This document shows, one piece after another, positions 1 to 64,000 of a stretch of 64,000 bases of DNA; position 1 is the stretch's first letter; the number at the start of each line of letters is the position of its first letter. The notes under the pieces were generated by a model. It saw nothing but the letters and a program-made list of their open reading frames with translations. It was not told where the DNA came from and did no database searches. The DNA is from Thermodesulfobacterium sp. TA1 (GTDB lineage: Bacteria > Desulfobacterota > Thermodesulfobacteria > Thermodesulfobacteriales > Thermodesulfobacteriaceae), in the NCBI RefSeq assembly GCF_008630935.1, contig NZ_CP043908.1:62001-126000 (forward strand). Reading direction: 5' to 3'. A program made the position numbers and the translations under genes.

Positions 1-218
<218 letters not shown>

Positions 219-227
219 AATTTCCAT

Positions 228-1913
228 ATGTCGTCAAGCAAAGTATGGGTTAATAAACCGGTAGATTCAGATCTGTTACGCTATTTTGTAAATCAAGGTT
301 TTTTTACTCCATTTCTTGCTCAGATTTTAATAAATAAAGGTTTTACCAATTTAGAAGAAGCTTACTGTTTTCTTTTCCCTCAGCTCACCGATTTTGTCGA
401 CCCTTTTTTAATCCCTGATATGGAGGTTGCGGTAAAAAGGATTTATCAAGCGATAAAGTCTAACGAGACCATAGGGATTTACGGAGACTCAGACGCAGAC
501 GGTATTTTAGGGAGTTTTATATTATACGATTTTTTGGTGGGTCTTGGATGTAAGGTTGAATGGCTTATCCCCAGCAAAGAAAAAGAAGGGTATGGTTTTC
601 ACGCCAAGTTTTTACCTTACTTTAAACAAAAAGGGGTAGGTCTTTTAATAACCGTAGATGTAGGAATTTCTGCAGGAGAGACGGTAAATCAGGCTAAAGC
701 CTTAGGGATAGAGGTAATCATTACCGATCATCATGAGGTAATAAATAAACCTAATACCATAGTAGTTTCCGGAAAGCTTACCCCTAAAACTTCTCCCTTT
801 TACCATCTTTGTGGTGCTGGAGTAGCTTTTGCTTTAATAAGGGCTTTAAGAAAGTATCTTTATGAACAAGGTTTTTTTTCTTCTGTAGAGATACCACAGA
901 TAAGAAAATATCTTGAAATAGTTGGGTTGGCTACCCTTGCTGACATGGTTCCATTAATAGGAGAAAATCGCACGGTAACCTTTTATGGGTTTAGAGACCT
1001 TTCTTCTCCTTCGTTTTTAGCCACCAAACTCCTTTTGGAAAATTCAAGGACAAACGGAGTAGTTTCTGAGGAAGACTTGTTTTATCGAGTTATACCTAAG
1101 ATAAACGCTGCAGGTAGGATGGGGTCTCCGGAATTAATTTTTATGTTTTTAAAAGAAAAAGACGAAACTAAAGCAAGAGCCCTTCTTTCTAACATAGAAG
1201 AGATTAATCAAAAAAGACAAGAGTTAGAAGTAGAGGTGCTTTCCTCTCTTGAAGAACTGGCTAAAAAAGAAGTAGAAAAATACCCTTTTATTTTCTTAGC
1301 GGTTGAAAACCTTCCTAAAGGACTTTTAGGACTTATTGCTAATAGACTTAAGAATCAATATCAAGTGCCTACTATCCTTATTTCTATAGAAAATGGTATA
1401 GGTTTTGCCTCAGGCAGGTCTCCTGAAGGGCTTAACCTGTTTGAAGCTATTTCTCGGTGTGAAGACTTGCTTATTCAATATGGAGGTCATAAATACGCCT
1501 TAGGTTTTCAGGTAAACCTTGAAAAGCTTGATGCCCTTAAAGAGCGTTTGTCTAAAGAAATAAAAAAAATAGCCTCTATCTCTAAACCTGAAGAAGAGGT
1601 AATTTATATAGAGGCAGAGGCAGACCTTACAGAACTTTTGCATCCAGAAAACTTAAAAGCACTTACCTATCTTCATCCCTACGGAGAAGCTCATCATCCT
1701 CCCACCATTCTTATCAAAAACTTTGAGATTAAAGAAAAATTTTTGTTAAAAGAAAAGCATTCTAAGTTTGTACTAAAAAAAGGGATAAACGAGATAAGCG
1801 CTATCTGGTTTAACCGCATAGTAGAAGACGAAAGAATAAGGTTGGTGTTAGGTCAACCCTTTGTTAATAGCTACAGAAATAACTTAGAAATAAAGGTAGT
1901 TGATGTAAGATGA
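228..1913 (+). CDS. recJ: Single-stranded-DNA-specific exonuclease RecJ
   Basis: This 561-residue protein has the DHH phosphoesterase layout of RecJ: GDSDADG near residue 86 (motif I), TVDVGIS near 144, ITDHHE near 170, [11 protein letters not shown] near 235, NAAGRMG near 291, and the DHHA1 signature GGHKYALGF near 423. RecJ degrades single-stranded DNA 5' to 3' in recombination and repair, using Mn/Mg ions held by the Asp and His residues. Length matches bacterial RecJ. The first gene of a rightward group, it overlaps the next gene by 4 bp (ATGA), implying translational coupling. The start at 228 has a -10-like element directly upstream and no ribosome-binding site, so the message may be leaderless. 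Confidence in the family is high. Confidence 0.95.
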
Positions 1914-2989
1914 GTACTATTAGAGAAGAAAAGGAGCGTTTGGAAGAACTTTATTTGTCTCCTTTTGCTTGTAAGTCTAAGTTTTCTCGTGGGAGAAATT
2001 ATCTTGAAGAAGAATGTGAGATTAGGACTGTGTTTGAGAGGGATAGGGACCGTATTATTCATTCTAAAGCTTTTAGAAGATTAAAACATAAAACCCAAGT
2101 TTTTTTAGCCCCAAAAGGAGACCACTACCGTACTCGACTTACCCATACCTTAGAAGTAGCTCAAATCGCAAGGACGATCGCTAAGGCTTTAAACCTTAAC
2201 GAAGCCCTTACAGAGGCTATAGCCTTAGGACATGACCTTGGGCATACCCCTTTTGGACATGCAGGAGAAGAGGTTTTAAACGAGCTTTTACCTGGAGAAT
2301 TTAGACATAACGAACAAAGCCTTAGAGTGGTTGATAAACTGGAAAAAGACGGGAAGGGACTAAATCTTACTTTTGAGGTAAGAGAGGGAATTTTAAAGCA
2401 CTCAAAAGGACTAGGACCTATTTTAAGTCCACAAGGAGATAGGCCTTCTACCCTTGAGGCTGAGATAGTAAGGATTTCGGATGTGATTGCTTATGTAAAC
2501 CATGATGTAGACGATGCCTTAAGGGCTGGGCTGATAACTCTTAAAGAACTTCCTCAAAATTCCAGAAAAATCTTAGGGGAAACCCATGCTCAAAGGATCT
2601 CAACCTTGGTTAAAAATATTGTTTACTCTACAAGAGAGGCTAACTATTCTGCCATTCTGATAGAAGATTCGGTGCTTAGGGCTTTAACCGAGCTCAGAGA
2701 GTTTCTTTTTGAAAAAATCTATTTTTCCCAGCCGGTAAGAAAGGAGTTTGAAAAGGCTAAAAAAGTGCTTTTACAACTTTTTGAGTTTTACACCCAAAAC
2801 TTTGAAAACATACCTTTTTTAATAAAGGCTAAAAGCCTTTTTCCTGAAGAACCCAAAGAGAGGTTGATTGCTGATTATATATCTGGGATGACTGATAGAT
2901 ATGCTATCTATCAGTATTTTGAACACTTTGTGCCTAAACCCTGGCAAGGGATAGAGACAGTTTGGGGAGGCATAGGATATGAGTTATAA
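1910..2989 (+). CDS. dgt: dGTP triphosphohydrolase-like HD-domain protein
   Basis: The 359-residue product belongs to the dGTPase branch of the HD phosphohydrolase superfamily. Visible metal-site motifs are [10 protein letters not shown] (first His, near residue 78), [15 protein letters not shown] (HD pair, near 106) and [16 protein letters not shown] (distal Asp, near 190). Family members hydrolyse dNTPs to deoxynucleosides and triphosphate, controlling dNTP pools. It overlaps recJ by 4 bp and the following formyltransferase-like gene by 11 bp, so all three are likely co-translated. Its length is that of the short Dgt-like 'subfamily 2' proteins rather than the about 500-residue E. coli Dgt; substrate preference cannot be read from the sequence. 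Confidence 0.9.
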
Positions 2990-3776
2990 AACGATCGGTT
3001 GGTTTACTACCGGAAGGGATAAGGCAGCCCTTGACCTTTTAAGGATTGTCTATACAGAAATAAAAAGAGAAAACATTCCTGCCAAACTTGCTTATGTGTT
3101 TGTAAGTAAGGCTCCAGATGAGGGAGAGTGGGCAGAAAGATTGATAAAAGAAGCTACAGAAGAGATGCAACTTAGGGTTATTTGGTTTTCTGCAGAAAGG
3201 TTTAAGCCTGAGCTTAGAAAAACTCAAAGAGACTTTTGGAGAAAGGAATATCACGAAGAAGTGCTGAAAAGGCTTGATTTAGAGATAGATTTTGGCGTAC
3301 TTGCAGGTTATATGTGGATAACTTCTGAAGAGTTTTGTAAACGTTTAAAACTGATAAACCTACATCCCTCTTTACCAGGAGGTCCTAAAGGTTCCTGGCA
3401 AGAGGTTATTTGGCAGCTTATCAGCGCAAGGGCCATGGAAACAGGGGCTATGATCCATCGGGTAACCCCAGAACTTGACGAAGGACCAGCTCTTACCTAC
3501 TTCAGGTTAAACCTTCGTACGCCTGAGTTTATTCCTTTATGGAAAGAAACCGAACTTAAATTGCTTAAACATCATCTTTCAGGGTTGAAAAAACTTGAAG
3601 GAGAAAAAAATCCACTTTTTGTAAAAATTAGAGAGGAAGAAGTCAAAAGAGAGTTGCCTTTACTGGTGTTTACTTTAAAATATCTGTGTGAGGAAAAGTT
3701 AGGTGTTGAAACAGAAACCCCGTTAGACCTAACACAAGAGGTAGAAAAAAACCTGACGGCTTTTACTATAGAATAA
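2979..3776 (+). CDS. Formyltransferase-fold protein related to PurN
   Basis: A 265-residue protein. The core [16 protein letters not shown] (near residue 126) contains the Asn-x-His of the formyltransferase catalytic site, and the downstream LDEGPA (near 165) supplies the Asp expected in folate-dependent formyltransferases such as glycinamide ribonucleotide transformylase. The C-terminal about 70 residues go beyond the usual PurN length and show no motif I know. The start overlaps the dgt-like gene by 11 bp, so it is probably part of the recJ-dgt operon. It may be a true PurN or a paralogue acting on another amine or sugar; I would not assign a substrate. Confidence 0.7.
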
Positions 3777-3791
3777 AAAGGAGGAAAAAAC

Positions 3792-4733
3792 ATGAAAAGG
3801 TTTCTATATCTGGTTTTTTTCGGGGTTAGTGTTTTATTAGGGGGATGTGTAGCTTCTCAAGATGAAATTCAAACTTTAAAAGTAAAGGTCCTTAATTTGG
3901 AAACCACCATTCAAACCCAAACACAAAACCAAAAGGCTGTAGAAAAAGAACTTAGTCAGTTAAGAGAAAGGGTAGAGAGTTTAGAAAAGAAATTAGGAGA
4001 GGATCTTCTGTTAGAGATAAAAACTAAGGCTTTATCAGAATTAGAGGATCTTAAATCCTCTCAGGCGAAACTTGTCTCTCAGGTAGAAGACCTTTCATCC
4101 TCAAAGGAAGATTTATATAAGACCTTTAACAAGCAGTCTGAAGAACTTAAAACCAGAATAGAGGCTCTTGAGCTTAAAGTAAAAGCGTTAGAAGAAAAAG
4201 TCGCTTCCAAACCACAAGAATCTTCTCAACCCTCATCTAACGGGTCCGTTTCTAATCAAACAGCCAAGGTAGTTTCTAACGCAACCGTAGAAACTAAACC
4301 CTCAGAGGTTAAGGCCTCAACCGATGAAACCTTACAGCAAGGGTCCTTAGATAGAAAGGAGCCTTCTGAGATAGACCTTTACAATCGAGCCTTTGACCTT
4401 TATCAACAGAAAAAGTTCGATGAAGCTATAACAGCTTTTAAAGAGTATATCCAAAAATATCCTAAAGGTAAGTTTTTAGCCCAAAGTTATTACTGGCTTG
4501 GTGAAATTTATTATAACAAAAAAGCCTATGAAGATGCCATTCTTTCTTTTCAAAAGGTGATAGAAACTCCAGGACCAGCCACTTTAAAGTCCTCAGCTAT
4601 GTATAAACAAGCTTTAAGCTTTAAAGCTTTGGGAGACAAGGATGCTTATACTATTTTACTAAAACGTATCGTTAAATTATACCCAACAAGCAAAGAGGCT
4701 AAAGAAGCTAAAAAACTTTTAGGTATAAAGTAG
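3792..4733 (+). CDS. CpoB/YbgF-like cell-envelope lipoprotein with coiled coil and TPRs
   Basis: This 313-residue protein begins with a lipoprotein signal peptide (MKRFLYLV... LLGGC, lipidated Cys at residue 19). Residues about 23-140 form a heptad-like, Glu/Lys/Leu-rich coiled coil. A Ser/Thr/Pro-rich linker (about 140-195) leads to C-terminal tetratricopeptide repeats, starting around DLYNRAFDLYQQKKFDEAI and followed by YYWLGEIYYNKKAYEDAI. This order matches CpoB (formerly YbgF), which works with Tol-Pal and peptidoglycan synthesis during outer-membrane constriction. A strong AAGGAGG precedes the ATG. No tol or pal gene is in the window. The lipid anchor differs from E. coli CpoB, which is periplasmic and soluble. 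Confidence 0.8.
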   Translation: MKRFLYLVFFGVSVLLGGCVASQDEIQTLKVKVLNLETTIQTQTQNQKAVEKELSQLRERVESLEKKLGEDLLLEIKTKALSELEDLKSSQAKLVSQVEDLSSSKEDLYKTFNKQSEELKTRIEALELKVKALEEKVASKPQESSQPSSNGSVSNQTAKVVSNATVETKPSEVKASTDETLQQGSLDRKEPSEIDLYNRAFDLYQQKKFDEAITAFKEYIQKYPKGKFLAQSYYWLGEIYYNKKAYEDAILSFQKVIETPGPATLKSSAMYKQALSFKALGDKDAYTILLKRIVKLYPTSKEAKEAKKLLGIK

Positions 4734-4736
4734 TTT

Positions 4737-5195
4737 TTAACCTTTTTTAAGTCTATAGGGGTTAATGGTTAAAACTGGAATAGGAGAGTTTTTCACCACT
4801 CCATTAGCTACGCTTCCGAAAAGGATTTTATCAAGCCCTTTTCTTCCGTGGGTTCCCATGATGATAAGGTCTGCCTGTAGTTTTTGTCCTGTTTCGATGA
4901 TTTTTTCTACCACATCTCCTTTAACTATGATGGATTGAGCCTCAGGATAGTCGGCAAAGTGTTTTTTTATAAACTCTTCCATAGACTTTTGAGCACTTTC
5001 TAAAAGAACGTTTTCAAGGTCTGTCAGAGTTTTTATCGAGCCATAAAGCCCTTCATAGGCAGCAAAATCTTCTAATACAAACACTACATGAACCTTGGCG
5101 TTAAGTTTTTTGGCGAAATCTTTAGCCCATTCAGCCACAAACTCAGAAACCTCAGAAAAATCTACAGGTACTAATATGTTTTTAATTTCGACCAT
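4737..5195 (-). CDS. Universal stress protein (UspA family)
   Basis: A 152-residue single-domain Usp. The N-terminal ILVPVDFSE and the C-terminal IIMGTHGRKGLDKILFGSVANGVV...PVLTI fit the ATP-binding UspA subgroup, whose G-2x-G-9x-G-(S/T) pattern is visible. These proteins bind ATP and modulate stress survival. I chose the ATG at 5195 rather than an in-frame GTG 6 bp earlier because AGGAGG at about 5201-5206 overlaps the GTG but is well spaced from the ATG. The gene is convergent with the CpoB-like gene, with only 3 bp between the stops, and follows the hcp terminator, so it probably has its own promoter. Confidence 0.88.
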   Translation of the reverse strand: MVEIKNILVPVDFSEVSEFVAEWAKDFAKKLNAKVHVVFVLEDFAAYEGLYGSIKTLTDLENVLLESAQKSMEEFIKKHFADYPEAQSIIVKGDVVEKIIETGQKLQADLIIMGTHGRKGLDKILFGSVANGVVKNSPIPVLTINPYRLKKG

Positions 5196-5315
5196 GGCCA
5201 CCTCCTGATTATATTTGTTTTATTGTTTTATAATTTTAAAATAAGTTTAACAAATTTTTTATCAAGGGGATGACAAGTTTTTTTTAAATGAGATGTTTTG
5301 TTTGGATAAACTAAA

Positions 5316-5347
5316 AATAAAAGGAGGGGCTCCCCCCTCCTTTTATT
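5316..5347 (-). terminator. Terminator downstream of the hybrid-cluster protein gene
   Basis: A 14-bp perfect inverted repeat (5316-5329 with 5334-5347, 4-nt loop) has a GGAGGGG/CCCCTCC core and A/T arms. Read leftwards it ends in a T-rich run, fitting an intrinsic terminator just after the hcp stop. The symmetric arms make it potentially bidirectional. Confidence 0.8.
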
Positions 5348-5352
5348 CAGTT

Positions 5353-6966
5353 TTAAGCCTTAAGCATCATTTTTAAGTCTTCTTCAGGTTCTGAAATGAG
5401 TCTTATATTGTAGTTTTCTACTAAGAAGTTTAAGACGTTTTCAGATAGAAAGGCTGGAAGGCTTGGTCCAAGAAAGATGTTTTTAATTCCGAGATATAAG
5501 AGGGTAAGAAGGATGGCTACAGCTTTTTGTTCGTACCAGGAGACAACCAAGGAAAGGGGAAGGTCGTTTACACCTACCCCAAAGGCTTGACTCAAGGCTA
5601 AGGCTATCTGAATGGCAGAATAGGCGTCGTTACACTGTCCTACATCAAGCAGCCTGGGTATACCTTCTATATCCCCCAAATCTTTATCATAAAATCGGTA
5701 TTTTCCACAGGCAAGGGTAAGAATAAAGGCATCCCTGGGGACCAATTCTACAAATTTAGTATAGTAATTACGCCCTGGTTTGGCTCCGTCGCAACCACCT
5801 ACTAAAAAGAAATGTTTTACCTTACCCGATTTAACGAGGTCTATCAACTTTTCTGCTGCAGAAAGGATGGCGTTTCTGGCAAACCCTACCCAGATTTCTT
5901 TATCAGGTCTATCTTCTGTAAAACCTGGCATGGCAAGGGCTTTTTCTATGACTGGAGAAAAATTTTTCCCTTTTATATGAGTTATCCCTGGAAATCCAAC
6001 CGGTCCTAAGGTAAAAACTTTATCTTTATATTCCTCCTTAGGGGGCATAAGGCAGTTAGTAGTCATCACAATAGGCCCGGGGAAGGTTGCAAATTCTTTT
6101 TGCTGGTTTTGCCAGGCTGTTCCATAATTTCCATAAAGATGGGGAAACTTTTTTAGCTCAGGATATCCGTGGGCTGGAAGCATCTCTCCGTGGGTATAAA
6201 CGTAAATTCCTTTTCCTTCGGTCTGTTTAAGCAGTTCATAAAGGTCTTCTAAGTCATGCCCAGAGACTAAGATAGCTTTACCAGCTTTAGTACCGAGAGG
6301 AACCTTTGTAGGCACTGGGTGACCAAAGGTTTGGGTGTTTGCTTGGTCAAGAAGCTCCATTACCTTTAGGTTTATCTCTCCGGTAGCTAAAGCCTTTTTT
6401 ACCCAACTTTCTATGTCTCCTTTTTCTTGATAGATGTTTACCAAAAGCTGTTTGAATTTATGGTATACTTCTTGGTCCCATACCCCTAATTTATGGGCAT
6501 GATAGGCATAGGCGGCTATTCCTTTTAAACCATAAAGTACACAGAGCTTTAGAGAAAAGATATCTTCTCCCCAGACCTCTTTAAACCTTGGGTCTATTTC
6601 GTATTTTTTAGCAAGATCAATAAGTTCATCAAGGTCTAAGTTAGGAATTTTATCTAACGAAGATTTTACTTGATAGGCATTTTCAATCTTTTCTCTAAGG
6701 GATGAGGCTTCTTCTATGTAAGCCTTAATACTTTCAGGGTCAAAATTAACGTTAGTAAGGGTTGCAAACATCCCTTCCATGATAAAAAAGTCTACCTCTG
6801 GTGCGTTATATCCTTTAGGATGGGCTAATAGATAAGCCTCTGAAAGACCTGCCAGGTTATAGATTAAAAGGTCTTGTAAAAGGTCAGTTTCAGGGGTTTT
6901 ACCACATACCCCTTTTACCGTGCAAGCCTTTCCTGCTGCGGTTTGTTCACACTGATTACAAAACAT
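5353..6966 (-). CDS. hcp: Hybrid-cluster protein (hydroxylamine reductase)
   Basis: This 537-residue protein starts MFCNQCEQTAAGKAC...CGK: Cys 3, 6, 15 and 21 in the C-x2-C-x8-C-x5-C arrangement of the N-terminal iron-sulfur cluster. Later Cys, His and Glu residues (for example MTTNCLMPP, VGGCDGAKPGR, LTLACGKYRF, DVGQCNDAYSA) match the hybrid-cluster ligand regions. Hcp proteins handle nitric oxide or hydroxylamine and are typical of anaerobes under nitrosative stress. Length fits the class I form rather than the shortened thermophile class. An AGGAGG precedes the ATG. An FNR/HcpR-like palindrome lies about 60 bp upstream at 7026-7039, suggesting regulation by a CRP/FNR-family nitrosative sensor. 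Confidence 0.95.
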   Translation of the reverse strand: MFCNQCEQTAAGKACTVKGVCGKTPETDLLQDLLIYNLAGLSEAYLLAHPKGYNAPEVDFFIMEGMFATLTNVNFDPESIKAYIEEASSLREKIENAYQVKSSLDKIPNLDLDELIDLAKKYEIDPRFKEVWGEDIFSLKLCVLYGLKGIAAYAYHAHKLGVWDQEVYHKFKQLLVNIYQEKGDIESWVKKALATGEINLKVMELLDQANTQTFGHPVPTKVPLGTKAGKAILVSGHDLEDLYELLKQTEGKGIYVYTHGEMLPAHGYPELKKFPHLYGNYGTAWQNQQKEFATFPGPIVMTTNCLMPPKEEYKDKVFTLGPVGFPGITHIKGKNFSPVIEKALAMPGFTEDRPDKEIWVGFARNAILSAAEKLIDLVKSGKVKHFFLVGGCDGAKPGRNYYTKFVELVPRDAFILTLACGKYRFYDKDLGDIEGIPRLLDVGQCNDAYSAIQIALALSQAFGVGVNDLPLSLVVSWYEQKAVAILLTLLYLGIKNIFLGPSLPAFLSENVLNFLVENYNIRLISEPEEDLKMMLKA

Positions 6967-7025
6967 CTTTCTACCTCCTGTTGTGTATTTTTAAATTAAA
7001 ATAACCCAGATAAAGTTTTTTTTCC

Positions 7026-7039
7026 TTGATATAAGTCAA
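7026..7039. promoter_or_regulatory. Putative CRP/FNR-family (HcpR-like) operator of hcp
   Basis: TTGATATAAGTCAA is a 5-4-5 palindrome with one asymmetry. Its half-sites TTGAT and GTCAA match the TTGAY/RTCAA shape of FNR and HcpR sites. It lies 60 bp upstream of the hcp start in a 239-bp divergent intergenic region, a position fitting transcriptional control of hcp. HcpR is the known hcp regulator in Desulfovibrio relatives; no regulator gene is in this window. Confidence 0.5.
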
Positions 7040-7205
7040 AACTTGAAAGCTTATAAGAAGGTCTTCAAAAAACTAAAAAGATAAGAAAGAGTCTTTGATG
7101 ATACTGAAGTAGCAAATATAACCCCTTTATTATGCATTGTTGACTTTGAAATTAAACATCCTTATAATTAAAATATATCAAAAATTTTATAGAGGGCAAT
7201 AACAG

Positions 7206-8378
7206 ATGGTTTTTACGATGAACGTTTTATTGGTGATGATTTTATCGGTTTTTATGGTTAGTATTTTTTTAGTAGGTTATGATTTTTTGAAAAGATTTTT
7301 AACTCAGATAAAACATCAAAGGTTAGACCAAGCTCGTGCATATTTTACTAAAGTTTTTTCAGAAGCGTTTCAGTCTTCTTCTTTAAACCTTGAGGAATTT
7401 AAAAACAAACTTAATTTTTTTTCACCTTTAAAAAAACAGGCACTCTTAGAGGTAATGTTAGAGTTTTTTCCTAAGATGCCTGATAAAATAGGAGTGCTTG
7501 CCCAAAATTTTGGTTTTATAAAGGAGTACGAAGATAAACTTAACTCTTCTAAGCCTTATATAAGAGGAGAGGCCTTTAGGATACTTGAGAGTTTTCTTTC
7601 AAAAGAAAGTTTAGCAAAGATGCTTGAAGCTTTAAAAAAAGAGAAACATCCAGAAGTAGCTTTTGTAGGCTTTTTAAGCTGTTGTAAACTTCTTAATACT
7701 ATACATTTTAAAACCTTTTTACAACTTCTTTATGAAAAGCAAAGGGAAGGGGTTTTGAATTTAAGGTGTGTTAGCTTAATCATAACCGAGTTTGTAGAGA
7801 GATTTAAAGAAAAGGCAAGTTTTGCTGTTTACGATTTTTTAAAAGAAGGCAGCTATTCCGTATCTTTTAGGATAGGGCTTTTAGACGGGATTTATTATGC
7901 TAAACATTTAGATGAAACCTTGCTTAAGATAGTTAAGGATCAACTTACCTTTGAAGATCCAGAAATTTTGGCCAAGGCTTTAAAAGTATTAAGCAAGATT
8001 GAGAAAATAGCTTTAGAGGACGTTCTTCCTTTCCTTAAACATCCTGCTTGGTTTGTAAGGTTGTCTGCTTTAAAGGTTTTGGGAAAAAACATAAGACCAG
8101 AAATAGTAGAATATATCGTCCCTCTTTTAGAGGATGAAAACGCTTTAGTAAGAAAAGAGGCTGCTAAGGTTTTGTTTAAACTACCTGAAGAAGCAGTAAT
8201 TATTAATCTACCTAATTTTCTTCAGATTAAAGATCCTTATGGTAGAGATGCGGTGGTTGGGGAGATGGTGATAAGCGGTTTTTGGGAGAGATTAAAGGAA
8301 GGTAGGTTTAAAGAAACGTTAAAGGATTATGTGGAAAAAATAAAGAGCCTTTTGCAGTTGCATTATAAATTAGCATAA
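7206..8378 (+). CDS. Membrane-anchored HEAT-like repeat protein
   Basis: I do not recognise a specific family. The 390-residue product begins with one hydrophobic segment (residues about 5-26) followed by a basic stretch, consistent with a single N-terminal membrane anchor and a cytoplasmic body. The rest is alpha-helical with recurring leucine-rich helix pairs, and two sections near the C-terminus (HPAWFVRLSALKVLGKN and EDENALVRKEAAKVLFKL) are classic HEAT/PBS-lyase-type repeats. Such domains serve as protein-binding scaffolds. An AGAGGG about 10 nt upstream supports the ATG at 7206; an in-frame ATG at 7218 is possible. It stands alone, divergent from hcp and followed by the IS110 element. 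Confidence 0.65.
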   Translation: MVFTMNVLLVMILSVFMVSIFLVGYDFLKRFLTQIKHQRLDQARAYFTKVFSEAFQSSSLNLEEFKNKLNFFSPLKKQALLEVMLEFFPKMPDKIGVLAQNFGFIKEYEDKLNSSKPYIRGEAFRILESFLSKESLAKMLEALKKEKHPEVAFVGFLSCCKLLNTIHFKTFLQLLYEKQREGVLNLRCVSLIITEFVERFKEKASFAVYDFLKEGSYSVSFRIGLLDGIYYAKHLDETLLKIVKDQLTFEDPEILAKALKVLSKIEKIALEDVLPFLKHPAWFVRLSALKVLGKNIRPEIVEYIVPLLEDENALVRKEAAKVLFKLPEEAVIINLPNFLQIKDPYGRDAVVGEMVISGFWERLKEGRFKETLKDYVEKIKSLLQLHYKLA

Positions 8379-8404
8379 AAGAGTCAACTATCAGAAAATA
8401 GGAA

Positions 8405-9604
8405 TTAAACATGAGAGACCTCCAGAACAGGGAACTTAGAAAAAGCAGGATTAAAGAAAGTTTTTTTTCTACAAATTGCATAGATAACTCTTATAAGTTT
8501 GTTTACAACTGCTATCATAGCTTTCTTATAACTGCCAAAGTTTTTCTTCTTACGTATAAAATAGGATCTGAAGTAAAAATTCCATTTTACTACACCTACC
8601 GCCATCTGGAAAAGAACATTTCTGAGAAAGCTCGACCCTTGCTTAGATATGCTCATCTTAGCTTTATACTTACCAGATTGTTTTGTTACTGGGTCTGTGC
8701 CCGCAAACTTTATGAGCTTTTTGGCATTAGAAAATCTTTTTACGTCTCTGATTTCAGCCAAAAAGAGACTTGCAAGTTTAGAGGAAATACCTTTTATAGA
8801 GGAAATGAGCTTAATTTGTTCTTGCTGGTCTTCATCCATTTTCTCTACAAGCATCTCTTCAAGCTTTTTTATTCTTGGCTCAAGGAAAAAGAGTTTTTCG
8901 ATGTAGATGATAAGAGTTTGAGAGAGATAAGGATTGTCAACCCCGATAGAGTTTTTAGCAAGGTTTATGACTTCATCGGGAGAAAAGGAAGGGGTTTTAC
9001 CTTTAGGAACAGAGGATTTAATAATTTCGGAAATTTCATTTGGTTTAGCTTTTTTAAGGGTTTTAGCAGAGGGGAATTTAAGGAGTATGTTAAGGAAGGA
9101 GTGGGAGTAAATATTAAAGTGCTTTTCAGCTTCTGGGAAAAGAACAGTGAGGGCGTATTTGATTTGAGTTTTAGCTTCAGCAAGTTCATGTTTAAGTTTT
9201 TGGATAAGACGAGAAGCACTACGGAGTTCAGAGTTTTCAGGATAGGATTTAAGGAATTCAGGGTTATTAAGAGCGAAGAGTGCAAGGATTTTGGCATCTT
9301 TTGTGTCGTATTTAGAGGGGTTGTTAGCGGAGATAAATTCAAAGAATCTGTGGACGATTTTAGGGTTAAGGATGAAGGTTTGGATATCTTTTTCAACGAG
9401 GAAGCAGTAAAGGGGGATGTGGAACCTACCAGAGGATTCCATAACAACGATAGGGTCAGAGAGGGTTTTGAGAAGGTTAAAGAAATCAGAGAAGCCTTGA
9501 AGAGACATAGAGAGTTTGCCGGAGGAGAGGGTTTTAGCTTCATGGTTAAGGATGCAGAAGTGGAAGTTATCTTTAGAAATGTCAACACCGATGTAATGGG
9601 TCAT
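8405..9604 (-). CDS. IS110-family transposase (DEDD / serine recombinase type)
   Basis: A 399-residue protein with the two-part IS110 layout. The N-terminal RuvC-like DEDD domain shows GVDISKDNFHF (first Asp), VVMESSGRFHIPL (Glu) and KYDTKDAKILALFA (Asp pair). The C-terminal Tnp20 domain shows SSIKGISSKLASLFLAEI and FAGTDPVTKQSGKYKAKM with the expected catalytic Ser in QSG, then SKQGSSFLRNVLFQMA. The frame is intact from ATG to stop, so the element may be active. AGGAGG is present upstream of the ATG (about 9611-9616). A long open frame on the opposite strand over the same region is a shadow. This family recombines DNA guided by an element-encoded bridge RNA. Confidence 0.93.
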   Translation of the reverse strand: MTHYIGVDISKDNFHFCILNHEAKTLSSGKLSMSLQGFSDFFNLLKTLSDPIVVMESSGRFHIPLYCFLVEKDIQTFILNPKIVHRFFEFISANNPSKYDTKDAKILALFALNNPEFLKSYPENSELRSASRLIQKLKHELAEAKTQIKYALTVLFPEAEKHFNIYSHSFLNILLKFPSAKTLKKAKPNEISEIIKSSVPKGKTPSFSPDEVINLAKNSIGVDNPYLSQTLIIYIEKLFFLEPRIKKLEEMLVEKMDEDQQEQIKLISSIKGISSKLASLFLAEIRDVKRFSNAKKLIKFAGTDPVTKQSGKYKAKMSISKQGSSFLRNVLFQMAVGVVKWNFYFRSYFIRKKKNFGSYKKAMIAVVNKLIRVIYAICRKKTFFNPAFSKFPVLEVSHV

Positions 9605-9629
9605 GATGCTACCTCCTTTTTAAGATTTT

Positions 9630-9760
9630 TGTCCCTCACACCATCCTCCCGAGTAGCTGGGGCTTTGGTAGCCCAACCAACTTATCGGGTGTTGAGGGAC
9701 AGAGGGACATACTCCTTAAGAGGCTCAAAGGCCTACCAAAAATGGAGTCCCTGTCCCTCT
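9630..9760 (-). ncRNA. Candidate IS110 bridge RNA (two adjacent stem-loops)
   Basis: Upstream of the transposase start, two hairpins abut. The first pairs 9630-9642 with 9688-9701 (TGTCCCTCACACC with GGTGTTGAGGGACA, one bulge) and encloses a smaller GGGCT/AGCCC stem. The second pairs 9701-9709 with 9752-9760 (AGAGGGACA with TGTCCCTCT, perfect), continued by ACTCC/GGAGT, and encloses AGGC/GCCT at 9721-9734. Two stem-loops with internal loops beside the transposase fit the architecture described for IS110-family bridge (seeker) RNAs, one loop reading the target and one the donor. The strand is inferred from that precedent. GAGGGACA occurs twice in tandem, so alternative pairings are possible. 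Confidence 0.6.
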
Positions 9761-9840
9761 CTAACTTATAAGCTTTTGTTTTATTATACAAAACAAAATG
9801 TGTTAAACAAACCTTAACATAAAAATTGCAGGAGGAAAAG

Positions 9841-11259
9841 ATGGAGATTTTAAAGGATTTTTTACTTGGGTTTAACTATTTTGTCGGTTTTTATTATTTT
9901 TCTTTAAACAGTATTTATACCCTGCTTTTAGTCCTATCTTTTTTGTCTATTCTTGATTATTTGAAATATCTTAGGTTTTATGATTTCCAAGAGTTAAAGG
10001 TTTTTCCACAACTTCCTCCTGTAAGCTTAATCATTCCTTTTTATAACGAAAAAGAGGTGATTTTAAGGACGATAGATTCAGCTTTAACCCTTGATTATCC
10101 TTATTTAGAGATCATCTTGGTTAATGATGGTTCTACAGATGAAACCTTGGAGGTTTTGATAGAAAAATTAAACTTAAAGAAAATACCTTTTTTTATCTAC
10201 AGGGAAAGGATAAAAACTTCTAAGGTAAGAGGAATTTACCGTTCTTTATCTTATCCTAACCTTGTGGTCATAGATAAAGAAAGGGGAGGTAAATCTGACG
10301 CTTTAAACTGTGGGTTAAATTTTGCTCAATACCCCTATGTTTGCACCGTTGATGCAGACAGTGTGCTTGAAAAAGAGTCCCTTTTAAGGTTAGCGAGGAA
10401 AATCGTAGAAAGCGATGTCCCTGTGGTAGCTTTAGGCGGTGTAGTTAGGGTTTTAAATGGGGTAAAGTTAAAGGAAGGAAATATTTTAGCCATAGAACTT
10501 CCTAAAAAGGCTTTACCTCTTTTCCAGATAGTTGAATATATCAGAGGTTTTCTTTTTGGAAGGCTTGGTTGGGAAAGGCTTAAAGGGACTTTTATCCTTT
10601 CAGGTGCCTTTAGTCTTTTTAATAAGGAAGCCTTGTTTAAAGTAGGTGGTTTTAACAGTATTACCGTTACAGAAGATTTTGAAATAATAGTAAGGCTACA
10701 CAAACATTTTAGAGAGAAAAAAGAATCCTATTACATAGGTTTTATCCCTGACCCTGTCTGTTGGACTGAGGTTCCAGAAACTTTATCTGAGTTATCTAAA
10801 CAAAGAAGAAGATGGCACCTTGGGTTATTACAAACCTTTTGGTTGTATAAGCATATGTTTTTAAATCCAAGATATGGCAGGATAGGATGCCTGGTTATGC
10901 CCTTATATTTTTTTGAAGCGGTGGGTTCGGTGGTTGAGACCATAGGTTATCCTACGGTTTTTTTGAGCTACCTGTTTGGGATTTTAAGCTTTGAGTTCTT
11001 AGTTTTATTTTTAGTTTTAGCGATAGGCTATGGGGTTTTTCTTTCTGTAGGAGGTATTTTTTTAGAAGAAATGAGTTTTAGAAGATATCCTCGATGGACT
11101 CATGTGTTTAGGCTTCTTTTGTATGGGGTAGCAGAAAATTTTGGATATAGACAGATAACCAGTTTTTTTAGGTTCCAAGCAACGATACAGTTTTTATTAG
11201 GTTATAGAAAGTGGGAGGTCGTTAAAAAGTCTGGAAGAGCGACTCAATATGAAAGCTAA
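9841..11259 (+). CDS. Processive family 2 glycosyltransferase (PgaC/cellulose-synthase-like)
   Basis: An about 472-residue membrane glycosyltransferase. One hydrophobic region near residues 15-45 precedes a GT-A domain: SLIIPFYNEKEV, VNDGSTDE, TVDADS (DxD) and TVTEDFEI, then the processive-enzyme motif QRRRWHLG (Q/RxxRW). Three to four membrane segments follow (residues about 340-440). Such enzymes polymerise and export beta-linked polysaccharides such as poly-N-acetylglucosamine or cellulose. I chose the ATG at 9841, because AGGAGG at 9830-9835 is correctly placed for it; a TTG five codons earlier overlaps that site. It heads a tight operon with a TPR-glycosidase, a deacetylase and an outer-membrane TPR-barrel protein. 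Confidence 0.9.
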   Translation: MEILKDFLLGFNYFVGFYYFSLNSIYTLLLVLSFLSILDYLKYLRFYDFQELKVFPQLPPVSLIIPFYNEKEVILRTIDSALTLDYPYLEIILVNDGSTDETLEVLIEKLNLKKIPFFIYRERIKTSKVRGIYRSLSYPNLVVIDKERGGKSDALNCGLNFAQYPYVCTVDADSVLEKESLLRLARKIVESDVPVVALGGVVRVLNGVKLKEGNILAIELPKKALPLFQIVEYIRGFLFGRLGWERLKGTFILSGAFSLFNKEALFKVGGFNSITVTEDFEIIVRLHKHFREKKESYYIGFIPDPVCWTEVPETLSELSKQRRRWHLGLLQTFWLYKHMFLNPRYGRIGCLVMPLYFFEAVGSVVETIGYPTVFLSYLFGILSFEFLVLFLVLAIGYGVFLSVGGIFLEEMSFRRYPRWTHVFRLLLYGVAENFGYRQITSFFRFQATIQFLLGYRKWEVVKKSGRATQYES

Positions 11260-13633
11260 TGAATATTTATCTCTTGGACAAGAGGCTTTAAACAGAAAGG
11301 ACTATCAAGAAGCAGTTAACCTTTTCAAAGAAGCTATAAACCAAGGGGAGAAAAAAGAGGTATGGGCTGGACTTGCCGAGGCATACTATCTTTTAAACGA
11401 TTTGCCATCGGCTATTTGGGCTTACCATAAACTTCTTGAGATAGACCCAGAAAACGAAAAGGCCAAGCTTAAAATAGAAGAGATTGCCGAGCAACTAAAG
11501 ACATTGCAGCCTAAAAAGTCAACCCAGCGGATAAAATTTAAAGCTGAAGAAGATTTCCTCTGGATTAAAAGGCAAGAGCGTTGGGAAAAATTTTTTATTA
11601 AAGGGGTTAACCTTGGTCTAAGTCTTCCTGGTTATTTTCCCGGAGAATATCCTATTAAAATGGAAACCTATTTAAAATGGTTTAGCCTTATTTATGAGAT
11701 GGGGGTAAACACCATAAGGGTTTATGCCCTTCAATCTCCTGGATTTTACCAAGCTTTGTTTGAATTCAACCAGGATGAGCCTAAACTCTTTTTGTTGCAA
11801 GGAATATGGTATGAACCTGAAAAGGCAGAAGACCTTGAGGATGAAAGGTTTTTAAAAAGACTAAAGGAGCATCTAAAAGATGTAGTTGATGCTATTCATG
11901 GAAATACCACTTTACCAGAAAAACCAGGGTTGCCTTCAGGAAGATATCTATGGGATGTCTCCCCCTATTTATTAGGATATCTTTTTGGAAGGGAGCCTGA
12001 AGCCTGCTTAGTCAAAGCTTATAACGAACTTTATGAAAGAAAAACCCAAGATTTTTATGGAAAATATCTTTATGTAGAAAAGGGAAATCCTTTTGAGGTT
12101 TGGAACGCAAAAATTTTAGACCACCTTTTAACCTATTCTTATGAAACCTACCAGAGTATACCTCTTGTTTCAGTAGTAAACTGGATTACCCTTGACCCTT
12201 TAGAGCATCCTACTGAATCTCACATAGAAGAAGAAGAGGCCTTTTTTACAGGAAGAAGACCTAACCTTAAAAGATGTAATGAAAACGAGGACATGGAGGT
12301 TTTTGATACTTTTAAGATAAAAAGTAGTTTTAACTGTTTTTTTTCTTCTTATCATATTTATCCTTACTACCCGGATTTTATGAACTATGAATTTTTAGAG
12401 GAAAAACGACCTTATTTAGCCTATCTTAAACGTTTAAAAGCGCGTCACCAAGGACAGGCTTTGGTGGTTGCAGAGTTTGGAATACCAACCAGTAGGGCTT
12501 CAGCCCATTGGCACCCACATGGCTGGACCCATGGAGGTAAAAACGAAGTTGAGCAAGGCAAAATTTTAGTAGAAATGATAAAAGACATAAAAGAGGCAGG
12601 GTATGCAGGTTATGCGATTTTTAGCTGGACTGATGAATGGTTTAAAGTAAACTGGCTTTTTATGAACTATTACTTACCGAGAGACCGAAAACGTCTTTGG
12701 TTTAACCTACAAGACCCTGAAGAAAACTATGGATTGGTTGAGGTTTATCCAGGTTATCCTAAGAAAAAAATCACTTTAGAAGGGAATCTTAAAGAATGGG
12801 AAGACGCTTTTACCGTTTATAAAACAAACAAATCCCTAACCCAAGAGGGAGAGATAAAATCAATAAGATTAACCCATGACGAAGGGTTTTTATACCTTTT
12901 GATAGAAACTTATAAAAAGATAGATTTTAAAAAGGTAAATTTTTTGGTGGGAATAGATACTGGATATCAAGAATATGGAGAATTTGTCTTTCCTTTGGAT
13001 ATAGACCTTATTTCTCCTGTGGGACTTAAGTTTTTAATTCATCTTGCAGGAAAAAATAGTTCAAGAATCCTTGTTGCCTCTGCTTATAATAAAATGCTTT
13101 CTCACGGTAAGTTTTTTTCTCCAAAGAAAGAGGTATTTCCTCAGAAAAGTTTAGAAGGAAAATGGAGTTTAGTCTTGTGTAAAACTAACATGAGACGTAT
13201 AACCAAGGATTTTAAGAGATTTTTTGGTCCCAAATTTTTTAATTTAAGTATGTTAAGGTTTGGTAGCCTTAAACCTGAAAGCAAAGATTTTAACTCTTTA
13301 GCAGATTTTTATGTTAAAGATAATCTAATAGAGGTAAGACTTCCTTGGGAGCTTTTAAATTTTTCTGACCCAAGCTCAAGAAAGATGTTTTGGAAAGAAG
13401 GAAATAATCTATATAAACAATCTGACGGGATAAGGGTGGTAGCGATAAGTTATAAGCCTGACCTGGAAAACCCTCCCAGGGCTTTAAAACTGTTAGACTT
13501 TGTGCCTCAACCTTTTACTAAAGAGCAGGTTAAAACCTATTTATGGGATGGATGGGAGATGCCTTCGTTTCACACCCGCCTAAAAAAGAGTTATTTTATC
13601 TTAAAAAGGTATTTGAAAAATGAAGAGACTTAA
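11249..13633 (+). CDS. TPR-glycoside hydrolase-like fusion with C-terminal CBM9-like domain
   Basis: This 794-residue protein has three sections. Residues 1-95 are TPRs (ALNRKDYQEAVNLFKEAI; AYHKLLEIDPENEKAK). Residues about 105-510 look like a TIM-barrel glycosidase of the GH2/GH5 type: FFIKGVNLGLSLPGYFPGEY, MGVNTIRVYALQSP, and a late ALVVAEFGIPTS that could hold the catalytic Glu, then YAGYAIFSWTDEWFK. Residues about 515-794 are beta-rich, beginning KKITLEGNLKEWEDAF, which resembles CBM9-like sugar-binding modules. No signal peptide is visible, so it may be cytoplasmic unless exported another way. It overlaps the glycosyltransferase gene by 11 bp. A role in trimming or length control of the polymer is an inference from context. 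Confidence 0.65.
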   Translation: MKANEYLSLGQEALNRKDYQEAVNLFKEAINQGEKKEVWAGLAEAYYLLNDLPSAIWAYHKLLEIDPENEKAKLKIEEIAEQLKTLQPKKSTQRIKFKAEEDFLWIKRQERWEKFFIKGVNLGLSLPGYFPGEYPIKMETYLKWFSLIYEMGVNTIRVYALQSPGFYQALFEFNQDEPKLFLLQGIWYEPEKAEDLEDERFLKRLKEHLKDVVDAIHGNTTLPEKPGLPSGRYLWDVSPYLLGYLFGREPEACLVKAYNELYERKTQDFYGKYLYVEKGNPFEVWNAKILDHLLTYSYETYQSIPLVSVVNWITLDPLEHPTESHIEEEEAFFTGRRPNLKRCNENEDMEVFDTFKIKSSFNCFFSSYHIYPYYPDFMNYEFLEEKRPYLAYLKRLKARHQGQALVVAEFGIPTSRASAHWHPHGWTHGGKNEVEQGKILVEMIKDIKEAGYAGYAIFSWTDEWFKVNWLFMNYYLPRDRKRLWFNLQDPEENYGLVEVYPGYPKKKITLEGNLKEWEDAFTVYKTNKSLTQEGEIKSIRLTHDEGFLYLLIETYKKIDFKKVNFLVGIDTGYQEYGEFVFPLDIDLISPVGLKFLIHLAGKNSSRILVASAYNKMLSHGKFFSPKKEVFPQKSLEGKWSLVLCKTNMRRITKDFKRFFGPKFFNLSMLRFGSLKPESKDFNSLADFYVKDNLIEVRLPWELLNFSDPSSRKMFWKEGNNLYKQSDGIRVVAISYKPDLENPPRALKLLDFVPQPFTKEQVKTYLWDGWEMPSFHTRLKKSYFILKRYLKNEET

Positions 13634-14417
13634 AAGAAGAGATTTTTTAAAGATATTAGCCTTGTCAAGTCTCGGTAGTTTTTTTGATACTTCTGCGGTT
13701 TTTTCTGAAAACCTCAAAAAAACCTATCAAGAAGAAAGTTTTCCTGTTTTACTCTATCACGAGATAGCCTATGAACCTCTTACCGATTATACCGTTACTC
13801 CAGAGGATTTTTTCTCTCAGATGGAACTGCTTTATTCTTTGGGATTTAAAACTATATTACCTGATGAGATACATACAGCTTTGACAAAAAAACAAAGAAA
13901 GGTAATAATTACTTTTGATGATGGCAGTTATACCTTTTTAGAATACGCCTATCCTGTGCTTAAGTCCTATGATTTTAAGGTAGTGATGAACGTGATAGGA
14001 AGTAAAGTAGGTAAAGGATGGTTTATAAGCTGGGACGAATATAGAGAAATAATGAAGGATGGACTACTTGAAATAGGTTGTCATAGCTATGATTTTCACT
14101 TTCTAAATTGGAGCAAAAAGTTAACTTTGAAAGATTTTGAGAGAGACCTTACAAGATTTAAAGAAGAAGCCTACAAATATTTAAAAAAAGAAGTTACCAT
14201 TTTTTCTTCTCCTTTAGGAGAAACTTTAACAGAGGGGCATGTTAAGGTTTTAGAAAAACTTGGGTTTAAATATATATTTATTTCAGAAGGTAAAACCTTA
14301 AAGAGCACCTACTATAACCCCAATTTAAATCAAAGACTTATCCCAAGGTTTAACTTAAATCACTATTTTAACCTGCAGGATTTTAAGAACTTGGTAATGA
14401 AAGGAGAGGCCCTATGA
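13620..14417 (+). CDS. Exported polysaccharide deacetylase (NodB/CE4 family), Tat-type signal
   Basis: A 265-residue CE4 esterase. The N-terminus KRRDFLKILALSSLGSF contains a twin-arginine RRDFLK motif before a hydrophobic stretch, suggesting Tat export. VLLYHEIAYEPL precedes motif 1, ITFDDGS (near residue 97), and motif 2, CHSYDFH (near 156), which supplies the metal-binding His pair. The family removes N- or O-acetyl groups from sugar polymers; PgaB is the best-known counterpart in poly-GlcNAc export. It overlaps both neighbours in the operon (14 bp upstream, 4 bp downstream). It lacks PgaB's C-terminal hydrolase domain, a role that the TPR-glycosidase next door could take. Confidence 0.85.
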   Translation: MKRLKRRDFLKILALSSLGSFFDTSAVFSENLKKTYQEESFPVLLYHEIAYEPLTDYTVTPEDFFSQMELLYSLGFKTILPDEIHTALTKKQRKVIITFDDGSYTFLEYAYPVLKSYDFKVVMNVIGSKVGKGWFISWDEYREIMKDGLLEIGCHSYDFHFLNWSKKLTLKDFERDLTRFKEEAYKYLKKEVTIFSSPLGETLTEGHVKVLEKLGFKYIFISEGKTLKSTYYNPNLNQRLIPRFNLNHYFNLQDFKNLVMKGEAL

Positions 14418-15940
14418 GAAGGTTCCTATGGTTAGTTTTAGCCTGTTTGGTTGGTTTTTATTTAATGAAAGGTTGGGTTTGGGCAGAAACGATTCCGTCA
14501 GTTTCACAAGATGAAACCAAAGCCCTATCTTTGCAACATAAAACAGCAGGAGATGAGTGGTTTAAAAAGGGTGATATGAAAAACGCCGCCAAGGAATATA
14601 TAGAGGCTTTGAAGCTTTATAAAAATTATGAAATAGAAGACATTGTTACCATGGCTACCAGGATTTCCTGGGGCGGCAAACTAAAGGAGGCAGAAGAGAT
14701 CCTAAGGGAGGTTTTAAAAAAGGAACCTCAAAACCGTAGGGCTAAACTACAGCTGGCAAGGGTTGTTTCTTGGCAAGGAAGGCAGATAGAGGCCTTAAGC
14801 CTTGTTGATAGTCTTCTTAAAAACGACCCAAACGACGAAGAAGCCTTGTTGGTTAAGGCAAATGCCTTGAGGTTTTTAGGAAGGGCGGATAAATCCTTAG
14901 AGATATACGACCAGATCCTTGCCAAAAGGGAAGATTTTGACGCTAGATTAGGAAAGGCTTATTCCTATGCTAACCTAAGGATATCTTCTAAAGTAGAAGA
15001 AAACGCTAAACTTTTAAAACCGCAGTATCCTTATCAGAAAAAAGACATAGATGACCTTGAAACTTATAGAAGGTCTCTTTTTAATCCTGCTGTTTTTACA
15101 GGTTTTTCTTATTTTCAGGATACAGATGAAAACGAGGTTTATACTTATCGTTTGGGTTTTGAAACCTATCTAAAGGACCTTAGGATAGTAGGTAATTATT
15201 TTTATCGTGAAGGGTCAGACAATCTAAGAACAGCCTACTCAGATGAACTAACCTTCGAGATAGGTAAAAGGTTTACCCAATCTTTGTGGGGTTATGTAAA
15301 CTTTGGTATTTCTCAGGCTAAAGGAGACCAGGATTTTGTAGTCGGTGGTGCAGGATTAAACTTATTGGTCTGGAGGGGGACTACTGGAATTTCTTTTAAC
15401 AAGAGCGTTCTTATCGATACAGCAGAACTTATGGAAAACGGTATTAAGATTTCTACAGTAAACTATTTTATCGACCAGGTGATAACCGACCGTATCTCTT
15501 TATATGCTAATTATAATCATCGTTGGTATTCAGACGATAACCAGGCAGATTTTGTTCAAGCCTCAATCAGATATAAGCTTAAGTTTGGTAATCCTTTGGT
15601 AATCCTTGGATATAGAGCAGTTTATTTAGATTTTAAAAAACAAATGAGAAACGGATATTTTGATCCTGATGATTTTTGGTCAAACCAGGTGTTTTTGACA
15701 GTATATTATGAGACACCAAAAATGTATGTTTATTTAGAGCCTTTTATCGGACATCAGACTTTTAGACGTAATGGGCTTTGGTCCTATGATAAGGCTTATG
15801 GAGGCACAGGCACATTGGGTGTTAAGCTAAAAGAGAATTTGAGTGTGGAGATGTCCTTAGAGGGTGGAAATTATGCTGCAGGCACAGCTTCAGGCTGGAA
15901 ATACTATCAGACAGGTTTTTTGATAAAATATGTTTTTTAA
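14414..15940 (+). CDS. TPR plus outer-membrane beta-barrel protein (YaiO/PgaA-like exporter)
   Basis: The 508-residue product has a Sec signal peptide (hydrophobic residues about 5-24, cleavage near VWAET). Residues about 30-215 hold tetratricopeptide repeats (AGDEWFKKGDMKNAAKEYIEALKLYKN; EAEEILREVLKKEPQNRRAKLQLARV). From about 225 to the C-terminus alternating aromatic/polar strands end in WKYYQTGFLIKYVF, a beta-barrel-type end with terminal Phe. This TPR-plus-barrel order matches YaiO-type proteins and resembles PgaA, the poly-GlcNAc porin. Within the operon it is the obvious outer-membrane exit for the polymer. It overlaps the deacetylase gene by 4 bp (ATGA). Confidence 0.82.
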   Translation: MRRFLWLVLACLVGFYLMKGWVWAETIPSVSQDETKALSLQHKTAGDEWFKKGDMKNAAKEYIEALKLYKNYEIEDIVTMATRISWGGKLKEAEEILREVLKKEPQNRRAKLQLARVVSWQGRQIEALSLVDSLLKNDPNDEEALLVKANALRFLGRADKSLEIYDQILAKREDFDARLGKAYSYANLRISSKVEENAKLLKPQYPYQKKDIDDLETYRRSLFNPAVFTGFSYFQDTDENEVYTYRLGFETYLKDLRIVGNYFYREGSDNLRTAYSDELTFEIGKRFTQSLWGYVNFGISQAKGDQDFVVGGAGLNLLVWRGTTGISFNKSVLIDTAELMENGIKISTVNYFIDQVITDRISLYANYNHRWYSDDNQADFVQASIRYKLKFGNPLVILGYRAVYLDFKKQMRNGYFDPDDFWSNQVFLTVYYETPKMYVYLEPFIGHQTFRRNGLWSYDKAYGGTGTLGVKLKENLSVEMSLEGGNYAAGTASGWKYYQTGFLIKYVF

Positions 15941-15953
15941 ATGAGGACCTTTG

Positions 15954-16871
15954 ATGTATATAGCCAGAAAGCCGGTTAATGGTGGTTATGAGTATAGCCT
16001 TAAAAAATCTTATTATGACCCGCCTTATTGGAAAAGTAAACTGATCTTAAACTTAGGGACCGATCCAGCAAAGTACATTACTTATTATAGTGAAGTTGCG
16101 TTTTCTATAGATTTAGAGGAAGAGTTAGCTAACTTAGGATATTCTACAGACCAGCAAGAATTAGAAAACCTGTTTTTTAGGTTTTTAAACCCTGAAACCC
16201 AGAGAATTATAAGTCAGTTTACCAAACCCAAAAGTATAAAAAGGTCGGAAAAACCGGTTAGTTTAGACCTTTTTCATCCTTTTGATGTGAAAAGGTATAT
16301 AGTTTTAAAACTTGGGGTCCTTGAGCCTGAAAAGTTTCTTTCTTATCCTTTTCCGTTTTTAAAAAATATCATTAAAAAATCAAGGGATGAATTAGAAAAT
16401 TTTTTCTGGGATATGGAAGATGAGTTAAACCATAGAGAAAAAATGAAATATGTAAGGGCGATTTTTGGGGTATTAAAGCTACCATATCAGATGAGAGAGG
16501 AAGAGGTAGACGACTTGTTTTTGAAAAACCTTTGTCAGGTTTTAGAGGACGAGGATTTTAGGATGGGTTTAACCAAAGAAGAAGTTTTATGCACCTATTT
16601 TTGCAGGTATATTTGGTTATACTTTGATAACAAACCGAGGTTTTATCAAAGAGAGAATCTTTATAAAACCTTTTATGAAAGGATTTATGTTGAGGCTGCC
16701 TATTATCTTGGAGTTTCGATAGACGAGATAAAAAGGGCCAACAAAAAAGAGATATTAATTCTTTTTAGGAAGATGGCTAAAGTGTTACACCCTGACCAAG
16801 GGGGGTCTAAAGAAGGTTTTATAAAACTTAAAAAGGTGGTAGAAGAACTTCTCAAACTTAAGAAAGACTAA
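15954..16871 (+). CDS. J-domain (DnaJ-like) protein of unknown role
   Basis: The first about 240 of 305 residues match nothing I recognise; they are soluble and rich in Phe, Lys and Glu. The C-terminal about 60 residues form a J-domain: YYLGVSIDEIKRANKKEI, then FRKMAKVLHPDQGGSKEGF with the HPD tripeptide that stimulates DnaK ATPase. This suggests a co-chaperone that delivers a particular client, perhaps a component of the exopolysaccharide machinery encoded just upstream. The ATG at 15954 is preferred over a TTG at 15951 because GAGG at 15944-15947 has the right spacing. The 3' end overlaps the convergent CARF nuclease gene by 4 bp. Confidence 0.7.
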   Translation: MYIARKPVNGGYEYSLKKSYYDPPYWKSKLILNLGTDPAKYITYYSEVAFSIDLEEELANLGYSTDQQELENLFFRFLNPETQRIISQFTKPKSIKRSEKPVSLDLFHPFDVKRYIVLKLGVLEPEKFLSYPFPFLKNIIKKSRDELENFFWDMEDELNHREKMKYVRAIFGVLKLPYQMREEEVDDLFLKNLCQVLEDEDFRMGLTKEEVLCTYFCRYIWLYFDNKPRFYQRENLYKTFYERIYVEAAYYLGVSIDEIKRANKKEILILFRKMAKVLHPDQGGSKEGFIKLKKVVEELLKLKKD

Positions 16872-18169
16872 AAGATTTCGTCTATAAGTTTTATTCCTAT
16901 TTCTTCCCAGTCATCTTTGCCGTAGATAACGATCTTTGATTCTAAGCTTCCGTCTATAAAACTTAGGTCTTTTTGGATCTCTTTAACCTTTTCTTTAGAA
17001 AGTCCTGTAATCAGAAAAGCTCTACCTTCTTCTCCTCCTATCTGTTTAACCCGATGGATGATTTCAAAACCTTTAAGTTTACACACATTGGACCTATCTT
17101 CTGTAGTGATAGAAATTCCTATCAATTGGTAGCCGTTTACGATAAAAAGGTCAAGTTCAAAAGGTTTAGAGTCTTTTTGAGCCTTAAGAGAAAGTCCAAA
17201 CTGAAGTTTTTCTTTAAGTCCAAGGTCTTCAAGTTTGTCTTTTAGCTCTCTATATACATACCATTCAAGCCAGAGTCCGTCCAAAAATTCTATAGAATCT
17301 TTGACCCTTCGTTTAAGCGCATCTTTACCTAAGTTTTCAGGAGGGATCCAAAGGGTTTTCCCTACGGTAAGTTTTTTCTCCTCAGGTAGACTCTCAAGCA
17401 CCTTCCAGATAAAATCAGGGGTAGATAGTTCTAACTTTTCTATATATTCTTTTATCTCTGGTTTTTTTAGATGGTCTTTAAATCTTTTAGCTGTTTTAAA
17501 AAGATCTTTGTCAGCTTTAAAGATTTTTCTAAATGGATTTTCAAGCCAAGATAAAAACTCGTCTATTCGTTTTTCTTCAATTACTAAATTTTTGATAGCC
17601 TCTAAGGTTTCTTTAAACTCAAATTCTTCCCAACTCTCAACTTTTAGTTTTTCATAAAAAGAAAGCCTGAGCAAAGTTTTAATCTCAAGAAAAAAGTAAT
17701 TCCGTAAGTCCCCTATTACCGGGAATATGTCGCCGTTGTCATATACCAGTTTAAAACGCCTGGTATCTAAATAGGAAGCAGAAAAGCGGTCTTTATAAAG
17801 GTTTTTAAGGTAGTTGTAAATCGCAACTACCATAGGTTTAGTTCCTGGTTTGTAATTTAGATGAACCTCGTCAAATTTTTCCCAAATACCGATAGTATCA
17901 AGGTCTTCTATAATCTGTTGAACATTGCCAATGTCTTTTAGAGGGACAAACAACACTTGATTAGGGCTTAAATGAAGTAGCTGTTTTACTCTTTCAGCAT
18001 AAGCTTGGGTGCCCTTTTGTTCCTGGTTATCTTCAGAAAAAATGAACACAAAATTTTTATACCGATGGAAGGTTTTAAAATAAAGAGGGATTATATAGTT
18101 AGCTAAAGGATTGGTACCTATCAAAAGAACTAAAGCCTTTTTATCGTGAACTAAAGTTTTTCCTACCAA
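16868..18169 (-). CDS. Card1/Can2-like CARF-domain nuclease (CRISPR type III ancillary effector)
   Basis: A 433-residue protein resembling the DUF1887 group that includes Card1/Can2. The N-terminal Rossmann-like part starts VLLIGTNPLANYIIPL and includes FIFSEDNQEQKGTQ and LNYKPGTKPMVVAIYNYL, the GTK-M signature of CARF domains that bind cyclic oligoadenylate. The C-terminal part has ELDLFIVNGYQLIGISITTED followed by CKLKGFEIIHRVKQIGG and EGRAFLIT, the PD-(D/E)xK nuclease layout of the family. Known members cut single-stranded DNA or RNA once a type III complex makes cA4. The usual TGGTK is KPGTK here, and the expected Lys of the nuclease motif is replaced around SITTED. Start is TTG at 18169; no better codon lies in frame. 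No cas gene is adjacent. Confidence 0.78.
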   Translation of the reverse strand: MVGKTLVHDKKALVLLIGTNPLANYIIPLYFKTFHRYKNFVFIFSEDNQEQKGTQAYAERVKQLLHLSPNQVLFVPLKDIGNVQQIIEDLDTIGIWEKFDEVHLNYKPGTKPMVVAIYNYLKNLYKDRFSASYLDTRRFKLVYDNGDIFPVIGDLRNYFFLEIKTLLRLSFYEKLKVESWEEFEFKETLEAIKNLVIEEKRIDEFLSWLENPFRKIFKADKDLFKTAKRFKDHLKKPEIKEYIEKLELSTPDFIWKVLESLPEEKKLTVGKTLWIPPENLGKDALKRRVKDSIEFLDGLWLEWYVYRELKDKLEDLGLKEKLQFGLSLKAQKDSKPFELDLFIVNGYQLIGISITTEDRSNVCKLKGFEIIHRVKQIGGEEGRAFLITGLSKEKVKEIQKDLSFIDGSLESKIVIYGKDDWEEIGIKLIDEIF

Positions 18170-18270
18170 AGAAGCACTCTTTCTAAGAGGTTGGGATACA
18201 TTTTTAAATAAATAATCTCATAATATTATAACTTGGTTAAAAAAAAGTTCAATCAGCAGGCTTTAGGGTA

Positions 18271-18299
18271 TACTCAAAAATTTTCTTTTGGTTTGAGTA
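18271..18299. promoter_or_regulatory. Inverted repeat in the CARF nuclease/ispF divergent region
   Basis: TACTCAAA at 18271-18278 and TTTGAGTA at 18292-18299 are perfect 8-bp inverted arms with a 13-bp spacer, centred about 116 bp from the CARF nuclease start and 74 bp from ispF. Spacing suits a dimeric regulator, but I know no matching family. Confidence 0.3.
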
Positions 18300-18358
18300 A
18301 ATAGATGGTATATTTATTAAAATTAAATGGTAATTAGACCTAAAGGGGAGGATAAATT

Positions 18359-18835
18359 TTGAGGGTCGGATTTAGCTTTGACCTACATCGATTGGTTGAG
18401 GGAAGGCCATTAAAACTCTGCGGAGTAGAAATACCTTTTGAAAAAGGACTTTTGGGACATTCAGACGGGGATGTAGGGCTTCACGCCTTGATAGATGCTA
18501 TGCTTTCTGCGGCCAATCTTCCTGACATAGGAACCCTTTTCCCTGATAAGGATCCGAGGTATAAAAACATAGACAGCTCTAAACTTTTAAAACAAGCCCT
18601 TTTAAGGGTAAAAGAACAGGGTTATGGTTTGCAGCAGATAGACCTTACCTTTGTTTGTGATCAGCCTAAACTAAGCCCATACTATGAGGCTATGAGAAAT
18701 CGTTTAGTTGAACTTACAGGAATTAGTCCCTTAGACATAGGGCTAAAGGCTAGGACTGCTGAAGGGTTTTTTTTAGGAGAAAATAAAGAAGCTATCGCGT
18801 GTTTTTGTTTAGTAGTGATGAAAAAGATTGATTAA
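18359..18835 (+). CDS. ispF: 2-C-methyl-D-erythritol 2,4-cyclodiphosphate synthase
   Basis: 158 residues, the normal IspF size. MRVGFSFDLHRLVEGRPLKLCGV has the DxH zinc ligands (Asp8, His10); GLLGHSDGDVGLHALIDAMLSAA holds the third ligand His and the substrate-binding loop; the C-terminus ends GLKARTAEGFFLGENKEAIACF. The enzyme cyclises CDP-ME-2-phosphate in the non-mevalonate isoprenoid pathway. The start is TTG at 18359; GGGGAGG at 18345-18351 is well placed and no ATG or GTG competes. It is divergent from the CARF nuclease and appears to be monocistronic. Confidence 0.95.
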   Translation: MRVGFSFDLHRLVEGRPLKLCGVEIPFEKGLLGHSDGDVGLHALIDAMLSAANLPDIGTLFPDKDPRYKNIDSSKLLKQALLRVKEQGYGLQQIDLTFVCDQPKLSPYYEAMRNRLVELTGISPLDIGLKARTAEGFFLGENKEAIACFCLVVMKKID

Positions 18836-18897
18836 ATTTTAAAAAAACAGTAATTAGACTTGTTTTTTTGTTTTTATGTGTTATTTTTAACGATTAA

Positions 18898-18951
18898 GAT
18901 AGAAGGATGAGGGTTTCAAGAGTCCAATCCTCTTGTCTTTCAACTTCTATC
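18898..18951 (+). promoter_or_regulatory. Structured 5' leader before slyD
   Basis: GATAGAAG (18898-18905) pairs with CTTCTATC (18944-18951), and inside it CAAGAG (18917-18922) pairs with CTCTTG (18930-18935). The nested hairpin lies 28 bp before the slyD ATG and upstream of an AGGAG at about 18968-18972. It could be an mRNA structure influencing stability or translation, or the terminator of ispF, although no long T run follows. Confidence 0.35.
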
Positions 18952-18979
18952 AATTTTTCAAAAAATAAGGAGTTTAGCT

Positions 18980-19444
18980 ATGCGTAAGGTTCAGTTAGGA
19001 GATGTAGTAAGCATCCATTGTGTAGGTCAGCTAAAAAACGGTGAGGTTTTTGAAAACACCTATGATGGTGAGCCGTTTATTTTCCAGGTGGGTTCTGCTG
19101 AGATTATTCCTGGACTTTCAGAAGCGGTGGTTGGTATGGAGGAGGGGGAAGAAAAAGAAGTGCTTATCCCTTCAGAAAAGGCTTTTGGACCAAAAGACGA
19201 AAACCTTGTTAGGTCTATTCCCAGGGAAGCCTTAAGTTTAGACGTAACCCCTGAACCAGGGTTAATGTTAAACCTTATCGTAGATACCCCTCAAGGAGAA
19301 ATGACTTTCCCGGCTACTATTTTAGAAGTTACTGAAGAAGAGATAGTTTTAGACTTAAACCCACCTTTAGCAGGAGAAGATTTAATCTTTAAAATCAAGT
19401 TAGAAAAAATCCTTACTCCAGACGAAGAAAACATCATCCTTTAA
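18980..19444 (+). CDS. slyD: FKBP-type peptidyl-prolyl isomerase, SlyD-like
   Basis: This 154-residue protein shows the SlyD order of an FKBP domain split by the insert-in-flap: VSIHCVGQLKNGEVFENTYD, PFIFQVGSAEIIPGLSEAVVGMEEGEEKEV, the IF insert with PEQAF-like SEKAFGPKDENLV, and a closing ILEVTEEEIVLDLNPPLAGEDL with the ΦDxNxPLAG motif. It catalyses proline isomerisation and has chaperone activity. The His/Cys-rich metal tail of E. coli SlyD is absent. A perfect-palindrome terminator lies 7 bp downstream. Confidence 0.92.
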   Translation: MRKVQLGDVVSIHCVGQLKNGEVFENTYDGEPFIFQVGSAEIIPGLSEAVVGMEEGEEKEVLIPSEKAFGPKDENLVRSIPREALSLDVTPEPGLMLNLIVDTPQGEMTFPATILEVTEEEIVLDLNPPLAGEDLIFKIKLEKILTPDEENIIL

Positions 19445-19450
19445 ACTACC

Positions 19451-19484
19451 TTAAGGCTCTGCCTTTTAAAAGGCAGAGCCTTAA
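19451..19484 (+). terminator. Terminator after slyD
   Basis: A perfect 34-bp palindrome, with arms TTAAGGCTCTGCCTTTT and its complement at 19451-19484, followed by TTTCTTTCT. It forms a 15-17-bp hairpin 7 bp after the slyD stop and separates it from the antiporter gene. Confidence 0.85.
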
Positions 19485-19513
19485 ATTTCTTTCTAACTTT
19501 TTTAAGATTTCAT

Positions 19514-19545
19514 TCTTTCTGTTTTTCTGTTTTTCTGTTTTTCTG
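19514..19545 (+). repeat. Tandem TTTTTCTG repeat in the antiporter promoter
   Basis: Three perfect 8-bp units TTTTTCTG (19522-19529, 19530-19537, 19538-19545) follow one degenerate copy (19514-19521). They directly abut the -10-like TATAAT and cover the -35/spacer region, so a change in unit number would alter promoter spacing. Confidence 0.75.
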
Positions 19546-19546
19546 T

Positions 19547-19552
19547 TATAAT
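19547..19552 (+). promoter_or_regulatory. -10 element of the Kef-like antiporter gene
   Basis: TATAAT sits 8 bp upstream of the ATG at 19561. Transcription would begin at about the start codon, so the mRNA is likely leaderless; there is no Shine-Dalgarno sequence in this gap. The -35 position falls inside the tandem repeat. Confidence 0.5.
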
Positions 19553-19560
19553 TTAAAATC

Positions 19561-21561
19561 ATGGAAAACTTGATTGAACTTTTAAGAAGTTTTTTGTTTA
19601 TCTTTGTAGTTTGTATCCCCACGGTTTTATTAGCCATCAGGCTTAACATATCTCCTATCATCGGATTTTTAATAGCAGGGGTTTTGATCGGTCCTTCTGG
19701 GGTAGGTCTTTTAAAAGACGCTCATCTAATAGAAACCTTAGCTGAAATGGGTGTTATTTTTTTAATGTTTACTATCGGTATTGAATTTTCAATAAAAAAA
19801 TTGATAGCCTATCGCAATGAAGTCCTTTTTACCGGATTTCTTCAGGTATCGTTTACCGTAGTTTTAATAGTAATTTTAAGCTTGGTTTTCCTAAAGATAC
19901 CTTTATCAAACGGAATTTTTTATGGATTTCTTGTGGCTATGAGCAGCACAGCTTTGGTCCTTAAGATGTTGATGGATAGGGGAGAAATAAACACTCCTTA
20001 CGGTCGTTCTGCCTTTGGGGTTTTAATTTTTCAAGATTTAGCTGTAGTATTTATCATACTTATTTTGCCTGTTCTGGCGGGTAAAGACGCTCATTTAGTT
20101 AGACTTTTATTTTCTATAGCTAAATCTTTTGGTCTTCTTATGTTTTTGTTTTTGGTAGCTTATTATGTGGTCCCTTATTTATTCCATCAGATAGTTAAGA
20201 CCAGAAGTCGTGAACTTTTTTTGATGACCATTTTAGCCCTTGTCTTGGGAACTGCTTTTTTTTCTTATAAACTAGGCCTTTCTCTTGCCTTAGGTGCATT
20301 TTTAGCCGGAATGGTGATTTCTGAATCAGACTATGCATACCAAAGTATTGCTGAAATCAAACCTTTAAAAGACCTACTTATGGCTATATTTTTTGTCTCA
20401 GTGGGGCTCTTGGTAAATCCTAAGTTTCTTTGGGAACACTTTTTAACCACCTTTTTGTTATTGGGTGCCATCCTTGTAGTTAAATTTTTGGGCATTTTTT
20501 TAGCAACCCTTTTGGTAAATAAAACCTTAAGGGTATCTCTTTTAACCACCTTTTATCTTTTACAGATAGGAGAGTTTTCTTTTGTTTTAGCCTTAGAAAG
20601 CAAAAAGTTTGGTCTTATCTCCGAGGAATTTTATCAAGTTTTTATCGGAGCTTCTATCGTTTCTTTATTTATAACCCCCTTTTGGATACAGTTCAGCCAC
20701 AATATAACCGACTTTATTTTATCCAGGGTTTCTCCTAAGCTTTATAGGCGTTATCAGAAAAGAAAGTCTCTTATAAAAGAGGATAAAACAATTTTTAAAG
20801 ACCACACGATAGTTGTAGGGTTTGGGGTAGCGGGTAAAAATGTCGTTTATGGTTTAAAATCCCTAAAAATCCCTTATGTAATCTTAGAGATGAACCCTAT
20901 TACAGTTAAAAAGTATAAACAAAAGGGAGAACCTATATATTTTGGAGATGCTACCAACAGAGAAATCCTCTTAAAATTTGGAATAAGAGAAGCTAAAGCT
21001 TTAGTCATTTCTATGAGCGATGTTATAGCTGCTCGTAAAATCGTTTCTATAGCCAGAAAGGAAAATCCTCAGCTTTATATCATCGTAAGAAGTAGGTTCG
21101 TAGCCGAAATAGAAGAATTAATAAAGTTAGGGGCTGATGAAGTAATCCCAGAAGAGTTTGAGGTATCTATAGAGATTTTTGCAAAGGTTTTAGAGACATA
21201 CAAGGTACCTCGAAATGTTATTTATGAGCTTTTAGATAATCTAAGAAGTAAACATTACAAAGCATTTAGAAGCATTCAGGATTTAAAGTTTGAAAACTTA
21301 GAGAACTTTGAGTTTTTAAAGGAAGTTAATACTCAAAACTTTTTGGTTAAAGAAAATAGCAGGTTAGTCGGAAAGTCTATAAAAGATATAGCCCTTAGGA
21401 CTAAAACAGGTGTTACCATTATCGCCATAAAAAGAGGTCTTGAGATCAAGGTAAACCCATCCCCAGAGGAAAGGATAGAAAAAGGGGACGTTTTAATATT
21501 GATAGGAAAAGAAGAGGATCTTAGTAAGGCATTAATTTACTTAAAAGAATTTGAAACTTAG
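19561..21561 (+). CDS. CPA2-type cation:proton antiporter with TrkA-N and TrkA-C domains (Kef-like)
   Basis: 666 residues. Residues about 5-385 form a dozen membrane helices with Kef/NhaA-type signatures (GFLIAGVLIGPSGVGLL, FLMFTIGIEFS, FGVLIFQDLAVVFIIL). A cytoplasmic RCK/TrkA-N domain follows at about 415-530, HTIVVGFGVAGKNV, with the GxGxxG dinucleotide-binding loop and FGDATNREIL, and a TrkA-C domain at about 590-666. Such proteins exchange K+ or Na+ for protons under nucleotide control. The promoter is unusual: a TATAAT directly before the ATG and an 8-bp tandem repeat upstream. It is followed 26 bp later by a second antiporter gene. Confidence 0.88.
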   Translation: MENLIELLRSFLFIFVVCIPTVLLAIRLNISPIIGFLIAGVLIGPSGVGLLKDAHLIETLAEMGVIFLMFTIGIEFSIKKLIAYRNEVLFTGFLQVSFTVVLIVILSLVFLKIPLSNGIFYGFLVAMSSTALVLKMLMDRGEINTPYGRSAFGVLIFQDLAVVFIILILPVLAGKDAHLVRLLFSIAKSFGLLMFLFLVAYYVVPYLFHQIVKTRSRELFLMTILALVLGTAFFSYKLGLSLALGAFLAGMVISESDYAYQSIAEIKPLKDLLMAIFFVSVGLLVNPKFLWEHFLTTFLLLGAILVVKFLGIFLATLLVNKTLRVSLLTTFYLLQIGEFSFVLALESKKFGLISEEFYQVFIGASIVSLFITPFWIQFSHNITDFILSRVSPKLYRRYQKRKSLIKEDKTIFKDHTIVVGFGVAGKNVVYGLKSLKIPYVILEMNPITVKKYKQKGEPIYFGDATNREILLKFGIREAKALVISMSDVIAARKIVSIARKENPQLYIIVRSRFVAEIEELIKLGADEVIPEEFEVSIEIFAKVLETYKVPRNVIYELLDNLRSKHYKAFRSIQDLKFENLENFEFLKEVNTQNFLVKENSRLVGKSIKDIALRTKTGVTIIAIKRGLEIKVNPSPEERIEKGDVLILIGKEEDLSKALIYLKEFET

Positions 21562-21587
21562 TTTTTATGTGTAGGAGGTTTCTGTAG

Positions 21588-22796
21588 ATGGAAGGGATAG
21601 AGGTTCATACTTTATTTTTATATATTGGCATTATACTCCTTTTGGCGAGGTTAACAGGGGATGTTTTTGCAAAGTTTGGTATCCCCTCAGTTATAGGAGA
21701 AATCTTAGTAGGGGTGTTTCTTGGGCAAAGCCTTTTGGGGTTAGTTCCTGTTAATAAGGCAATTCAAATTTTGGCAGAGCTTGGGATAATCTTTTTATTG
21801 TTCCACATAGGATTAGAAGCAGACCTAAAACAACTAAAAAAAGTAGGCCTCTGGGCTTTAGGGGTGGCTTTTGTCGGGGCATTTTTCCCTTTATTGTTTG
21901 GTATTTTTATTTCTTTTTATGTATTGAAACTAAACTTAATAACCAGTCTTTTTATAGGAGGTACCCTTACAGCTACCAGTATAGGAATAACCGTAAGGGT
22001 GCTTGAAGATTTAGGAAAATTAAACGAAAGGTTTGCCCAAATAGTTTTAGGGGCAGCGGTGCTTGATGACATTTTTGGAGTAGTATTACTTTCTGTGCTT
22101 TTTGAGTTTGCTAAAACCCAGACGATTGAAATAACACATACGATTTGGTTTGTGATTTACATTGGCACTTTTTTTCTTGTAGCCCCGATTTTAGGGAAAA
22201 TTTTTGCTTATTTTATATCTTTTGTAGCTAAAAGGTTGGCTACCTTTGATTTTGTACCGCCTGTAGTAGTAGCCTTGATGCTTTTTTTTGCTTATGCTGC
22301 CCATCAGATAGGTTCTCCGGAAATTTTAGGTGCTTTTACTGCAGGGATAGCTTTTTCTCGTAGGTTTACCATACCTTTTGCTATGAGCTTGCAAACAGAC
22401 AAAGAAATTATCCATAGGATAGAAGAAGCCCTTAATCCGTTGATTTGGGTGTTTACTCCCATCTTTTTTGTTTATATAGGGCTCCAACTTAATCTAAAGG
22501 TTATAGACTTTTTATCTCCTACCTTCTGGTTTTTAGGAATAGCTCTTTCAGTAATAGCAATTTTAACAAAGTTGGTGGTAGGGCTGGTAGTGAAGGGAGA
22601 TCTTAAAGAGCGCTTAAGCGTAGGTCTTTCTATGGTACCAAGGGGTGAGGTAGGACTTATCTTTGCTGAATTTGGAAGAATGAGCGGAGTTTTTGATGAG
22701 ATGCTCTATGCAGTGATAGTGTTTGTTGTTGCGATAACCACCTTTCTTCCTCCTCTACTACTTAAGGTTATTTGGAAACAACCTCAAAATTCTTAA
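21588..22796 (+). CDS. CPA2-family Na+(K+)/H+ antiporter, membrane domain only
   Basis: 402 residues, nearly all transmembrane (about 12-13 helices). Signatures are VIGEILVGVFLGQSLLGLV, LAELGIIFLLFHIGLEADL, VLGAAVLDDIFGVVLLSVL (the ion-binding DD pair) and LSVGLSMVPRGEVGLIFAEFG near the end. It lacks the TrkA domains of its upstream paralogue. A strong TAGGAGG precedes the ATG. The pair is probably co-transcribed, and together may maintain cytoplasmic pH and cation balance. Confidence 0.88.
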   Translation: MEGIEVHTLFLYIGIILLLARLTGDVFAKFGIPSVIGEILVGVFLGQSLLGLVPVNKAIQILAELGIIFLLFHIGLEADLKQLKKVGLWALGVAFVGAFFPLLFGIFISFYVLKLNLITSLFIGGTLTATSIGITVRVLEDLGKLNERFAQIVLGAAVLDDIFGVVLLSVLFEFAKTQTIEITHTIWFVIYIGTFFLVAPILGKIFAYFISFVAKRLATFDFVPPVVVALMLFFAYAAHQIGSPEILGAFTAGIAFSRRFTIPFAMSLQTDKEIIHRIEEALNPLIWVFTPIFFVYIGLQLNLKVIDFLSPTFWFLGIALSVIAILTKLVVGLVVKGDLKERLSVGLSMVPRGEVGLIFAEFGRMSGVFDEMLYAVIVFVVAITTFLPPLLLKVIWKQPQNS

Positions 22797-22823
22797 AACT
22801 TAACCTTTTTTGAAAATAAAGAA

Positions 22824-22852
22824 CTGGCATTTACTCAAAATTATTGTATTAT
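22824..22852 (+). promoter_or_regulatory. Putative queH promoter, probably leaderless
   Basis: CTGGCA (22824-22829) and TATTAT (22847-22852) are separated by 17 bp, near-consensus spacing. The predicted start of transcription coincides with the ATG at 22859, and no ribosome-binding site precedes it. Confidence 0.5.
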
Positions 22853-22858
22853 TTACTT

Positions 22859-23434
22859 ATGATATTAATACATGTTTGCTGTGGTCCTTGTCTACTTTAC
22901 CCGTTAGCTTGGTTTAGAGAAAGAGGAATAGAGGTAGTAGGCTATTTTTATAATCCTAACATTCATCCTTATCGAGAGTTTAAGGCAAGGATAAAAGCTT
23001 TAGAAGAGGTAGAAGCTTTAAAGGGGTTAAACATCCTTTGGGATAAGAACTATGGTCTCAGATGGTTTATTAAAGAAACTTTGATGGTTTGGGAAAATCC
23101 TCAAAAAAGATGTGAGCGTTGCTATGTAGTTCGCCTTAAACAAACGGTAAAAAAAGCCTTAGAGCTAAAGGCAGAGGCCTTTACTACTACCTTACTTTAT
23201 AGTATTTATCAGAGACACAACCTTATAAGGGAGATAGCCGAAGACCTAAGCCATAAATACAAGATACCCTTTTTTTATGAGGACTTTAGGAAGGGATACC
23301 AACTTGGCCAGCAAGAGGCTTTAAACATCGGGATTTACAGACAGGCTTATTGTGGATGTGTTTTTAGTGAAGAAGAAAGATATTCTAAAACACGAAAAAA
23401 AGAGTTAAACAAATCTCTAAAAAAGGAGGAATAG
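22859..23434 (+). CDS. queH: Epoxyqueuosine reductase QueH
   Basis: About 191 residues of the QueH (DUF208) family. It begins MILIHVCCGPCLLYPL with the adjacent Cys pair; YFYNPNIHPYREF, RCERCYVVRL and YCGCVFSEEE supply the remaining Cys ligands for the iron-sulfur and mononuclear iron sites. QueH reduces epoxyqueuosine to queuosine in tRNA and is a non-orthologous replacement of QueG. I prefer the ATG at 22859 over an in-frame TTG at 22844, because the TTG lies inside the promoter and the family normally starts just before the HVCCGPC motif. Confidence 0.92.
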   Translation: MILIHVCCGPCLLYPLAWFRERGIEVVGYFYNPNIHPYREFKARIKALEEVEALKGLNILWDKNYGLRWFIKETLMVWENPQKRCERCYVVRLKQTVKKALELKAEAFTTTLLYSIYQRHNLIREIAEDLSHKYKIPFFYEDFRKGYQLGQQEALNIGIYRQAYCGCVFSEEERYSKTRKKELNKSLKKEE

Positions 23435-23438
23435 ACCT

Positions 23439-23798
23439 ATGGTTTTTAGGGATTATCAGGCCTATTTACAAAAAAAAGAAGAACTTACTCAAAAATTATT
23501 GGGGAAAATCGGTTGTATCGTTGAGTTTAACGGGTTTGTAAGAGAATATGACTTAAAAGAAGGAAAGGTTGTGCCTGCAGAAGGATTACATATTAAAGAA
23601 GAGGTTTTTAACCATCTGGAAGACATAAGAAAGGAAACCATAGAAAGGTTTGGTCTGATAGAGGCGATCATTTATCATAATCAAGGGTTTTTAAAGGTTG
23701 GAGATAGGGTGACAGGGTTTGCTATCTTTGCAAAACATAGACATGAAGCCTTTGAGGCTTTAGAGCATTTAATAACAGAAATCAAGAAATACCATTAG
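23439..23798 (+). CDS. moaE: Molybdopterin synthase catalytic subunit
   Basis: 119 residues with the MoaE pattern: GCIVEFNGFVREYD, IEAIIYHNQGFLKVGDRV, and FAIFAKHRHEAFEALEHLITEIKK, where the HRHEAF segment and the terminal Lys lie in the active site. MoaE inserts sulfur carried by MoaD into cyclic pyranopterin monophosphate. The C-terminus stops right after KKYH, a little shorter than many MoaE proteins. AAGGAGGAA precedes the ATG. No moaD is adjacent; moeA is 9.5 kb away. Confidence 0.88.
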   Translation: MVFRDYQAYLQKKEELTQKLLGKIGCIVEFNGFVREYDLKEGKVVPAEGLHIKEEVFNHLEDIRKETIERFGLIEAIIYHNQGFLKVGDRVTGFAIFAKHRHEAFEALEHLITEIKKYH

Positions 23799-23805
23799 GG
23801 TTTTT

Positions 23806-24435
23806 ATGAGTAAGAACCCTTGGTTTGACAGCTGGGCTAAAAAGGCAAAAGAGGCAGGATATCCTGCCCGTTCGGTGTATAAACTGATGGAAATTCAGGA
23901 GTTTTATCATCTGGTTAAAAAAGGAGACAAGGTGCTTGATTTAGGGGCTGCTCCAGGGTCTTGGTCAAAATACCTTTGTAAGCTGGTAGGGAAAGAAGGA
24001 AAGGTAGTAGGGGTTGATTTACAAGAGATAAAAATAAACTTTCCTAATTTTTATTTTTTACAAAAAGATGTTTTTGAATTAACCAAGCAGGACTTTTTAG
24101 CCTTAGGGATAGAAGAATTTGAAGTAGTAGTTAGTGATATGGCACCTAAAACCACCGGAGATAAATTTGGAGACCATGTAAGGTCTGTAAGCTTGGTAGA
24201 AAGGGCCTTAGAGTTAGTTTTAGTGGTTTTGAAACCTGGTGGGCACTTTGTAGCTAAGGTTTTTGAAGGACAGAAGTTGCCTCAATTGAAAAAACAAATT
24301 GAAAAATGTTTTAAAAGTGTTAAACTTTTTAAACCCAAGAGCTCAAGAAAAGAAAGCAGAGAGATGTTTATCATAGCCCAAAACTTTAAAACCAAGACCA
24401 AACCGAGGTTAGATGAAGATTTTACACAGTTCTGA
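23806..24435 (+). CDS. rlmE: 23S rRNA 2'-O-ribose methyltransferase RlmE (FtsJ/RrmJ)
   Basis: 209 residues. Starting NPWFDSWAKKAKEAGYPARSVYKLMEIQ, it has the catalytic Lys of RlmE, the SAM-binding VLDLGAAPGSWSKYL, the catalytic Asp in VVSDMAPKTTGD, and the third tetrad residue in GGHFVAKVFEGQ. It methylates U2552 of 23S rRNA, a late step of large-subunit assembly. The gene overlaps sbcD by 23 bp. Confidence 0.95.
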   Translation: MSKNPWFDSWAKKAKEAGYPARSVYKLMEIQEFYHLVKKGDKVLDLGAAPGSWSKYLCKLVGKEGKVVGVDLQEIKINFPNFYFLQKDVFELTKQDFLALGIEEFEVVVSDMAPKTTGDKFGDHVRSVSLVERALELVLVVLKPGGHFVAKVFEGQKLPQLKKQIEKCFKSVKLFKPKSSRKESREMFIIAQNFKTKTKPRLDEDFTQF

Positions 24436-25603
24436 TTGGCATTTAGGTAAAACCATCGCTAATAAAAAATTAATAGACTATCAACTTTCCTTTTTTGAGA
24501 AAGAGTTTATCCCACTTATCAAGGAGTTAACTCCTGACCTTCTTATAGTTTCAGGTGATATAGTAGATAAGCCTAATCCTGATTATGAGACTTTAAAAGG
24601 GTACAAAGAAGTCCTTCACATGATAGCCTCAACCGGGGTTCCTACCCTTTTTATCTTAGGCAACCATGATTCTAAACGAATTAGCCTTTTTAAAGAATTT
24701 TTAGAGCTTGGTAGAATTTATTTAGTGGATGATCTATCTTTTTTTCTTAAACCTTTTGTCTGGGAAACCTCTGAGGAAAAGGTTTATTTTTATGTAATGC
24801 CTTATCTTTCGGTATTTGAGCTGATATCTAAGGTTAAAGAAATCTTTCCTAAGGAAACCTCAAAGCTTTTAGAAGAAAAAAGCCAGGTCTTTACTTTAGA
24901 CCTCTTAAGTTTACTTTTTTCAAAATTAGAGTTAACAAAGCCTGCTGTTTTCGTAGGGCATTTAGCAGTAGACAGTGCTGTTTTTTCAGGAGAAGAGGTA
25001 TCTAAAAGTAGATGGCAACTAACCTTAGGAAACGAAGAGGTTTTACCTACAAATCTTTTAAGCAGGTTTGACCTTAGTCTTCTTGGTCATCTTCATAGGC
25101 TTCAGTCTCCTGCACCTAAGGTGCTTTATTCGGGATCACCACTTCCTTATAGTTTTGAAGAGGCCGGTTATCAAAAAGGGATTTGGTTTATTAAGTTTGA
25201 AAAAGAAAATTTTACAGCAGAACCTTATTTTTTAGACCCTCCATACAGATTAAAAACCTATGAAGGATATTTTAAAGACCTTATGCTTAAGAGAGATGAA
25301 AGTTTTGTGCGGGTGGTCTTAAAGGATGAAACCCCGGTTCCTCATCCTTACGAAAGGTTAAGAAAGGTTTTTCCTAACCTTATTGAGCTTAGGTATGAAA
25401 AACCTGTCGAGCCTCAAGAAAAGGACTTCAGTCTTTTGGATGTTAATAACTGGGCTTTGGATAAAGGGCATGCTTTAGACGAGAAAGAGCTTTTTCGTAA
25501 GTTTTATAGGTTTGTAGAGGGTAAAGAGGTAGAGGCTTATCTTTTTGAGGCTTTTGTTGGTTATTTAAAAGAATTTGCAGAAAATCAGGAGAAAAAACTA
25601 TGA
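24413..25603 (+). CDS. sbcD: Nuclease subunit SbcD (Mre11-like)
   Basis: A 396-residue metallophosphoesterase beginning MKILHSSDWHLGKT (DxH), followed by LLIVSGDIVDKPNPDYETL (GD), FILGNHDSKR (GNHD), VFVGHLAVDSA and LSLLGHLHRLQ (GHxH), all the expected metal ligands. SbcD pairs with the SbcC ATPase to open and cleave DNA ends and hairpins. No sbcC lies downstream; instead a tiny membrane-protein gene overlaps the stop by 4 bp. The start overlaps the rlmE gene by 23 bp. Confidence 0.92.
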   Translation: MKILHSSDWHLGKTIANKKLIDYQLSFFEKEFIPLIKELTPDLLIVSGDIVDKPNPDYETLKGYKEVLHMIASTGVPTLFILGNHDSKRISLFKEFLELGRIYLVDDLSFFLKPFVWETSEEKVYFYVMPYLSVFELISKVKEIFPKETSKLLEEKSQVFTLDLLSLLFSKLELTKPAVFVGHLAVDSAVFSGEEVSKSRWQLTLGNEEVLPTNLLSRFDLSLLGHLHRLQSPAPKVLYSGSPLPYSFEEAGYQKGIWFIKFEKENFTAEPYFLDPPYRLKTYEGYFKDLMLKRDESFVRVVLKDETPVPHPYERLRKVFPNLIELRYEKPVEPQEKDFSLLDVNNWALDKGHALDEKELFRKFYRFVEGKEVEAYLFEAFVGYLKEFAENQEKKL

Positions 25604-25692
25604 GTTTAGAAGGGATTTTGGTTTTGTTAGGGATAGTAGTTGTATGGTTGGTTTTGATCAAGGTATTACCTAATTTGGGAATACATGGATGA
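25600..25692 (+). CDS. Small single-pass membrane protein (30 residues)
   Basis: An ATG overlapping the sbcD stop (ATGA) opens a 30-codon frame encoding MSLEGILVLLGIVVVWLVLI followed by KVLPNLGIHG. Nearly the whole protein is one membrane helix, with a short polar tail. The overlap, an upstream AGGAG at about 25587-25591 and a nonrandom hydrophobic composition favour a real gene. I know no family. A hairpin TTCCTCC-AGAA-GGAGGAA at 25703-25720 follows, before the dapB ribosome-binding site. Confidence 0.5.
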   Translation: MSLEGILVLLGIVVVWLVLIKVLPNLGIHG

Positions 25693-25756
25693 CAAATTCC
25701 CTTTCCTCCAGAAGGAGGAAATAAAAACCATAAAAATCACAAAAAGGAGGGACAAA

Positions 25757-26569
25757 ATGCCGGTAAAAGCGATAGTAGCAGGTGCTGCAGGTAGGATGGG
25801 GAAAACGATTATCAACCTTATTTTTAATAATCCTGAGATAGACTTGGTAGGAGCTTTTGAACATCCTGAACATCCTGCGGTAGGAAAAGATGTGGGAGAG
25901 GTTGTAGGTTTGCCTAAAACAGGGATTGTTTTAGAAGGTTCTTTAGAAAAGGTAATAGAAAAAGGGGATGTTATTATAGATTTTACTTTTCATAAGGCCT
26001 CTTTAGAACACATAAGGCTAAACGCTAAATACAAAAAGGCTTATGTGCTTGGGACTACCGGTTTTAGCAAAGAGGAGCTTGAAGAAATCCATAGCTTAGC
26101 TAAGGAAAACTTTCCTTTAGTCCAAGATTACAACATGAGTATGGGGGTCAATCTTCTTTGTAAGTTAGTAGAGATAACCGCCAAGGTATTTGCCGAAGGT
26201 TATGACATAGAAATCATAGAGGCCCATCATAGGATGAAAAAAGACGCACCCAGTGGGACGGCTTTAAAGCTGGCTAACGTAATAGCTCAGGCTTTAGGAA
26301 GAACTGAAAAAGACTATCGGTTTTGTAGAGAAGGGATTATCGGAGAAAGGCCAGCTAAGGAAATTGGAATCCAGACTATAAGAGGAGGAGACATCGTAGG
26401 AGAACACACGGTCCTTTTTGCTGGTATAGGAGAGAGGATAGAGCTTACCCATAAAGCAAGTTCAAGGGAAACCTTTGCCAGAGGAGCTATCAAAGCGGCC
26501 ATCTGGGTGGTAGGAAAAACCCCTGGGGTTTATGGTATGCAAGACGTGCTTGGGCTAAAAAATCTTTAA
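25757..26569 (+). CDS. dapB: 4-hydroxy-tetrahydrodipicolinate reductase
   Basis: 270 residues. VKAIVAGAAGRMGKTII is the N-terminal nucleotide-binding loop, VIIDFTFHKASLEH and YVLGTTGFSKEEL match the family, EIIEAHHRMKKDAPSGTAL is the catalytic HHxxKxDxPSGTA signature, and the C-terminus has GERIELTHKASSRETFARGA. It catalyses the DapB step of lysine and diaminopimelate synthesis. An earlier ATG at 25685 is in frame, but AAGGAGG at 25744-25750 points to the ATG at 25757, where the family normally begins. Confidence 0.96.
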   Translation: MPVKAIVAGAAGRMGKTIINLIFNNPEIDLVGAFEHPEHPAVGKDVGEVVGLPKTGIVLEGSLEKVIEKGDVIIDFTFHKASLEHIRLNAKYKKAYVLGTTGFSKEELEEIHSLAKENFPLVQDYNMSMGVNLLCKLVEITAKVFAEGYDIEIIEAHHRMKKDAPSGTALKLANVIAQALGRTEKDYRFCREGIIGERPAKEIGIQTIRGGDIVGEHTVLFAGIGERIELTHKASSRETFARGAIKAAIWVVGKTPGVYGMQDVLGLKNL

Positions 26570-26584
26570 AAGGAATAAAAGGCT

Positions 26585-27382
26585 ATGGAAGAAAAAGGTT
26601 GTCCTACTAAAGGAGCTCAATCCTTAAAGGAAGAGTTAAAAAAACATACTGGATTAAGGGATGTTAGGTTTGTTTTGGCGGTGGGTAGCGGAAAAGGTGG
26701 TGTTGGTAAAACCACTGCCTCAACCCTTCTTGCCCTTGGTTTAAGGGCTAACGGATATTCTGTAGGACTGTTTGATTTGGATTTTTATGGGCCTAATGTT
26801 AATTTAGCTTTGGGATTAAAGGATAAGTCCCCTTTGGTTGAGTTCGGAAGGATAAAACCGGTTCTTGGGCCTTTAAACCTAAAGGTTATGAGCCTTGCTC
26901 TTATGGTTTCTGAAAAAGAGCCAGTTTTTATGAGAGGCTTGATGGCTTCTAAGCTTTTACAAGAGCTTGTGGGAAAGGTAGAATGGGGACCACTTGATTT
27001 TTTGGTGCTTGACCTACCTCCTGGCACTGGAGATATCTTTCTTACAATGTTAGACCTTTTCTCTCCAGAGGGGTTTGTGTTGGTTACCACAGCCAACAAG
27101 ATGGCTTTAGCCGATGCCTTGCGGACAATGGGTATTTTAAAAGAAAAAGAAGTTCCGGTTTTAGGGGTGATAAAAAATTTCGCAGGAATTTTTGATCAAG
27201 AAGAGGCTTTTCAAGCCTTTTTGGAAAAAACTAAGCCTCCTTTTGTTTTTGAAATTCCTTTTATAAAGGAGCTTTCTTCTTTTGAAGACGTTAGTAAGTT
27301 GTTTCAGCTACCTGAAAAAAGAGATTTTTTACAAGGTTTAGTAGACCAGGTGCTTGAAAGAGCGTTATTTAGGATAAGGTAA
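26585..27382 (+). CDS. Mrp/NBP35-family P-loop ATPase (iron-sulfur carrier type)
   Basis: 265 residues. VGSGKGGVGKTTASTLLALGL is the deviant Walker A of MinD/Mrp proteins; LFDLDFYGPNVNLALGL and LPPGTGDIFLTMLDLF complete the signature. The family carries iron-sulfur clusters to apo-proteins. The CxxC pair seen near the C-terminus of many Mrp proteins is not apparent, so cluster binding is uncertain. A Cys at residue 5 is the only early one. It lies in a compact run with dapB upstream and a DUF364 gene starting directly after its stop. Confidence 0.85.
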   Translation: MEEKGCPTKGAQSLKEELKKHTGLRDVRFVLAVGSGKGGVGKTTASTLLALGLRANGYSVGLFDLDFYGPNVNLALGLKDKSPLVEFGRIKPVLGPLNLKVMSLALMVSEKEPVFMRGLMASKLLQELVGKVEWGPLDFLVLDLPPGTGDIFLTMLDLFSPEGFVLVTTANKMALADALRTMGILKEKEVPVLGVIKNFAGIFDQEEAFQAFLEKTKPPFVFEIPFIKELSSFEDVSKLFQLPEKRDFLQGLVDQVLERALFRIR

Positions 27383-28144
27383 ATGGGGATTTATACTGAG
27401 TTGGTAGAAAAAGCCATTCCTTATTCTAGGGCTAAGAAGATAAAAAGGATGGTGTTAGGGATTCATTATACGATGGTTGAGGTAGAAAGATTAGGGGCAG
27501 GGCTTGCCTATACCCTTTTACCTGAAATAAAGAGTTGTTGTGAACTAAACGACAGTATAAACTTTTGGAAAATGCCTGCGGATATAGCGATAAAGGGTTA
27601 TCTTTCTAACAATCAAGTTGAGGTAATCGTTGGACTTGCTACCATCAATGCCGTTTTATCTTCTAAAAAAGAAAACTTTAAAAACAGCTTAGAAGGAGAC
27701 CTTTTTCTTGAGCTGAAACTTGGCTATCGCGATGAAGTCCTTATGATAGGAAGGTTTGACCCGGTTATTCGTAAACTACAAGGTAGGGTTAAAAAAATTT
27801 GGGTATTAGAAAAAGAAGAAGATATGAAAAGTTTTTCAGTAGCAGATATAAAGGATAGGCTTAAGTTAGTAATTATTACTTCATCTACTTTGGTTAACAA
27901 AACCTTAGAGGACTGTTTAGAGAGTCTTTATGGAGTGCCTGAGGTGGTGTTGATGGGGCCGAGCACCCCTCTTTGTCCAGAGGTTTTTCGGTTTACTCCG
28001 ATCACCTGGCTTTGTGGGGCAGTGGTAAAGGACCCTGATCAACTTTTTACTAAGATTTGTGAAGGAAAAGGGGCCCAAGCTTTTTTTAAGGCTGTAGGCC
28101 CCAAGCCTATACTTGAAAAAATTAATTTAAGGGTTAAAAAATGA
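27383..28144 (+). CDS. DUF364-family protein (putative metal-chelation domain)
   Basis: 253 residues. The N-terminal half (VLGIHYTMVEVERLGAGLAYTLLPE) resembles DUF4213, and the C-terminal half (LKLVIITSSTLVNKTLEDCL...VLMGPSTPLCPEVF, then GAVVKDPDQLFTKICEGKG) matches DUF364, a Rossmann-like domain proposed to bind metals and often found near molybdenum or tungsten genes. The start codon follows the previous stop without any gap, and the 3' end overlaps the next gene by 4 bp. The biochemical role is unknown. Confidence 0.75.
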   Translation: MGIYTELVEKAIPYSRAKKIKRMVLGIHYTMVEVERLGAGLAYTLLPEIKSCCELNDSINFWKMPADIAIKGYLSNNQVEVIVGLATINAVLSSKKENFKNSLEGDLFLELKLGYRDEVLMIGRFDPVIRKLQGRVKKIWVLEKEEDMKSFSVADIKDRLKLVIITSSTLVNKTLEDCLESLYGVPEVVLMGPSTPLCPEVFRFTPITWLCGAVVKDPDQLFTKICEGKGAQAFFKAVGPKPILEKINLRVKK

Positions 28145-28434
28145 ACCTACGCTGGTTTCTCCAACCTAAGGTTTTTATCGGGATACTTTTGTGGGTGCTT
28201 TTAAGTTTAAGGATTTATCCCACAGATTTAGAAAAAACTTTATGGCATTCAGGTAAAATACTGATAGGAAGCGGTCTTTATGGGTTAGGTATTACGATAA
28301 TTTTTAACGGGCTTTTGGCTAAATTTACCAAAAAAAGCTTAAATCGAGACCAGTTTTTAAAAATGGCCCTTTGGTTAGCTGTATTGACCGCTGTAGGAGC
28401 TAGTCTTGAATTTTACTTTGGAATGGGGAAATGA
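28141..28434 (+). CDS. Small membrane protein of unknown function
   Basis: 97 residues with three hydrophobic segments (about residues 10-24, 35-58 and 73-92) separated by short charged loops (KFTKKSLNRDQF). I recognise no family. The gene is wedged in the operon, overlapping DUF364 by 4 bp and murI by 4 bp, which makes it a credible gene despite its size. Confidence 0.7.
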   Translation: MNLRWFLQPKVFIGILLWVLLSLRIYPTDLEKTLWHSGKILIGSGLYGLGITIIFNGLLAKFTKKSLNRDQFLKMALWLAVLTAVGASLEFYFGMGK

Positions 28435-29234
28435 TAGGGGTTTTTGATTCTGGTTTAGGCGGACTTACGGTAGTAAAGGAGCTTTTGACAAAACTTGAAG
28501 GTTATAAGATAATTTATTTCGGAGATACTGCAAGGACCCCTTATGGCACCAAAAGCGCAGAAACTGTTACCCGTTATGCCATAGAAAATACTAAGTTTCT
28601 ACTAAAGCTTGGTGCTAAAATAGTAGTTGTTGCCTGCCATACGGCTTCAAGTACCGCTATGTCTGTTCTTAAACAGACTTTTTCTGAAGTTCCTTTTTTT
28701 GAGGTGGTCACTCCTTCTATGGAAAAAGCCCTTAGTTTGACCAAAAACAAGAAAATAGGCTTGATAGGCACCCGGACTACCGTAGCAAGTAAGGTTTATG
28801 ATAAACTTTTTGCTAAACGAGACCCAGAAATAAAGCTTTATTCCAATCCTGCTCCACTTCTTGTACCGTTAATAGAAGAGGGTTGGCTTAAAAAGCCGGA
28901 AACCCGTAAGATAGTAAAAAAATATCTCATCCCTCTTAAGATGAGAGGGATAGATACTTTAATCCTTGGGTGTACCCACTATCCTATCATAAAAAAACTA
29001 ATCCAGGAAAAGGCAGGAAAAAGGATAAAACTGGTTGACCCTTCAGAAGAAGTAGCACTTAGCGTGGTTAAATATATAAAAGAAAATCCAGAGTTTAAGC
29101 CTAACCTACAGCTTAACGGTCTTGAAATCTTTGTTTCAGACCTTACCCCTTACTTTGGGAAAATTGCAGAGATGTTCTTAGGAAGAAAGGTTGAACTAAA
29201 AAAGGTTGCTTTAGAGGAGATAATCAACGCATAA
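28431..29234 (+). CDS. murI: Glutamate racemase
   Basis: 267 residues. MIGVFDSGLGGLTVVKEL and IIYFGDTARTPYG form the substrate loop, IVVVACHTASSTAM provides the first catalytic Cys, and TLILGCTHYPIIK the second. MurI makes D-glutamate for peptidoglycan. It starts within the previous gene's last codons (ATGA overlap) and is followed by argD after 19 bp. Confidence 0.96.
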   Translation: MIGVFDSGLGGLTVVKELLTKLEGYKIIYFGDTARTPYGTKSAETVTRYAIENTKFLLKLGAKIVVVACHTASSTAMSVLKQTFSEVPFFEVVTPSMEKALSLTKNKKIGLIGTRTTVASKVYDKLFAKRDPEIKLYSNPAPLLVPLIEEGWLKKPETRKIVKKYLIPLKMRGIDTLILGCTHYPIIKKLIQEKAGKRIKLVDPSEEVALSVVKYIKENPEFKPNLQLNGLEIFVSDLTPYFGKIAEMFLGRKVELKKVALEEIINA

Positions 29235-29253
29235 AAATTGCAGGAGAAAAGAA

Positions 29254-30447
29254 ATGAGTTACCTTGCAGACCTTGGAGAGGTTTATCTTGCTCCGAATTA
29301 TAAAAGAGAACCTTTGGTTTTTGTTAAAGGAGAAGGGACTCGACTTTTTACAGATAAAGGGGAAGAATATTTAGATTTTACCGCAGGTATTGCTGTATGT
29401 AATCTTGGTCATGCCCATCCTCAATTAGTGCAGGTGTTAAAAGAACAAGCAGAGCTTTTATGGCATACTTCAAACCTTTATTACACCGAGCCCCAGGTAA
29501 GACTTGCTAAAAAACTGGTAGAACTTTCCTTTGGAGACAAGGTTTTTTTTGCTAACAGCGGGGCTGAGGCAGTCGAAGCAGCCTTAAAACTTGCAAGAAG
29601 ATGGGCTTATCAAAATTTTGGAAAGAAGAAACATAAGTTTATCGCCCTTAAGAATTCCTTTCATGGAAGAACTTTTGGGGCCCTTTCTGTAACCGGTCAG
29701 TCTAAATATTGGGAAGGTTTTGAGCCTTTAGTCCCGGGGGTGGTTTGGGTTGAACCAAACGACCTAAAAGGACTGGAAGAGGCTTTTGACGAAACGGTTT
29801 GTGCCATCATCATGGAGCCTATCCAAGGGGAAGGTGGAATAAACCTTTTAACCCAAGAGTTTATCTACAAAGCTAAAGAGCTTTGCCAAAAATATTCAGC
29901 TTTACTGATTTTTGATGAAATCCAGACCGGGTTGGGAAGAACTGGAAGGCTTTTTGCTTATGAACATTTTGGGATAGAACCAGACGTTATGTGTCTTGCT
30001 AAGGCCTTAGCTAACGGACTTCCTCTTTCAGCCATGATAGCTAAAAAAGAGATAATAGATGTTTTAACCCCAGGAAGCCATGCCTCTACCTTTGGAGGAA
30101 ACCCCCTTGCTTGTGCTGTAGGCTGTAAGGTATTGGAAATAGTATCAGACCCTACCTTTCTTGAAGAAGTAGATCTTAAAGGCAAGATTATCCAAGAAAA
30201 AATAAAGGCCTTACACAAAAAGTATCCGGAAATAATAAAACAAGTTAGAGGAAAAGGTTTATTGATAGGGATTGAGTTTGTCATAGAAGTAAAACCTGTT
30301 TATCAAGAGCTTTTAAAAAGAAGAATTTTAACTACTACCCCCAAGCCTAATGTTTTAAGACTTTCGCCTCCGCTTATCCTCAACTACCGAGAAATAGACT
30401 ATTGTATCCTTCAGTTAGAGGAAACTATAGAGGCACTTAAACCTTAG
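29254..30447 (+). CDS. argD: Acetylornithine aminotransferase
   Basis: 397 residues of the class III PLP aminotransferase family. Key parts are YLDFTAGIAVCNLGHAHP, the VFFANSGAEAVEAALKLAR cofactor loop, LIFDEIQTGLGRTG (Asp to the pyridine nitrogen), LAKALANGLPLSAMIA with the Schiff-base Lys, and HASTFGGNPLACA. Length and motif spacing favour ArgD, in arginine synthesis, over ornithine aminotransferase, though these are hard to separate by motif alone. The ribosome-binding site is GGAG about 11 bp before the ATG. Confidence 0.9.
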   Translation: MSYLADLGEVYLAPNYKREPLVFVKGEGTRLFTDKGEEYLDFTAGIAVCNLGHAHPQLVQVLKEQAELLWHTSNLYYTEPQVRLAKKLVELSFGDKVFFANSGAEAVEAALKLARRWAYQNFGKKKHKFIALKNSFHGRTFGALSVTGQSKYWEGFEPLVPGVVWVEPNDLKGLEEAFDETVCAIIMEPIQGEGGINLLTQEFIYKAKELCQKYSALLIFDEIQTGLGRTGRLFAYEHFGIEPDVMCLAKALANGLPLSAMIAKKEIIDVLTPGSHASTFGGNPLACAVGCKVLEIVSDPTFLEEVDLKGKIIQEKIKALHKKYPEIIKQVRGKGLLIGIEFVIEVKPVYQELLKRRILTTTPKPNVLRLSPPLILNYREIDYCILQLEETIEALKP

Positions 30448-30453
30448 TTAAAG

Positions 30454-31731
30454 GTGAAAAAACTTAAGTTAGTTTTCCTGGACCTTCCCCAGAATAAATA
30501 CAGCATTAACGCCCTCTTAGGAAGCTTAGAAACCAAAGAAGAGCTCCTTTCTGAAATAGAAGTTTCTTTAGCTAAAACCAAAGAAGAGTTGCTTTTAGAG
30601 CTTTCCGAAGGTATAAAAAAACATCCTCTTGTTTTAGCCTGTTTTTCCTTTTTTACTACTCAGGTTTGGACAGTATTACCTATCATTCAAGAAGTAAAGG
30701 CTCTTTATCAAGATAAAGTTGTTGTTTTTACAGGAGGTCCTCATTCTACCGGAGATTTTAAAAGGGTAATTAAGGTAGGTGCAGATGTGGTGGTTTTAGG
30801 AGAAGGGGAGGAGGCCTGGATAGAGGTTTTAGAGAGAGTTTTAAACGATAAATCTTTTGAAGATGTAGAAGGTATAGCTTTTAAAGATAAAGAGGGAAAA
30901 ATAAGGGTGAACCCCCGAAGCCATCAAATAGACCTTGATAGATTTTTGCCTTTTAGCCCTAAGTTTAAACGTTTCGGTCCTTTAGAGATTACCAGAGGTT
31001 GTCCCTTTGGTTGTAATTTTTGTCAAACCTCACGGCTTTTTGGAACAAAAGTTAGGCACAGGTCTTTAGATAAAATTTTAACCGCGGTAGAATTGCTTTT
31101 AAAAAGAGGACTTAGAGATATAAGGTTTATTACCCCTAATGCTTTTTCCTATGGTTCAGAAGATGGGAAAACTATAAACTTAGAAAGTCTTGAAACCTTA
31201 TTAAAAGAAATCAAAGCCTTGGTAGGAAATCAAGGTAGGATTTTTTTCGGAAGCTTCCCCTCTGAAGTAAGGCCTGAACATGTAACCCCTGAGACTATTT
31301 GTTTGGTAAAAACCTATGCATCAAACGATAACTTAGTAATAGGAGCTCAAACAGGTAGTCCAAGGATGTTAAATCTTTGTAGAAGAGGCCATACCGTAGA
31401 AGATGTCTATCGAGCAGTAAGATTAACCATCGAATCAGGCTTAAAACCTAAAGTAGACTTTATTTTTGGTCTGCCTGAAGAAACAGAAGAAGACGTTCTT
31501 CAGACGATAAAGGTTATAGAAGACTTAGTTGGAATGGGTGCGGTGGTGCATGCCCATACCTTTATGCCTCTTCCTCAAACCCCTTTCTTAAACAAACCTC
31601 TTGGTAGACTTCCAGAAACCTTAGTTAAACTGATAAAATCTTTGGTAGGTAAAGGACTTTTGTTTGGAGACTGGGAGGCTCAACAAAGTTTTTCTCAAAA
31701 GATTTATGAGTATTTTAAAAGTTCCCCTTAG
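30454..31731 (+). CDS. Radical SAM protein with B12-binding-like N-terminal domain
   Basis: 425 residues. The N-terminal half (residues about 1-150) has a cobalamin-binding-like fold (FTGGPHSTGDFKRVIKVGADVVVLGEGEEAW). Then comes the radical SAM motif TRGCPFGCNFCQTSRLF (CxxxCxxC) near residue 180. It resembles the MJ_1487-like B12/radical SAM group, whose substrates are not known. The start is GTG at 30454, 6 bp after argD, probably in the same operon. The terminator-like hairpin at 31722-31754 overlaps its stop codon. Confidence 0.8.
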   Translation: MKKLKLVFLDLPQNKYSINALLGSLETKEELLSEIEVSLAKTKEELLLELSEGIKKHPLVLACFSFFTTQVWTVLPIIQEVKALYQDKVVVFTGGPHSTGDFKRVIKVGADVVVLGEGEEAWIEVLERVLNDKSFEDVEGIAFKDKEGKIRVNPRSHQIDLDRFLPFSPKFKRFGPLEITRGCPFGCNFCQTSRLFGTKVRHRSLDKILTAVELLLKRGLRDIRFITPNAFSYGSEDGKTINLESLETLLKEIKALVGNQGRIFFGSFPSEVRPEHVTPETICLVKTYASNDNLVIGAQTGSPRMLNLCRRGHTVEDVYRAVRLTIESGLKPKVDFIFGLPEETEEDVLQTIKVIEDLVGMGAVVHAHTFMPLPQTPFLNKPLGRLPETLVKLIKSLVGKGLLFGDWEAQQSFSQKIYEYFKSSP

Positions 31732-31754
31732 GCTAAAACCTTGCCTAAGGGGAA
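31722..31754. terminator. Convergent terminator between the radical SAM and porin genes
   Basis: TTCCCCTTAGGC (31722-31733) pairs perfectly with GCCTAAGGGGAA (31743-31754) around a 9-nt loop. Read leftwards the stem is followed by CTTTTAAAATA, so it best serves the porin gene, and it overlaps the stop codon of the rightward gene. Confidence 0.65.
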
Positions 31755-31770
31755 AAGTATTATTTGTAGG

Positions 31771-33162
31771 TTAGAATTGATAAAAGAGTTGCGCCCTAAA
31801 AAAGTTGGCGCTTTTAGACTTATCAAAATAAAAATCTCCGGGATTTAGGATTTCATACTGTAAAAATCCACTAAGTTTTTGGTTAAACCTATGTTGTAAA
31901 AGAAAGGCCAAAAGGTCTCCCCTGTTTTTACCGTTTCCAAACATCCCACTGGGAGAGCTTGTTGCTTTTTCATCTGCCATAAGTTTTTGATAACTTATCT
32001 TAAACTCGGTGTTTTTGTAGGGATAAAATTTTAGGGTAATCATCGGTGCTTTAAGATTAGTCCAGTATCCAGGAATAGGTCCTCCTTTGGAGCTGGTTTC
32101 ATAGATATAGGTATAAAAAATGAGTTCATTCCAGATAGGAGCGCGGGAAAAAAGAGGGTTGAACCCTTCGTTTTTTTGGGTTTTAGGGTCGTCTCCTGAA
32201 AGATAAACATAACCTATCTCAACCTCTGGTTTTACCGGACATTTTTCAAACTTTCTGGTTAAAAATGCATATCCTCCAAGTCCTGACCTATCAACCTCGT
32301 TTGAGTATTCACCCCATTGTTTAGCGATCTCTCCTCTTAAAGTATAAGCTCCAAGCTTATAGACCGCCCTCATTCCTATAGTATGAATATAGCTTGCATG
32401 GCTTATTACTTGTGATTTTTCTTCTTTTTTATAAATATAATAAGGTTCAACGTTGAGCTTTTCTGAGAGCTTGTGCCTTCCATAAACCCAAAAACCTCTT
32501 TCATTAGACCCAGTAAGCCTTTTTTTATGCTGGATATAACTTATGTCTTTTCCGTCGTCATAAGAAGGATGTATTACCGGGAGATAAACGTCTCTTTGAG
32601 GGTTTGAAACTAAAACTATGTCTACCGTATGGTTAGGGTTAAAAAGTAAGGTGGCTTTTAAAGCATTAAAATAAAAGGACCTTGAGCCATCGTTAGGTGT
32701 TCCTTCTAAAATCAAAAAGCCCTCTCCATACATGTCCTTGCCAAGGAAATCTTGTCTTCCTATCCTAAGGTTAACAGGTAAACCTAAAGGTTTTTTAAGG
32801 TCTAAGTAGAGGTTGTCTATAAAGATTTCATCTTGGTCAAAATGTCTTTTCTCTTGAGCGTCTTTTAATATTAAATAGTTTGGTCCCATATGATACTTGG
32901 GTTCAGTAGCCAGTCTTACATAAAAAGAGGTAGAATTGTTAAAGGTTATTTTATCCCAAACCTGGGCCCTCAGTCTAAAAAAATTACGGTCTTTGTTTGA
33001 ATTTTTAATTTCTTCTTGATAACCTAAGGAAACGATGTTATCCCACAACTCATAACGAAACCTTAAAGACCCACCAAATTCATGCTCCACAGCTAAACTG
33101 ATCACAGGACTTAAAACCAAAAAACAAAAAAATAAAAAAAAGACAACCCAATTTTTTCGCAT
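31771..33162 (-). CDS. Outer-membrane porin-like beta-barrel (alginate-export type)
   Basis: 463 residues with a Sec signal peptide (hydrophobic residues about 6-24, cleavage near SLAVE). The mature protein begins EFGGSLRFRYELWDN and is made of alternating strands throughout (FFRLRAQVWDKITFNNSTSFYVRLATE; NLRIGRQDFLGKDMYGEGF) and ends FFRAQLFYQF with a terminal Phe, the barrel-assembly signal. The NLRIGRQDF strand and overall size resemble alginate-export (AlgE-like) porins of Gram-negative bacteria. No transported substrate can be assigned. AGGGGGAGG precedes the ATG. Confidence 0.75.
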   Translation of the reverse strand: MRKNWVVFFLFFCFLVLSPVISLAVEHEFGGSLRFRYELWDNIVSLGYQEEIKNSNKDRNFFRLRAQVWDKITFNNSTSFYVRLATEPKYHMGPNYLILKDAQEKRHFDQDEIFIDNLYLDLKKPLGLPVNLRIGRQDFLGKDMYGEGFLILEGTPNDGSRSFYFNALKATLLFNPNHTVDIVLVSNPQRDVYLPVIHPSYDDGKDISYIQHKKRLTGSNERGFWVYGRHKLSEKLNVEPYYIYKKEEKSQVISHASYIHTIGMRAVYKLGAYTLRGEIAKQWGEYSNEVDRSGLGGYAFLTRKFEKCPVKPEVEIGYVYLSGDDPKTQKNEGFNPLFSRAPIWNELIFYTYIYETSSKGGPIPGYWTNLKAPMITLKFYPYKNTEFKISYQKLMADEKATSSPSGMFGNGKNRGDLLAFLLQHRFNQKLSGFLQYEILNPGDFYFDKSKSANFFRAQLFYQF

Positions 33163-33258
33163 AAGCCTCCCCCTTTTAAAATAAGGTAAAAGTTTTGTGT
33201 TAACTGTAATTTTATAAATTAGTTAACCAAAAAATTTTGGAAAAGGTTTGTGAAAAAA

Positions 33259-34491
33259 TTAGCAGAGAAAAACCGCTACCTCTTCGTCTTTTTCTATACC
33301 AAGAAGGTCTTCAGAAATGATGACTATTCCGTCAGCTTTGACTAAGGACATAATAAGGCCAGACTTAGAAATAAGGGGAACGGCATAGAGTTTTCCGTCT
33401 TTTTCCTCCAGATATACCCTGATGAAATCAGTTCTACCTGCTTGAGATTGTATACTTTTAGCCATTTTAGCCTTGATAAAAGGGGTGTAGTTTTTAGAGG
33501 CAAGTCCCATCATCTTTTGCAAAACTGGCTTTACTAAAAAGGAAAAACAAACATATACCGCTACAGGATGGCCTGGTAAACCAAAAATCGGTTTATTTCC
33601 ACATAAGCCTCCAATAATCGGTTTTCCAGGTTTTATAGAAACTCCATGAAAAAGAACCCCTGGGGGGCCAAGTTCATCTATAACTTGAGCAGTTACGTCT
33701 TTGGTTCCTGCGCTGGTTCCGCCGGTAATAAGCACCATGTCTGTTTGATGGTAAGCCTTGGTTACCAACTCTTTTATAGCCTGATAATCGTCTTTTACTA
33801 TCCCAAACTTAACAGGGATACCTCCTTCCTCTAAGATCATACCTGCTAAGGTAAAAGAATTTATATCTCTTACTTTACCAGGAGAGACTTTTTCATGATG
33901 GGGGATGATTTCATCACCTGTGAGAATAATACCTACCTTCGGTTTAGCGGTTACTTTTATTTTTGTTATACCCAATCCTGCTAAACCACCTATATGATGG
34001 GGTTTGAGCTTAGTTCCTGCAGAGATGACAAGTTCTCCTTTTTTTATGTCTTCATCCTCTAAAATTACATTTTCTAAAGGACCTACAGGTTTTAAAATTT
34101 CTATCAGGTCTGAGGAAACTACGTTTACATGTTCTACCATTACCACGGCATCTGCACCTTTAGGAAGCATCCCACCAGTAGGTATATAGGCGGCTTCTCC
34201 AGGATTTAGCTCAAAAGAGGGGACCGCTCCCATCAAAATTTCTCCCTTTACCGTAAGATAAGCAGGCATAGTGTCTTTGGCACCAAAGGTATCTTGCGCC
34301 CTTACTGCAAACCCATCTACGGTAGACCTCTTAAAACCTGGCAGGTTCTCAGGAGAAAAAACGTCTTCTGCAGCAATCCTAAAATAGGCTTCTTCTATAG
34401 GGATCTCTTCTGAGGGTAAACTTTTAAACGGAATTTTAGCTAAAAGAAGGTCTAAGGCATTTTTAAGGGTAAGATATTGTTTATCAAGCAT
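33259..34491 (-). CDS. moeA: Molybdopterin molybdenumtransferase MoeA
   Basis: 410 residues. LPGFKRSTVDGFAVRAQDT, AAYIPTGGMLPKGADAVVMVEHV, KVGIILTGDEI, VRDINSFTLAGMI, and DMVLITGGTSAGTKDVT are all MoeA signatures, with GLPGHPVAVYVCF near the C-terminus. It inserts molybdate (or tungstate) into adenylylated molybdopterin. A TATAAT at 34498-34503 on the same strand lies 6 bp from the ATG, so the mRNA may be leaderless. moaE is elsewhere in the window; no other cofactor genes adjoin. Confidence 0.95.
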   Translation of the reverse strand: MLDKQYLTLKNALDLLLAKIPFKSLPSEEIPIEEAYFRIAAEDVFSPENLPGFKRSTVDGFAVRAQDTFGAKDTMPAYLTVKGEILMGAVPSFELNPGEAAYIPTGGMLPKGADAVVMVEHVNVVSSDLIEILKPVGPLENVILEDEDIKKGELVISAGTKLKPHHIGGLAGLGITKIKVTAKPKVGIILTGDEIIPHHEKVSPGKVRDINSFTLAGMILEEGGIPVKFGIVKDDYQAIKELVTKAYHQTDMVLITGGTSAGTKDVTAQVIDELGPPGVLFHGVSIKPGKPIIGGLCGNKPIFGLPGHPVAVYVCFSFLVKPVLQKMMGLASKNYTPFIKAKMAKSIQSQAGRTDFIRVYLEEKDGKLYAVPLISKSGLIMSLVKADGIVIISEDLLGIEKDEEVAVFLC

Positions 34492-34497
34492 AGAAAA

Positions 34498-34503
34498 ATT
34501 ATA
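34498..34503 (-). promoter_or_regulatory. -10 element of moeA, probably leaderless
   Basis: TATAAT on the minus strand ends 6 bp before the moeA ATG at 34491. No Shine-Dalgarno sequence fits between. The -35 region is poorly matched. I saw no convincing molybdenum-cofactor riboswitch in this 281-bp moeA-fur gap. Confidence 0.4.
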
Positions 34504-34696
34504 ATAGGTTTTTAAAAATTTACTACCAGGTCACGATGTTTTTAAAATTTTTTATCCTTCTGAGCCACAGGTTCAAACAGCCATTTGTTTTAGGGGCTGG
34601 AACAGGTTCTGAATTTATTTCTATCTTAAGAATACCTATTTTAAGAATAAGGCAGAGGGATCCTAAAGGAAATTTTTAATTAGCTTCAATCCTCCC

Positions 34697-34724
34697 TTGA
34701 CATTTTGTTTTTTGTTAATACTAT
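34697..34724 (+). promoter_or_regulatory. Putative fur promoter
   Basis: A consensus TTGACA at 34697-34702 and TACTAT at 34719-34724 are separated by 16 bp, about 50 bp upstream of the fur start. The A/T-rich region around the -10 could hold a metal-regulator box, but I cannot make out a clear Fur or PerR palindrome. Confidence 0.55.
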
Positions 34725-34772
34725 ATATTTATTTAATTGAGTTTAAAAATCAAATAAAATGGAGTTAAAAGG

Positions 34773-35207
34773 ATGTTAGAAGAGATAAGGAAATTTCGAA
34801 GTTTTATAAAATCTAAAGGTTTAAAGTATACTCCAGAAAGGGAGAAAATTTTTCAAGAAATTTTGGAATATACTAAACATTTTGATGTAGAAGACGTTTA
34901 TCTCAGTTTAAAAAACAAAGGACATAAAATTTCAAAAGCTTCGGTTTATAGAACCATTCCTCTTTTGATAGAAGGAGGATATATTCAAGAAGTTTACAGA
35001 CAGAATGGCCGATCCTTCTATGAAGTTACTTTAAAGAAAAAACTGCATTTACATTTTATTTGTATAAAGTGTAAACAAGTAGAGGAGATGATAGACGAAA
35101 GACTGGAAATTTTGCTACAAAAGGACATGAAAAGGAAAGGGTTTTTACCTTTAACCTATCATCTTGAAATTTTTGGTATCTGTCAGAGATGCAGGCAGAC
35201 AGGATAG
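34773..35207 (+). CDS. Fur-family metal-responsive transcriptional regulator
   Basis: 144 residues. The winged-helix domain has SKGLKYTPEREKIFQEI and SKASVYRTIPLLIEGG. The dimerisation domain shows the metal-site YEVTLKKKLHLHFICIKCKQVEEM and a final CQRC, giving the two CxxC pairs of the structural zinc site. Family members repress iron, zinc, manganese or peroxide genes; subtype cannot be decided here, but the downstream FeoA-like gene suggests iron. The promoter at 34697-34724 drives it, and the FeoA-like gene begins 15 bp after its stop. Confidence 0.88.
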   Translation: MLEEIRKFRSFIKSKGLKYTPEREKIFQEILEYTKHFDVEDVYLSLKNKGHKISKASVYRTIPLLIEGGYIQEVYRQNGRSFYEVTLKKKLHLHFICIKCKQVEEMIDERLEILLQKDMKRKGFLPLTYHLEIFGICQRCRQTG

Positions 35208-35221
35208 TGGAGGTATTTTTT

Positions 35222-35509
35222 ATGTTGTTAATAGACGCTAAATGCGGAGATAAGGTAAAGATAGAAGACTTTTTAGGAGAAGATGCTATAATAAAAAAAA
35301 TAGAGGCGATGGGATTAAGAAAGGGGGATGTTTTTGAGGTTTTAAGAGTTTGGGGAAGAAACTTTTTACTTAAAAATGAAACTTCAAAGGTAGTTATAAG
35401 TTTTGATGTAGCTAAAAACATAATGGTTGAGCTGTTGGGTAAGGTGGTTAATCCTGAGTGTGAATGTAAGCCTTGTAAGAAAAAAAAACATAGATGGGGT
35501 TGGTTCTGA
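35222..35509 (+). CDS. FeoA-like small protein with Cys-rich tail
   Basis: 95 residues. It has the SH3-like FeoA core: LLIDAKCGDKVKIEDF, IIKKIEAMGLRKGDVFEVL, and VVISFDVAKNIMVELLG. The C-terminus adds NPECECKPCKKKKHRWGWF, with three Cys and a His that could bind metal and are not part of standard FeoA. GGAGG at 35209-35213 fits the ATG at 35222, so the in-frame upstream codons overlapping fur are not used. FeoA normally aids the FeoB ferrous-iron transporter, but no feoB is nearby. The stop overlaps the next start (TGATG). Confidence 0.78.
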   Translation: MLLIDAKCGDKVKIEDFLGEDAIIKKIEAMGLRKGDVFEVLRVWGRNFLLKNETSKVVISFDVAKNIMVELLGKVVNPECECKPCKKKKHRWGWF

Positions 35510-36468
35510 TGGAAAAACGCTCTTTTACTCGTATACCTATTCCTGTAGACGTTGAGTTTTTGGTAGGGACTGAGAGTTACCCAGCCAAGATAAAAGACAT
35601 AAGCTATGGAGGGGTATTTTTAGAAAGTAAGTTTTGTCCAGAACCTAATCAAGAGGTGGTCTTAGTCTTATTTTTAAGCCCTGAGGTGAAGATTTTTATC
35701 AAAGGTATAGTGGTAAGGAAGGAAGAAGGAAAGGGATTTGGTATAAAGTTTACCTACATTTCTCCTGAAAGCTTTGAACATTTAAAAAATCTTATCTATT
35801 ACAATTTTCCCTCTGAAGAAAGAGCTTTTAAAGAACTAAGAAGGTTTTTAGGTAAGGCTAATCCTTTGGTACAGACTGTGAGTGAAATCTGTCGTCAGGC
35901 TAAAAGAGAAACTCTTCTAAATTTTATCTTAGAAAGAGCCTTCCTTTATTCTCCAGAAAAGCCGTTTGTTTTAGCTAGTGGCAAAGAAAGTCCTTATTAT
36001 TTAGACTGCAGAAAGGTGACCCTTTATTCTAAAAGCTTTGAGCTAGTAGGTTGTGTTTTTTGGCAAGAAATAAGGTTTCTTGGGGTAGACGGAGTTGCAG
36101 GGATGAGTATCGGAGCTGACCCGATTGTCTGTGCCATCCTTTCTAAAGCCCAAGAAGAAGACTATCCTTTAGAGGGACTTTTGATAAGGAAAGAGCCTAA
36201 AAAATATGGCACGTCTAAGCAAATAGAGGGGAATTTTTATCCTGGTATGGAGGTAGTTTTAGTAGAAGACGTAATAACTACAGGAGGGTCTTTACTAAAA
36301 GCGATCGAGGTTTTAGAAAAAGAAAAGATAAAAATCATAAAAGTTATGGCTTTTGTTGATCGGGAAGAGGGAGGAAGAGAAAGGATAGAAGAAAGAGGGT
36401 ATGAGTTTACATCTATTTTTACTTTTTCAGAAATCATTAAAGCCTATCAAAAAGGTGCAGGGAGGTAA
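35509..36468 (+). CDS. PilZ domain fused to orotate phosphoribosyltransferase
   Basis: One continuous frame of about 319 residues. Residues 1-105 form a PilZ domain with both c-di-GMP motifs: RSFTR (RxxxR) near the start and DISYGGVFLES (DxSxxG). Residues about 125-319 are an orotate phosphoribosyltransferase: PFVLASGKESPYYLDCRKVTL, the catalytic loop RKEPKKYGTSKQIEG, and the PRPP-binding VVLVEDVITTGGSLLKAIEVL. OPRT makes OMP from orotate and PRPP in pyrimidine synthesis. The fusion suggests that c-di-GMP modulates the enzyme, an inference. The ATG at 35509 overlaps the FeoA stop (TGATG); an in-frame ATG lies 15 bp earlier at 35494. The 3' end is 4 bp from the pstS start. Confidence 0.9.
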   Translation: MEKRSFTRIPIPVDVEFLVGTESYPAKIKDISYGGVFLESKFCPEPNQEVVLVLFLSPEVKIFIKGIVVRKEEGKGFGIKFTYISPESFEHLKNLIYYNFPSEERAFKELRRFLGKANPLVQTVSEICRQAKRETLLNFILERAFLYSPEKPFVLASGKESPYYLDCRKVTLYSKSFELVGCVFWQEIRFLGVDGVAGMSIGADPIVCAILSKAQEEDYPLEGLLIRKEPKKYGTSKQIEGNFYPGMEVVLVEDVITTGGSLLKAIEVLEKEKIKIIKVMAFVDREEGGRERIEERGYEFTSIFTFSEIIKAYQKGAGR

Positions 36469-36472
36469 ATTC

Positions 36473-37498
36473 ATGAAGCTAAAAACCTTGGTTCTGATTT
36501 TAATTTTAGTTTTAGGACTTTTTGGTTGTAAAGGAGGTAATGAAAAGGCTTCTAAGTTTATTAACGGAGCAGGGGCAAGTTTTCCTTATATTCTTTATGC
36601 TAATTGGGCAAATGAGTATTATAAACTTACAGGTATTAAGGTCAATTATCAATCTATAGGCTCTGGAGGTGGTATCAAACAGATCATCGAAAAAACCGTT
36701 GATTTTGGTGCTACAGATAAACCCTTAACCCCTAAGGAGGTAGAAGACAACAAACTTCTTCAGTTTCCTACGGTTATCGGAGGGGTCGTTCCAGTGGTTA
36801 ACTTACCTGAGCTTAAAGATAAAAGTTTGGTTTTAGACGGAAAAACCCTTTGTTATATCTTTTTAGGTAAGATAAAGAAGTTTAACGATCAAGAGATAAA
36901 AAAACTTAACCCAGACATAAACCTCCCTGATAAAGAAATTTTAGTGGTCTATAGGGCTGATGGATCAGGGACTACAGCCATATTTACCTATTATCTTTCT
37001 CAAGTTTGTGCTGAATGGAAAAAAGAAGTAGGGACAGGAACTTCGGTAAGCTGGAAAACCGGAGTAGGGGCTAAAGGAAACGAAGGAGTCTCTAATTATG
37101 TAAAAAAGACTCCTTATACTATAGGGTATATAGAATATGCCTATGCGGTTCAAAACAAGCTTTCTATGGTAAGTTTAAAAAACGCACAAGGGGTTGTAGT
37201 TTCTCCCTCTGAAGAGTCTTTTAAAGAAGCCGCTAGGGCTGCAGATTTAGACCCAAAAAAACACTTTTATGTCTGGCTTACCAACACACCTGGAGAGAAG
37301 GCTTGGCCAATTACTGGAGTAACTTATATTTTACTTTCTAAAGAAAAAGGAGAGGTAAACAAGGAGGTGGTTAAGTTTTTTGAATGGGCCTTTAAACAAG
37401 GGGATGAAATAGCTAAAAAGCTAACCTATGTACCTCTCCCAGAAGAGGTAAAGACTAAAATCTATAAGTATTGGGAGGAAAACGGGGTCAAACCATAA
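36473..37498 (+). CDS. pstS: PstS-like phosphate-binding lipoprotein
   Basis: About 341 residues. A lipoprotein signal peptide (LVLILILVLGLFGCKGG, Cys at residue 19) precedes a type II periplasmic binding fold with the PstS signatures FINGAGASFPYILYANWANEY, YQSIGSGGGIKQI, DFGATDKPL and YRADGSGTTAIFTYYL, the residues that bind phosphate. The ATG at 36473 is preferred because GGGAGG precedes it and the lipobox then falls at the right place; an earlier in-frame ATG at 36401 would give a 24-residue extension inside the previous gene. No pstCAB follows, so the permease must be elsewhere. Confidence 0.88.
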   Translation: MKLKTLVLILILVLGLFGCKGGNEKASKFINGAGASFPYILYANWANEYYKLTGIKVNYQSIGSGGGIKQIIEKTVDFGATDKPLTPKEVEDNKLLQFPTVIGGVVPVVNLPELKDKSLVLDGKTLCYIFLGKIKKFNDQEIKKLNPDINLPDKEILVVYRADGSGTTAIFTYYLSQVCAEWKKEVGTGTSVSWKTGVGAKGNEGVSNYVKKTPYTIGYIEYAYAVQNKLSMVSLKNAQGVVVSPSEESFKEAARAADLDPKKHFYVWLTNTPGEKAWPITGVTYILLSKEKGEVNKEVVKFFEWAFKQGDEIAKKLTYVPLPEEVKTKIYKYWEENGVKP

Positions 37499-37515
37499 CA
37501 TCTTTATAACACCAC

Positions 37516-38685
37516 ATGTTCTGGTTTTTACTGTTCTTTTTTTGTTTTTTTGGCTTAATTCATCTTTATATTTATTTTACGAAGGTTAAGCCTATAGTTA
37601 AAAAGGCTAACCTTCGTAAATTTTCCTTTTTGGTCTTTGTTTGGCTTGTGGTTTCACCTGTTTTTATCAGGTGGGCTGATCGATTCTTAGAACCTATTTT
37701 TTCTAAATGGATAGCCTTTGTAGTCCTTATTTGGATAGGATTTGTGTTTTATCTTTTCTTTTTTTGTGTTGTTTTTGACCTGATACGCCTGATTTTTCGC
37801 TGGAAATCACTTACCTCAAAAAAGGTTTTGTTAGGTGCCCTGGCCTTAGCCCTTGGTTTTTCGGTTTATAGTTATTACGAAACCCTTGGATTAGAGGTTA
37901 TAAGGCTTCAGGTTAAAACCGATAAACTCCCTTCTCATATAGAACAGGTTAAAATCATGCAGGTTTCAGACCTACACTTAGGACCTCTTTTAGGAAAAGA
38001 GAAGATAGAACTGGTTAAAAAAGTTTGGGAACGAGAAAAACCAGACTTAATATTAGAAACAGGAGATTTGGTTGATGGAAACATGAGAAAAAAGGACTAT
38101 TTGGCAGAGGAACTTGCTAAAATTACCGCACCTCTTGGTAAGTATGCCATCATGGGTAATCATGAATATTACAGAGGTTGGAGAGAGGCCTCAGAGTTTA
38201 TCGAAAGGTCAGGTTTTAAACTTTTAAAAGACCAGGTAGAGGTAGTAGGTGGTTTTCTGGTAATAGCCGGGCTTGATGATAAAGATTGTCGTTATGCTAA
38301 GGCCTGTACTACAGATTTTGACGAGATCGCCTTTTTGTCTAAACTCCCTCGGGATAAGTTTGTTTTGGTTTTAAAACATCAACCTTTGGTAAAAAAGGAA
38401 ACCTTGGGTTATTTTGACCTTATGCTCTCTGGACATACTCATGGAGGTTTATATAGACCGATAGGGTCCTTCTTAGTAAGGTTTTTATATGAAACCGATA
38501 GGGGGTTAAAATATTTGGGTAAGGGGTCTTATCTTTTTGTATCAAAAGGAGTGGGTACAGGGGGACCTCCGATGAGATTTTTAACCCCTCCTGATGTGGT
38601 TATCATAGAATTAATAAACCTAAAAAAGGAAAAACAGCCTAAAAGTACAGCGGTGATGTTAAGAGAAATATATCAAATTTTATAA
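37516..38685 (+). CDS. Membrane-anchored metallophosphoesterase (YkuE/YaeI-like)
   Basis: 389 residues. Four hydrophobic segments (about 1-20, 35-55, 65-90, 110-125) precede a calcineurin-like domain: MQVSDLHLGPL (DxH), LILETGDLVDG (GD), AIMGNHEYYRGW (GNHE), VLVLKHQP and MLSGHTHGGLYRP (GHTH). The family includes UDP-diacylglucosamine-type and other lipid or nucleotide phosphodiesterases; the substrate is not visible. It follows pstS by 18 bp, so a link to phosphate scavenging is possible, but this is only context. Confidence 0.82.
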   Translation: MFWFLLFFFCFFGLIHLYIYFTKVKPIVKKANLRKFSFLVFVWLVVSPVFIRWADRFLEPIFSKWIAFVVLIWIGFVFYLFFFCVVFDLIRLIFRWKSLTSKKVLLGALALALGFSVYSYYETLGLEVIRLQVKTDKLPSHIEQVKIMQVSDLHLGPLLGKEKIELVKKVWEREKPDLILETGDLVDGNMRKKDYLAEELAKITAPLGKYAIMGNHEYYRGWREASEFIERSGFKLLKDQVEVVGGFLVIAGLDDKDCRYAKACTTDFDEIAFLSKLPRDKFVLVLKHQPLVKKETLGYFDLMLSGHTHGGLYRPIGSFLVRFLYETDRGLKYLGKGSYLFVSKGVGTGGPPMRFLTPPDVVIIELINLKKEKQPKSTAVMLREIYQIL

Positions 38686-38698
38686 AAGGGGCTTTATC

Positions 38699-39769
38699 AT
38701 GAAAAAAGAGTTTAAACCAAGACTTATCGCTTGGGAACTTACCAGAAGTTGTAATTTGGATTGTGTGCATTGTAGGGCAGCAGCCTCTCAAGGTCCTTAT
38801 TCTAACGAACTTACCACAGAAGAGGTTTTTAGAATCCTTGAGGAGATAAAAGAAGTAGCAGAACCTATAATCATTCTCACAGGCGGAGAACCTTTGTTGA
38901 GAGAAGACCTATTTTTAATAGCTAAAAAAGCGATAGACTTAGGGTTTAAGCCGGTGCTTGCTACCAACGGGACTTTAATTACTGAAGAAATAGCCCAAAA
39001 AATTAAAGAGACTGGTATTTCCAGGGTTAGTATTAGTCTTGACGGAAGCACTCCAGAAAGCCACGACGGGTTTAGAAAGGTACCAGGGGCTTTTGAAGGA
39101 GCTATAAAAGGAATAGAAAATTTAAAAAAATTTGGGGTTCCTTTCCAGATAAACACTACAATCACACCTTGGAATTTAGAGGAACTCTCTAAGGTGCACG
39201 AGCTTGCTAAAACTTTAGGAGCAGTGGCCCATCATATCTTTTTGTTGGTCCCTGTAGGAAGGGGTAAGGACTTAGCCATAGACACCATCAGCCCAGAAAA
39301 ATACGAAGAACTTTTGGGCTGGTTTTATGAGCAAAGAGATAAATGCAACCTTCAGCTTAAGGCTACTTGTGCTCCTACCTATTACCGGATTTTAAGACAA
39401 AAGGCAAAAAAGGAAGGCAAAGAAGTAACCGTTGAAAACTTTGGGCTTGATGCTATGACCAGAGGTTGTCTTGCTGGCACAGGTTTTTGCTTTATCTCTC
39501 ATGTAGGTATAGTTCAAACCTGTGGCTATTTAGAGGTTCCTTGCGGAAATTTAAGAGAACAAACCTTTAAAGAAGTATGGGAAAATTCAGAGGTTTTCAA
39601 TAATCTTAGAGATTTCTCTAAGTATAAAGGTAAATGTGGACGGTGTGAATATATAAGGGTGTGTGGTGGTTGTCGTGCCAGGGCCTATGAAGCTACAGGT
39701 GACTACTTAGAAGAAGAACCTCTCTGCCCTTATACACCAACTAAATCAAATAAAACTTTGGCTAAGTAG
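38699..39769 (+). CDS. Radical SAM/SPASM protein, AhbD-like heme synthase (or AhbC)
   Basis: 356 residues. The N-terminal RLIAWELTRSCNLDCVHCRAA holds the radical SAM CxxxCxxC; ILTGGEPLLRED and SISLDGSTPESHDGFR follow. The C-terminal SPASM-like part has GFCFISHVGIVQTCGYLEVPCGNL and CGRCEYIRVCGGCRARAYEATGDYLEEEPLC, with the auxiliary-cluster cysteines. This closely fits the AhbC/AhbD enzymes of the siroheme-dependent heme route, and I lean to AhbD, which decarboxylates iron-coproporphyrin III. The gene overlaps convergent coaBC by 40 bp. No other ahb gene is in the window. Confidence 0.75.
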   Translation: MKKEFKPRLIAWELTRSCNLDCVHCRAAASQGPYSNELTTEEVFRILEEIKEVAEPIIILTGGEPLLREDLFLIAKKAIDLGFKPVLATNGTLITEEIAQKIKETGISRVSISLDGSTPESHDGFRKVPGAFEGAIKGIENLKKFGVPFQINTTITPWNLEELSKVHELAKTLGAVAHHIFLLVPVGRGKDLAIDTISPEKYEELLGWFYEQRDKCNLQLKATCAPTYYRILRQKAKKEGKEVTVENFGLDAMTRGCLAGTGFCFISHVGIVQTCGYLEVPCGNLREQTFKEVWENSEVFNNLRDFSKYKGKCGRCEYIRVCGGCRARAYEATGDYLEEEPLCPYTPTKSNKTLAK

Positions 39770-40941
39770 TCTTTTGAAACTTGATTAAAATAAAGTTTGT
39801 CTTTGGGAGTAAAAACGATAAAATCAGATATTTCAGCCGATAAAGTGCTAATAGGGTTGGCTACGATTAAATCAAAGTTTTTCTCTTGTTTTTTGGTAAG
39901 GGCATATTTTTCTAAATTTTCAGGGTTTTCTAAGGCAAAACCGATGGTTATTTGGTCTGGCTTTTTTTGAGAAGAAAGGGTTTTAGCTATGTCCTCTGTA
40001 AGCTCTAAATCTAAGGTTAACACCTCTTGTTTTTTTAGCTTGCCTTTAAAAGCAGTTTTTGGTCTAAAATCACAAGGAGCCGCAGCAAAGATTGCCAACC
40101 TACATTTAGGAAAAATTCTTTTAGCTACCTCTAACATTTCTTTAGTAGTAGAAACAGGAAAAACCTTAGGGTAAGGAATTCCTAAAAATTCGTTTATCCT
40201 TGGGAAAACACCTGGTAGGTCTTTACCTCCCCAGATAAGATATACTTCCGCCCCGCGGTAATAAGCCTCTTTAGCCAGTAAAAAAGCCATTTTACCAGAG
40301 GAATCGTTGGTGATACACCTCACCTCGTCTATATATTCTTTAGTGGGACCTCCGGTAATCAAAACCTTGTGATTAAGAAGCGTTTTTTTAACGAAATGGG
40401 CTTGCAGGGTCTCAAAAATCTCTTCTACCTCTGGCAAACGGCCTTTACCTGTAGTATCACAGGCAAGAATTCCAGAAGCAGGTTCATAAATTCTATATCC
40501 CCAGGTTTTTAGAATTTCGATGTTTCTTTGGGTGGCAGGATGTTCCCACATGTTGGTGTTCATAGCAGGAAAAATGTATACAGGAGCCTTAGTAGCTAAT
40601 AGGGTAGAAAGTAAAAGCTCATCTGCTTGACCTGATGCTAATTTGGCTATAAAAGAGGCTGTAGCAGGGGCTATCACCACCACATCAGGAAAGTTGGCAA
40701 GCTCTATATGCAAGATTTCTCCAGTTGGTTTAAAAAAGTCTTCTTCAGTATAAGCCTTTTGCCCTGAAAGACTGGCAAAAAGTAAAGGCGTTACAAACTT
40801 TTCTGCCCCTTTAGATAATATGACCTTAACATTAGCCCCAGAGTTTTTAAATTTTCTTATAAGCTCACAAACTTTATAGATGGCTATTCCGCCTGTAAGC
40901 CCAACAAGTACATTTTTTCCCTTAAATCCGTTAGCAAACAA
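39730..40941 (-). CDS. coaBC: Bifunctional phosphopantothenoylcysteine decarboxylase / phosphopantothenate-cysteine ligase
   Basis: 403 residues. The N-terminal flavodoxin-like CoaC part has VGLTGGIAIYKVCELIRKF, ILHIELANFPDVVVIAPATASFIAKLA, PAMNTNMWEHPA and the catalytic-Cys loop GILACDTTGKGRLPE. The CoaB part begins VLITGGPTKEYIDEVRCITNDSSGKM, followed by IFAAAPCDFRP and ITIGFALEN. It makes 4'-phosphopantetheine for coenzyme A. The CoaB motif usually written AAVADF/Y reads AAPCDF here. The 3' end overlaps the radical SAM gene by 40 bp on the opposite strand. Confidence 0.94.
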   Translation of the reverse strand: MFANGFKGKNVLVGLTGGIAIYKVCELIRKFKNSGANVKVILSKGAEKFVTPLLFASLSGQKAYTEEDFFKPTGEILHIELANFPDVVVIAPATASFIAKLASGQADELLLSTLLATKAPVYIFPAMNTNMWEHPATQRNIEILKTWGYRIYEPASGILACDTTGKGRLPEVEEIFETLQAHFVKKTLLNHKVLITGGPTKEYIDEVRCITNDSSGKMAFLLAKEAYYRGAEVYLIWGGKDLPGVFPRINEFLGIPYPKVFPVSTTKEMLEVAKRIFPKCRLAIFAAAPCDFRPKTAFKGKLKKQEVLTLDLELTEDIAKTLSSQKKPDQITIGFALENPENLEKYALTKKQEKNFDLIVANPISTLSAEISDFIVFTPKDKLYFNQVSKDYLAKVLFDLVGV

Positions 40942-40969
40942 TTTTCTCTCCTTATAAAAATATTTAAAA

Positions 40970-41410
40970 TTAGTTTTGATTAAGAATAACTACGATTCTT
41001 AATTCTGTAGAGAAATATCTTTCAGAAACCGAGATAAAGGCTTGTCCTTCAGGGCGTTTATAGGCGATAAAAGTAATTTTTGAGGTAAAGCTCCCTACTT
41101 CTTCCCAACCGTTGTTTTTCATCTGGACCTTATAAAATTCTAACAAAGAATTAGCCTTGTAGTTTCCTTTGAAAACAAGCATGCCTGTGATTACTTTGCC
41201 GGTTTTTAAAAGGGCACTTTGTTCTCCTTGATAACTAAGGTCTTTTAATACTGGAATAAAAGGCACAGGAAAATAAACAAGGTCTTTATTAGCACCGGTT
41301 ATGTTGATTTCCTTGCTTACATCTATTACCTCTTGTGCAAAAAGATTTTTAGAGTTGGTTGTCAGAAAAAAGGTTAAAACTAAACAGAGAAATACCCACA
41401 TTTTTTTCAT
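40970..41410 (-). CDS. Small secreted protein of unknown function
   Basis: 146 residues with a signal peptide (hydrophobic residues about 4-18, cleavage near LFAQE). The mature part includes PVPFIPVLKDLSYQGEQSALLKTGKV, then FKGNYKANSLLEFYKVQMKNNGWEEVGS and a hydrophobic-aromatic C-terminus. The FYKVQMKNNGWEE and FIAYKRPE segments resemble small periplasmic proteins found in anaerobic Deltaproteobacteria-like genomes, but I cannot name the family. An AGGGGT precedes the ATG. It lies downstream of the long AT-rich gap before the CRISPR array. Confidence 0.6.
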   Translation of the reverse strand: MKKMWVFLCLVLTFFLTTNSKNLFAQEVIDVSKEINITGANKDLVYFPVPFIPVLKDLSYQGEQSALLKTGKVITGMLVFKGNYKANSLLEFYKVQMKNNGWEEVGSFTSKITFIAYKRPEGQAFISVSERYFSTELRIVVILNQN

Positions 41411-42212
41411 CTTTTAACCCCTCCGAAAGAACTTTTTAATATAAAAATATTATAAATATAAACGCAGTTTTGTCAAAGTTAAAAAAAACGTCAAAATACC
41501 GAAAGAGAAAGTTTTTAAAAGATGACAGGTAGTAAAAAAAAAGATTTTTGAAAATTTTCAGGTTTTTAAGTAGACTTTAACCATAAACAGATTAAGGATA
41601 TACCGACTATTTAGGTCCAGAAAAAGCTTTTTCTAAAAGTGTCTTGCAACTTAAAAAAACTTTGACCTCATGTGCAAAGGAGTGTTTTTTTTTACTTTAG
41701 AAGCAAAAGAAGTTTAATAAAAAGCTGTTTTAGGAAGAGGAAAAAAATTTTAGAATTTCTGTGTTTAGAATAAATTCTAAGGGTAAAATACTAAAAATCG
41801 GGACAGATTGGGAAAAAATGAGGTTTGTTTTTTAAAAATTTTTGTGTTAATATTAAACAATAAAGGTTGTTCTTTGACAATAGAATAGCCGGGCAGGGCA
41901 GGTGAAAAGGCAAAAGTTTCAAGGGGAAAATTATGGGGATGGTGTGATTTGGTTAAGGGTGTATGTAAGTATATTTAGTAAACAACTATATGAAAAACAG
42001 GCTACCTTACAAGCAAGTAATTATGTGGATTGCAAAGGGTGGTTTTAAAGGCTGTGTTTTTGAGTTTCAATCGCAGTTAGAAGAGGTAAAAGGTATATTT
42101 ATAAATTATTGATTTTATGTAAGAAAAAGTTTGTATCGCTGGCTCTGGAGGTTAGAATTCATGCGGGTTGCGAGGGGCTGTTTTGTAAAAATTAGTTTTA
42201 TACTAAATTTTA
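41411..42212. other. AT-rich intergenic region upstream of the CRISPR array (leader side)
   Basis: About 800 bp without a supportable gene: A/T runs, short palindromes (for example AGAAAAAGCTTTTTCT at 41619-41634) and a TTGACA at 41874-41879 with no convincing -10. It should contain the array leader and promoter, because the repeat orientation places the leader on the left. AGGGCAGGT at 41895-41903 matches a 9-nt stretch of the repeat's complement, probably by chance. Confidence 0.5.
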
Positions 42213-42237
42213 AAAACCTTGATAAAATCAAGGTTTT
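42213..42237. promoter_or_regulatory. Perfect hairpin just before the first CRISPR repeat
   Basis: AAAACCTTGAT and ATCAAGGTTTT are perfect 11-bp arms around a 3-nt AAA loop, ending 11 bp before the first repeat. It may be a leader protein-binding site or an RNA hairpin at the start of the pre-crRNA. Confidence 0.55.
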
Positions 42238-42248
42238 AAGTAGTTAGG

Positions 42249-43951
42249 GTTGAAACCTGCCCTACTTAAAAAGGGATTGCGACACAAGTAAATCATAAAT
42301 TACTGCAGCTGGATTACTTCCATAAGTTGAAACCTGCCCTACTTAAAAAGGGATTGCGACCTTTCGTGACCGCGTAAATTTAATTTTTTTTCAAAAGTCA
42401 AAAAGTTGAAACCTGCCCTACTTAAAAAGGGATTGCGACAAATAAATTGTTTTTAATTATGATATACCATGCTTTCATTGTTGAAACCTGCCCTACTTAA
42501 AAAGGGATTGCGACTTGCCTTCTGTATCTCTTAACAATTTTGCGATTTCTTTAGGTTGAAACCTGCCCTACTTAAAAAGGGATTGCGACTTGTAAATGTA
42601 CGGATTATTTATACTTCGAATTACTTCGGTTGAAACCTGCCCTACTTAAAAAGGGATTGCGACTCCTTTCAATGGGAGAAATCTTTCAAAACTTATAAAT
42701 AATGGTTGAAACCTGCCCTACTTAAAAAGGGATTGCGACATTTTTCTCGTTCGGTTCGTAGTTTTTCTTCGATTTCTTTGTTGAAACCTGCCCTACTTAA
42801 AAAGGGATTGCGACTGCAGCGGGTGACCGCAATAACTACCACCTGGTACATCAGTTGAAACCTGCCCTACTTAAAAAGGGATTGCGACACTTGCTAAATA
42901 AAAACTCTCTTTTGATATTAAAGTCTTCATATAAGTTGAAACCTGCCCTACTTAAAAAGGGATTGCGACCTCTCAATCAACTCCCCACGGTTGTCGTCTA
43001 ACTTAGTCCAGTTGAAACCTGCCCTACTTAAAAAGGGATTGCGACTTCGAAAACGGTGTTTGTAAGTGTTAAGGCATCTTTTTTGTTGAAACCTGCCCTA
43101 CTTAAAAAGGGATTGCGACGAGAAAATCTTTCATTTTTTGTGATTTTTCGGTACCTCTTAAGTTGAAACCTGCCCTACTTAAAAAGGGATTGCGACAAAT
43201 ACACCTCCCCGCAAATTTCTACTTCGAAAAATAAACCTTGTTGAAACCTGCCCTACTTAAAAAGGGATTGCGACAAATTATTTCTTTGATTACGATCCAT
43301 CCTTCTTTCTCATCTGTTGAAACCTGCCCTACTTAAAAAGGGATTGCGACCAGGGGCATCCCCTTCTTTGCACCACCCCATTCTGAATGTTGAAACCTGC
43401 CCTACTTAAAAAGGGATTGCGACATTTCTTTTAAAAGCTCTTTTAAAACCATACCTCTACCCCCTGTTGAAACCTGCCCTACTTAAAAAGGGATTGCGAC
43501 TTTTTCTATGATATAATTCAAAGTTGTTAGTCCTGTTTTTTGTTGAAACCTGCCCTACTTAAAAAGGGATTGCGACAAGTATTTTTGCGACCTCCTGCTG
43601 GTTCAACTTTTTTGTGTTGAAACCTGCCCTACTTAAAAAGGGATTGCGACCATTAAAAATATTTCTATGATTATAAACGTATTCTTTAGGTTGAAACCTG
43701 CCCTACTTAAAAAGGGATTGCGACTCTACCTTGCAAAAGACTATTATTACTTTATCACTAAGAGTTGAAACCTGCCCTACTTAAAAAGGGATTGCGACAA
43801 TATTTCTTCTGAAATTTCTATTTCATTTACTTTTATTTTGTTGAAACCTGCCCTACTTAAAAAGGGATTGCGACATTTCTTTTAAAAGCTCTTTTAAAAC
43901 CATACCTCTACCCCCTGTTGAAACCTGCCCTACTTAAAAAGGGATTGCGAC
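42249..43951 (+). CRISPR. CRISPR array: 23 identical 35-bp repeats, 22 spacers of 38-46 bp
   Basis: The repeat begins GTTGAAACCTGCCCTACTT and ends AAAAAGGGATTGCGAC, with CCCTACTTAAAAAGGG as a short internal hairpin (CCCT/AGGG arms). All 23 copies look identical, including the last. The 3' octamer ATTGCGAC equals the crRNA 5' tag known from Thermus type III complexes, so I infer a type III-compatible array transcribed rightwards with its leader on the left. Spacers 16 (43424-43465) and 22 (43875-43916) are identical. By hand count about 61% of spacer bases on this strand are pyrimidines, and 19 of 22 spacers are majority pyrimidine. No cas genes occur in the window. Confidence 0.97.
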
Positions 43952-43995
43952 GGTGGCTCCGCCTGATCTTCCAAAATTTAAGCACGTTTTAATGG

Positions 43996-44013
43996 GGTTT
44001 CTTGAAACCTTTT
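43996..44013 (+). terminator. Possible array terminator
   Basis: GGTTTC (43996-44001) and GAAACC (44004-44009) flank a 2-3-nt turn and are followed by TTTT, about 45 bp after the last repeat. The stem is short, extendable by G-U pairs, so support is moderate. Confidence 0.35.
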
Positions 44014-44251
44014 AAAAGTAGTTTTAGTTTATTCTGGTTGGCTTGATATTTAGTAATCTTAAAATGGCTTATAGAAAGGTATGAGTGCCCAGTAATAGCT
44101 TTTTGTGCAGACCTTGGACAGAAAAAAATTGAGCGGAGGTAAAAGAAAAAGGATTAAAATCCAGACCTAAAAAAGTTAATAATAAGGGCCCTAAAAAAGT
44201 TTTTATACATTTATATAATTAAAAATTTAAAAGTCTTAAGAAAGGTTGTCT

Positions 44252-44992
44252 ATGGAAAGTATAATAATTATTATTGGGATTTTTATTCTTGCTTTTGTTT
44301 CAGGAATGATTGGTCTTGGGGTAGCTTTTTCTGCCATCCCCTTTTTGGGCTTGTTCATGGATGACCTTGTGCACCAAGTACAACCTCTCAGTCTTTTGTT
44401 AAACGGGGTTACAGCCCTTCTCAGTGCTTTAGGCTTTGCTAAAAGTGGGTTTATTGAATGGAAAAAAGCCATTTACCTTTCTATTATTACTACCCTTTCG
44501 GCACCTGTGGGTGCGGTGTTGGCTCACTATATTTCTCAAGATATAATCTGGGTAATCTATTTCTTTTCAGTCCTTTATCTTGCCTACAGACTTTTTAAAC
44601 CGATTAAAGCCGTTAAGGAAGATAAGACAAACTTTAAGTTAGCAGCAATTTTAGCTGTTCCAATCTCGGTTTTAAGCGGACTTCTTGGCGTTGGACCAGG
44701 TTTTTTACTTATGCCGACCCTTATTATATGTGGATTTGATCCTAAACGAGCGGCAGGTATCAATGCTTTTGCCGTCTGTCCACCTTCATTTTCTGCCCTT
44801 CTCCCTCATATAAGCACTGCCCATTGGAACTTTACACTTACCATAGCGTTAATAACTGTAGGAGCTGTTGCTTCTTATCTTGGAGCGAGAGCCACAAGTC
44901 TTTATGTTCCAAGTAAAAGAATTAAACAAATCTTTGCCACTCTCATCGTAATCGTAACCGCCTATAAAATAACTACCTTGTTTTTCAAATAA
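44252..44992 (+). CDS. TSUP-family membrane transporter (TauE/SafE-like)
   Basis: 246 residues with about eight membrane segments in two halves. Each half begins with the TSUP motif: LAFVSGMIGLGVAFSAIP near the N-terminus and VLSGLLGVGPGFLLMPTLIICG in the second half, followed by GINAFAVCPPS. Members export sulfite, sulfoacetate, taurine products or related anions. Sulfur-compound export would suit a sulfate reducer, but this is inference. The ATG at 44252 has AAGAAAGG 6 bp upstream; a TTG at 44246 lacks room for a ribosome-binding site. Confidence 0.85.
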   Translation: MESIIIIIGIFILAFVSGMIGLGVAFSAIPFLGLFMDDLVHQVQPLSLLLNGVTALLSALGFAKSGFIEWKKAIYLSIITTLSAPVGAVLAHYISQDIIWVIYFFSVLYLAYRLFKPIKAVKEDKTNFKLAAILAVPISVLSGLLGVGPGFLLMPTLIICGFDPKRAAGINAFAVCPPSFSALLPHISTAHWNFTLTIALITVGAVASYLGARATSLYVPSKRIKQIFATLIVIVTAYKITTLFFK

Positions 44993-45164
44993 CACCAACT
45001 ACGTTAGGTCTAAAGACCGAACTTTTATAACCTTGACAGAACAACTTGAGAGGCCTTTTTTTGGAAAGCTGAAACAGAAATAATGACTTTAGGTCTATTG
45101 TCCAAAATAGGATATAATATGAAGATACAAAAATAATCAAGAGATATATTTCGGTGGATCACTA

Positions 45165-45190
45165 TTGACAAAAACAGAAAATATTATAAT
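45165..45190 (+). promoter_or_regulatory. tRNA-Gln promoter
   Basis: TTGACA (45165-45170) and TATAAT (45185-45190) precede the tRNA by 18 bp. Both hexamers are consensus, though the 14-bp spacer is short; a shifted -10 within ATATTATAAT is possible. Confidence 0.5.
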
Positions 45191-45207
45191 TTTTAAAATA
45201 AAGGTGT

Positions 45208-45279
45208 TGGGGGATCGTCTAATTGGCAGGACAGTGGACTCTGGATCCACGAGTGGAGGTTCGAGTCCTCCTCCCCCAG
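45208..45279 (+). tRNA. tRNA-Gln (anticodon CTG)
   Basis: All arms fold perfectly: acceptor TGGGGGA with TCCCCCA, D-arm GTC/GAC, anticodon stem GTGGA/TCCAC around CTCTGGA (anticodon CTG, reading CAG), T-stem GGAGG/CCTCC around TTCGAGT. The first pair U1-A72 and discriminator G73 are glutamine identity elements. The CCA end is not encoded. It stands alone with its own promoter. Confidence 0.95.
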
Positions 45280-45346
45280 CTGAAAATAAAAGCTCTGTGC
45301 CGATTCAAGTCCAACCTTCACAACTAAAATTTTCTGCAACAAACCC

Positions 45347-45366
45347 CCAGAGCAATCTGGCTTTTT
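45347..45366 (+). terminator. Terminator downstream of tRNA-Gln
   Basis: CCAGA (45347-45351), a GCAA tetraloop, TCTGG (45356-45360), then CTTTTT. A short but textbook hairpin with T tail, 67 bp after the tRNA. Confidence 0.6.
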
Positions 45367-45558
45367 ATCAGGTGTAGAAGAAACACCGAACCTACCACAC
45401 CACACCAATTTTTTTAAATATATAAAAAAAGCTTTTTTGAACTTAAAAAAACTCAAAAAAATGTATATACAATGTATAAAGGCATAAAAAACCTCTACCT
45501 GATTAAAGGAAAATTGGTATTTAGAACACACGTTAGAGAAAAAGGGCGAGAAAAAAGT

Positions 45559-46170
45559 TAGTGTCTCATTAATTGTGTAAAGCCTTGAGGAAAAGGGAAG
45601 GGTATGGTAGCTTTTCTAAAGGCTAACACCACAAAAATTACAAAAAAGAAGGGGAAGCTACCATGAAACAACAAAAGCTAAACCTACCTTTTCATTCCTT
45701 AGAAGAGATTTTAAACTTGTTTCACCAGGAGGTCAACATGCTGCTTAAAAACTTTTGGAAAACCTTATGCTTGAGGGAAGAAGAATTAGTATGGGATGGA
45801 GTAAAATGAAGGCTTAAGAGTGCCTCGAGTCAGAAAAAGTCTTTTCGTCCTATTATACTTTTTGAAAGAAGAAGGGCTGATTTAGACCTTACAGAAGTAG
45901 TTGTAAATCTTTATGCAGTAGGAGTAAGCACAAGAAAGATTTCTCAGTTTTAGAAAGGATCTATGGTTCATACTATTCTTCTCAGAGCATTTCCCGATTA
46001 ATAAAGGTTGCAGAGGAGGAAGTAAAGGCTTGGAGGGGAAGACCATTTTCAGAGAAATATTTTGCGATATTTTTAGACGGAAGTTATTTATTCGACGAAA
46101 TGGAGTAGAAAAAGAGCCGGTATATTTATCTTTGGGAATAAAACATGACGGAGGGAGGGGGTAAGATTAA
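45559..46170 (+). pseudogene. Decayed IS256 (Mutator)-family transposase, left part
   Basis: A left terminal repeat TAGTGTCTCATTAATTGTG at 45559-45577 is shared with the element at 49593. From an ATG at 45663 the translation MKQQKLNLPFHSLEEILNLF matches the IS256 N-terminus, but stop codons and frameshifts follow. Later pieces such as ILRYF and FLDGSYLF (catalytic Asp region), then EPVYLSLGIKHDG can be read in shifting frames up to about 46170. No matching right end is visible. The transposase cannot be functional. Confidence 0.75.
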
Positions 46171-46309
46171 ATTTGTGTCTTATTTATAATATGCAAAATA
46201 CTAATAGGAGGTGGAAGGAATAGACTAGGAGACAAAAAAGTTTAAAGGTATTATCAAAAAATATAAATTCAAAACCCGAAAGTCTTCTTTTTGAAAGCTT
46301 CTCACTAAG

Positions 46310-46530
46310 CTCAAAAAAAGATAAGAAATAAAATCTTCTCCACATTCTCTTCATCTGAAAGAAATTCCATTACTCTGAGTCCCCGTTTCACTTCCTCAAA
46401 AAGCTTCTCAAGTTGATTCGTTGTATAAATAAACCTCTTTATCTCAAATGGAAATTCAAAAAACATAAAAGATCATCAAAATTCTCTTACCACAATTTCC
46501 TGCGTCCTTTATTTTTCTTTTCGTTCAATT
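46310..46530 (-). pseudogene. IS256-family transposase fragment, C-terminal part, opposite orientation
   Basis: Read leftwards the strand gives FEFPFEIKRFIYTTNQLEKL and then EEVKRGLRVMEFLSDEENVE, the conserved C-terminal end of Mutator-type transposases (the IYTTN-LE-LNR-like block). Upstream pieces (ENFDDLLCFLNF) are in another frame. It faces away from the left fragment, so the region is a mosaic of at least two decayed elements. Between 46171 and 46309, and from 46531 to 46711, I see no gene. Confidence 0.6.
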
Positions 46531-46711
46531 TGTTAAAAACCTTCATAAAGCTTTGTAAAAAGAACTTGCCGTGTATTATGATAATAACATAGCAGTTAGT
46601 AAAATTAAATGGTGGGTTTTCACGTTTTTTTTACACAGGTTTTTACAAGGATAAAAAGTTATTACGAAAAAACTTAAAATTCACTTTAAAAAACAAACGT
46701 TTTTAATGTTT

Positions 46712-48718
46712 TTACAAAGCGAGAAATTGTGGAAGGTAGCTTAGGTCAAAGTTTGTATTGTAAATTGTTAGATTAGGATTGTAAAAGGGATCCCTTTCTA
46801 TGTATTTTTTCCACCTCTTTTTTAAAAGTCTTATTTCCTTTTCGGCGATTTTTTTATCTTTTACTTTTGCTTTTGATTGAGATTCGTAGTGGATTAAAAC
46901 TGCATAAGGAGTCCAGATGACTTTATAACCTTTTTCATAAACTTTTAGACAAAAATCAACGTCATTAAAATCAACTCTAAATTCTTCGTCAAATCCTCCT
47001 ACTTCGTAAAAGACGTTTTTTCTAAACATCATGCAAGCTCCCGTAACTGCTAAATAATTTTGGACTGTGCAAAGACGATACATATATCCAATTCCGTCGC
47101 TTTCACCTTTAAAAGCATGGTCTGCTCCATTCCAAATACCCATTATTACGCCACCGTGTTGAATGGTTCCATCAGGATATAAAAGCTTTGCTCCAACTAT
47201 GCCAACTTCTTTTCTCGTAGCATGTCTCATCATTTCGTCTAACCAATTATCATTTACTACCTCAACATCATTGTTAAGTAAACAAACAACGTCTCCTTCA
47301 GCTTTAGATAATCCAAAGTTTACTAATGCAGAAAAATTAAAAGGCATGTCATAACTTAAAATTTTAATCCTTCTTTCATTTTTTAATTCCGAATAAAAAT
47401 CAATCACTTCTTTATCTGTTGATCCATTGTCTACTACCACAATTTCAAAGTCTGGATAAATTGTCTTTTCAAGCAAACTTCTAATACAGTTTTTAATTAA
47501 CTCTGGTTTGTTTTTTGTAGGGATGATAATAGACACCTTAGGATATTCACTAATTTTGTATAGAATTCTAAAAGTATTTGAACCTTTAGAGGAAAGTACT
47601 TCTGCTTTTTTCCCAAAATATTCTTTTAGCTTGTTAAGCTTTTGAACGTATCTATTTTCAATTGTTTTGGTCTTCGTTAAAAGCAAGGCAGGAATGTGTT
47701 TTATCTTTAAGTTTTTCTTTTTAAGAGCTTGAAGAATGATTTCATAGTTAGAACCAAATTCCTTTACGTCCGTTAAAATCTCCCTTTTAAAAGCTACAGG
47801 AGATTGAATGTAATCGTATTCAAAGAAGTATTCAGGACCCCAATCTGGTTTAAATTGTGGATCCCTTGGATTTCCATTTTCGTCAAAGTAATCGTTATCA
47901 GCATAGATAACATCTGGATAGTCTTTATAAAAAGCAAAGTGCTTAAAAGTACGTATAGCTGACGGACTCAAAACGTCTCCTTCTTCAAGAAAAATTACGT
48001 AATCTTCCTTTACCTTTTTTAAGATTTTTTCTATGTTTTCTGAGGTACAGAAAACAACTTTTTCTGGTTTACAAATTTGATTTTTAATAGATTCTATAGT
48101 TCTTTTTTTTAACTGCTCAGTTTCGTTTTGAATAACTACGAGAAGGATTGAAGGTGATTTTGGTAACTTTCTTTTCTTTTTCCAAAACAATAGCTCGTCT
48201 TCTCGGTAAGCTTTTAACCAATCTTCATAAGATTTGGCTCCACATATTCTTCTGTGTCTTAATTCACTAATTCTGTAATAAGCTTTTTCGGGATTTAAAA
48301 GAGCTCTAAGTAAAGACGTTTTCACAACTTTGCGCAATTCTTTGGTGGCAGGACTTTTAGAAAAGTAAATTCCCAAAATCCTTCTATAAAAGTGGGCAAA
48401 TTTTTCTAAGAAGTTTAGCTTTCTTATAGAAATTTTTTCGTGAATTACCGTATTTTTAGTAATTGGAATTTGTATACTTAACGATTCTATTTTTGACGAA
48501 CCTGCGTTTACTATGTGATTTATTCTTCCACTTCTTGGTATAGGAAGAACCCAACAAAGTTCTTTTTTAGAAGATTTTATAATTATTTTTCCTTCACAAA
48601 GAGCTTTATCAGATTTAAAAATTCCTCTTATTAGGTAATATCCTGGCTCTAAGTCATGCCAAACGGCTTCAAATTTCAAATGTCGTTCATCAACTTTTAT
48701 TTTCGATATATTGCTCAC
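46712..48718 (-). CDS. Two-domain family 2 glycosyltransferase (surface glycan)
   Basis: 668 residues in three parts. Residues 1-110 are a beta-rich N-terminal domain of unknown type. Residues about 185-375 form a first, degenerate GT-A domain (SILLVVIQNETEQLKKRTIESIKNQ; VIYADNDYFDENG). Residues about 385-660 form a canonical GT2 domain: VSIIIPTKNKPELIKNCIRSLL, EIVVVDNGSTD, LLNNDVEVV (DxD-like), and VGGFDEEFRVDFNDVDFCLKVYEKG. This layout matches rhamnosyltransferase-like enzymes of O-antigen and capsule clusters. It is the first gene of the surface-glycan region reading leftwards, downstream of the vapBC-like cassette. Confidence 0.85.
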   Translation of the reverse strand: MSNISKIKVDERHLKFEAVWHDLEPGYYLIRGIFKSDKALCEGKIIIKSSKKELCWVLPIPRSGRINHIVNAGSSKIESLSIQIPITKNTVIHEKISIRKLNFLEKFAHFYRRILGIYFSKSPATKELRKVVKTSLLRALLNPEKAYYRISELRHRRICGAKSYEDWLKAYREDELLFWKKKRKLPKSPSILLVVIQNETEQLKKRTIESIKNQICKPEKVVFCTSENIEKILKKVKEDYVIFLEEGDVLSPSAIRTFKHFAFYKDYPDVIYADNDYFDENGNPRDPQFKPDWGPEYFFEYDYIQSPVAFKREILTDVKEFGSNYEIILQALKKKNLKIKHIPALLLTKTKTIENRYVQKLNKLKEYFGKKAEVLSSKGSNTFRILYKISEYPKVSIIIPTKNKPELIKNCIRSLLEKTIYPDFEIVVVDNGSTDKEVIDFYSELKNERRIKILSYDMPFNFSALVNFGLSKAEGDVVCLLNNDVEVVNDNWLDEMMRHATRKEVGIVGAKLLYPDGTIQHGGVIMGIWNGADHAFKGESDGIGYMYRLCTVQNYLAVTGACMMFRKNVFYEVGGFDEEFRVDFNDVDFCLKVYEKGYKVIWTPYAVLIHYESQSKAKVKDKKIAEKEIRLLKKRWKKYIERDPFYNPNLTIYNTNFDLSYLPQFLAL

Positions 48719-48742
48719 GAAAAACTATTATAACACTTTTAA

Positions 48743-48817
48743 AGTGCTACTCAAGAATTTTATTAAGTTTACTCAAGAAATTTCTAAAAATGAAATTTCT
48801 AAAATACATCGTCAAAA
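48743..48817. repeat. 75-bp direct repeat, left copy
   Basis: Identical to 50284-50358 over 75 bp, starting AGTGCTACTCAAGAATTT. It contains the last codons of a leftward gene fragment (FDDVF, stop at 48799-48801) and two GAAATTTCTAAAA boxes. Its right end runs directly into GGGACACTATG, the sequence of an IS256-type right terminus. Confidence 0.9.
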
Positions 48818-48828
48818 GGGACACTATG
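48814..48828. mobile_element. Remnant of an IS256-family right end
   Basis: AAAAGGGACACTATG here repeats the last bases of the element at 49593-50281 plus TG flank (50269-50283). It joins the 75-bp repeat without any element body, so it marks a past recombination or excision junction. Confidence 0.55.
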
Positions 48829-48909
48829 CAACCTTACCTAAATACTTGAATAATTTTTATAAAGAATTATAATACTAAAACTAAGGTAATACTTTAATGG
48901 AGGTAAGGA

Positions 48910-49179
48910 ATGACTAAAAATCTTGCAAGTTCCTCAGTTCTTACTAAAAAGTTTCAAATTACTTTACCTAAAAAAATAAGACAAATTCTTGAAGTAAAAT
49001 CTGGAGAAAGGATAGGTTTTATAGTTGAAGGAAATGAAGTAAAAATTGTTCCTTTAAAATCAAAACTTGAAGAAAATTTTGGAAAAGTAAAAGCACTTAG
49101 GAAGCCAGAAAATTTCAAAGAAATAAGAAATTTCGTGGAAAAAGAAATGGCAAAAAATGTGATAGAGGAACTTAAATGA
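48910..49179 (+). CDS. AbrB/SpoVT-domain antitoxin
   Basis: 89 residues. SSVLTKKFQITLPKKIRQIL and VKSGERIGFIVEGNEVKIVPL form the swapped-hairpin AbrB/MazE-like DNA-binding domain; the Lys/Glu-rich C-terminal 35 residues would wrap the toxin. Such VapB-type antitoxins neutralise a PIN toxin and repress their own operon. TGGAGGTAAGGA gives a strong ribosome-binding site. The gene overlaps the PIN gene by 4 bp (ATGA), typical of toxin-antitoxin pairs. Confidence 0.85.
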   Translation: MTKNLASSSVLTKKFQITLPKKIRQILEVKSGERIGFIVEGNEVKIVPLKSKLEENFGKVKALRKPENFKEIRNFVEKEMAKNVIEELK

Positions 49180-49580
49180 GAAAATTTTTAGATACCAATA
49201 TTTTCCCTCGTTATCTTACAAAAGATGATGAAGAAAAGGCCTATAAGGTTTTAGATTTATTAAAGAAAATAGAAAAGGGAGAAGAAAAAGTAATTACAAG
49301 CCCGTTAGTGATTTTTGAATTGATATTTACTCTTCAAAAGTATTATAAACTTCCAAAAGAGGAAATAAAGAATTTAGTTTTGCCTCTAATTAATTTGAGA
49401 GGGTTGAAATTACCTTATAAAGCTGTTTTTGAAAAAACTTTAGAAGTATTTCCTAATACAAACGTCTCTTTTGCAGACCTTTTTAATTATTTTTTTATGT
49501 TAGAACATGAAGTAAAAGAAATTTATTCATACGACGAAGATTTTGACGAACTTCCAGAAGTAAAAAGATTAGTTCCTTAA
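49176..49580 (+). CDS. PIN-domain toxin (VapC-like ribonuclease)
   Basis: 134 residues. FLDTNIFPRYL carries the first PIN acidic residue, SPLVIFELIFTL a conserved Glu, SFADLFNYFFM the third acidic position and SYDEDFDELPEV the last. PIN toxins cleave RNA, often tRNA or rRNA, and are blocked by the co-encoded antitoxin. All four acidic positions are present, so it appears active. It is followed 12 bp later by a decayed IS256-family element; the cassette is enclosed by the 75-bp direct repeats. Confidence 0.85.
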   Translation: MRKFLDTNIFPRYLTKDDEEKAYKVLDLLKKIEKGEEKVITSPLVIFELIFTLQKYYKLPKEEIKNLVLPLINLRGLKLPYKAVFEKTLEVFPNTNVSFADLFNYFFMLEHEVKEIYSYDEDFDELPEVKRLVP

Positions 49581-49592
49581 TAAATTGCTAGG

Positions 49593-50281
49593 TAGTGTCT
49601 CATTAATTGTGTAAAGACTTGAGGGAAAGGGAAGGGTATGGTAGCTTCCCCAATGCATAATAACCAAAACTACCAGAAAGGAGGGGAAGCTACCGTGAAA
49701 GAAAAAACTAAAACTTTAACAAAACAACCTATAGAAAGGATTCTAAACTTTTTTCAGCAAGAAGTCAACAATCTTATTAAAAACCTTTTAGAAAACCTTA
49801 TGCTTGAAGAAAGAAGGATTTATTTAGAAGAGCAAGAAGCCTATGCAAATGGTTTTTATACCAGAGATTTACTTTTCGTGTCTTCCTACTTCCTGAAAGA
49901 AGGAGGGCTGAAAAGCATTTCCCGGTTAATAAAGGTGACTGAAGATGAAGTTAAAGAACTTATTTGTCTATTCGGCGAAATGAGGTAGCAAAGGAGCCAG
50001 TATATTTAGCTTTAGGGATAAAGTCTGATGGGAGAAGAGAAATACTTGGATTTTGGATATTTGGGTCTGAAGGGAAGGGGGTTAGCGAAAGAGATAAAAA
50101 GGAGGATAAAGGTAATAGAAGTATTTCCGGATGAAGGCTCTGTTGAGAGGTTGTTATATTTAATCTTGAAAGAACTGAATGAGAGGTTAAACTCAAGGAA
50201 GTTAAGAGGGTTTAATGAAATTGAATTGGGGAACTACCATGCCTTTCCCGGAAAATTTTTTACACAATAAAAGGGACACTA
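49593..50281 (+). mobile_element. Internally deleted IS256-family element with both ends
   Basis: The 689-bp element has a left end TAGTGTCTCATTAATTGTG (49593-49611) and a right end TACACAATAAAAGGGACACTA (50261-50281), imperfect inverted repeats of each other (TAGTGTC and ATTGTGTAAA conserved). The interior carries only N- and C-terminal pieces of the transposase. I find no target duplication (left flank ATTGCTAGG, right flank TGAGTGCTA). It could still be mobilised by a full copy elsewhere, like a MITE. Confidence 0.8.
49695..50270 (+). pseudogene. IS256-family transposase remnant (internal deletion)
   Basis: From a GTG at 49695 (GAGGGGAAGCTACC upstream, as in the other copy where it is ATG) the frame encodes about 97 residues of the transposase N-terminus (ERILNFFQQEVNNLIKNLLE; SYFLKEGGLKSISRLIKVTE) and stops at 49988. 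The catalytic middle is missing. From about 50028 a second stretch (KRRIKVIEVFPDEGSVERLL, then LNERLNSRKLRGF) is the C-terminus. The enzyme is non-functional. Confidence 0.75.
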
Positions 50282-50283
50282 TG

Positions 50284-50358
50284 AGTGCTACTCAAGAATT
50301 TTATTAAGTTTACTCAAGAAATTTCTAAAAATGAAATTTCTAAAATACATCGTCAAAA
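50284..50358. repeat. 75-bp direct repeat, right copy
   Basis: Identical to 48743-48817. Here the repeat starts 2 bp after the IS256 right end and continues rightwards into more of the leftward gene fragment, so this is probably the original location and the left copy the derived one. Confidence 0.9.
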
Positions 50359-50470
50359 TCTTCTTCCTCTGTCACTTTAAAGATCACTTTCTTTTCTTCC
50401 TATGGCGTTTTAAATTGTAACCATGAGTTCATCTTTACTTTTTTAGAAATTAAGGTTAAAATTTCATAAC
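50340..50470 (-). pseudogene. Gene fragment, C-terminal end with an internal stop
   Basis: Read leftwards, the frame gives ISKKVKMNSWLQFKTP, a TAG stop, then EEKKVIFKVTEEEDFDDVF and a final TAG at 50342-50340. The acidic C-terminus looks like real coding sequence, and the last five codons also occur in the left copy of the 75-bp repeat. The frame continues upstream across the start of cysC on the other strand, which cannot all be coding. I do not recognise the family. Confidence 0.35.
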
Positions 50471-50471
50471 C

Positions 50472-51110
50472 ATGATAACCAGGCAAAGAAATAACAACGT
50501 AGTTTGGCATAGACCTCTCGTTACAAGACAAATGAGAGAAGTTTTGAATGGGCACAAAAGCCTTGTTCTTTGGTTTACAGGTCTTCCAAGCTCTGGCAAG
50601 TCTACTATCGCCCACGCTTTAGAGAAAAAGCTCTATGACCTAAAGGTAAGAACTTACACCTTAGATGGAGACAACATACGTCACGGACTTTGTAGTGACT
50701 TAGGTTTTTCTCCTGAGGAGAGAGCTGAAAATTTGCGAAGAATTGCAGAAGTAATTAAGCTCTTTTTAGACGCTGGTATCGTTGTTCTCTGTGCTTTCGT
50801 TTCTCCTTACAAAAAAGATAGAGAAAAGGTCAAAAAAATAGTAGGAAACGAAAACTTCGTTGAAATCTACTGTAGGTGTCCTGTTGAGGTGTGTAAGAAA
50901 AGAGATCCTAAGGGATTTTACGAGAAAGCAGAAAAAGGAGAGATTAAGAACTACACGGGAGTTTCTGCTCCTTATGAAGAGCCAGAAAATCCTGACCTCA
51001 TTCTTGACACTCATTTGCTCACTGTAGAAGAAAGCGTAGAAAAGATTTTAAATTTTGTGATTGACAAAATTTTACTCAAAGGGGAACCTTCCCCAAAAGC
51101 TTCCGTTTAA
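50472..51110 (+). CDS. cysC: Adenylylsulfate kinase
   Basis: 212 residues. The N-terminus NNVVWHRPLVTRQMREVLNG matches CysC, followed by the P-loop LWFTGLPSSGKSTIAHALE, YTLDGDNIRHGLCSDLGFS, ENLRRIAEVIKLFLDAGIVV, and the FVSPYKKDRE loop with the expected Ser. It phosphorylates APS to PAPS. Sulfate reducers use APS directly for respiration, so a CysC in a glycan locus most likely supplies PAPS to sulfotransferases, of which two candidates lie at 57.6-63.3 kb. No ribosome-binding site is visible before the ATG. The 3' end overlaps convergent kpsS by 39 bp. Confidence 0.92.
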   Translation: MITRQRNNNVVWHRPLVTRQMREVLNGHKSLVLWFTGLPSSGKSTIAHALEKKLYDLKVRTYTLDGDNIRHGLCSDLGFSPEERAENLRRIAEVIKLFLDAGIVVLCAFVSPYKKDREKVKKIVGNENFVEIYCRCPVEVCKKRDPKGFYEKAEKGEIKNYTGVSAPYEEPENPDLILDTHLLTVEESVEKILNFVIDKILLKGEPSPKASV

Positions 51111-52265
51111 CTGCGTGGTTTTTACGATGTAATTGTAAAAATTTTTAAAAAGTTTTCTGTCTATTGTTCCAGGATCTTTCCAAAAGTCATTTAATTCTCC
51201 TTGAAAAGTAAGACCAGGAACGTCGTAAATTGCTCTTCCCATCGCTTTAACAGGAATATTGTGATACAAGGCTTGCAATCCAACTGTACTGTTTATCACC
51301 ACAACTCCCAAACTGTTCTTAATTAAAGTAGGTAAATGCAAATCGTGAACGTAAAATACCCGTCCTTTTATACCAAATTTTTCTGCTAAGTTTTTAATAA
51401 GTTTTTTATAACACACAAAGCCTCTGTCAACTGGATGATGTTTAAAAACGATGAAGTGTTCTTTTAAAGCGTGCTTAGAAAATGATTCCAAGACTTCTTC
51501 AATAAATTCACTTACAGAATTGTACTCACTATGCACAAGAACTTGAGAATCGTTAAAAACCTGCAAGGGAACCAAAAAATACCTTTTTTTGAGCTCACCT
51601 GTTAACAGCGAAAAAATAGGTTTTTCGGTTATTTTATAAATTTTTTTTCTTATAACACCTCTTAATAAACATAAAAGATAAGGAACGTAAGGAAAGTAGT
51701 TTTTATATGGTTTGTAATGCGGAAATTTCCATCTCAGAAGTTCTAAAAACAAGTAATGTAAAAAGGAACTTAAAGCCCTTTTTGAGAACCGAAACTCGTT
51801 CGGTTTTGGTTCTGGAATTCCAAAATTAGGTAAATTTAAGTAAAATTGAGGATTTTTGGGAATTTTTGAAAATCCGTTTAATCCATACTTCTCCATAGTA
51901 ATGTAGTGTGGTCTCACATAGCCTTCCTCAAAAACATACCAATCAATTTGATAATCTCTACAGACCTCAATTGCAACTTTGTGATATGGTTTATAATCTC
52001 CGTACATAAGAACTAAGTCAATTTCTTTTTCCTCAATAAGGTTTTCTAAAAACTTTCTAAAGTTTTCAAACTTATCGGTAAAGTTGTAAGAGTTTTTAAA
52101 ATCAGGATAAGTTATCAAATCTCCTCCGTTGAAGTTTACTTTATAAACTTTTTTCCCAAGACTTTTAAGATACTTACCAAGTTTGTAGAAAAACAAACCT
52201 TTCGGTCCTTGAAGCAATAGAACACTTTTGTAAGGTAAAAGCTCCTTTTCTACATCTCTTGCCAT
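51072..52265 (-). CDS. kpsS: KpsS-like capsule Kdo-transferase
   Basis: 397 residues. VLLLQGPKGLFFYKLGKYLKSLG, YVFEEGYVRPHYITMEKYGLNGF, VLVHSEYNSVSEFIEEVLESF, VFKHHPVDRG and VVVINSTVGLQALYHNIPVKAMG are hallmarks of capsule-export protein KpsS, which, with KpsC, adds beta-Kdo residues to a phosphatidylglycerol acceptor to prime group 2-type capsules. It starts 4 bp after the stop of kpsC on the same strand, so the two are co-transcribed. The last codons overlap cysC on the other strand. Confidence 0.85.
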   Translation of the reverse strand: MARDVEKELLPYKSVLLLQGPKGLFFYKLGKYLKSLGKKVYKVNFNGGDLITYPDFKNSYNFTDKFENFRKFLENLIEEKEIDLVLMYGDYKPYHKVAIEVCRDYQIDWYVFEEGYVRPHYITMEKYGLNGFSKIPKNPQFYLNLPNFGIPEPKPNEFRFSKRALSSFLHYLFLELLRWKFPHYKPYKNYFPYVPYLLCLLRGVIRKKIYKITEKPIFSLLTGELKKRYFLVPLQVFNDSQVLVHSEYNSVSEFIEEVLESFSKHALKEHFIVFKHHPVDRGFVCYKKLIKNLAEKFGIKGRVFYVHDLHLPTLIKNSLGVVVINSTVGLQALYHNIPVKAMGRAIYDVPGLTFQGELNDFWKDPGTIDRKLFKNFYNYIVKTTQLNGSFWGRFPFE

Positions 52266-52269
52266 AAAA

Positions 52270-54306
52270 CTACGCTCTTAGTAACCATTTCAAGGCACAA
52301 ATCCAGTTTTTGAGTTTTTTAAAAGGGTAAAAAGATTTCGATCGTAAAATTTTAACATTCCTTTCACGTTCTTCAATAATTCTATAGATGATAGTTTTGC
52401 AGTCTACAAATCCCTTTAACTTCCAATCGTAGTAAAGAGGATAAACTAGCAAAACCCCTGCAATAAGTTCTAAAAGGGAAAGTTTTCTTTTTCTCCTCGG
52501 GAAACTAACTTCGTCAAAGGTCAAACCCCATCCGGCGTAAAAGGCACCTCCGTAAGTGAAAACAGGTTTTTCTCTTATCAAAGCTTCAAACCCAGAAAGA
52601 GAACTTATGGTGTGGATTTCGTCTGCCACCTCAATTAAACTAAGGATGTCCGTCTCAGTTTCAATTCTATTACACATCTTTTGAATTTCTTTAAAGTTTT
52701 TTTCCATTCTTTTGTTCTTAGAAATTACGTCAGGATGTGGTTTGTAGATTATGTATTCTTCTGGATACTTTGTACGAACTCTTTTAATTAATTCGAAGTT
52801 CGTCTTTATTCCGTTTCCCAAAATAACTGCTTGGTCTGTTTCAACTTGACCAGGAACGAGGATTATTTTTTTGTCGTAGTTAGGTCTTTTCAAAGGTCTT
52901 GATGCTCCCACGTTATACTTTGTTATCCGATGCTTAATTATTAAATCCCGTATTTCTTCTGCCTCTTTAAGCTCTTCTTTACTAAACTGATAAGTATTTA
53001 GAATTCTTTCTAAATCACTTTCTTGAGTAGCATCGTAGTAAATGCCGGTTTTATCAATGACGATGCTCATTGGTGGGACAAATTCTGCACCTAAACCAAC
53101 AGACCTTATGAAACCGTCCTCAACACATAAAACTTCAACATCCTTAGATATTAATTCAACCTCTTTTCTTGCTTTTGCTCCCCAAACTACGATAGCTGTA
53201 TTCTTATTTTTAACGAGAACCTTTGCAAGACTTTCTACACTTTTCACTTCATTAAAGGGAGTTTTAAAAAAAGGTAAAAGCTGATTTCGCTTAAGGAAGT
53301 GCATTTTATAAAAGTAGTAACTTTTTCTACCAAAAAGGTTAGCCATTTTTCTTTGTTTTAGAATAAAATCAATAACGTCAAATATCGTTCCTTTTCTTCC
53401 GGTAACGGGATCTACGTAACGAGGATATTTTAAATATGTTGCAGTGAAAATTTCTAAGACTGTTCTTTTTCTATTTCTTCTTGGGCAGTTGACACGATCC
53501 TTCGTAATACCCCATCCTGCATAAAAGGGTAGCCCAAAGCAGTGAACTTCTTTTCCCAAAAGCAATGCTTCAAAACCCATCTGTGAGCTTACCGTGTAGA
53601 CCTTGTCAAAAAATTCAAGTAGCGTTAGAGGATTGACGTCCTCGGCAATGAAAAAGACCTCTTTGTCCTTCTTAGCTAATTCAAAAAGATAACCCTTTTT
53701 CTTGCCAGACAAAACGTCGGGATGAATTTTAACATAAACATCAGCCTCTGGATTTTCCTCTTTAGCTTTGTTAAGCATTTCTCTAAAGGTGTTTTCTGTA
53801 GCACCTCCATAAAGAACAGAAGCATCCTTGTAAGTTTGGTCAACAACTAAAACTCTTTTCTCTTTCTTTCCCTTCAGGATATCTCTTTCTGCAAAAGGGG
53901 CGTAGTTGTATTTACTTATCTTTTTTTCTATGAGGACCTGTAAGGCCTTTTCCCCCTCTTCAAGTTCATCCTTTGTGAATTCGTAGTGATTTAGAATTTC
54001 CTCAAGTAAAGACGGAGTGTTTGCGTTGTAATAAATTCCTACTGGATCAACGATTAGGGAAAGGGGGGGGTATCCTTTAACTCTTAGTCCGTAAGAACAA
54101 ACAAAACCATCTTCAAGGGCATAGTATGGAAGACCGTGTTTTTTTGCAAAATCTCTTGCTTTTTTTGCAGTAGGCTTTAATCCCCAGCCTATCACCCCAG
54201 TTACCTGATTGAGGTCTACTTTTTGTGAGTACAAAACGACCTTTTTCTCAAGAAAGGATTCTAAAAAAGGTATACTAAAAATTTCTTTTGAAAAGGTAAG
54301 AAACAT
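52270..54306 (-). CDS. kpsC: KpsC-like capsule Kdo-transferase with duplicated domain
   Basis: 678 residues built from two similar halves. The first has VIGWGLKPTAKKARDFAKKHG, YALEDGFVCSYGLRVKGYPP, VKIHPDVLSGKKKGYLF, and PFYAGWGITKDRVNCPRRNR. The second repeats the pattern: VVWGAKARKEVELI, CVEDGFIRSVGLGAEFVPP, YKPHPDVISKNKR, FYAGWGLTFDEVSFPRRKRK. KpsC carries two GT modules that alternate in making the poly-Kdo linker of group 2 capsules. Length equals that of known KpsC. With kpsS it indicates a lipid-linked capsule, though the ABC export genes kpsMTDE are not in view. Confidence 0.9.
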   Translation of the reverse strand: MFLTFSKEIFSIPFLESFLEKKVVLYSQKVDLNQVTGVIGWGLKPTAKKARDFAKKHGLPYYALEDGFVCSYGLRVKGYPPLSLIVDPVGIYYNANTPSLLEEILNHYEFTKDELEEGEKALQVLIEKKISKYNYAPFAERDILKGKKEKRVLVVDQTYKDASVLYGGATENTFREMLNKAKEENPEADVYVKIHPDVLSGKKKGYLFELAKKDKEVFFIAEDVNPLTLLEFFDKVYTVSSQMGFEALLLGKEVHCFGLPFYAGWGITKDRVNCPRRNRKRTVLEIFTATYLKYPRYVDPVTGRKGTIFDVIDFILKQRKMANLFGRKSYYFYKMHFLKRNQLLPFFKTPFNEVKSVESLAKVLVKNKNTAIVVWGAKARKEVELISKDVEVLCVEDGFIRSVGLGAEFVPPMSIVIDKTGIYYDATQESDLERILNTYQFSKEELKEAEEIRDLIIKHRITKYNVGASRPLKRPNYDKKIILVPGQVETDQAVILGNGIKTNFELIKRVRTKYPEEYIIYKPHPDVISKNKRMEKNFKEIQKMCNRIETETDILSLIEVADEIHTISSLSGFEALIREKPVFTYGGAFYAGWGLTFDEVSFPRRKRKLSLLELIAGVLLVYPLYYDWKLKGFVDCKTIIYRIIEERERNVKILRSKSFYPFKKLKNWICALKWLLRA

Positions 54307-54312
54307 AAAGAC

Positions 54313-55290
54313 CTAAATATTAATTTTTTTGTAGTCCTCTAAGGTTTTTTCTTTTAGGTGATATAAGAGGTTTTTTGCACCTTCAAAGAGCTCTTTTCTT
54401 TTTTCGTGGTTGTCTGCTAACTCTAAAATTGCAGACTTCCAAGCCTTAATTTCCATGGGAAGGACGATGCCTGCTTGAAGCTCCTTTATACTCTTAGCAA
54501 GAGGAAAGTATTCCGAGTATATTCCTACTGCTCCACTTCTCATGATGTTATAGAATTTAACATAAGATCTTGCCTTATTAAAGAGATTATCAAACAAAGG
54601 AGCAAGCCCAATGTGTCTGTATTTAAGGGAAGAAAAGGTTAGGTATTCAGTCCACTTCATAGAATGAACGAGGTATAAATTTTTGATAGGCTTATACATC
54701 TTTGCAGTCCTTTGGTCAACGACAATTTCAAAGAAAAGCTTTTCAGATTGTAACTCATTTAAGAGGTTTCTTAGCCAAACAAACTCTACCTTGTGAGAGG
54801 CAGTAGCGTGGTAAAAGACGAGAGTCCTTTGAGCTTCTGGAGATAATAAAAGGTCCTTTTCCTCTATGTGTGTAGGGTAAGGGGGTAAGACTATAGGATT
54901 AAATTTTTGATATTTTTCTGCAAGGTAATCATTGGAAACAAAGATTTGCGTGTTAGTAGTTAACCAATTCTTAAACTTCCAAGCTTTGTTAAAGATCTTG
55001 AAAGCGTATCTTAAAGGCAAATCTTTGAGAACTTTAAGGTCAAAAAGGTCGTCATCCATAAAGTAGTAAATTTTATCAATTATATCTACGCTCTTTTTAA
55101 TCCACCTTAAAACCTCTCCGGTTAAGTATCTCACAATAAGAAGTCTAACTCTTTCGCTAAATACAAAATTTGACAATTCTTTATGAGTTAATCGAATAAA
55201 ATTTAAATTTTTATTTTTTAGTAAAGGAACTATGTAATAATCTGTAGTTGGATTTATGTTTTCTTCAATTATGATATAAATCATTTTCAA
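54313..55290 (-). CDS. Glycosyltransferase-like protein (GT-B type, surface glycan)
   Basis: 325 residues. The sequence has a GT-B-like feel: an N-terminal Rossmann-like half (MIYIIIEENINPTTDYYIVPLL; YYFMDDDLFDLKVLKDLP) and a C-terminal half with FYHATASHKVEFVWLRNLL, HIGLAPLFDNLFNKARSYVKFYNIMRSGAVGIYSEYFPLAKSIKE, recalling the donor-binding E-x7-E region of GT4 enzymes, although the usual EPFG motif is replaced. It is 6 bp downstream of kpsC in the same direction of reading, i.e. upstream in the operon. Sugar specificity is unknown. Confidence 0.65.
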   Translation of the reverse strand: MKMIYIIIEENINPTTDYYIVPLLKNKNLNFIRLTHKELSNFVFSERVRLLIVRYLTGEVLRWIKKSVDIIDKIYYFMDDDLFDLKVLKDLPLRYAFKIFNKAWKFKNWLTTNTQIFVSNDYLAEKYQKFNPIVLPPYPTHIEEKDLLLSPEAQRTLVFYHATASHKVEFVWLRNLLNELQSEKLFFEIVVDQRTAKMYKPIKNLYLVHSMKWTEYLTFSSLKYRHIGLAPLFDNLFNKARSYVKFYNIMRSGAVGIYSEYFPLAKSIKELQAGIVLPMEIKAWKSAILELADNHEKRKELFEGAKNLLYHLKEKTLEDYKKINI

Positions 55291-55506
55291 AGTTTATTTT
55301 AATTTGTATTTACTTTGTCAGACTTCACCTTTCTTGGGCTGCAACTTCTTCCTTTGATTTTATATTATTTCCACACTTGTGCAAGAAATTTTTACTATAT
55401 TTTTTCTAAAACGAAAATTTGTAAAAATATGAAGGAAGATAAAGGGACCTATTTTTGTTTAATGCTTTCATCTATTATTGAAAAACGGTAGTTTCTCATT
55501 TTAGCT

Positions 55507-57276
55507 TTAATTTATAAATTCAAAAAACCAACTCACTGGTTTGAGGTTAAGTAATTTTTCCTTTTCTTTAGCAAAGTCATGATAGGTCATTTTTTTGATG
55601 TTTTCTGGGCTAATACTGAGCTTATCCTCAGGCACACCCCTTTTTACTAAACCAACTCCCCAGTCTGTATTAACGACTGCCACAAAAAGGTCCTCTCGCG
55701 TCGCTCTTAAATGAATTATCGTTTTATAAACATCTCCTGTCCAGTTCCCTTTAAAATCCGGATGTTTTCTGGCTTCTTCAAGAGTAGGCATAGCAGTAGC
55801 AGGTGAATCTGGCAAACAATCGTGCATTACTATAACCCCATTTGGGTTCAGGTATTTCAAGCAGTTTTCTACATCTCTGAGAGACTGCTCGTAAGTGTGT
55901 AAGCCATCTATCAAGACTATATCCAAGCCTCTTTCTAAAATTTCCTTAGGTGGATTTGCAAAAAATTCATCGCTTGTCATCGTAAAGAATTTTTCTTTCT
56001 CTGTATCTTTTACGCCACCTGGGATTACAAATTTAGGATCTACTGCAAGCTTTAACTCTGCATCTATCTGGAAAAAATTCATTCCCATTTCCACACCTAT
56101 TTCAAGATAAGTTTTAAAACCGAACTTATTTATTAAGTGTTGAATTATAGTTGTTCTTTCAAGAATGCCCTTTTGAAGTTTAAGTTCAATAATCTCCTTA
56201 AAGGTTTTCCTAAAAGCTTCTTCTCGGCCCAGAGCCCAGTAGGAAAGCCCAAGCATAACCTTGGAATGTATGTCTTCAGGTAGTTTTTCCGCTAATTTTT
56301 CATAACATACCTGCATCAAATGATAAGAATTTGTATTCCAAGAATGGTTGGCTAATTGTCTGAGAGCTTGTAAATCATCAGGAAGCTGACTTGTGATAAT
56401 AGATTTTTCATATGCATCTGTGGATTTCAAAACTGTATTAATTAACTTCACACTATTCGGATTTATGAATTTCGCTCTAAGTAAGAAGATTACATGTTCC
56501 ACCGCTGAACTAAATTGTTTTCTTTCAACGTATATTTCAGCTAATTTATACCTAAGCCAAGCATTGTGTGGAAAGGAATTTACTCCAAGAATCGCATATT
56601 TTAAAGCTTCATCCAATCTTCCATCATTCTTGAGAATATTAATCGCATTTGCGTAATACTGTGGGTTGTTTGGAGCGGTTTTTACTGCATCAAGATAAAC
56701 TCTTTCAGCTACTTTCTTATTGTTGAACTCCGGAAAAGGAGAATTAATAAGTTCCTTTGAAGAGGGTTTCTGAAAGACAGCAAAAGTATCTTGCCACTCC
56801 CCAAGCCCCCAGTCTGTAAATACCTCAACCACTTTAAATCCAGCCCACTTTGCAAGTGCTCTCATACCATCAGGATAAAACCTCCAACAATCATATGGAT
56901 ACTTATGCTCAGGTCCAGAGGAAGGAGCAATAATACAGCAAACGCCAGATGGCTTAAGAATCCTATAAATCTCTTTTATAGTGAGCCAAGGAAATTCAAC
57001 ATGCTCAAAAGCTTGCCCACTGATAACCACATCCGCGAAGTTATCAGGCACTTCTTTCCAATTGTAAGGATTAGAAACTACTATATCTACATTTACCCCA
57101 GGATCTAAATCAAGCCCAAAGTATTTCCATTTTTGCTTGTTAAAGAAAGGTCTATAGGTTGGATTACCAGAATAAGCCTTAGCACCTACATCAATTATTA
57201 TAAGCTCGGCGTCTTCAAATTCTGCAAGATACCCTTCCACAAAGGCTTTCATTTTGTTAAGGGACGTGGAATGCAT
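55507..57276 (-). CDS. Fusion of two SAM-methyltransferase domains with a TPR-like linker
   Basis: 589 residues. Residues about 1-170 are a class I methyltransferase (AELIIIDVGAKAYSGNP as motif I; YFGLDLDPGVNVDIVVSN; DVVISGQAFEHVEFP; IYRILKPSGVCCIIAPSSG). Residues about 190-375 contain TPR-like helices (AINILKNDGRLDEALKYAILGVNSFPHNAWLRYKLAEIYVE). Residues about 380-560 are a second methyltransferase of the Methyltransf_24 kind (FKTYLEIGVEMGMNFFQID; LDIVLIDGLHTYEQSLRDVENCLKYL; GVIVMHDCLPDS). It may add two methyl groups to a glycan in succession. It is separated by 216 bp from its downstream and 279 bp from its upstream neighbours, which hold no gene I can support. Confidence 0.8.
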   Translation of the reverse strand: MHSTSLNKMKAFVEGYLAEFEDAELIIIDVGAKAYSGNPTYRPFFNKQKWKYFGLDLDPGVNVDIVVSNPYNWKEVPDNFADVVISGQAFEHVEFPWLTIKEIYRILKPSGVCCIIAPSSGPEHKYPYDCWRFYPDGMRALAKWAGFKVVEVFTDWGLGEWQDTFAVFQKPSSKELINSPFPEFNNKKVAERVYLDAVKTAPNNPQYYANAINILKNDGRLDEALKYAILGVNSFPHNAWLRYKLAEIYVERKQFSSAVEHVIFLLRAKFINPNSVKLINTVLKSTDAYEKSIITSQLPDDLQALRQLANHSWNTNSYHLMQVCYEKLAEKLPEDIHSKVMLGLSYWALGREEAFRKTFKEIIELKLQKGILERTTIIQHLINKFGFKTYLEIGVEMGMNFFQIDAELKLAVDPKFVIPGGVKDTEKEKFFTMTSDEFFANPPKEILERGLDIVLIDGLHTYEQSLRDVENCLKYLNPNGVIVMHDCLPDSPATAMPTLEEARKHPDFKGNWTGDVYKTIIHLRATREDLFVAVVNTDWGVGLVKRGVPEDKLSISPENIKKMTYHDFAKEKEKLLNLKPVSWFFEFIN

Positions 57277-57555
57277 ACTTATCTATTTATGATTTTTTCA
57301 TAGCTGGTCTAAAAATACTTCTTTTTACCTTCCTTTTTTCTACGCTTGACACGGCAAATGTACTGAAATTAGAAATAAAAATCTCTCCTCTAATGCCTCA
57401 ATCTCCTTCTTTATTTCACCTAAAACACTCTAACTAACGCTAACGCCTTCCACTGAGATACCTTACCAAATACATCAAGTCTTTCTTCTAAAATCTTTTG
57501 AATTAGGTCTTCGAGTTACATTTTTTTATCCTCTATTGTTAGCGATATATTAATT
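57277..57555. other. Intergenic gap in the glycan locus
   Basis: 279 bp, AT-rich, with some leftover coding-like stretches (for example a leftward LGEIKKEIE-like reading near 57400) but no intact frame, promoter or hairpin that I would defend. Confidence 0.4.
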
Positions 57556-58504
57556 TCATAAAATTAATATTTTATCACCATTTTTGTTTTTAAGATAAAG
57601 CCTTATTGGTTTTTCTTCTGTAGCTACGACTCCCTCAACTTTAAACCTTGCATTCTTTGCATGGGGATTATCTGGATACATATTTGCATACCCTGGTGAA
57701 GGAAGTCCCCACTGAACCTCTTTAATACCTTCTGCATCCTCCAACAAAAGCCTGTATTCTTCCTTTACCTCCGGCTTTAGCACTACAACTCCTCCAACCA
57801 CCAGCTTGCTACCTTTCAGCAAGTCCAAATAAAGCTGGTCTATAACTACCTTTTCTACTATATCTACTTCTATTGCTAATTTAGAAATCTTAACTGGTAC
57901 ATAAGGTTTATCCATAATGAGCTTTTTAGCAACCGTTTTATGTGAAATAATATAGCCTGTCCTTGCATGGATTATTTGAATTTCTAAATTTTCTCCGTCA
58001 GGAAGATCTAAAATACTTTTAGGAAGCTTCAAATCCTTCCAGAAAACTCTAAAACCAACATTAAAATTAACTCCAAACAGGGCTTTTATATCCTTTCTCT
58101 CTAAATTACAAATTCCATTATAAACATCTATACCGTTAATCCTTATTAAAAAGCTTATTTCCTCTCCCTTTAACGCATTTAAATCAAACAACCAACCTTC
58201 AATAACTCTTTCATTACATACATCAAGCCTACCATCAACAAAGTCTTTTACTAATCCTCCTTTTACTAACTCATATGTAAGTTCAGAGCAACCATACACT
58301 TGGTAAGCATAAACTTTATCTCTTGGAATTAAAAATTTTTCTTTAATTAATGCTAAACACTTATAATATCTTTCATTAATTTCAAGCTCTATTTCTTCTT
58401 TTAATATTTTGTCTTGCTCTTGGTAGAAAAATTCTTCTTCAGGGGATAATATAAATTTGTTCTCCTGGTTAAAATATTCTTTAAATAATAAATTGTTTGG
58501 TTCA
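57556..58504 (-). pseudogene. C-terminal half of the split sulfotransferase gene (frame continues upstream)
   Basis: A GTG at 58299 could start a 247-residue protein, but the same frame stays open upstream to the GAAA tract at 58522-58537, giving NEPNNLLFKEYFNQENKFIL, SPEEEFFYQEQDKILKEE and IPRDKVYAYQVYGCSEL before it, with no ATG or ribosome-binding site. So it reads as the downstream half of the sulfotransferase gene, one tetranucleotide out of frame. Residues after the GTG contain a beta-rich segment (VIEGWLFDLNALKGEEISFLIRING) and a C-terminal module, VVGGVVVLK...VQWGLPSPGYANMYPDNP...ARFKVEG, shared with two neighbours. When in frame, the whole product would be about 595 residues. Confidence 0.7.
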
Positions 58505-59344
58505 TTATAAAAATTTAATATTTTCTTTCTTTCTTTCTTCTAATGAAAACAAAGATCTTAATTTGCTTGGCTTTTCATTGTCATATTTATATAAGTATGA
58601 AACTATTTTTGAAAATAAATTCATTGGTAATGAATATTTTTCTTTAATTCTTTTCAGCGCTATTATAGAAACTGGAGACAAAGATATATTCTCTTTTATG
58701 TCTGATTCCAAAATAATTAATTCTGGAATATCTAAAACCTTACAAAAATCTTTAACAGCATCCCAACTTCTATCAAAATCTCTCGAATAAATACGAGGGA
58801 TTAATTTTAACTCTACTTTATTTAAACCTAAAATATGTTCTAATTTTTTTAAATATTTGTGATAATCTAAAGAGAAAGAACCTATGTGAAAAGGAGATAA
58901 AGGGAAGGCCTTAGAATCTAAATTTCTAACTTGTTCAGAGTATAAACTTTCAAGTTTTTTATCTTGTCTTCTTAAATATACAATCAGTTTAAGTATTTTG
59001 GGACTTACTACTTGGACTATCTCATTTATCAGATTAGTAAATCCTGATAGTACTTCAGATGAAATCAAAACTGTGTTTGGTTTCACATTATCTAATTCAT
59101 CTCTAAATTGTTTTAACAAAATATCTTTAGTTAATCCCGTCTTGTTTACTATATTTACTAAATGTTCAGGATAATAATTCCTTAAAATATGAGCACATAA
59201 ATTATGGGATTTTAGTCCATAAGTATTGGGATAGTATATTCCAAACTCATTAAACAGCTTATCTTTGTTTTTATATAAAAATTCTTGAATTGAAGTTGTT
59301 CCAGTTTTATAAAGGCCAATATGAATTATTAATTCTTTAACCAT
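58505..59344 (-). CDS. Sulfotransferase-like protein, in the currently truncated phase
   Basis: 279 residues in the present frame. LIIHIGLYKTGTTSIQEFL is the 5'-phosphosulfate loop, and LIVYLRRQDKKLESLYSEQV carries the Arg...Ser of the 3'-phosphate site, the two PAPS-binding regions of sulfotransferases. The frame ends SLEERKKENIKFL just after a run of four GAAA units (58522-58537 on the other strand). With three units it would read SLEERKKILNFYNEPNNLLF and continue into the open frame to 57556. Whether the 279-residue form is active is unknown, though both PAPS loops are retained. It starts 9 bp after galE in the leftward operon. Confidence 0.8.
   Translation of the reverse strand: MVKELIIHIGLYKTGTTSIQEFLYKNKDKLFNEFGIYYPNTYGLKSHNLCAHILRNYYPEHLVNIVNKTGLTKDILLKQFRDELDNVKPNTVLISSEVLSGFTNLINEIVQVVSPKILKLIVYLRRQDKKLESLYSEQVRNLDSKAFPLSPFHIGSFSLDYHKYLKKLEHILGLNKVELKLIPRIYSRDFDRSWDAVKDFCKVLDIPELIILESDIKENISLSPVSIIALKRIKEKYSLPMNLFSKIVSYLYKYDNEKPSKLRSLFSLEERKKENIKFL
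58522..58537. repeat. Tetranucleotide tract (TTTC)4 within the sulfotransferase gene
   Basis: Four TTTC units (GAAA on the coding strand) plus a partial TTC. Because the unit is not a multiple of three, each gain or loss shifts the reading frame. Loss of one unit (or gain of two) joins the 5' and 3' parts into one frame. Such tracts are the usual basis of slipped-strand phase variation in surface-glycan genes. Confidence 0.85.
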
Positions 59345-59353
59345 TTTAACCCC

Positions 59354-60331
59354 CTAAAATTTTCTATTCATTTCCCAATTCCAAGCAGTTTTAATTATAT
59401 ATTCGAGATCATCAAATTTAGGAGCCCAATTAAATTCTTTTTTAAGTTTAGTGCTATCTGCCACAAGAATAGGAGGGTCTCCTTCTCTTCTATGAGTTTC
59501 CTCAACAGGAAAATCTATACCTGTTACTTTTTTTGCTTTACTTATAACCTCTTTCACAGAATATCCATATCCATAACCACAATTAAAAATAGCGCTTTGA
59601 TTGGTATCAAACAAATATTTAAGAGCTAATATGTGAACCTCTGTTAAATCACACACATGAATATAATCTCTTATACATGTGCCGTCTGTTGTAGGATAAT
59701 CTGTCCCAAAAATTTTAACTTTTTCTATCTCTCCTTTAGCTGCTTTAAGCACTAAAGGAATAAGATGAGTTTCAGGATTATGTGATTCTCCTATTTGTCC
59801 CTCAGGGTCAGCTCCTGCAGCATTAAAATATCTTAAAGAAACATACTTTAATCCATAAGCATAATCAAAATCTTGTAACATTTTCTCAATAAATAGCTTT
59901 GAATAGCCGTATGGGTTTATAGGATTTGTAGGACAGGTTTCTTTTATGGGAACTTCTTGAGGGTTGCCATAAACTGCAGCAGATGAAGAGAAGATAAACT
60001 TATTAACATTATTTTTGACAAGAATATCCAATAAATTGAAAGTGTTAAGAACATTATTCTCATAATACTTTGCTGGATTTAAAACTGATTCAGCAACCTC
60101 TATAAAACCAGCAAAATGCATCACTATATCAGGTTTAAAGAACTTAATAATTTTTTCTACCTCCATTTTGTTAGATAAATCAACTACTGCAAGTTTACCA
60201 TATAAAACTGCTTCTTTATGACCTTTTGAGAGATTGTCAATTGTTAAAACATCGTATCCCATTTTACCGAGCATTTTCACCACATGACTACCAATATACC
60301 CAGCACCTCCAGTAACAATAATTTTATCCAT
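59354..60331 (-). CDS. galE: UDP-glucose 4-epimerase
   Basis: 325 residues. IIVTGGAGYIGSHVVKML (NAD-binding), DIVMHFAGFIEVAESVLNP, FSSSAAVYGNP (catalytic Ser), YGYSKLFIEKML (YxxxK), YFNAAGADPEGQIGESHNPETHLIPLVL and TCIRDYIHVCDLTEVHILAL are all typical of GalE. It interconverts UDP-glucose/galactose or the N-acetyl forms; a definite preference is not clear. It lies between the FkbM methyltransferase and sulfotransferase genes of the glycan operon. A GalE-like paralogue begins at the other end of the window (1-176). Confidence 0.92.
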   Translation of the reverse strand: MDKIIVTGGAGYIGSHVVKMLGKMGYDVLTIDNLSKGHKEAVLYGKLAVVDLSNKMEVEKIIKFFKPDIVMHFAGFIEVAESVLNPAKYYENNVLNTFNLLDILVKNNVNKFIFSSSAAVYGNPQEVPIKETCPTNPINPYGYSKLFIEKMLQDFDYAYGLKYVSLRYFNAAGADPEGQIGESHNPETHLIPLVLKAAKGEIEKVKIFGTDYPTTDGTCIRDYIHVCDLTEVHILALKYLFDTNQSAIFNCGYGYGYSVKEVISKAKKVTGIDFPVEETHRREGDPPILVADSTKLKKEFNWAPKFDDLEYIIKTAWNWEMNRKF

Positions 60332-60383
60332 CTTAAATTAACCTCTCAAATTTAACATAAACTTTAATTTTAAAACTTAATTA

Positions 60384-61529
60384 CTAAAATGAACAGTGTA
60401 AATCATACCAGCCTGGACGCTCCCCTTTAGACACTCTATCTGCCATATTTTTTTGTGCTTCTATTATTTGTCTGATAATATCTGCCAATCCTACCCATTT
60501 ATTTTCTGGAAGATCTAAACCAAAAGGACCACTCATATCATACCCAAAAACACACCTAAAATCTAATCCTTCTTGGCTTGGCCATCTTGGAGCAGGTAGA
60601 AAAGGTTTGCCCTGTCTTACTAATTGAAATCTTCGATATCCTAATTCGTATAAAATTTCTATGTTATCCCATAGCTTAGGATTTAATTCAATAGAGATAT
60701 AATTTGGAAGGTAATCTTTAGGAATCTCTCTTAAAGACATAAGTGCATCATGCTCACCTCCCTCAATATCAATTTTTATGTAATATGGACGTTCACCAAT
60801 CATAGTTATCAAATCAGAAAGTTTAATTGCTGGTATTTTTAATGCGTAACTTTTTGATGTTTTTGCTTTACTAGCACCACTTGCAGAACTCCATTCTAAA
60901 CGCTCTGGATTAACAATAAATTCTACTACAGTTTGACTGTAATGAATAGCTTTATTGATTAATATAAGTCTATTTGCTTTAATATGTGTGAAGAACCTTT
61001 CCTCTAATAGTTTTGCTAATTCAGGATTTGCCTCCACTGCTACCACTCTAAAACCTTTAGCTAAATAATATGCAGTATCATTACCATTATATGCACCAAT
61101 ATCAAAGATTAGTCTATTGTTAGGTTCAATAGTAATTTCTTTAATCTCAATTGGTTTGTCTAAACATAATTCAATCAAAGGGATCGAAATGCCGTCTGGA
61201 AGCCTTAAAATTAAAGCTACAGCGTCTACCCCTTTAGGCCAAATAAAATTCACCTTGAACCTGCTGTGAGAAGAATTTATACTGTCTGGATACATTTGCC
61301 TCATTTTAGGAGATTCTATCCCCCAATTTACCTTTATTTTCTCTGTTTTCACATCCAAAAACAACTCACAACTCTTTGGGGCACTGTTTTTTAATACTAC
61401 AACCCCACCCAAAGTAACAGAAGCCCCTTTTGTAATTTTAGATGGATTTATAAAATCCACAGTAGCATAGTGTATCAAATCAGTATCTTCTATTTTCCTT
61501 TGAAAAAGTTCAAAGCTCATATCTACCAT
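60384..61529 (-). CDS. FkbM-family methyltransferase with N-terminal shared beta module
   Basis: 381 residues. Residues about 15-125 form the module also seen in two neighbours: VTLGGVVVLK, VNWGIESPKMRQMYPDS, SRFKVNF. Residues about 135-310 are an FkbM methyltransferase: RLIFDIGAYNGNDTAYYLAKGF, VVAVEANPELAKLLEE, KLSDLI...YYIKIDIEGGEHDALMSL (the FkbM-type KIDIEG), and ISIELNPKLWD. FkbM enzymes O-methylate sugars or polyketides using S-adenosylmethionine. The C-terminal 60 residues (DMSGPFGLDLPENKWVGLADII) are seen in other FkbM proteins of glycan clusters. The start is supported by AGGAGG 9-10 bp upstream. Confidence 0.82.
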   Translation of the reverse strand: MVDMSFELFQRKIEDTDLIHYATVDFINPSKITKGASVTLGGVVVLKNSAPKSCELFLDVKTEKIKVNWGIESPKMRQMYPDSINSSHSRFKVNFIWPKGVDAVALILRLPDGISIPLIELCLDKPIEIKEITIEPNNRLIFDIGAYNGNDTAYYLAKGFRVVAVEANPELAKLLEERFFTHIKANRLILINKAIHYSQTVVEFIVNPERLEWSSASGASKAKTSKSYALKIPAIKLSDLITMIGERPYYIKIDIEGGEHDALMSLREIPKDYLPNYISIELNPKLWDNIEILYELGYRRFQLVRQGKPFLPAPRWPSQEGLDFRCVFGYDMSGPFGLDLPENKWVGLADIIRQIIEAQKNMADRVSKGERPGWYDLHCSF

Positions 61530-61543
61530 CTAAGAACCTCCTT

Positions 61544-63307
61544 TTAGGTTATTTCAAAAAGTAAAGCTCTTTCATTATTTTTTAAGTCTACCAAATAAAA
61601 TTTGATCGCTTCTTTAATAATAAGATTTTCTGCTAAAAACCGAGCTTTCTGTGCATTTGGATTTTCTGGATACAAACTGGCATAATATGGTGAATTTATA
61701 AACCATTTTACATCCTTCTCTCCTTCCGCGTCCTGAGCTAAGATTTTAAAATTGGTTTGATTAAATTCTTTCTTTAGAATAACTACTCCTCCAATACTGA
61801 ATCTTTTATCCCTTTCAAACACTTGGGGTTTTTGGTCTATAACCAAAACCTCAACAAACCTATTATCTATTTCACCTAAAGCATTCAATGGGTATTTAAT
61901 GTTAATACCGTACACTCTCTTAAGACACCATTGACCAGCAGGTCCACAAGCTATTAATCCCCACCCTCCATCCTTAATAAACTCATGTATTGCTCTAAAT
62001 ACACCATGATGTTGATGAGTGGGGTTGGGATTGAAATCATCTCCCATGATAACTCCATCAGGTTTTAATATCAGAGAGATCAGCTTTAGCTCTCTAAGTG
62101 TAGCTTCATAAGAATGAGAGCTATCTAAATAGACCCAATCTAATTTCTCCGGAACCAGCTTAAGAAAATCCTCAATTAGCCCCTCAACTATAACTACATT
62201 ACTGGAATCTAAATAAGGCAACATTCTTAACTTTGTTTCCTCAAGTGCATATTTTGTAGTTAGCTTCCCAAAACCAGTATATGGGCTATTTTGGCCCCAC
62301 GAAAATTTCTCTCCAAATTTTCTCCATCTATCAACAAGGTAAATTCTTTTTGGCTTAAGTTCCCTTACCAAGATTTCAGCAAAGTGTCCTCTATAAACCC
62401 CTAACTCCGCTCCAACTCCTTCCTTTGGTGCATATTGCAAAATCCATCTCCTGTCATAAAGTCTTTTTATCTCTCCATCAGGGAAACTAACATAACCTAA
62501 TGAGTTTATGTATTCAATATCAGGTTTGAGCTTAAAAGTAAATACATCAAGTCTTCTACTTTCTTCTTCTAAACTAAAAGGTGGGAGTTCTTGAATTTCC
62601 TTTGAGAGTTCTTCCGATCCTTTTAATTCTTTGTAATATTCTCTTGTCCCTTGATATCCTTGCTCTCGCAAAGACCTAAATTCCTTTTTAAGCTGTTCTT
62701 CATTCTTAGCAATACCAAGTTCTTTAATTATCTTATAGCATTTTTCAAATGCAATACTTTCATCAATTTGGTATATGTCTTCAAAGCTTATTGAGAATAC
62801 CTTAGAATTTAACTCTTTTAAAAAGGTAAAAATAGCATAAATTTGGAATCTATCCCTTTTCTCTTGATCTATTAGCTCTTGTATCGGAATAGTTTTATCA
62901 AAAATTTCCTTTGGAATTTCCTTTTTCATATTAGGTCCCCATATGCCAGTATGTTCGGCAAAATATAGAGATAGAAGACGATTAGTAGAGTCTTTTCGGT
63001 AAAGAAAAAGATGAGCATATCCTACCTTGCAAGCCACTTCCGCCAGTGCAAAGGAAACTTCTTCGGGAACGGTTTCAACACAATGCTTAATTATTTGTGG
63101 CTCTTCTAAAATTCTCAAAATCTCTTCTTTTAATTGTTCATAATCTTTTGTTTCAAGAAATTTTTTGGATACGTAACCATATTGCCTATCAAGGTTAAAG
63201 GGTTCATGCTCTGGAGATTTTAAACCAGTTAACTTAGTAAGCCAATTCGTAAAGTTTGTTCCTCCTGTCCTACGTAGTGTCCAGATTATGAAAGGCTTAG
63301 TTGTCAT
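61544..63307 (-). CDS. Sulfotransferase-methyltransferase fusion with C-terminal shared module
   Basis: 587 residues in three domains. Residues about 1-230 resemble Stf0-type sulfotransferases: FIIWTLRRTGGTNFTNWL (PAPS loop) and LFLYRKDSTNRLLSLYFAEHTGIWGP (Arg...Ser and the trailing TG-W). Residues about 290-465 are a class I methyltransferase: GVGAELGVYRGHFAEILV, IYLVDRWRKFG, LDWVYLDSSHSYEATLREL, GVIMGDDFNPN. Residues about 475-587 hold the shared beta module (SIGGVVILK, VKWFINSPYYASLYPENP, KARFLAEN). A single protein could sulfate and methylate a glycan. It overlaps the downstream end of the preceding glycosyltransferase gene by 11 bp. Confidence 0.75.
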   Translation of the reverse strand: MTTKPFIIWTLRRTGGTNFTNWLTKLTGLKSPEHEPFNLDRQYGYVSKKFLETKDYEQLKEEILRILEEPQIIKHCVETVPEEVSFALAEVACKVGYAHLFLYRKDSTNRLLSLYFAEHTGIWGPNMKKEIPKEIFDKTIPIQELIDQEKRDRFQIYAIFTFLKELNSKVFSISFEDIYQIDESIAFEKCYKIIKELGIAKNEEQLKKEFRSLREQGYQGTREYYKELKGSEELSKEIQELPPFSLEEESRRLDVFTFKLKPDIEYINSLGYVSFPDGEIKRLYDRRWILQYAPKEGVGAELGVYRGHFAEILVRELKPKRIYLVDRWRKFGEKFSWGQNSPYTGFGKLTTKYALEETKLRMLPYLDSSNVVIVEGLIEDFLKLVPEKLDWVYLDSSHSYEATLRELKLISLILKPDGVIMGDDFNPNPTHQHHGVFRAIHEFIKDGGWGLIACGPAGQWCLKRVYGINIKYPLNALGEIDNRFVEVLVIDQKPQVFERDKRFSIGGVVILKKEFNQTNFKILAQDAEGEKDVKWFINSPYYASLYPENPNAQKARFLAENLIIKEAIKFYLVDLKNNERALLFEIT

Positions 63308-64000
63308 TTTTGAACCTCCATATGCTTTTTAATAAACTTTTACTATCAACATACTCAACACTAACATCTGGATCATATAAAATATCTTCTCCTTTTGACA
63401 GAGCAATAAGATACTTTTTATATTCTCTTGCTTCTTCAAAATGTTGTTTCCTTATCACCTCTGTTTTGACCTTTTCAGGGAATTTATTATTAAACTTAAA
63501 ATGTGCAAGAACAGCTTTAAACTCAAGGATCTTGTAAGAAGGAACACCACCTATAAAATGGATCCCCTCTGATAGTCTAATCCATGGTTTGTATTTGAAT
63601 AATGGAAATTTAGAAGCTGTGAAATCATGAAGATTCGCAACATCAGATGCAAGTCTATATCTTAACGATGAAACAGTGGAAACTTTGGTATCAAAGGACC
63701 CTCCATAAAATGTAAAAATAAACGGTTCTTTGTCATAATACTTACAAACATCAAAGGGAGCAAACTTCTCAAAATCTGCATCTTCCAATTTTTTGGGATA
63801 AAATTCTATTAAATCCGCTCTGAGACACTCATAACCTCCTTCTTCCATTTCTTTTATAAATTGGCTAATACTTTTAGTTTTCCAATCTTCATAAATCAAA
63901 AACTCATCCGCATCTACTAACAATACCCACTTACCCCTGGAAAAATTAGACATAATAGCTTGTTGCCATAGAACTCCATAGTGAGAATGTTTGTATGGCA
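63297..64000 (-). CDS. Family 2-like glycosyltransferase, C-terminal part (starts outside the window)
   Basis: The leftward frame is open from the window edge. The in-frame residues upstream of the first ATG at 63953 (PYKHSHYGVLWQQAI) look like coding sequence, so the gene begins beyond 64000. NFSRGKWVLLVDADEFLIYEDW is the DxD region of GT2-type enzymes that act on glycan chains (Glyco_tranf_2_4 group), followed by DLIEFYPKKLEDADF and GGVPSYKILEFKAVLAHFKFNN. At least 233 residues are present. It overlaps the sulfotransferase-methyltransferase gene by 11 bp, indicating one operon. Confidence 0.75.
   Translation of the reverse strand, partial: PYKHSHYGVLWQQAIMSNFSRGKWVLLVDADEFLIYEDWKTKSISQFIKEMEEGGYECLRADLIEFYPKKLEDADFEKFAPFDVCKYYDKEPFIFTFYGGSFDTKVSTVSSLRYRLASDVANLHDFTASKFPLFKYKPWIRLSEGIHFIGGVPSYKILEFKAVLAHFKFNNKFPEKVKTEVIRKQHFEEAREYKKYLIALSKGEDILYDPDVSVEYVDSKSLLKSIWRFKNDN

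Follow-up and report, generated by a model that had tools for sequence, protein, structure and literature searches.

Described PilZ receptors and OPRT enzymes

A PilZ domain can act on its target in trans or in cis. MapZ (PA4608) of Pseudomonas aeruginosa, a free single-domain protein, is an inhibitor of the methyltransferase CheR1 that acts only with c-di-GMP (PMC6370697). In the cellulose synthase BcsA and in Alg44, the PilZ domain is joined in cis to an enzyme or to a component of export, and c-di-GMP is the allosteric signal (PMC12564702). The PilZ domains that bind c-di-GMP are marked by two motifs, RxxxR and (D/N)xSxxG (rule per PMC12943098), and binding is lost when motif positions of Alg44 are mutated (PMC12564702). 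Known bacterial orotate phosphoribosyltransferases (OPRT, PyrE) are single-domain proteins, and in UMP synthase (human UMPS, Leishmania) the OPRT is fused to OMP decarboxylase—the next enzyme of the pathway.

In the window—the whole stretch of 64,000 nucleotides analysed here, from Thermodesulfobacterium sp. TA1—one gene joins a PilZ domain to an OPRT, a new architecture built of known parts. The protein resembles MapZ in the PilZ barrel, in the C-terminal helices that follow it, and in its RxxxR and DxSxxG motifs, but its PilZ domain is covalently bound to a nucleotide-synthesis enzyme instead of acting in trans on a methyltransferase. The arrangement in cis is shared with BcsA and Alg44; these, however, serve polysaccharide production at the membrane, whereas the enzyme described here is soluble and works in central nucleotide metabolism. 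Like UMP synthase, it is an OPRT with a second domain, yet the partner is of signal-receptor type and not a further pathway enzyme. In contrast to single-domain PyrE, it bears a sensor-type module of ~130 residues in front of the catalytic domain. No paper found describes a PilZ–OPRT architecture, in a literature search that left most subscription journals outside, and no direct c-di-GMP receptor in the pyrimidine pathway appeared in the papers searched. Our preferred reading, which we hold with slightly more confidence than doubt, is that the cell's only OPRT carries a built-in, N-terminal, c-di-GMP-responsive PilZ domain that controls it in cis, most likely by inhibition.

Architecture of the fusion protein

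The open frame, as read in the window, extends from 35494 to a TAA at 36466–36468 and offers three candidate in-frame starts: ATG 35494, TTG 35500, and ATG 35509. The last of these lies immediately 5′ of the conserved beginning of the PilZ domain and overlaps with the stop codon of the FeoA-like gene before it (Table 1). Internal initiation that would yield a free OPRT was considered and rejected, as the members of the genus share no start codon at the junction that has a convincing ribosome site. Both domains score far above their curated cut-offs, which are 22.5 bits for the Pfam PilZ profile (matched over positions 1–101 of 102) and 106.8 bits for the pyrE equivalog-domain profile TIGR00336 (129.7 bits in the genome search). 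The original prediction of a PilZ domain and a complete OPRT—with catalytic loop and PRPP site—in one uninterrupted frame is thus borne out.

Table 1 Features of the fusion locus and of the exopolysaccharide cluster, in window coordinates
Feature	Position	Strand	Description
Fur-family regulator	34773..35207	+	upstream, first gene of putative transcription unit; PF01475 91 bits
FeoA-like protein	35189..35509	+	PF04023 40 bits; stop overlaps fusion start (TGATG)
PilZ–OPRT fusion gene	35509..36468	+	319 aa plus stop; one frame, 20 other genomes alike
PilZ domain (aa 2–97)	35512..35799	+	PF07238 61.5 bits; PilZ fold, best match MapZ/PA4608 (Z 11)
RxxxR c-di-GMP motif (R4-S-F-T-R8)	35518..35532	+	both Arg invariant in 21/21 fusions
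(D/N)xSxxG motif (D30-I-S-Y-G-G35)	35596..35613	+	canonical in 13/13 of the window's genus, 3/8 elsewhere
Helical connector (aa 86–144)	35764..35940	+	PilZ C-terminal helices 86–99 and 103–117, then 119–144 entering OPRT (AlphaFold2 models)
OPRT domain (aa 131–315)	35899..36453	+	TIGR00336 128.3 bits over aa 152–308; aa 130–311 match 2p1z (Z 23.1)
OPRT catalytic loop RKEPKKYGT (aa 227–235)	36187..36213	+	R227, K228, K231, Y233, G234 invariant 21/21
PRPP-binding motif VLVEDVITTGGS (aa 250–261)	36256..36291	+	E253, D254, T257, T258, G259, S261 invariant
PstS-like phosphate-binding protein	36461..37498	+	downstream; PF12849 121 bits
Exopolysaccharide cluster	8411–16868		GT2 glycosyltransferase, polysaccharide deacetylase, TPR and unknown proteins
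Family 2 glycosyltransferase of the cluster	9826–11256
Polysaccharide deacetylase of the cluster	13620–14414

The PilZ half belongs to the MapZ-like type by barrel, C-terminal helices, and full-length sequence match. PA4608/MapZ is its best full-length match in sequence (E 2.9e-9 over aa 2–117), and the folds superpose over 116 residues with Z 11.0 and an rmsd of 3.7 (aa 2–123, including the C-terminal helices). The window protein carries both motifs of the c-di-GMP-binding class, as had been predicted (RSFTR at R4–R8, DISYGG from D30), and places itself in that class by sequence. This integrity holds throughout the window's genus but only in part beyond it: the second motif is altered in five of the eight fusions of the other genera, although fusion and selection persist there. 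In three of these A or G replaces S (DLALGG in G014, DIGLGG in G020, DLGFGG in G028), and in two S replaces the last G (DMSLGS in G024, DFSLAS in G026). Hence, a c-di-GMP switch may not serve the whole clade; as judged from these motifs, control may be limited to part of it, or the altered fusions may be weaker binders.

The OPRT half shows a whole catalytic domain with the motifs SGKESPYYLDCR, RKEPKKYGT, and VVLVEDVITTGGS, and aligns over aa 130–311 with the solved OPRTs of Corynebacterium (2p1z) and M. tuberculosis (5hkf) at Z 22–23. Its K231 aligns with K103 of E. coli OPRT, which is essential to catalysis (PMC10087573); this loop lysine and the EDVxTTGxS pattern are present in all 21 fusions. 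The lysine equivalent to E. coli K26 is missing, and every fusion has Ala or Ser in its place (SSG/ASG vs KSG in E. coli). As 2p1z and 5hkf also bear Ser at this position, the residue is not family-defining and marks a known subgroup rather than a loss. The fusion loop further has Tyr instead of the usual His, which we do not read as lost activity: human OPRT (UMPS, 2wns) has KDYG, and Tyr occurs in 2 of 29 free relatives.

Modelled with AlphaFold2 as a monomer, the full-length protein has a mean pLDDT of 86.7 and a pTM of 0.70, which leaves the relative placement of the domains uncertain and makes their coupling a prediction. The model contains a PilZ barrel, and its helices 86–99 and 103–117 are shared with MapZ/PA4608. 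Residues 1–7, including R4, have low model confidence without ligand and are predicted to be disordered.

Distribution, origin, and selection

The fusion is found in 21 of 30 family genomes, distributed over three genera: 13 in the window's genus, 1 in genus g2, and all 7 of genus g6. Within g1, g2, and g6 every genome is fused save one, which is 70% complete. The 20 relatives, from finished and draft assemblies, are 50–87% identical to the window protein, and each has the fusion in one frame. Among the matches listed in a sample of 395 genomes of the phylum, none outside these three genera spans both domains; the rest are OPRT-only or PilZ-only. A contig scan with short peptide patterns, shallow as regards other phyla, found one close relative only, and fusions may thus also occur in other phyla.

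In a tree of the OPRT part, the 21 fused sequences form one clade with 100/100 support, which means that there was one ancient fusion event, before the split of the three genera. Between close pairs, dN/dS is ~0.07–0.24 for the PilZ half, 0–0.16 for the linker, and 0.03–0.14 for the OPRT half, with dS close to saturation or past it for some of them. Purifying selection clearly acts on the PilZ half, which is, hence, maintained as a functional part.

Five non-fused family members carry a free MapZ-like PilZ protein of ~125 aa, which matches fusion residues 1–121, and in a search of the 30 family genomes no such copy was found in any fused one. This suggests, on the evidence of gene content, that the free PilZ gene moved into the fusion; a PilZ tree gave no resolution of its exact parent. 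In G016 and G017 the free gene adjoins radA, distant from pyrE. The ~125-aa free MapZ-like PilZ genes of the non-fused genera g4 and g5 (L042 3185–3553, minus strand; L040) lie by radA and thioredoxin reductase genes, and their second motif is DxAxxG, with Ala in place of Ser. Another occurrence of this PilZ class is at the C terminus of MCP-type chemoreceptors of 650–660 aa (L052, L053, and L054 in G028, G022, and G015, respectively).

Genomic setting

The genome of the window is complete (one contig, 1.83 Mb), and a profile search of it found no second OPRT or pyrE. Three other proteins match weakly as PRT and were set aside as OPRT candidates, being ComF-, HPT-, and PyrR-like. The proposed check for a second pyrE hence leaves the fusion as the only OPRT; de novo pyrimidine synthesis must pass through it, and the organism very probably relies on the fusion to make UMP de novo. 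With pyrF also present, OPRT activity of the fusion is likely. The genome further encodes 17 GGDEF domains, 5 strong EAL domains, and 3 PilZ proteins, by which c-di-GMP signalling is present in this organism. One PilZ protein of ~170 aa (L036, genome C1:1204500–1208000) lies directly 5′ of motA/motB-like genes and is likely a flagellar brake.

The gene order fur–feoA–fusion–pstS is kept in part of the window's genus, and in other genomes the fusion stands beside argJ/surE. A comparison of gene neighbourhoods among the fused genomes found no conserved pyrimidine operon; the neighbours are neither pyrimidine nor biofilm genes and vary between genera. The FeoA-like protein has a Cys/Lys-rich tail (ECECKPCKKKKHRWGWF), and a similar tail is seen again in congeners. 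Directly 5′ of the Fur-family gene, an AT-rich imperfect palindrome (34725–34765) is possibly its own operator.

It had also been suggested that the fusion could link sugar-nucleotide supply to matrix production, given an exopolysaccharide operon in the genome. Apart from co-occurrence, nothing found supports this part: the exopolysaccharide cluster of the window and the fusion are ~19 kb apart with no gene context in common, and none of the genes that adjoin the fusion (fur, feoA, pstS; argJ, surE) is a sugar-nucleotide gene. Such a link is a guess. At 50472–63998 the window holds a capsule-type locus with an APS kinase, a Capsule_synth (KpsC-like) protein, an epimerase, and several sulfotransferase-like proteins, a gene set that suggests a sulfated surface polysaccharide.

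Proposed mechanism and alternatives

Control of the OPRT by c-di-GMP is a plausible and testable function of the fusion. We infer that c-di-GMP would bind the R4/R8 loop and the D30–S32–G35 turn, thereby ordering the N-terminal segment, and that the two C-terminal PilZ helices would be repositioned on binding, as in PA4608/MapZ. Since these helices continue into the 119–144 helix that enters the OPRT, the shift could be passed on to the OPRT dimer and alter closure of the catalytic loop. In E. coli OPRT this loop, on closing, covers the active site of the adjacent subunit (PMC10087573); an altered subunit geometry could hence act on the loop. For the direction of the effect, inhibition is the better guess: following the MapZ precedent, OPRT activity would most likely be lower at high c-di-GMP, and both PRPP use and the making of UMP de novo would track the c-di-GMP state. 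It counts against this reading that, to our knowledge, OPRT is not commonly regarded as the controlled step of the pyrimidine pathway.

The PilZ half might instead be a working c-di-GMP receptor with another protein as its target, the OPRT being the housekeeping carrier of a MapZ-like adaptor—for example, because the OPRT is brought to a partner or because two genes were merely joined. MapZ itself works in this way, in trans on CheR1 (PMC6370697), and the separate MapZ-like PilZ of non-fused relatives, by radA and distant from pyrE, points to an independent life of this domain before the fusion. On the contrary, the fusion has never been re-split in 21 genomes, and the low dN/dS of the linker (0 to 0.16), together with the predicted near-continuous helix, agrees more with coupling than with a loose tether; we regard the adaptor as fairly unlikely. 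Unlikely, too, is a PilZ half that has ceased to respond to c-di-GMP and whose role is structural, for instance in oligomerisation or heat stability, with a constitutive OPRT. The altered second motif of five of the eight fusions outside the genus would fit such a module, and PilZ domains that lack a c-di-GMP switch are known (XC1028, as cited in PMC12564702); but a purely structural domain would have no need of these exposed residues, which are canonical in each of the 13 fusions of the genus, with RxxxR invariant in all 21.

That a sequencing or assembly error joined two genes, or that the frame is open by chance, has next to no probability. This had been named as a possible pitfall of the original prediction, and no point in its favour was found. 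An error is ruled out by the intact one-frame fusion in 20 other genomes of the family—with the window's own, the same frame in 21 genomes at 50–87% identity, in finished and draft assemblies alike—and low dN/dS across the junction speaks against a chance frame as well.

Biological implications

In-cis control of the sole OPRT would, if true, form a direct allosteric link from c-di-GMP to a core nucleotide pathway. Whether c-di-GMP directly determines, through this PilZ domain, how fast UMP is made de novo, possibly balancing the purine side (a GTP-derived signal) against pyrimidine synthesis and PRPP use, is to us evenly poised. A possible sense of such control would be that UMP and PRPP use are coupled to whether the cell is sessile or motile, or else to a GTP-derived signal.

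A link between pyrimidine supply and biofilm matrix is known genetically: E. coli cells blocked in UMP synthesis make less curli and cellulose (PMC3281075), albeit by a different route. The fusion of the sole OPRT in three genera makes a direct link testable. By fusion logic, one would also predict that in related genera the free PyrE may be a target of the free MapZ-like PilZ. For the fused genera, the architecture suggests that a lifestyle signal governs the rate of UMP production.
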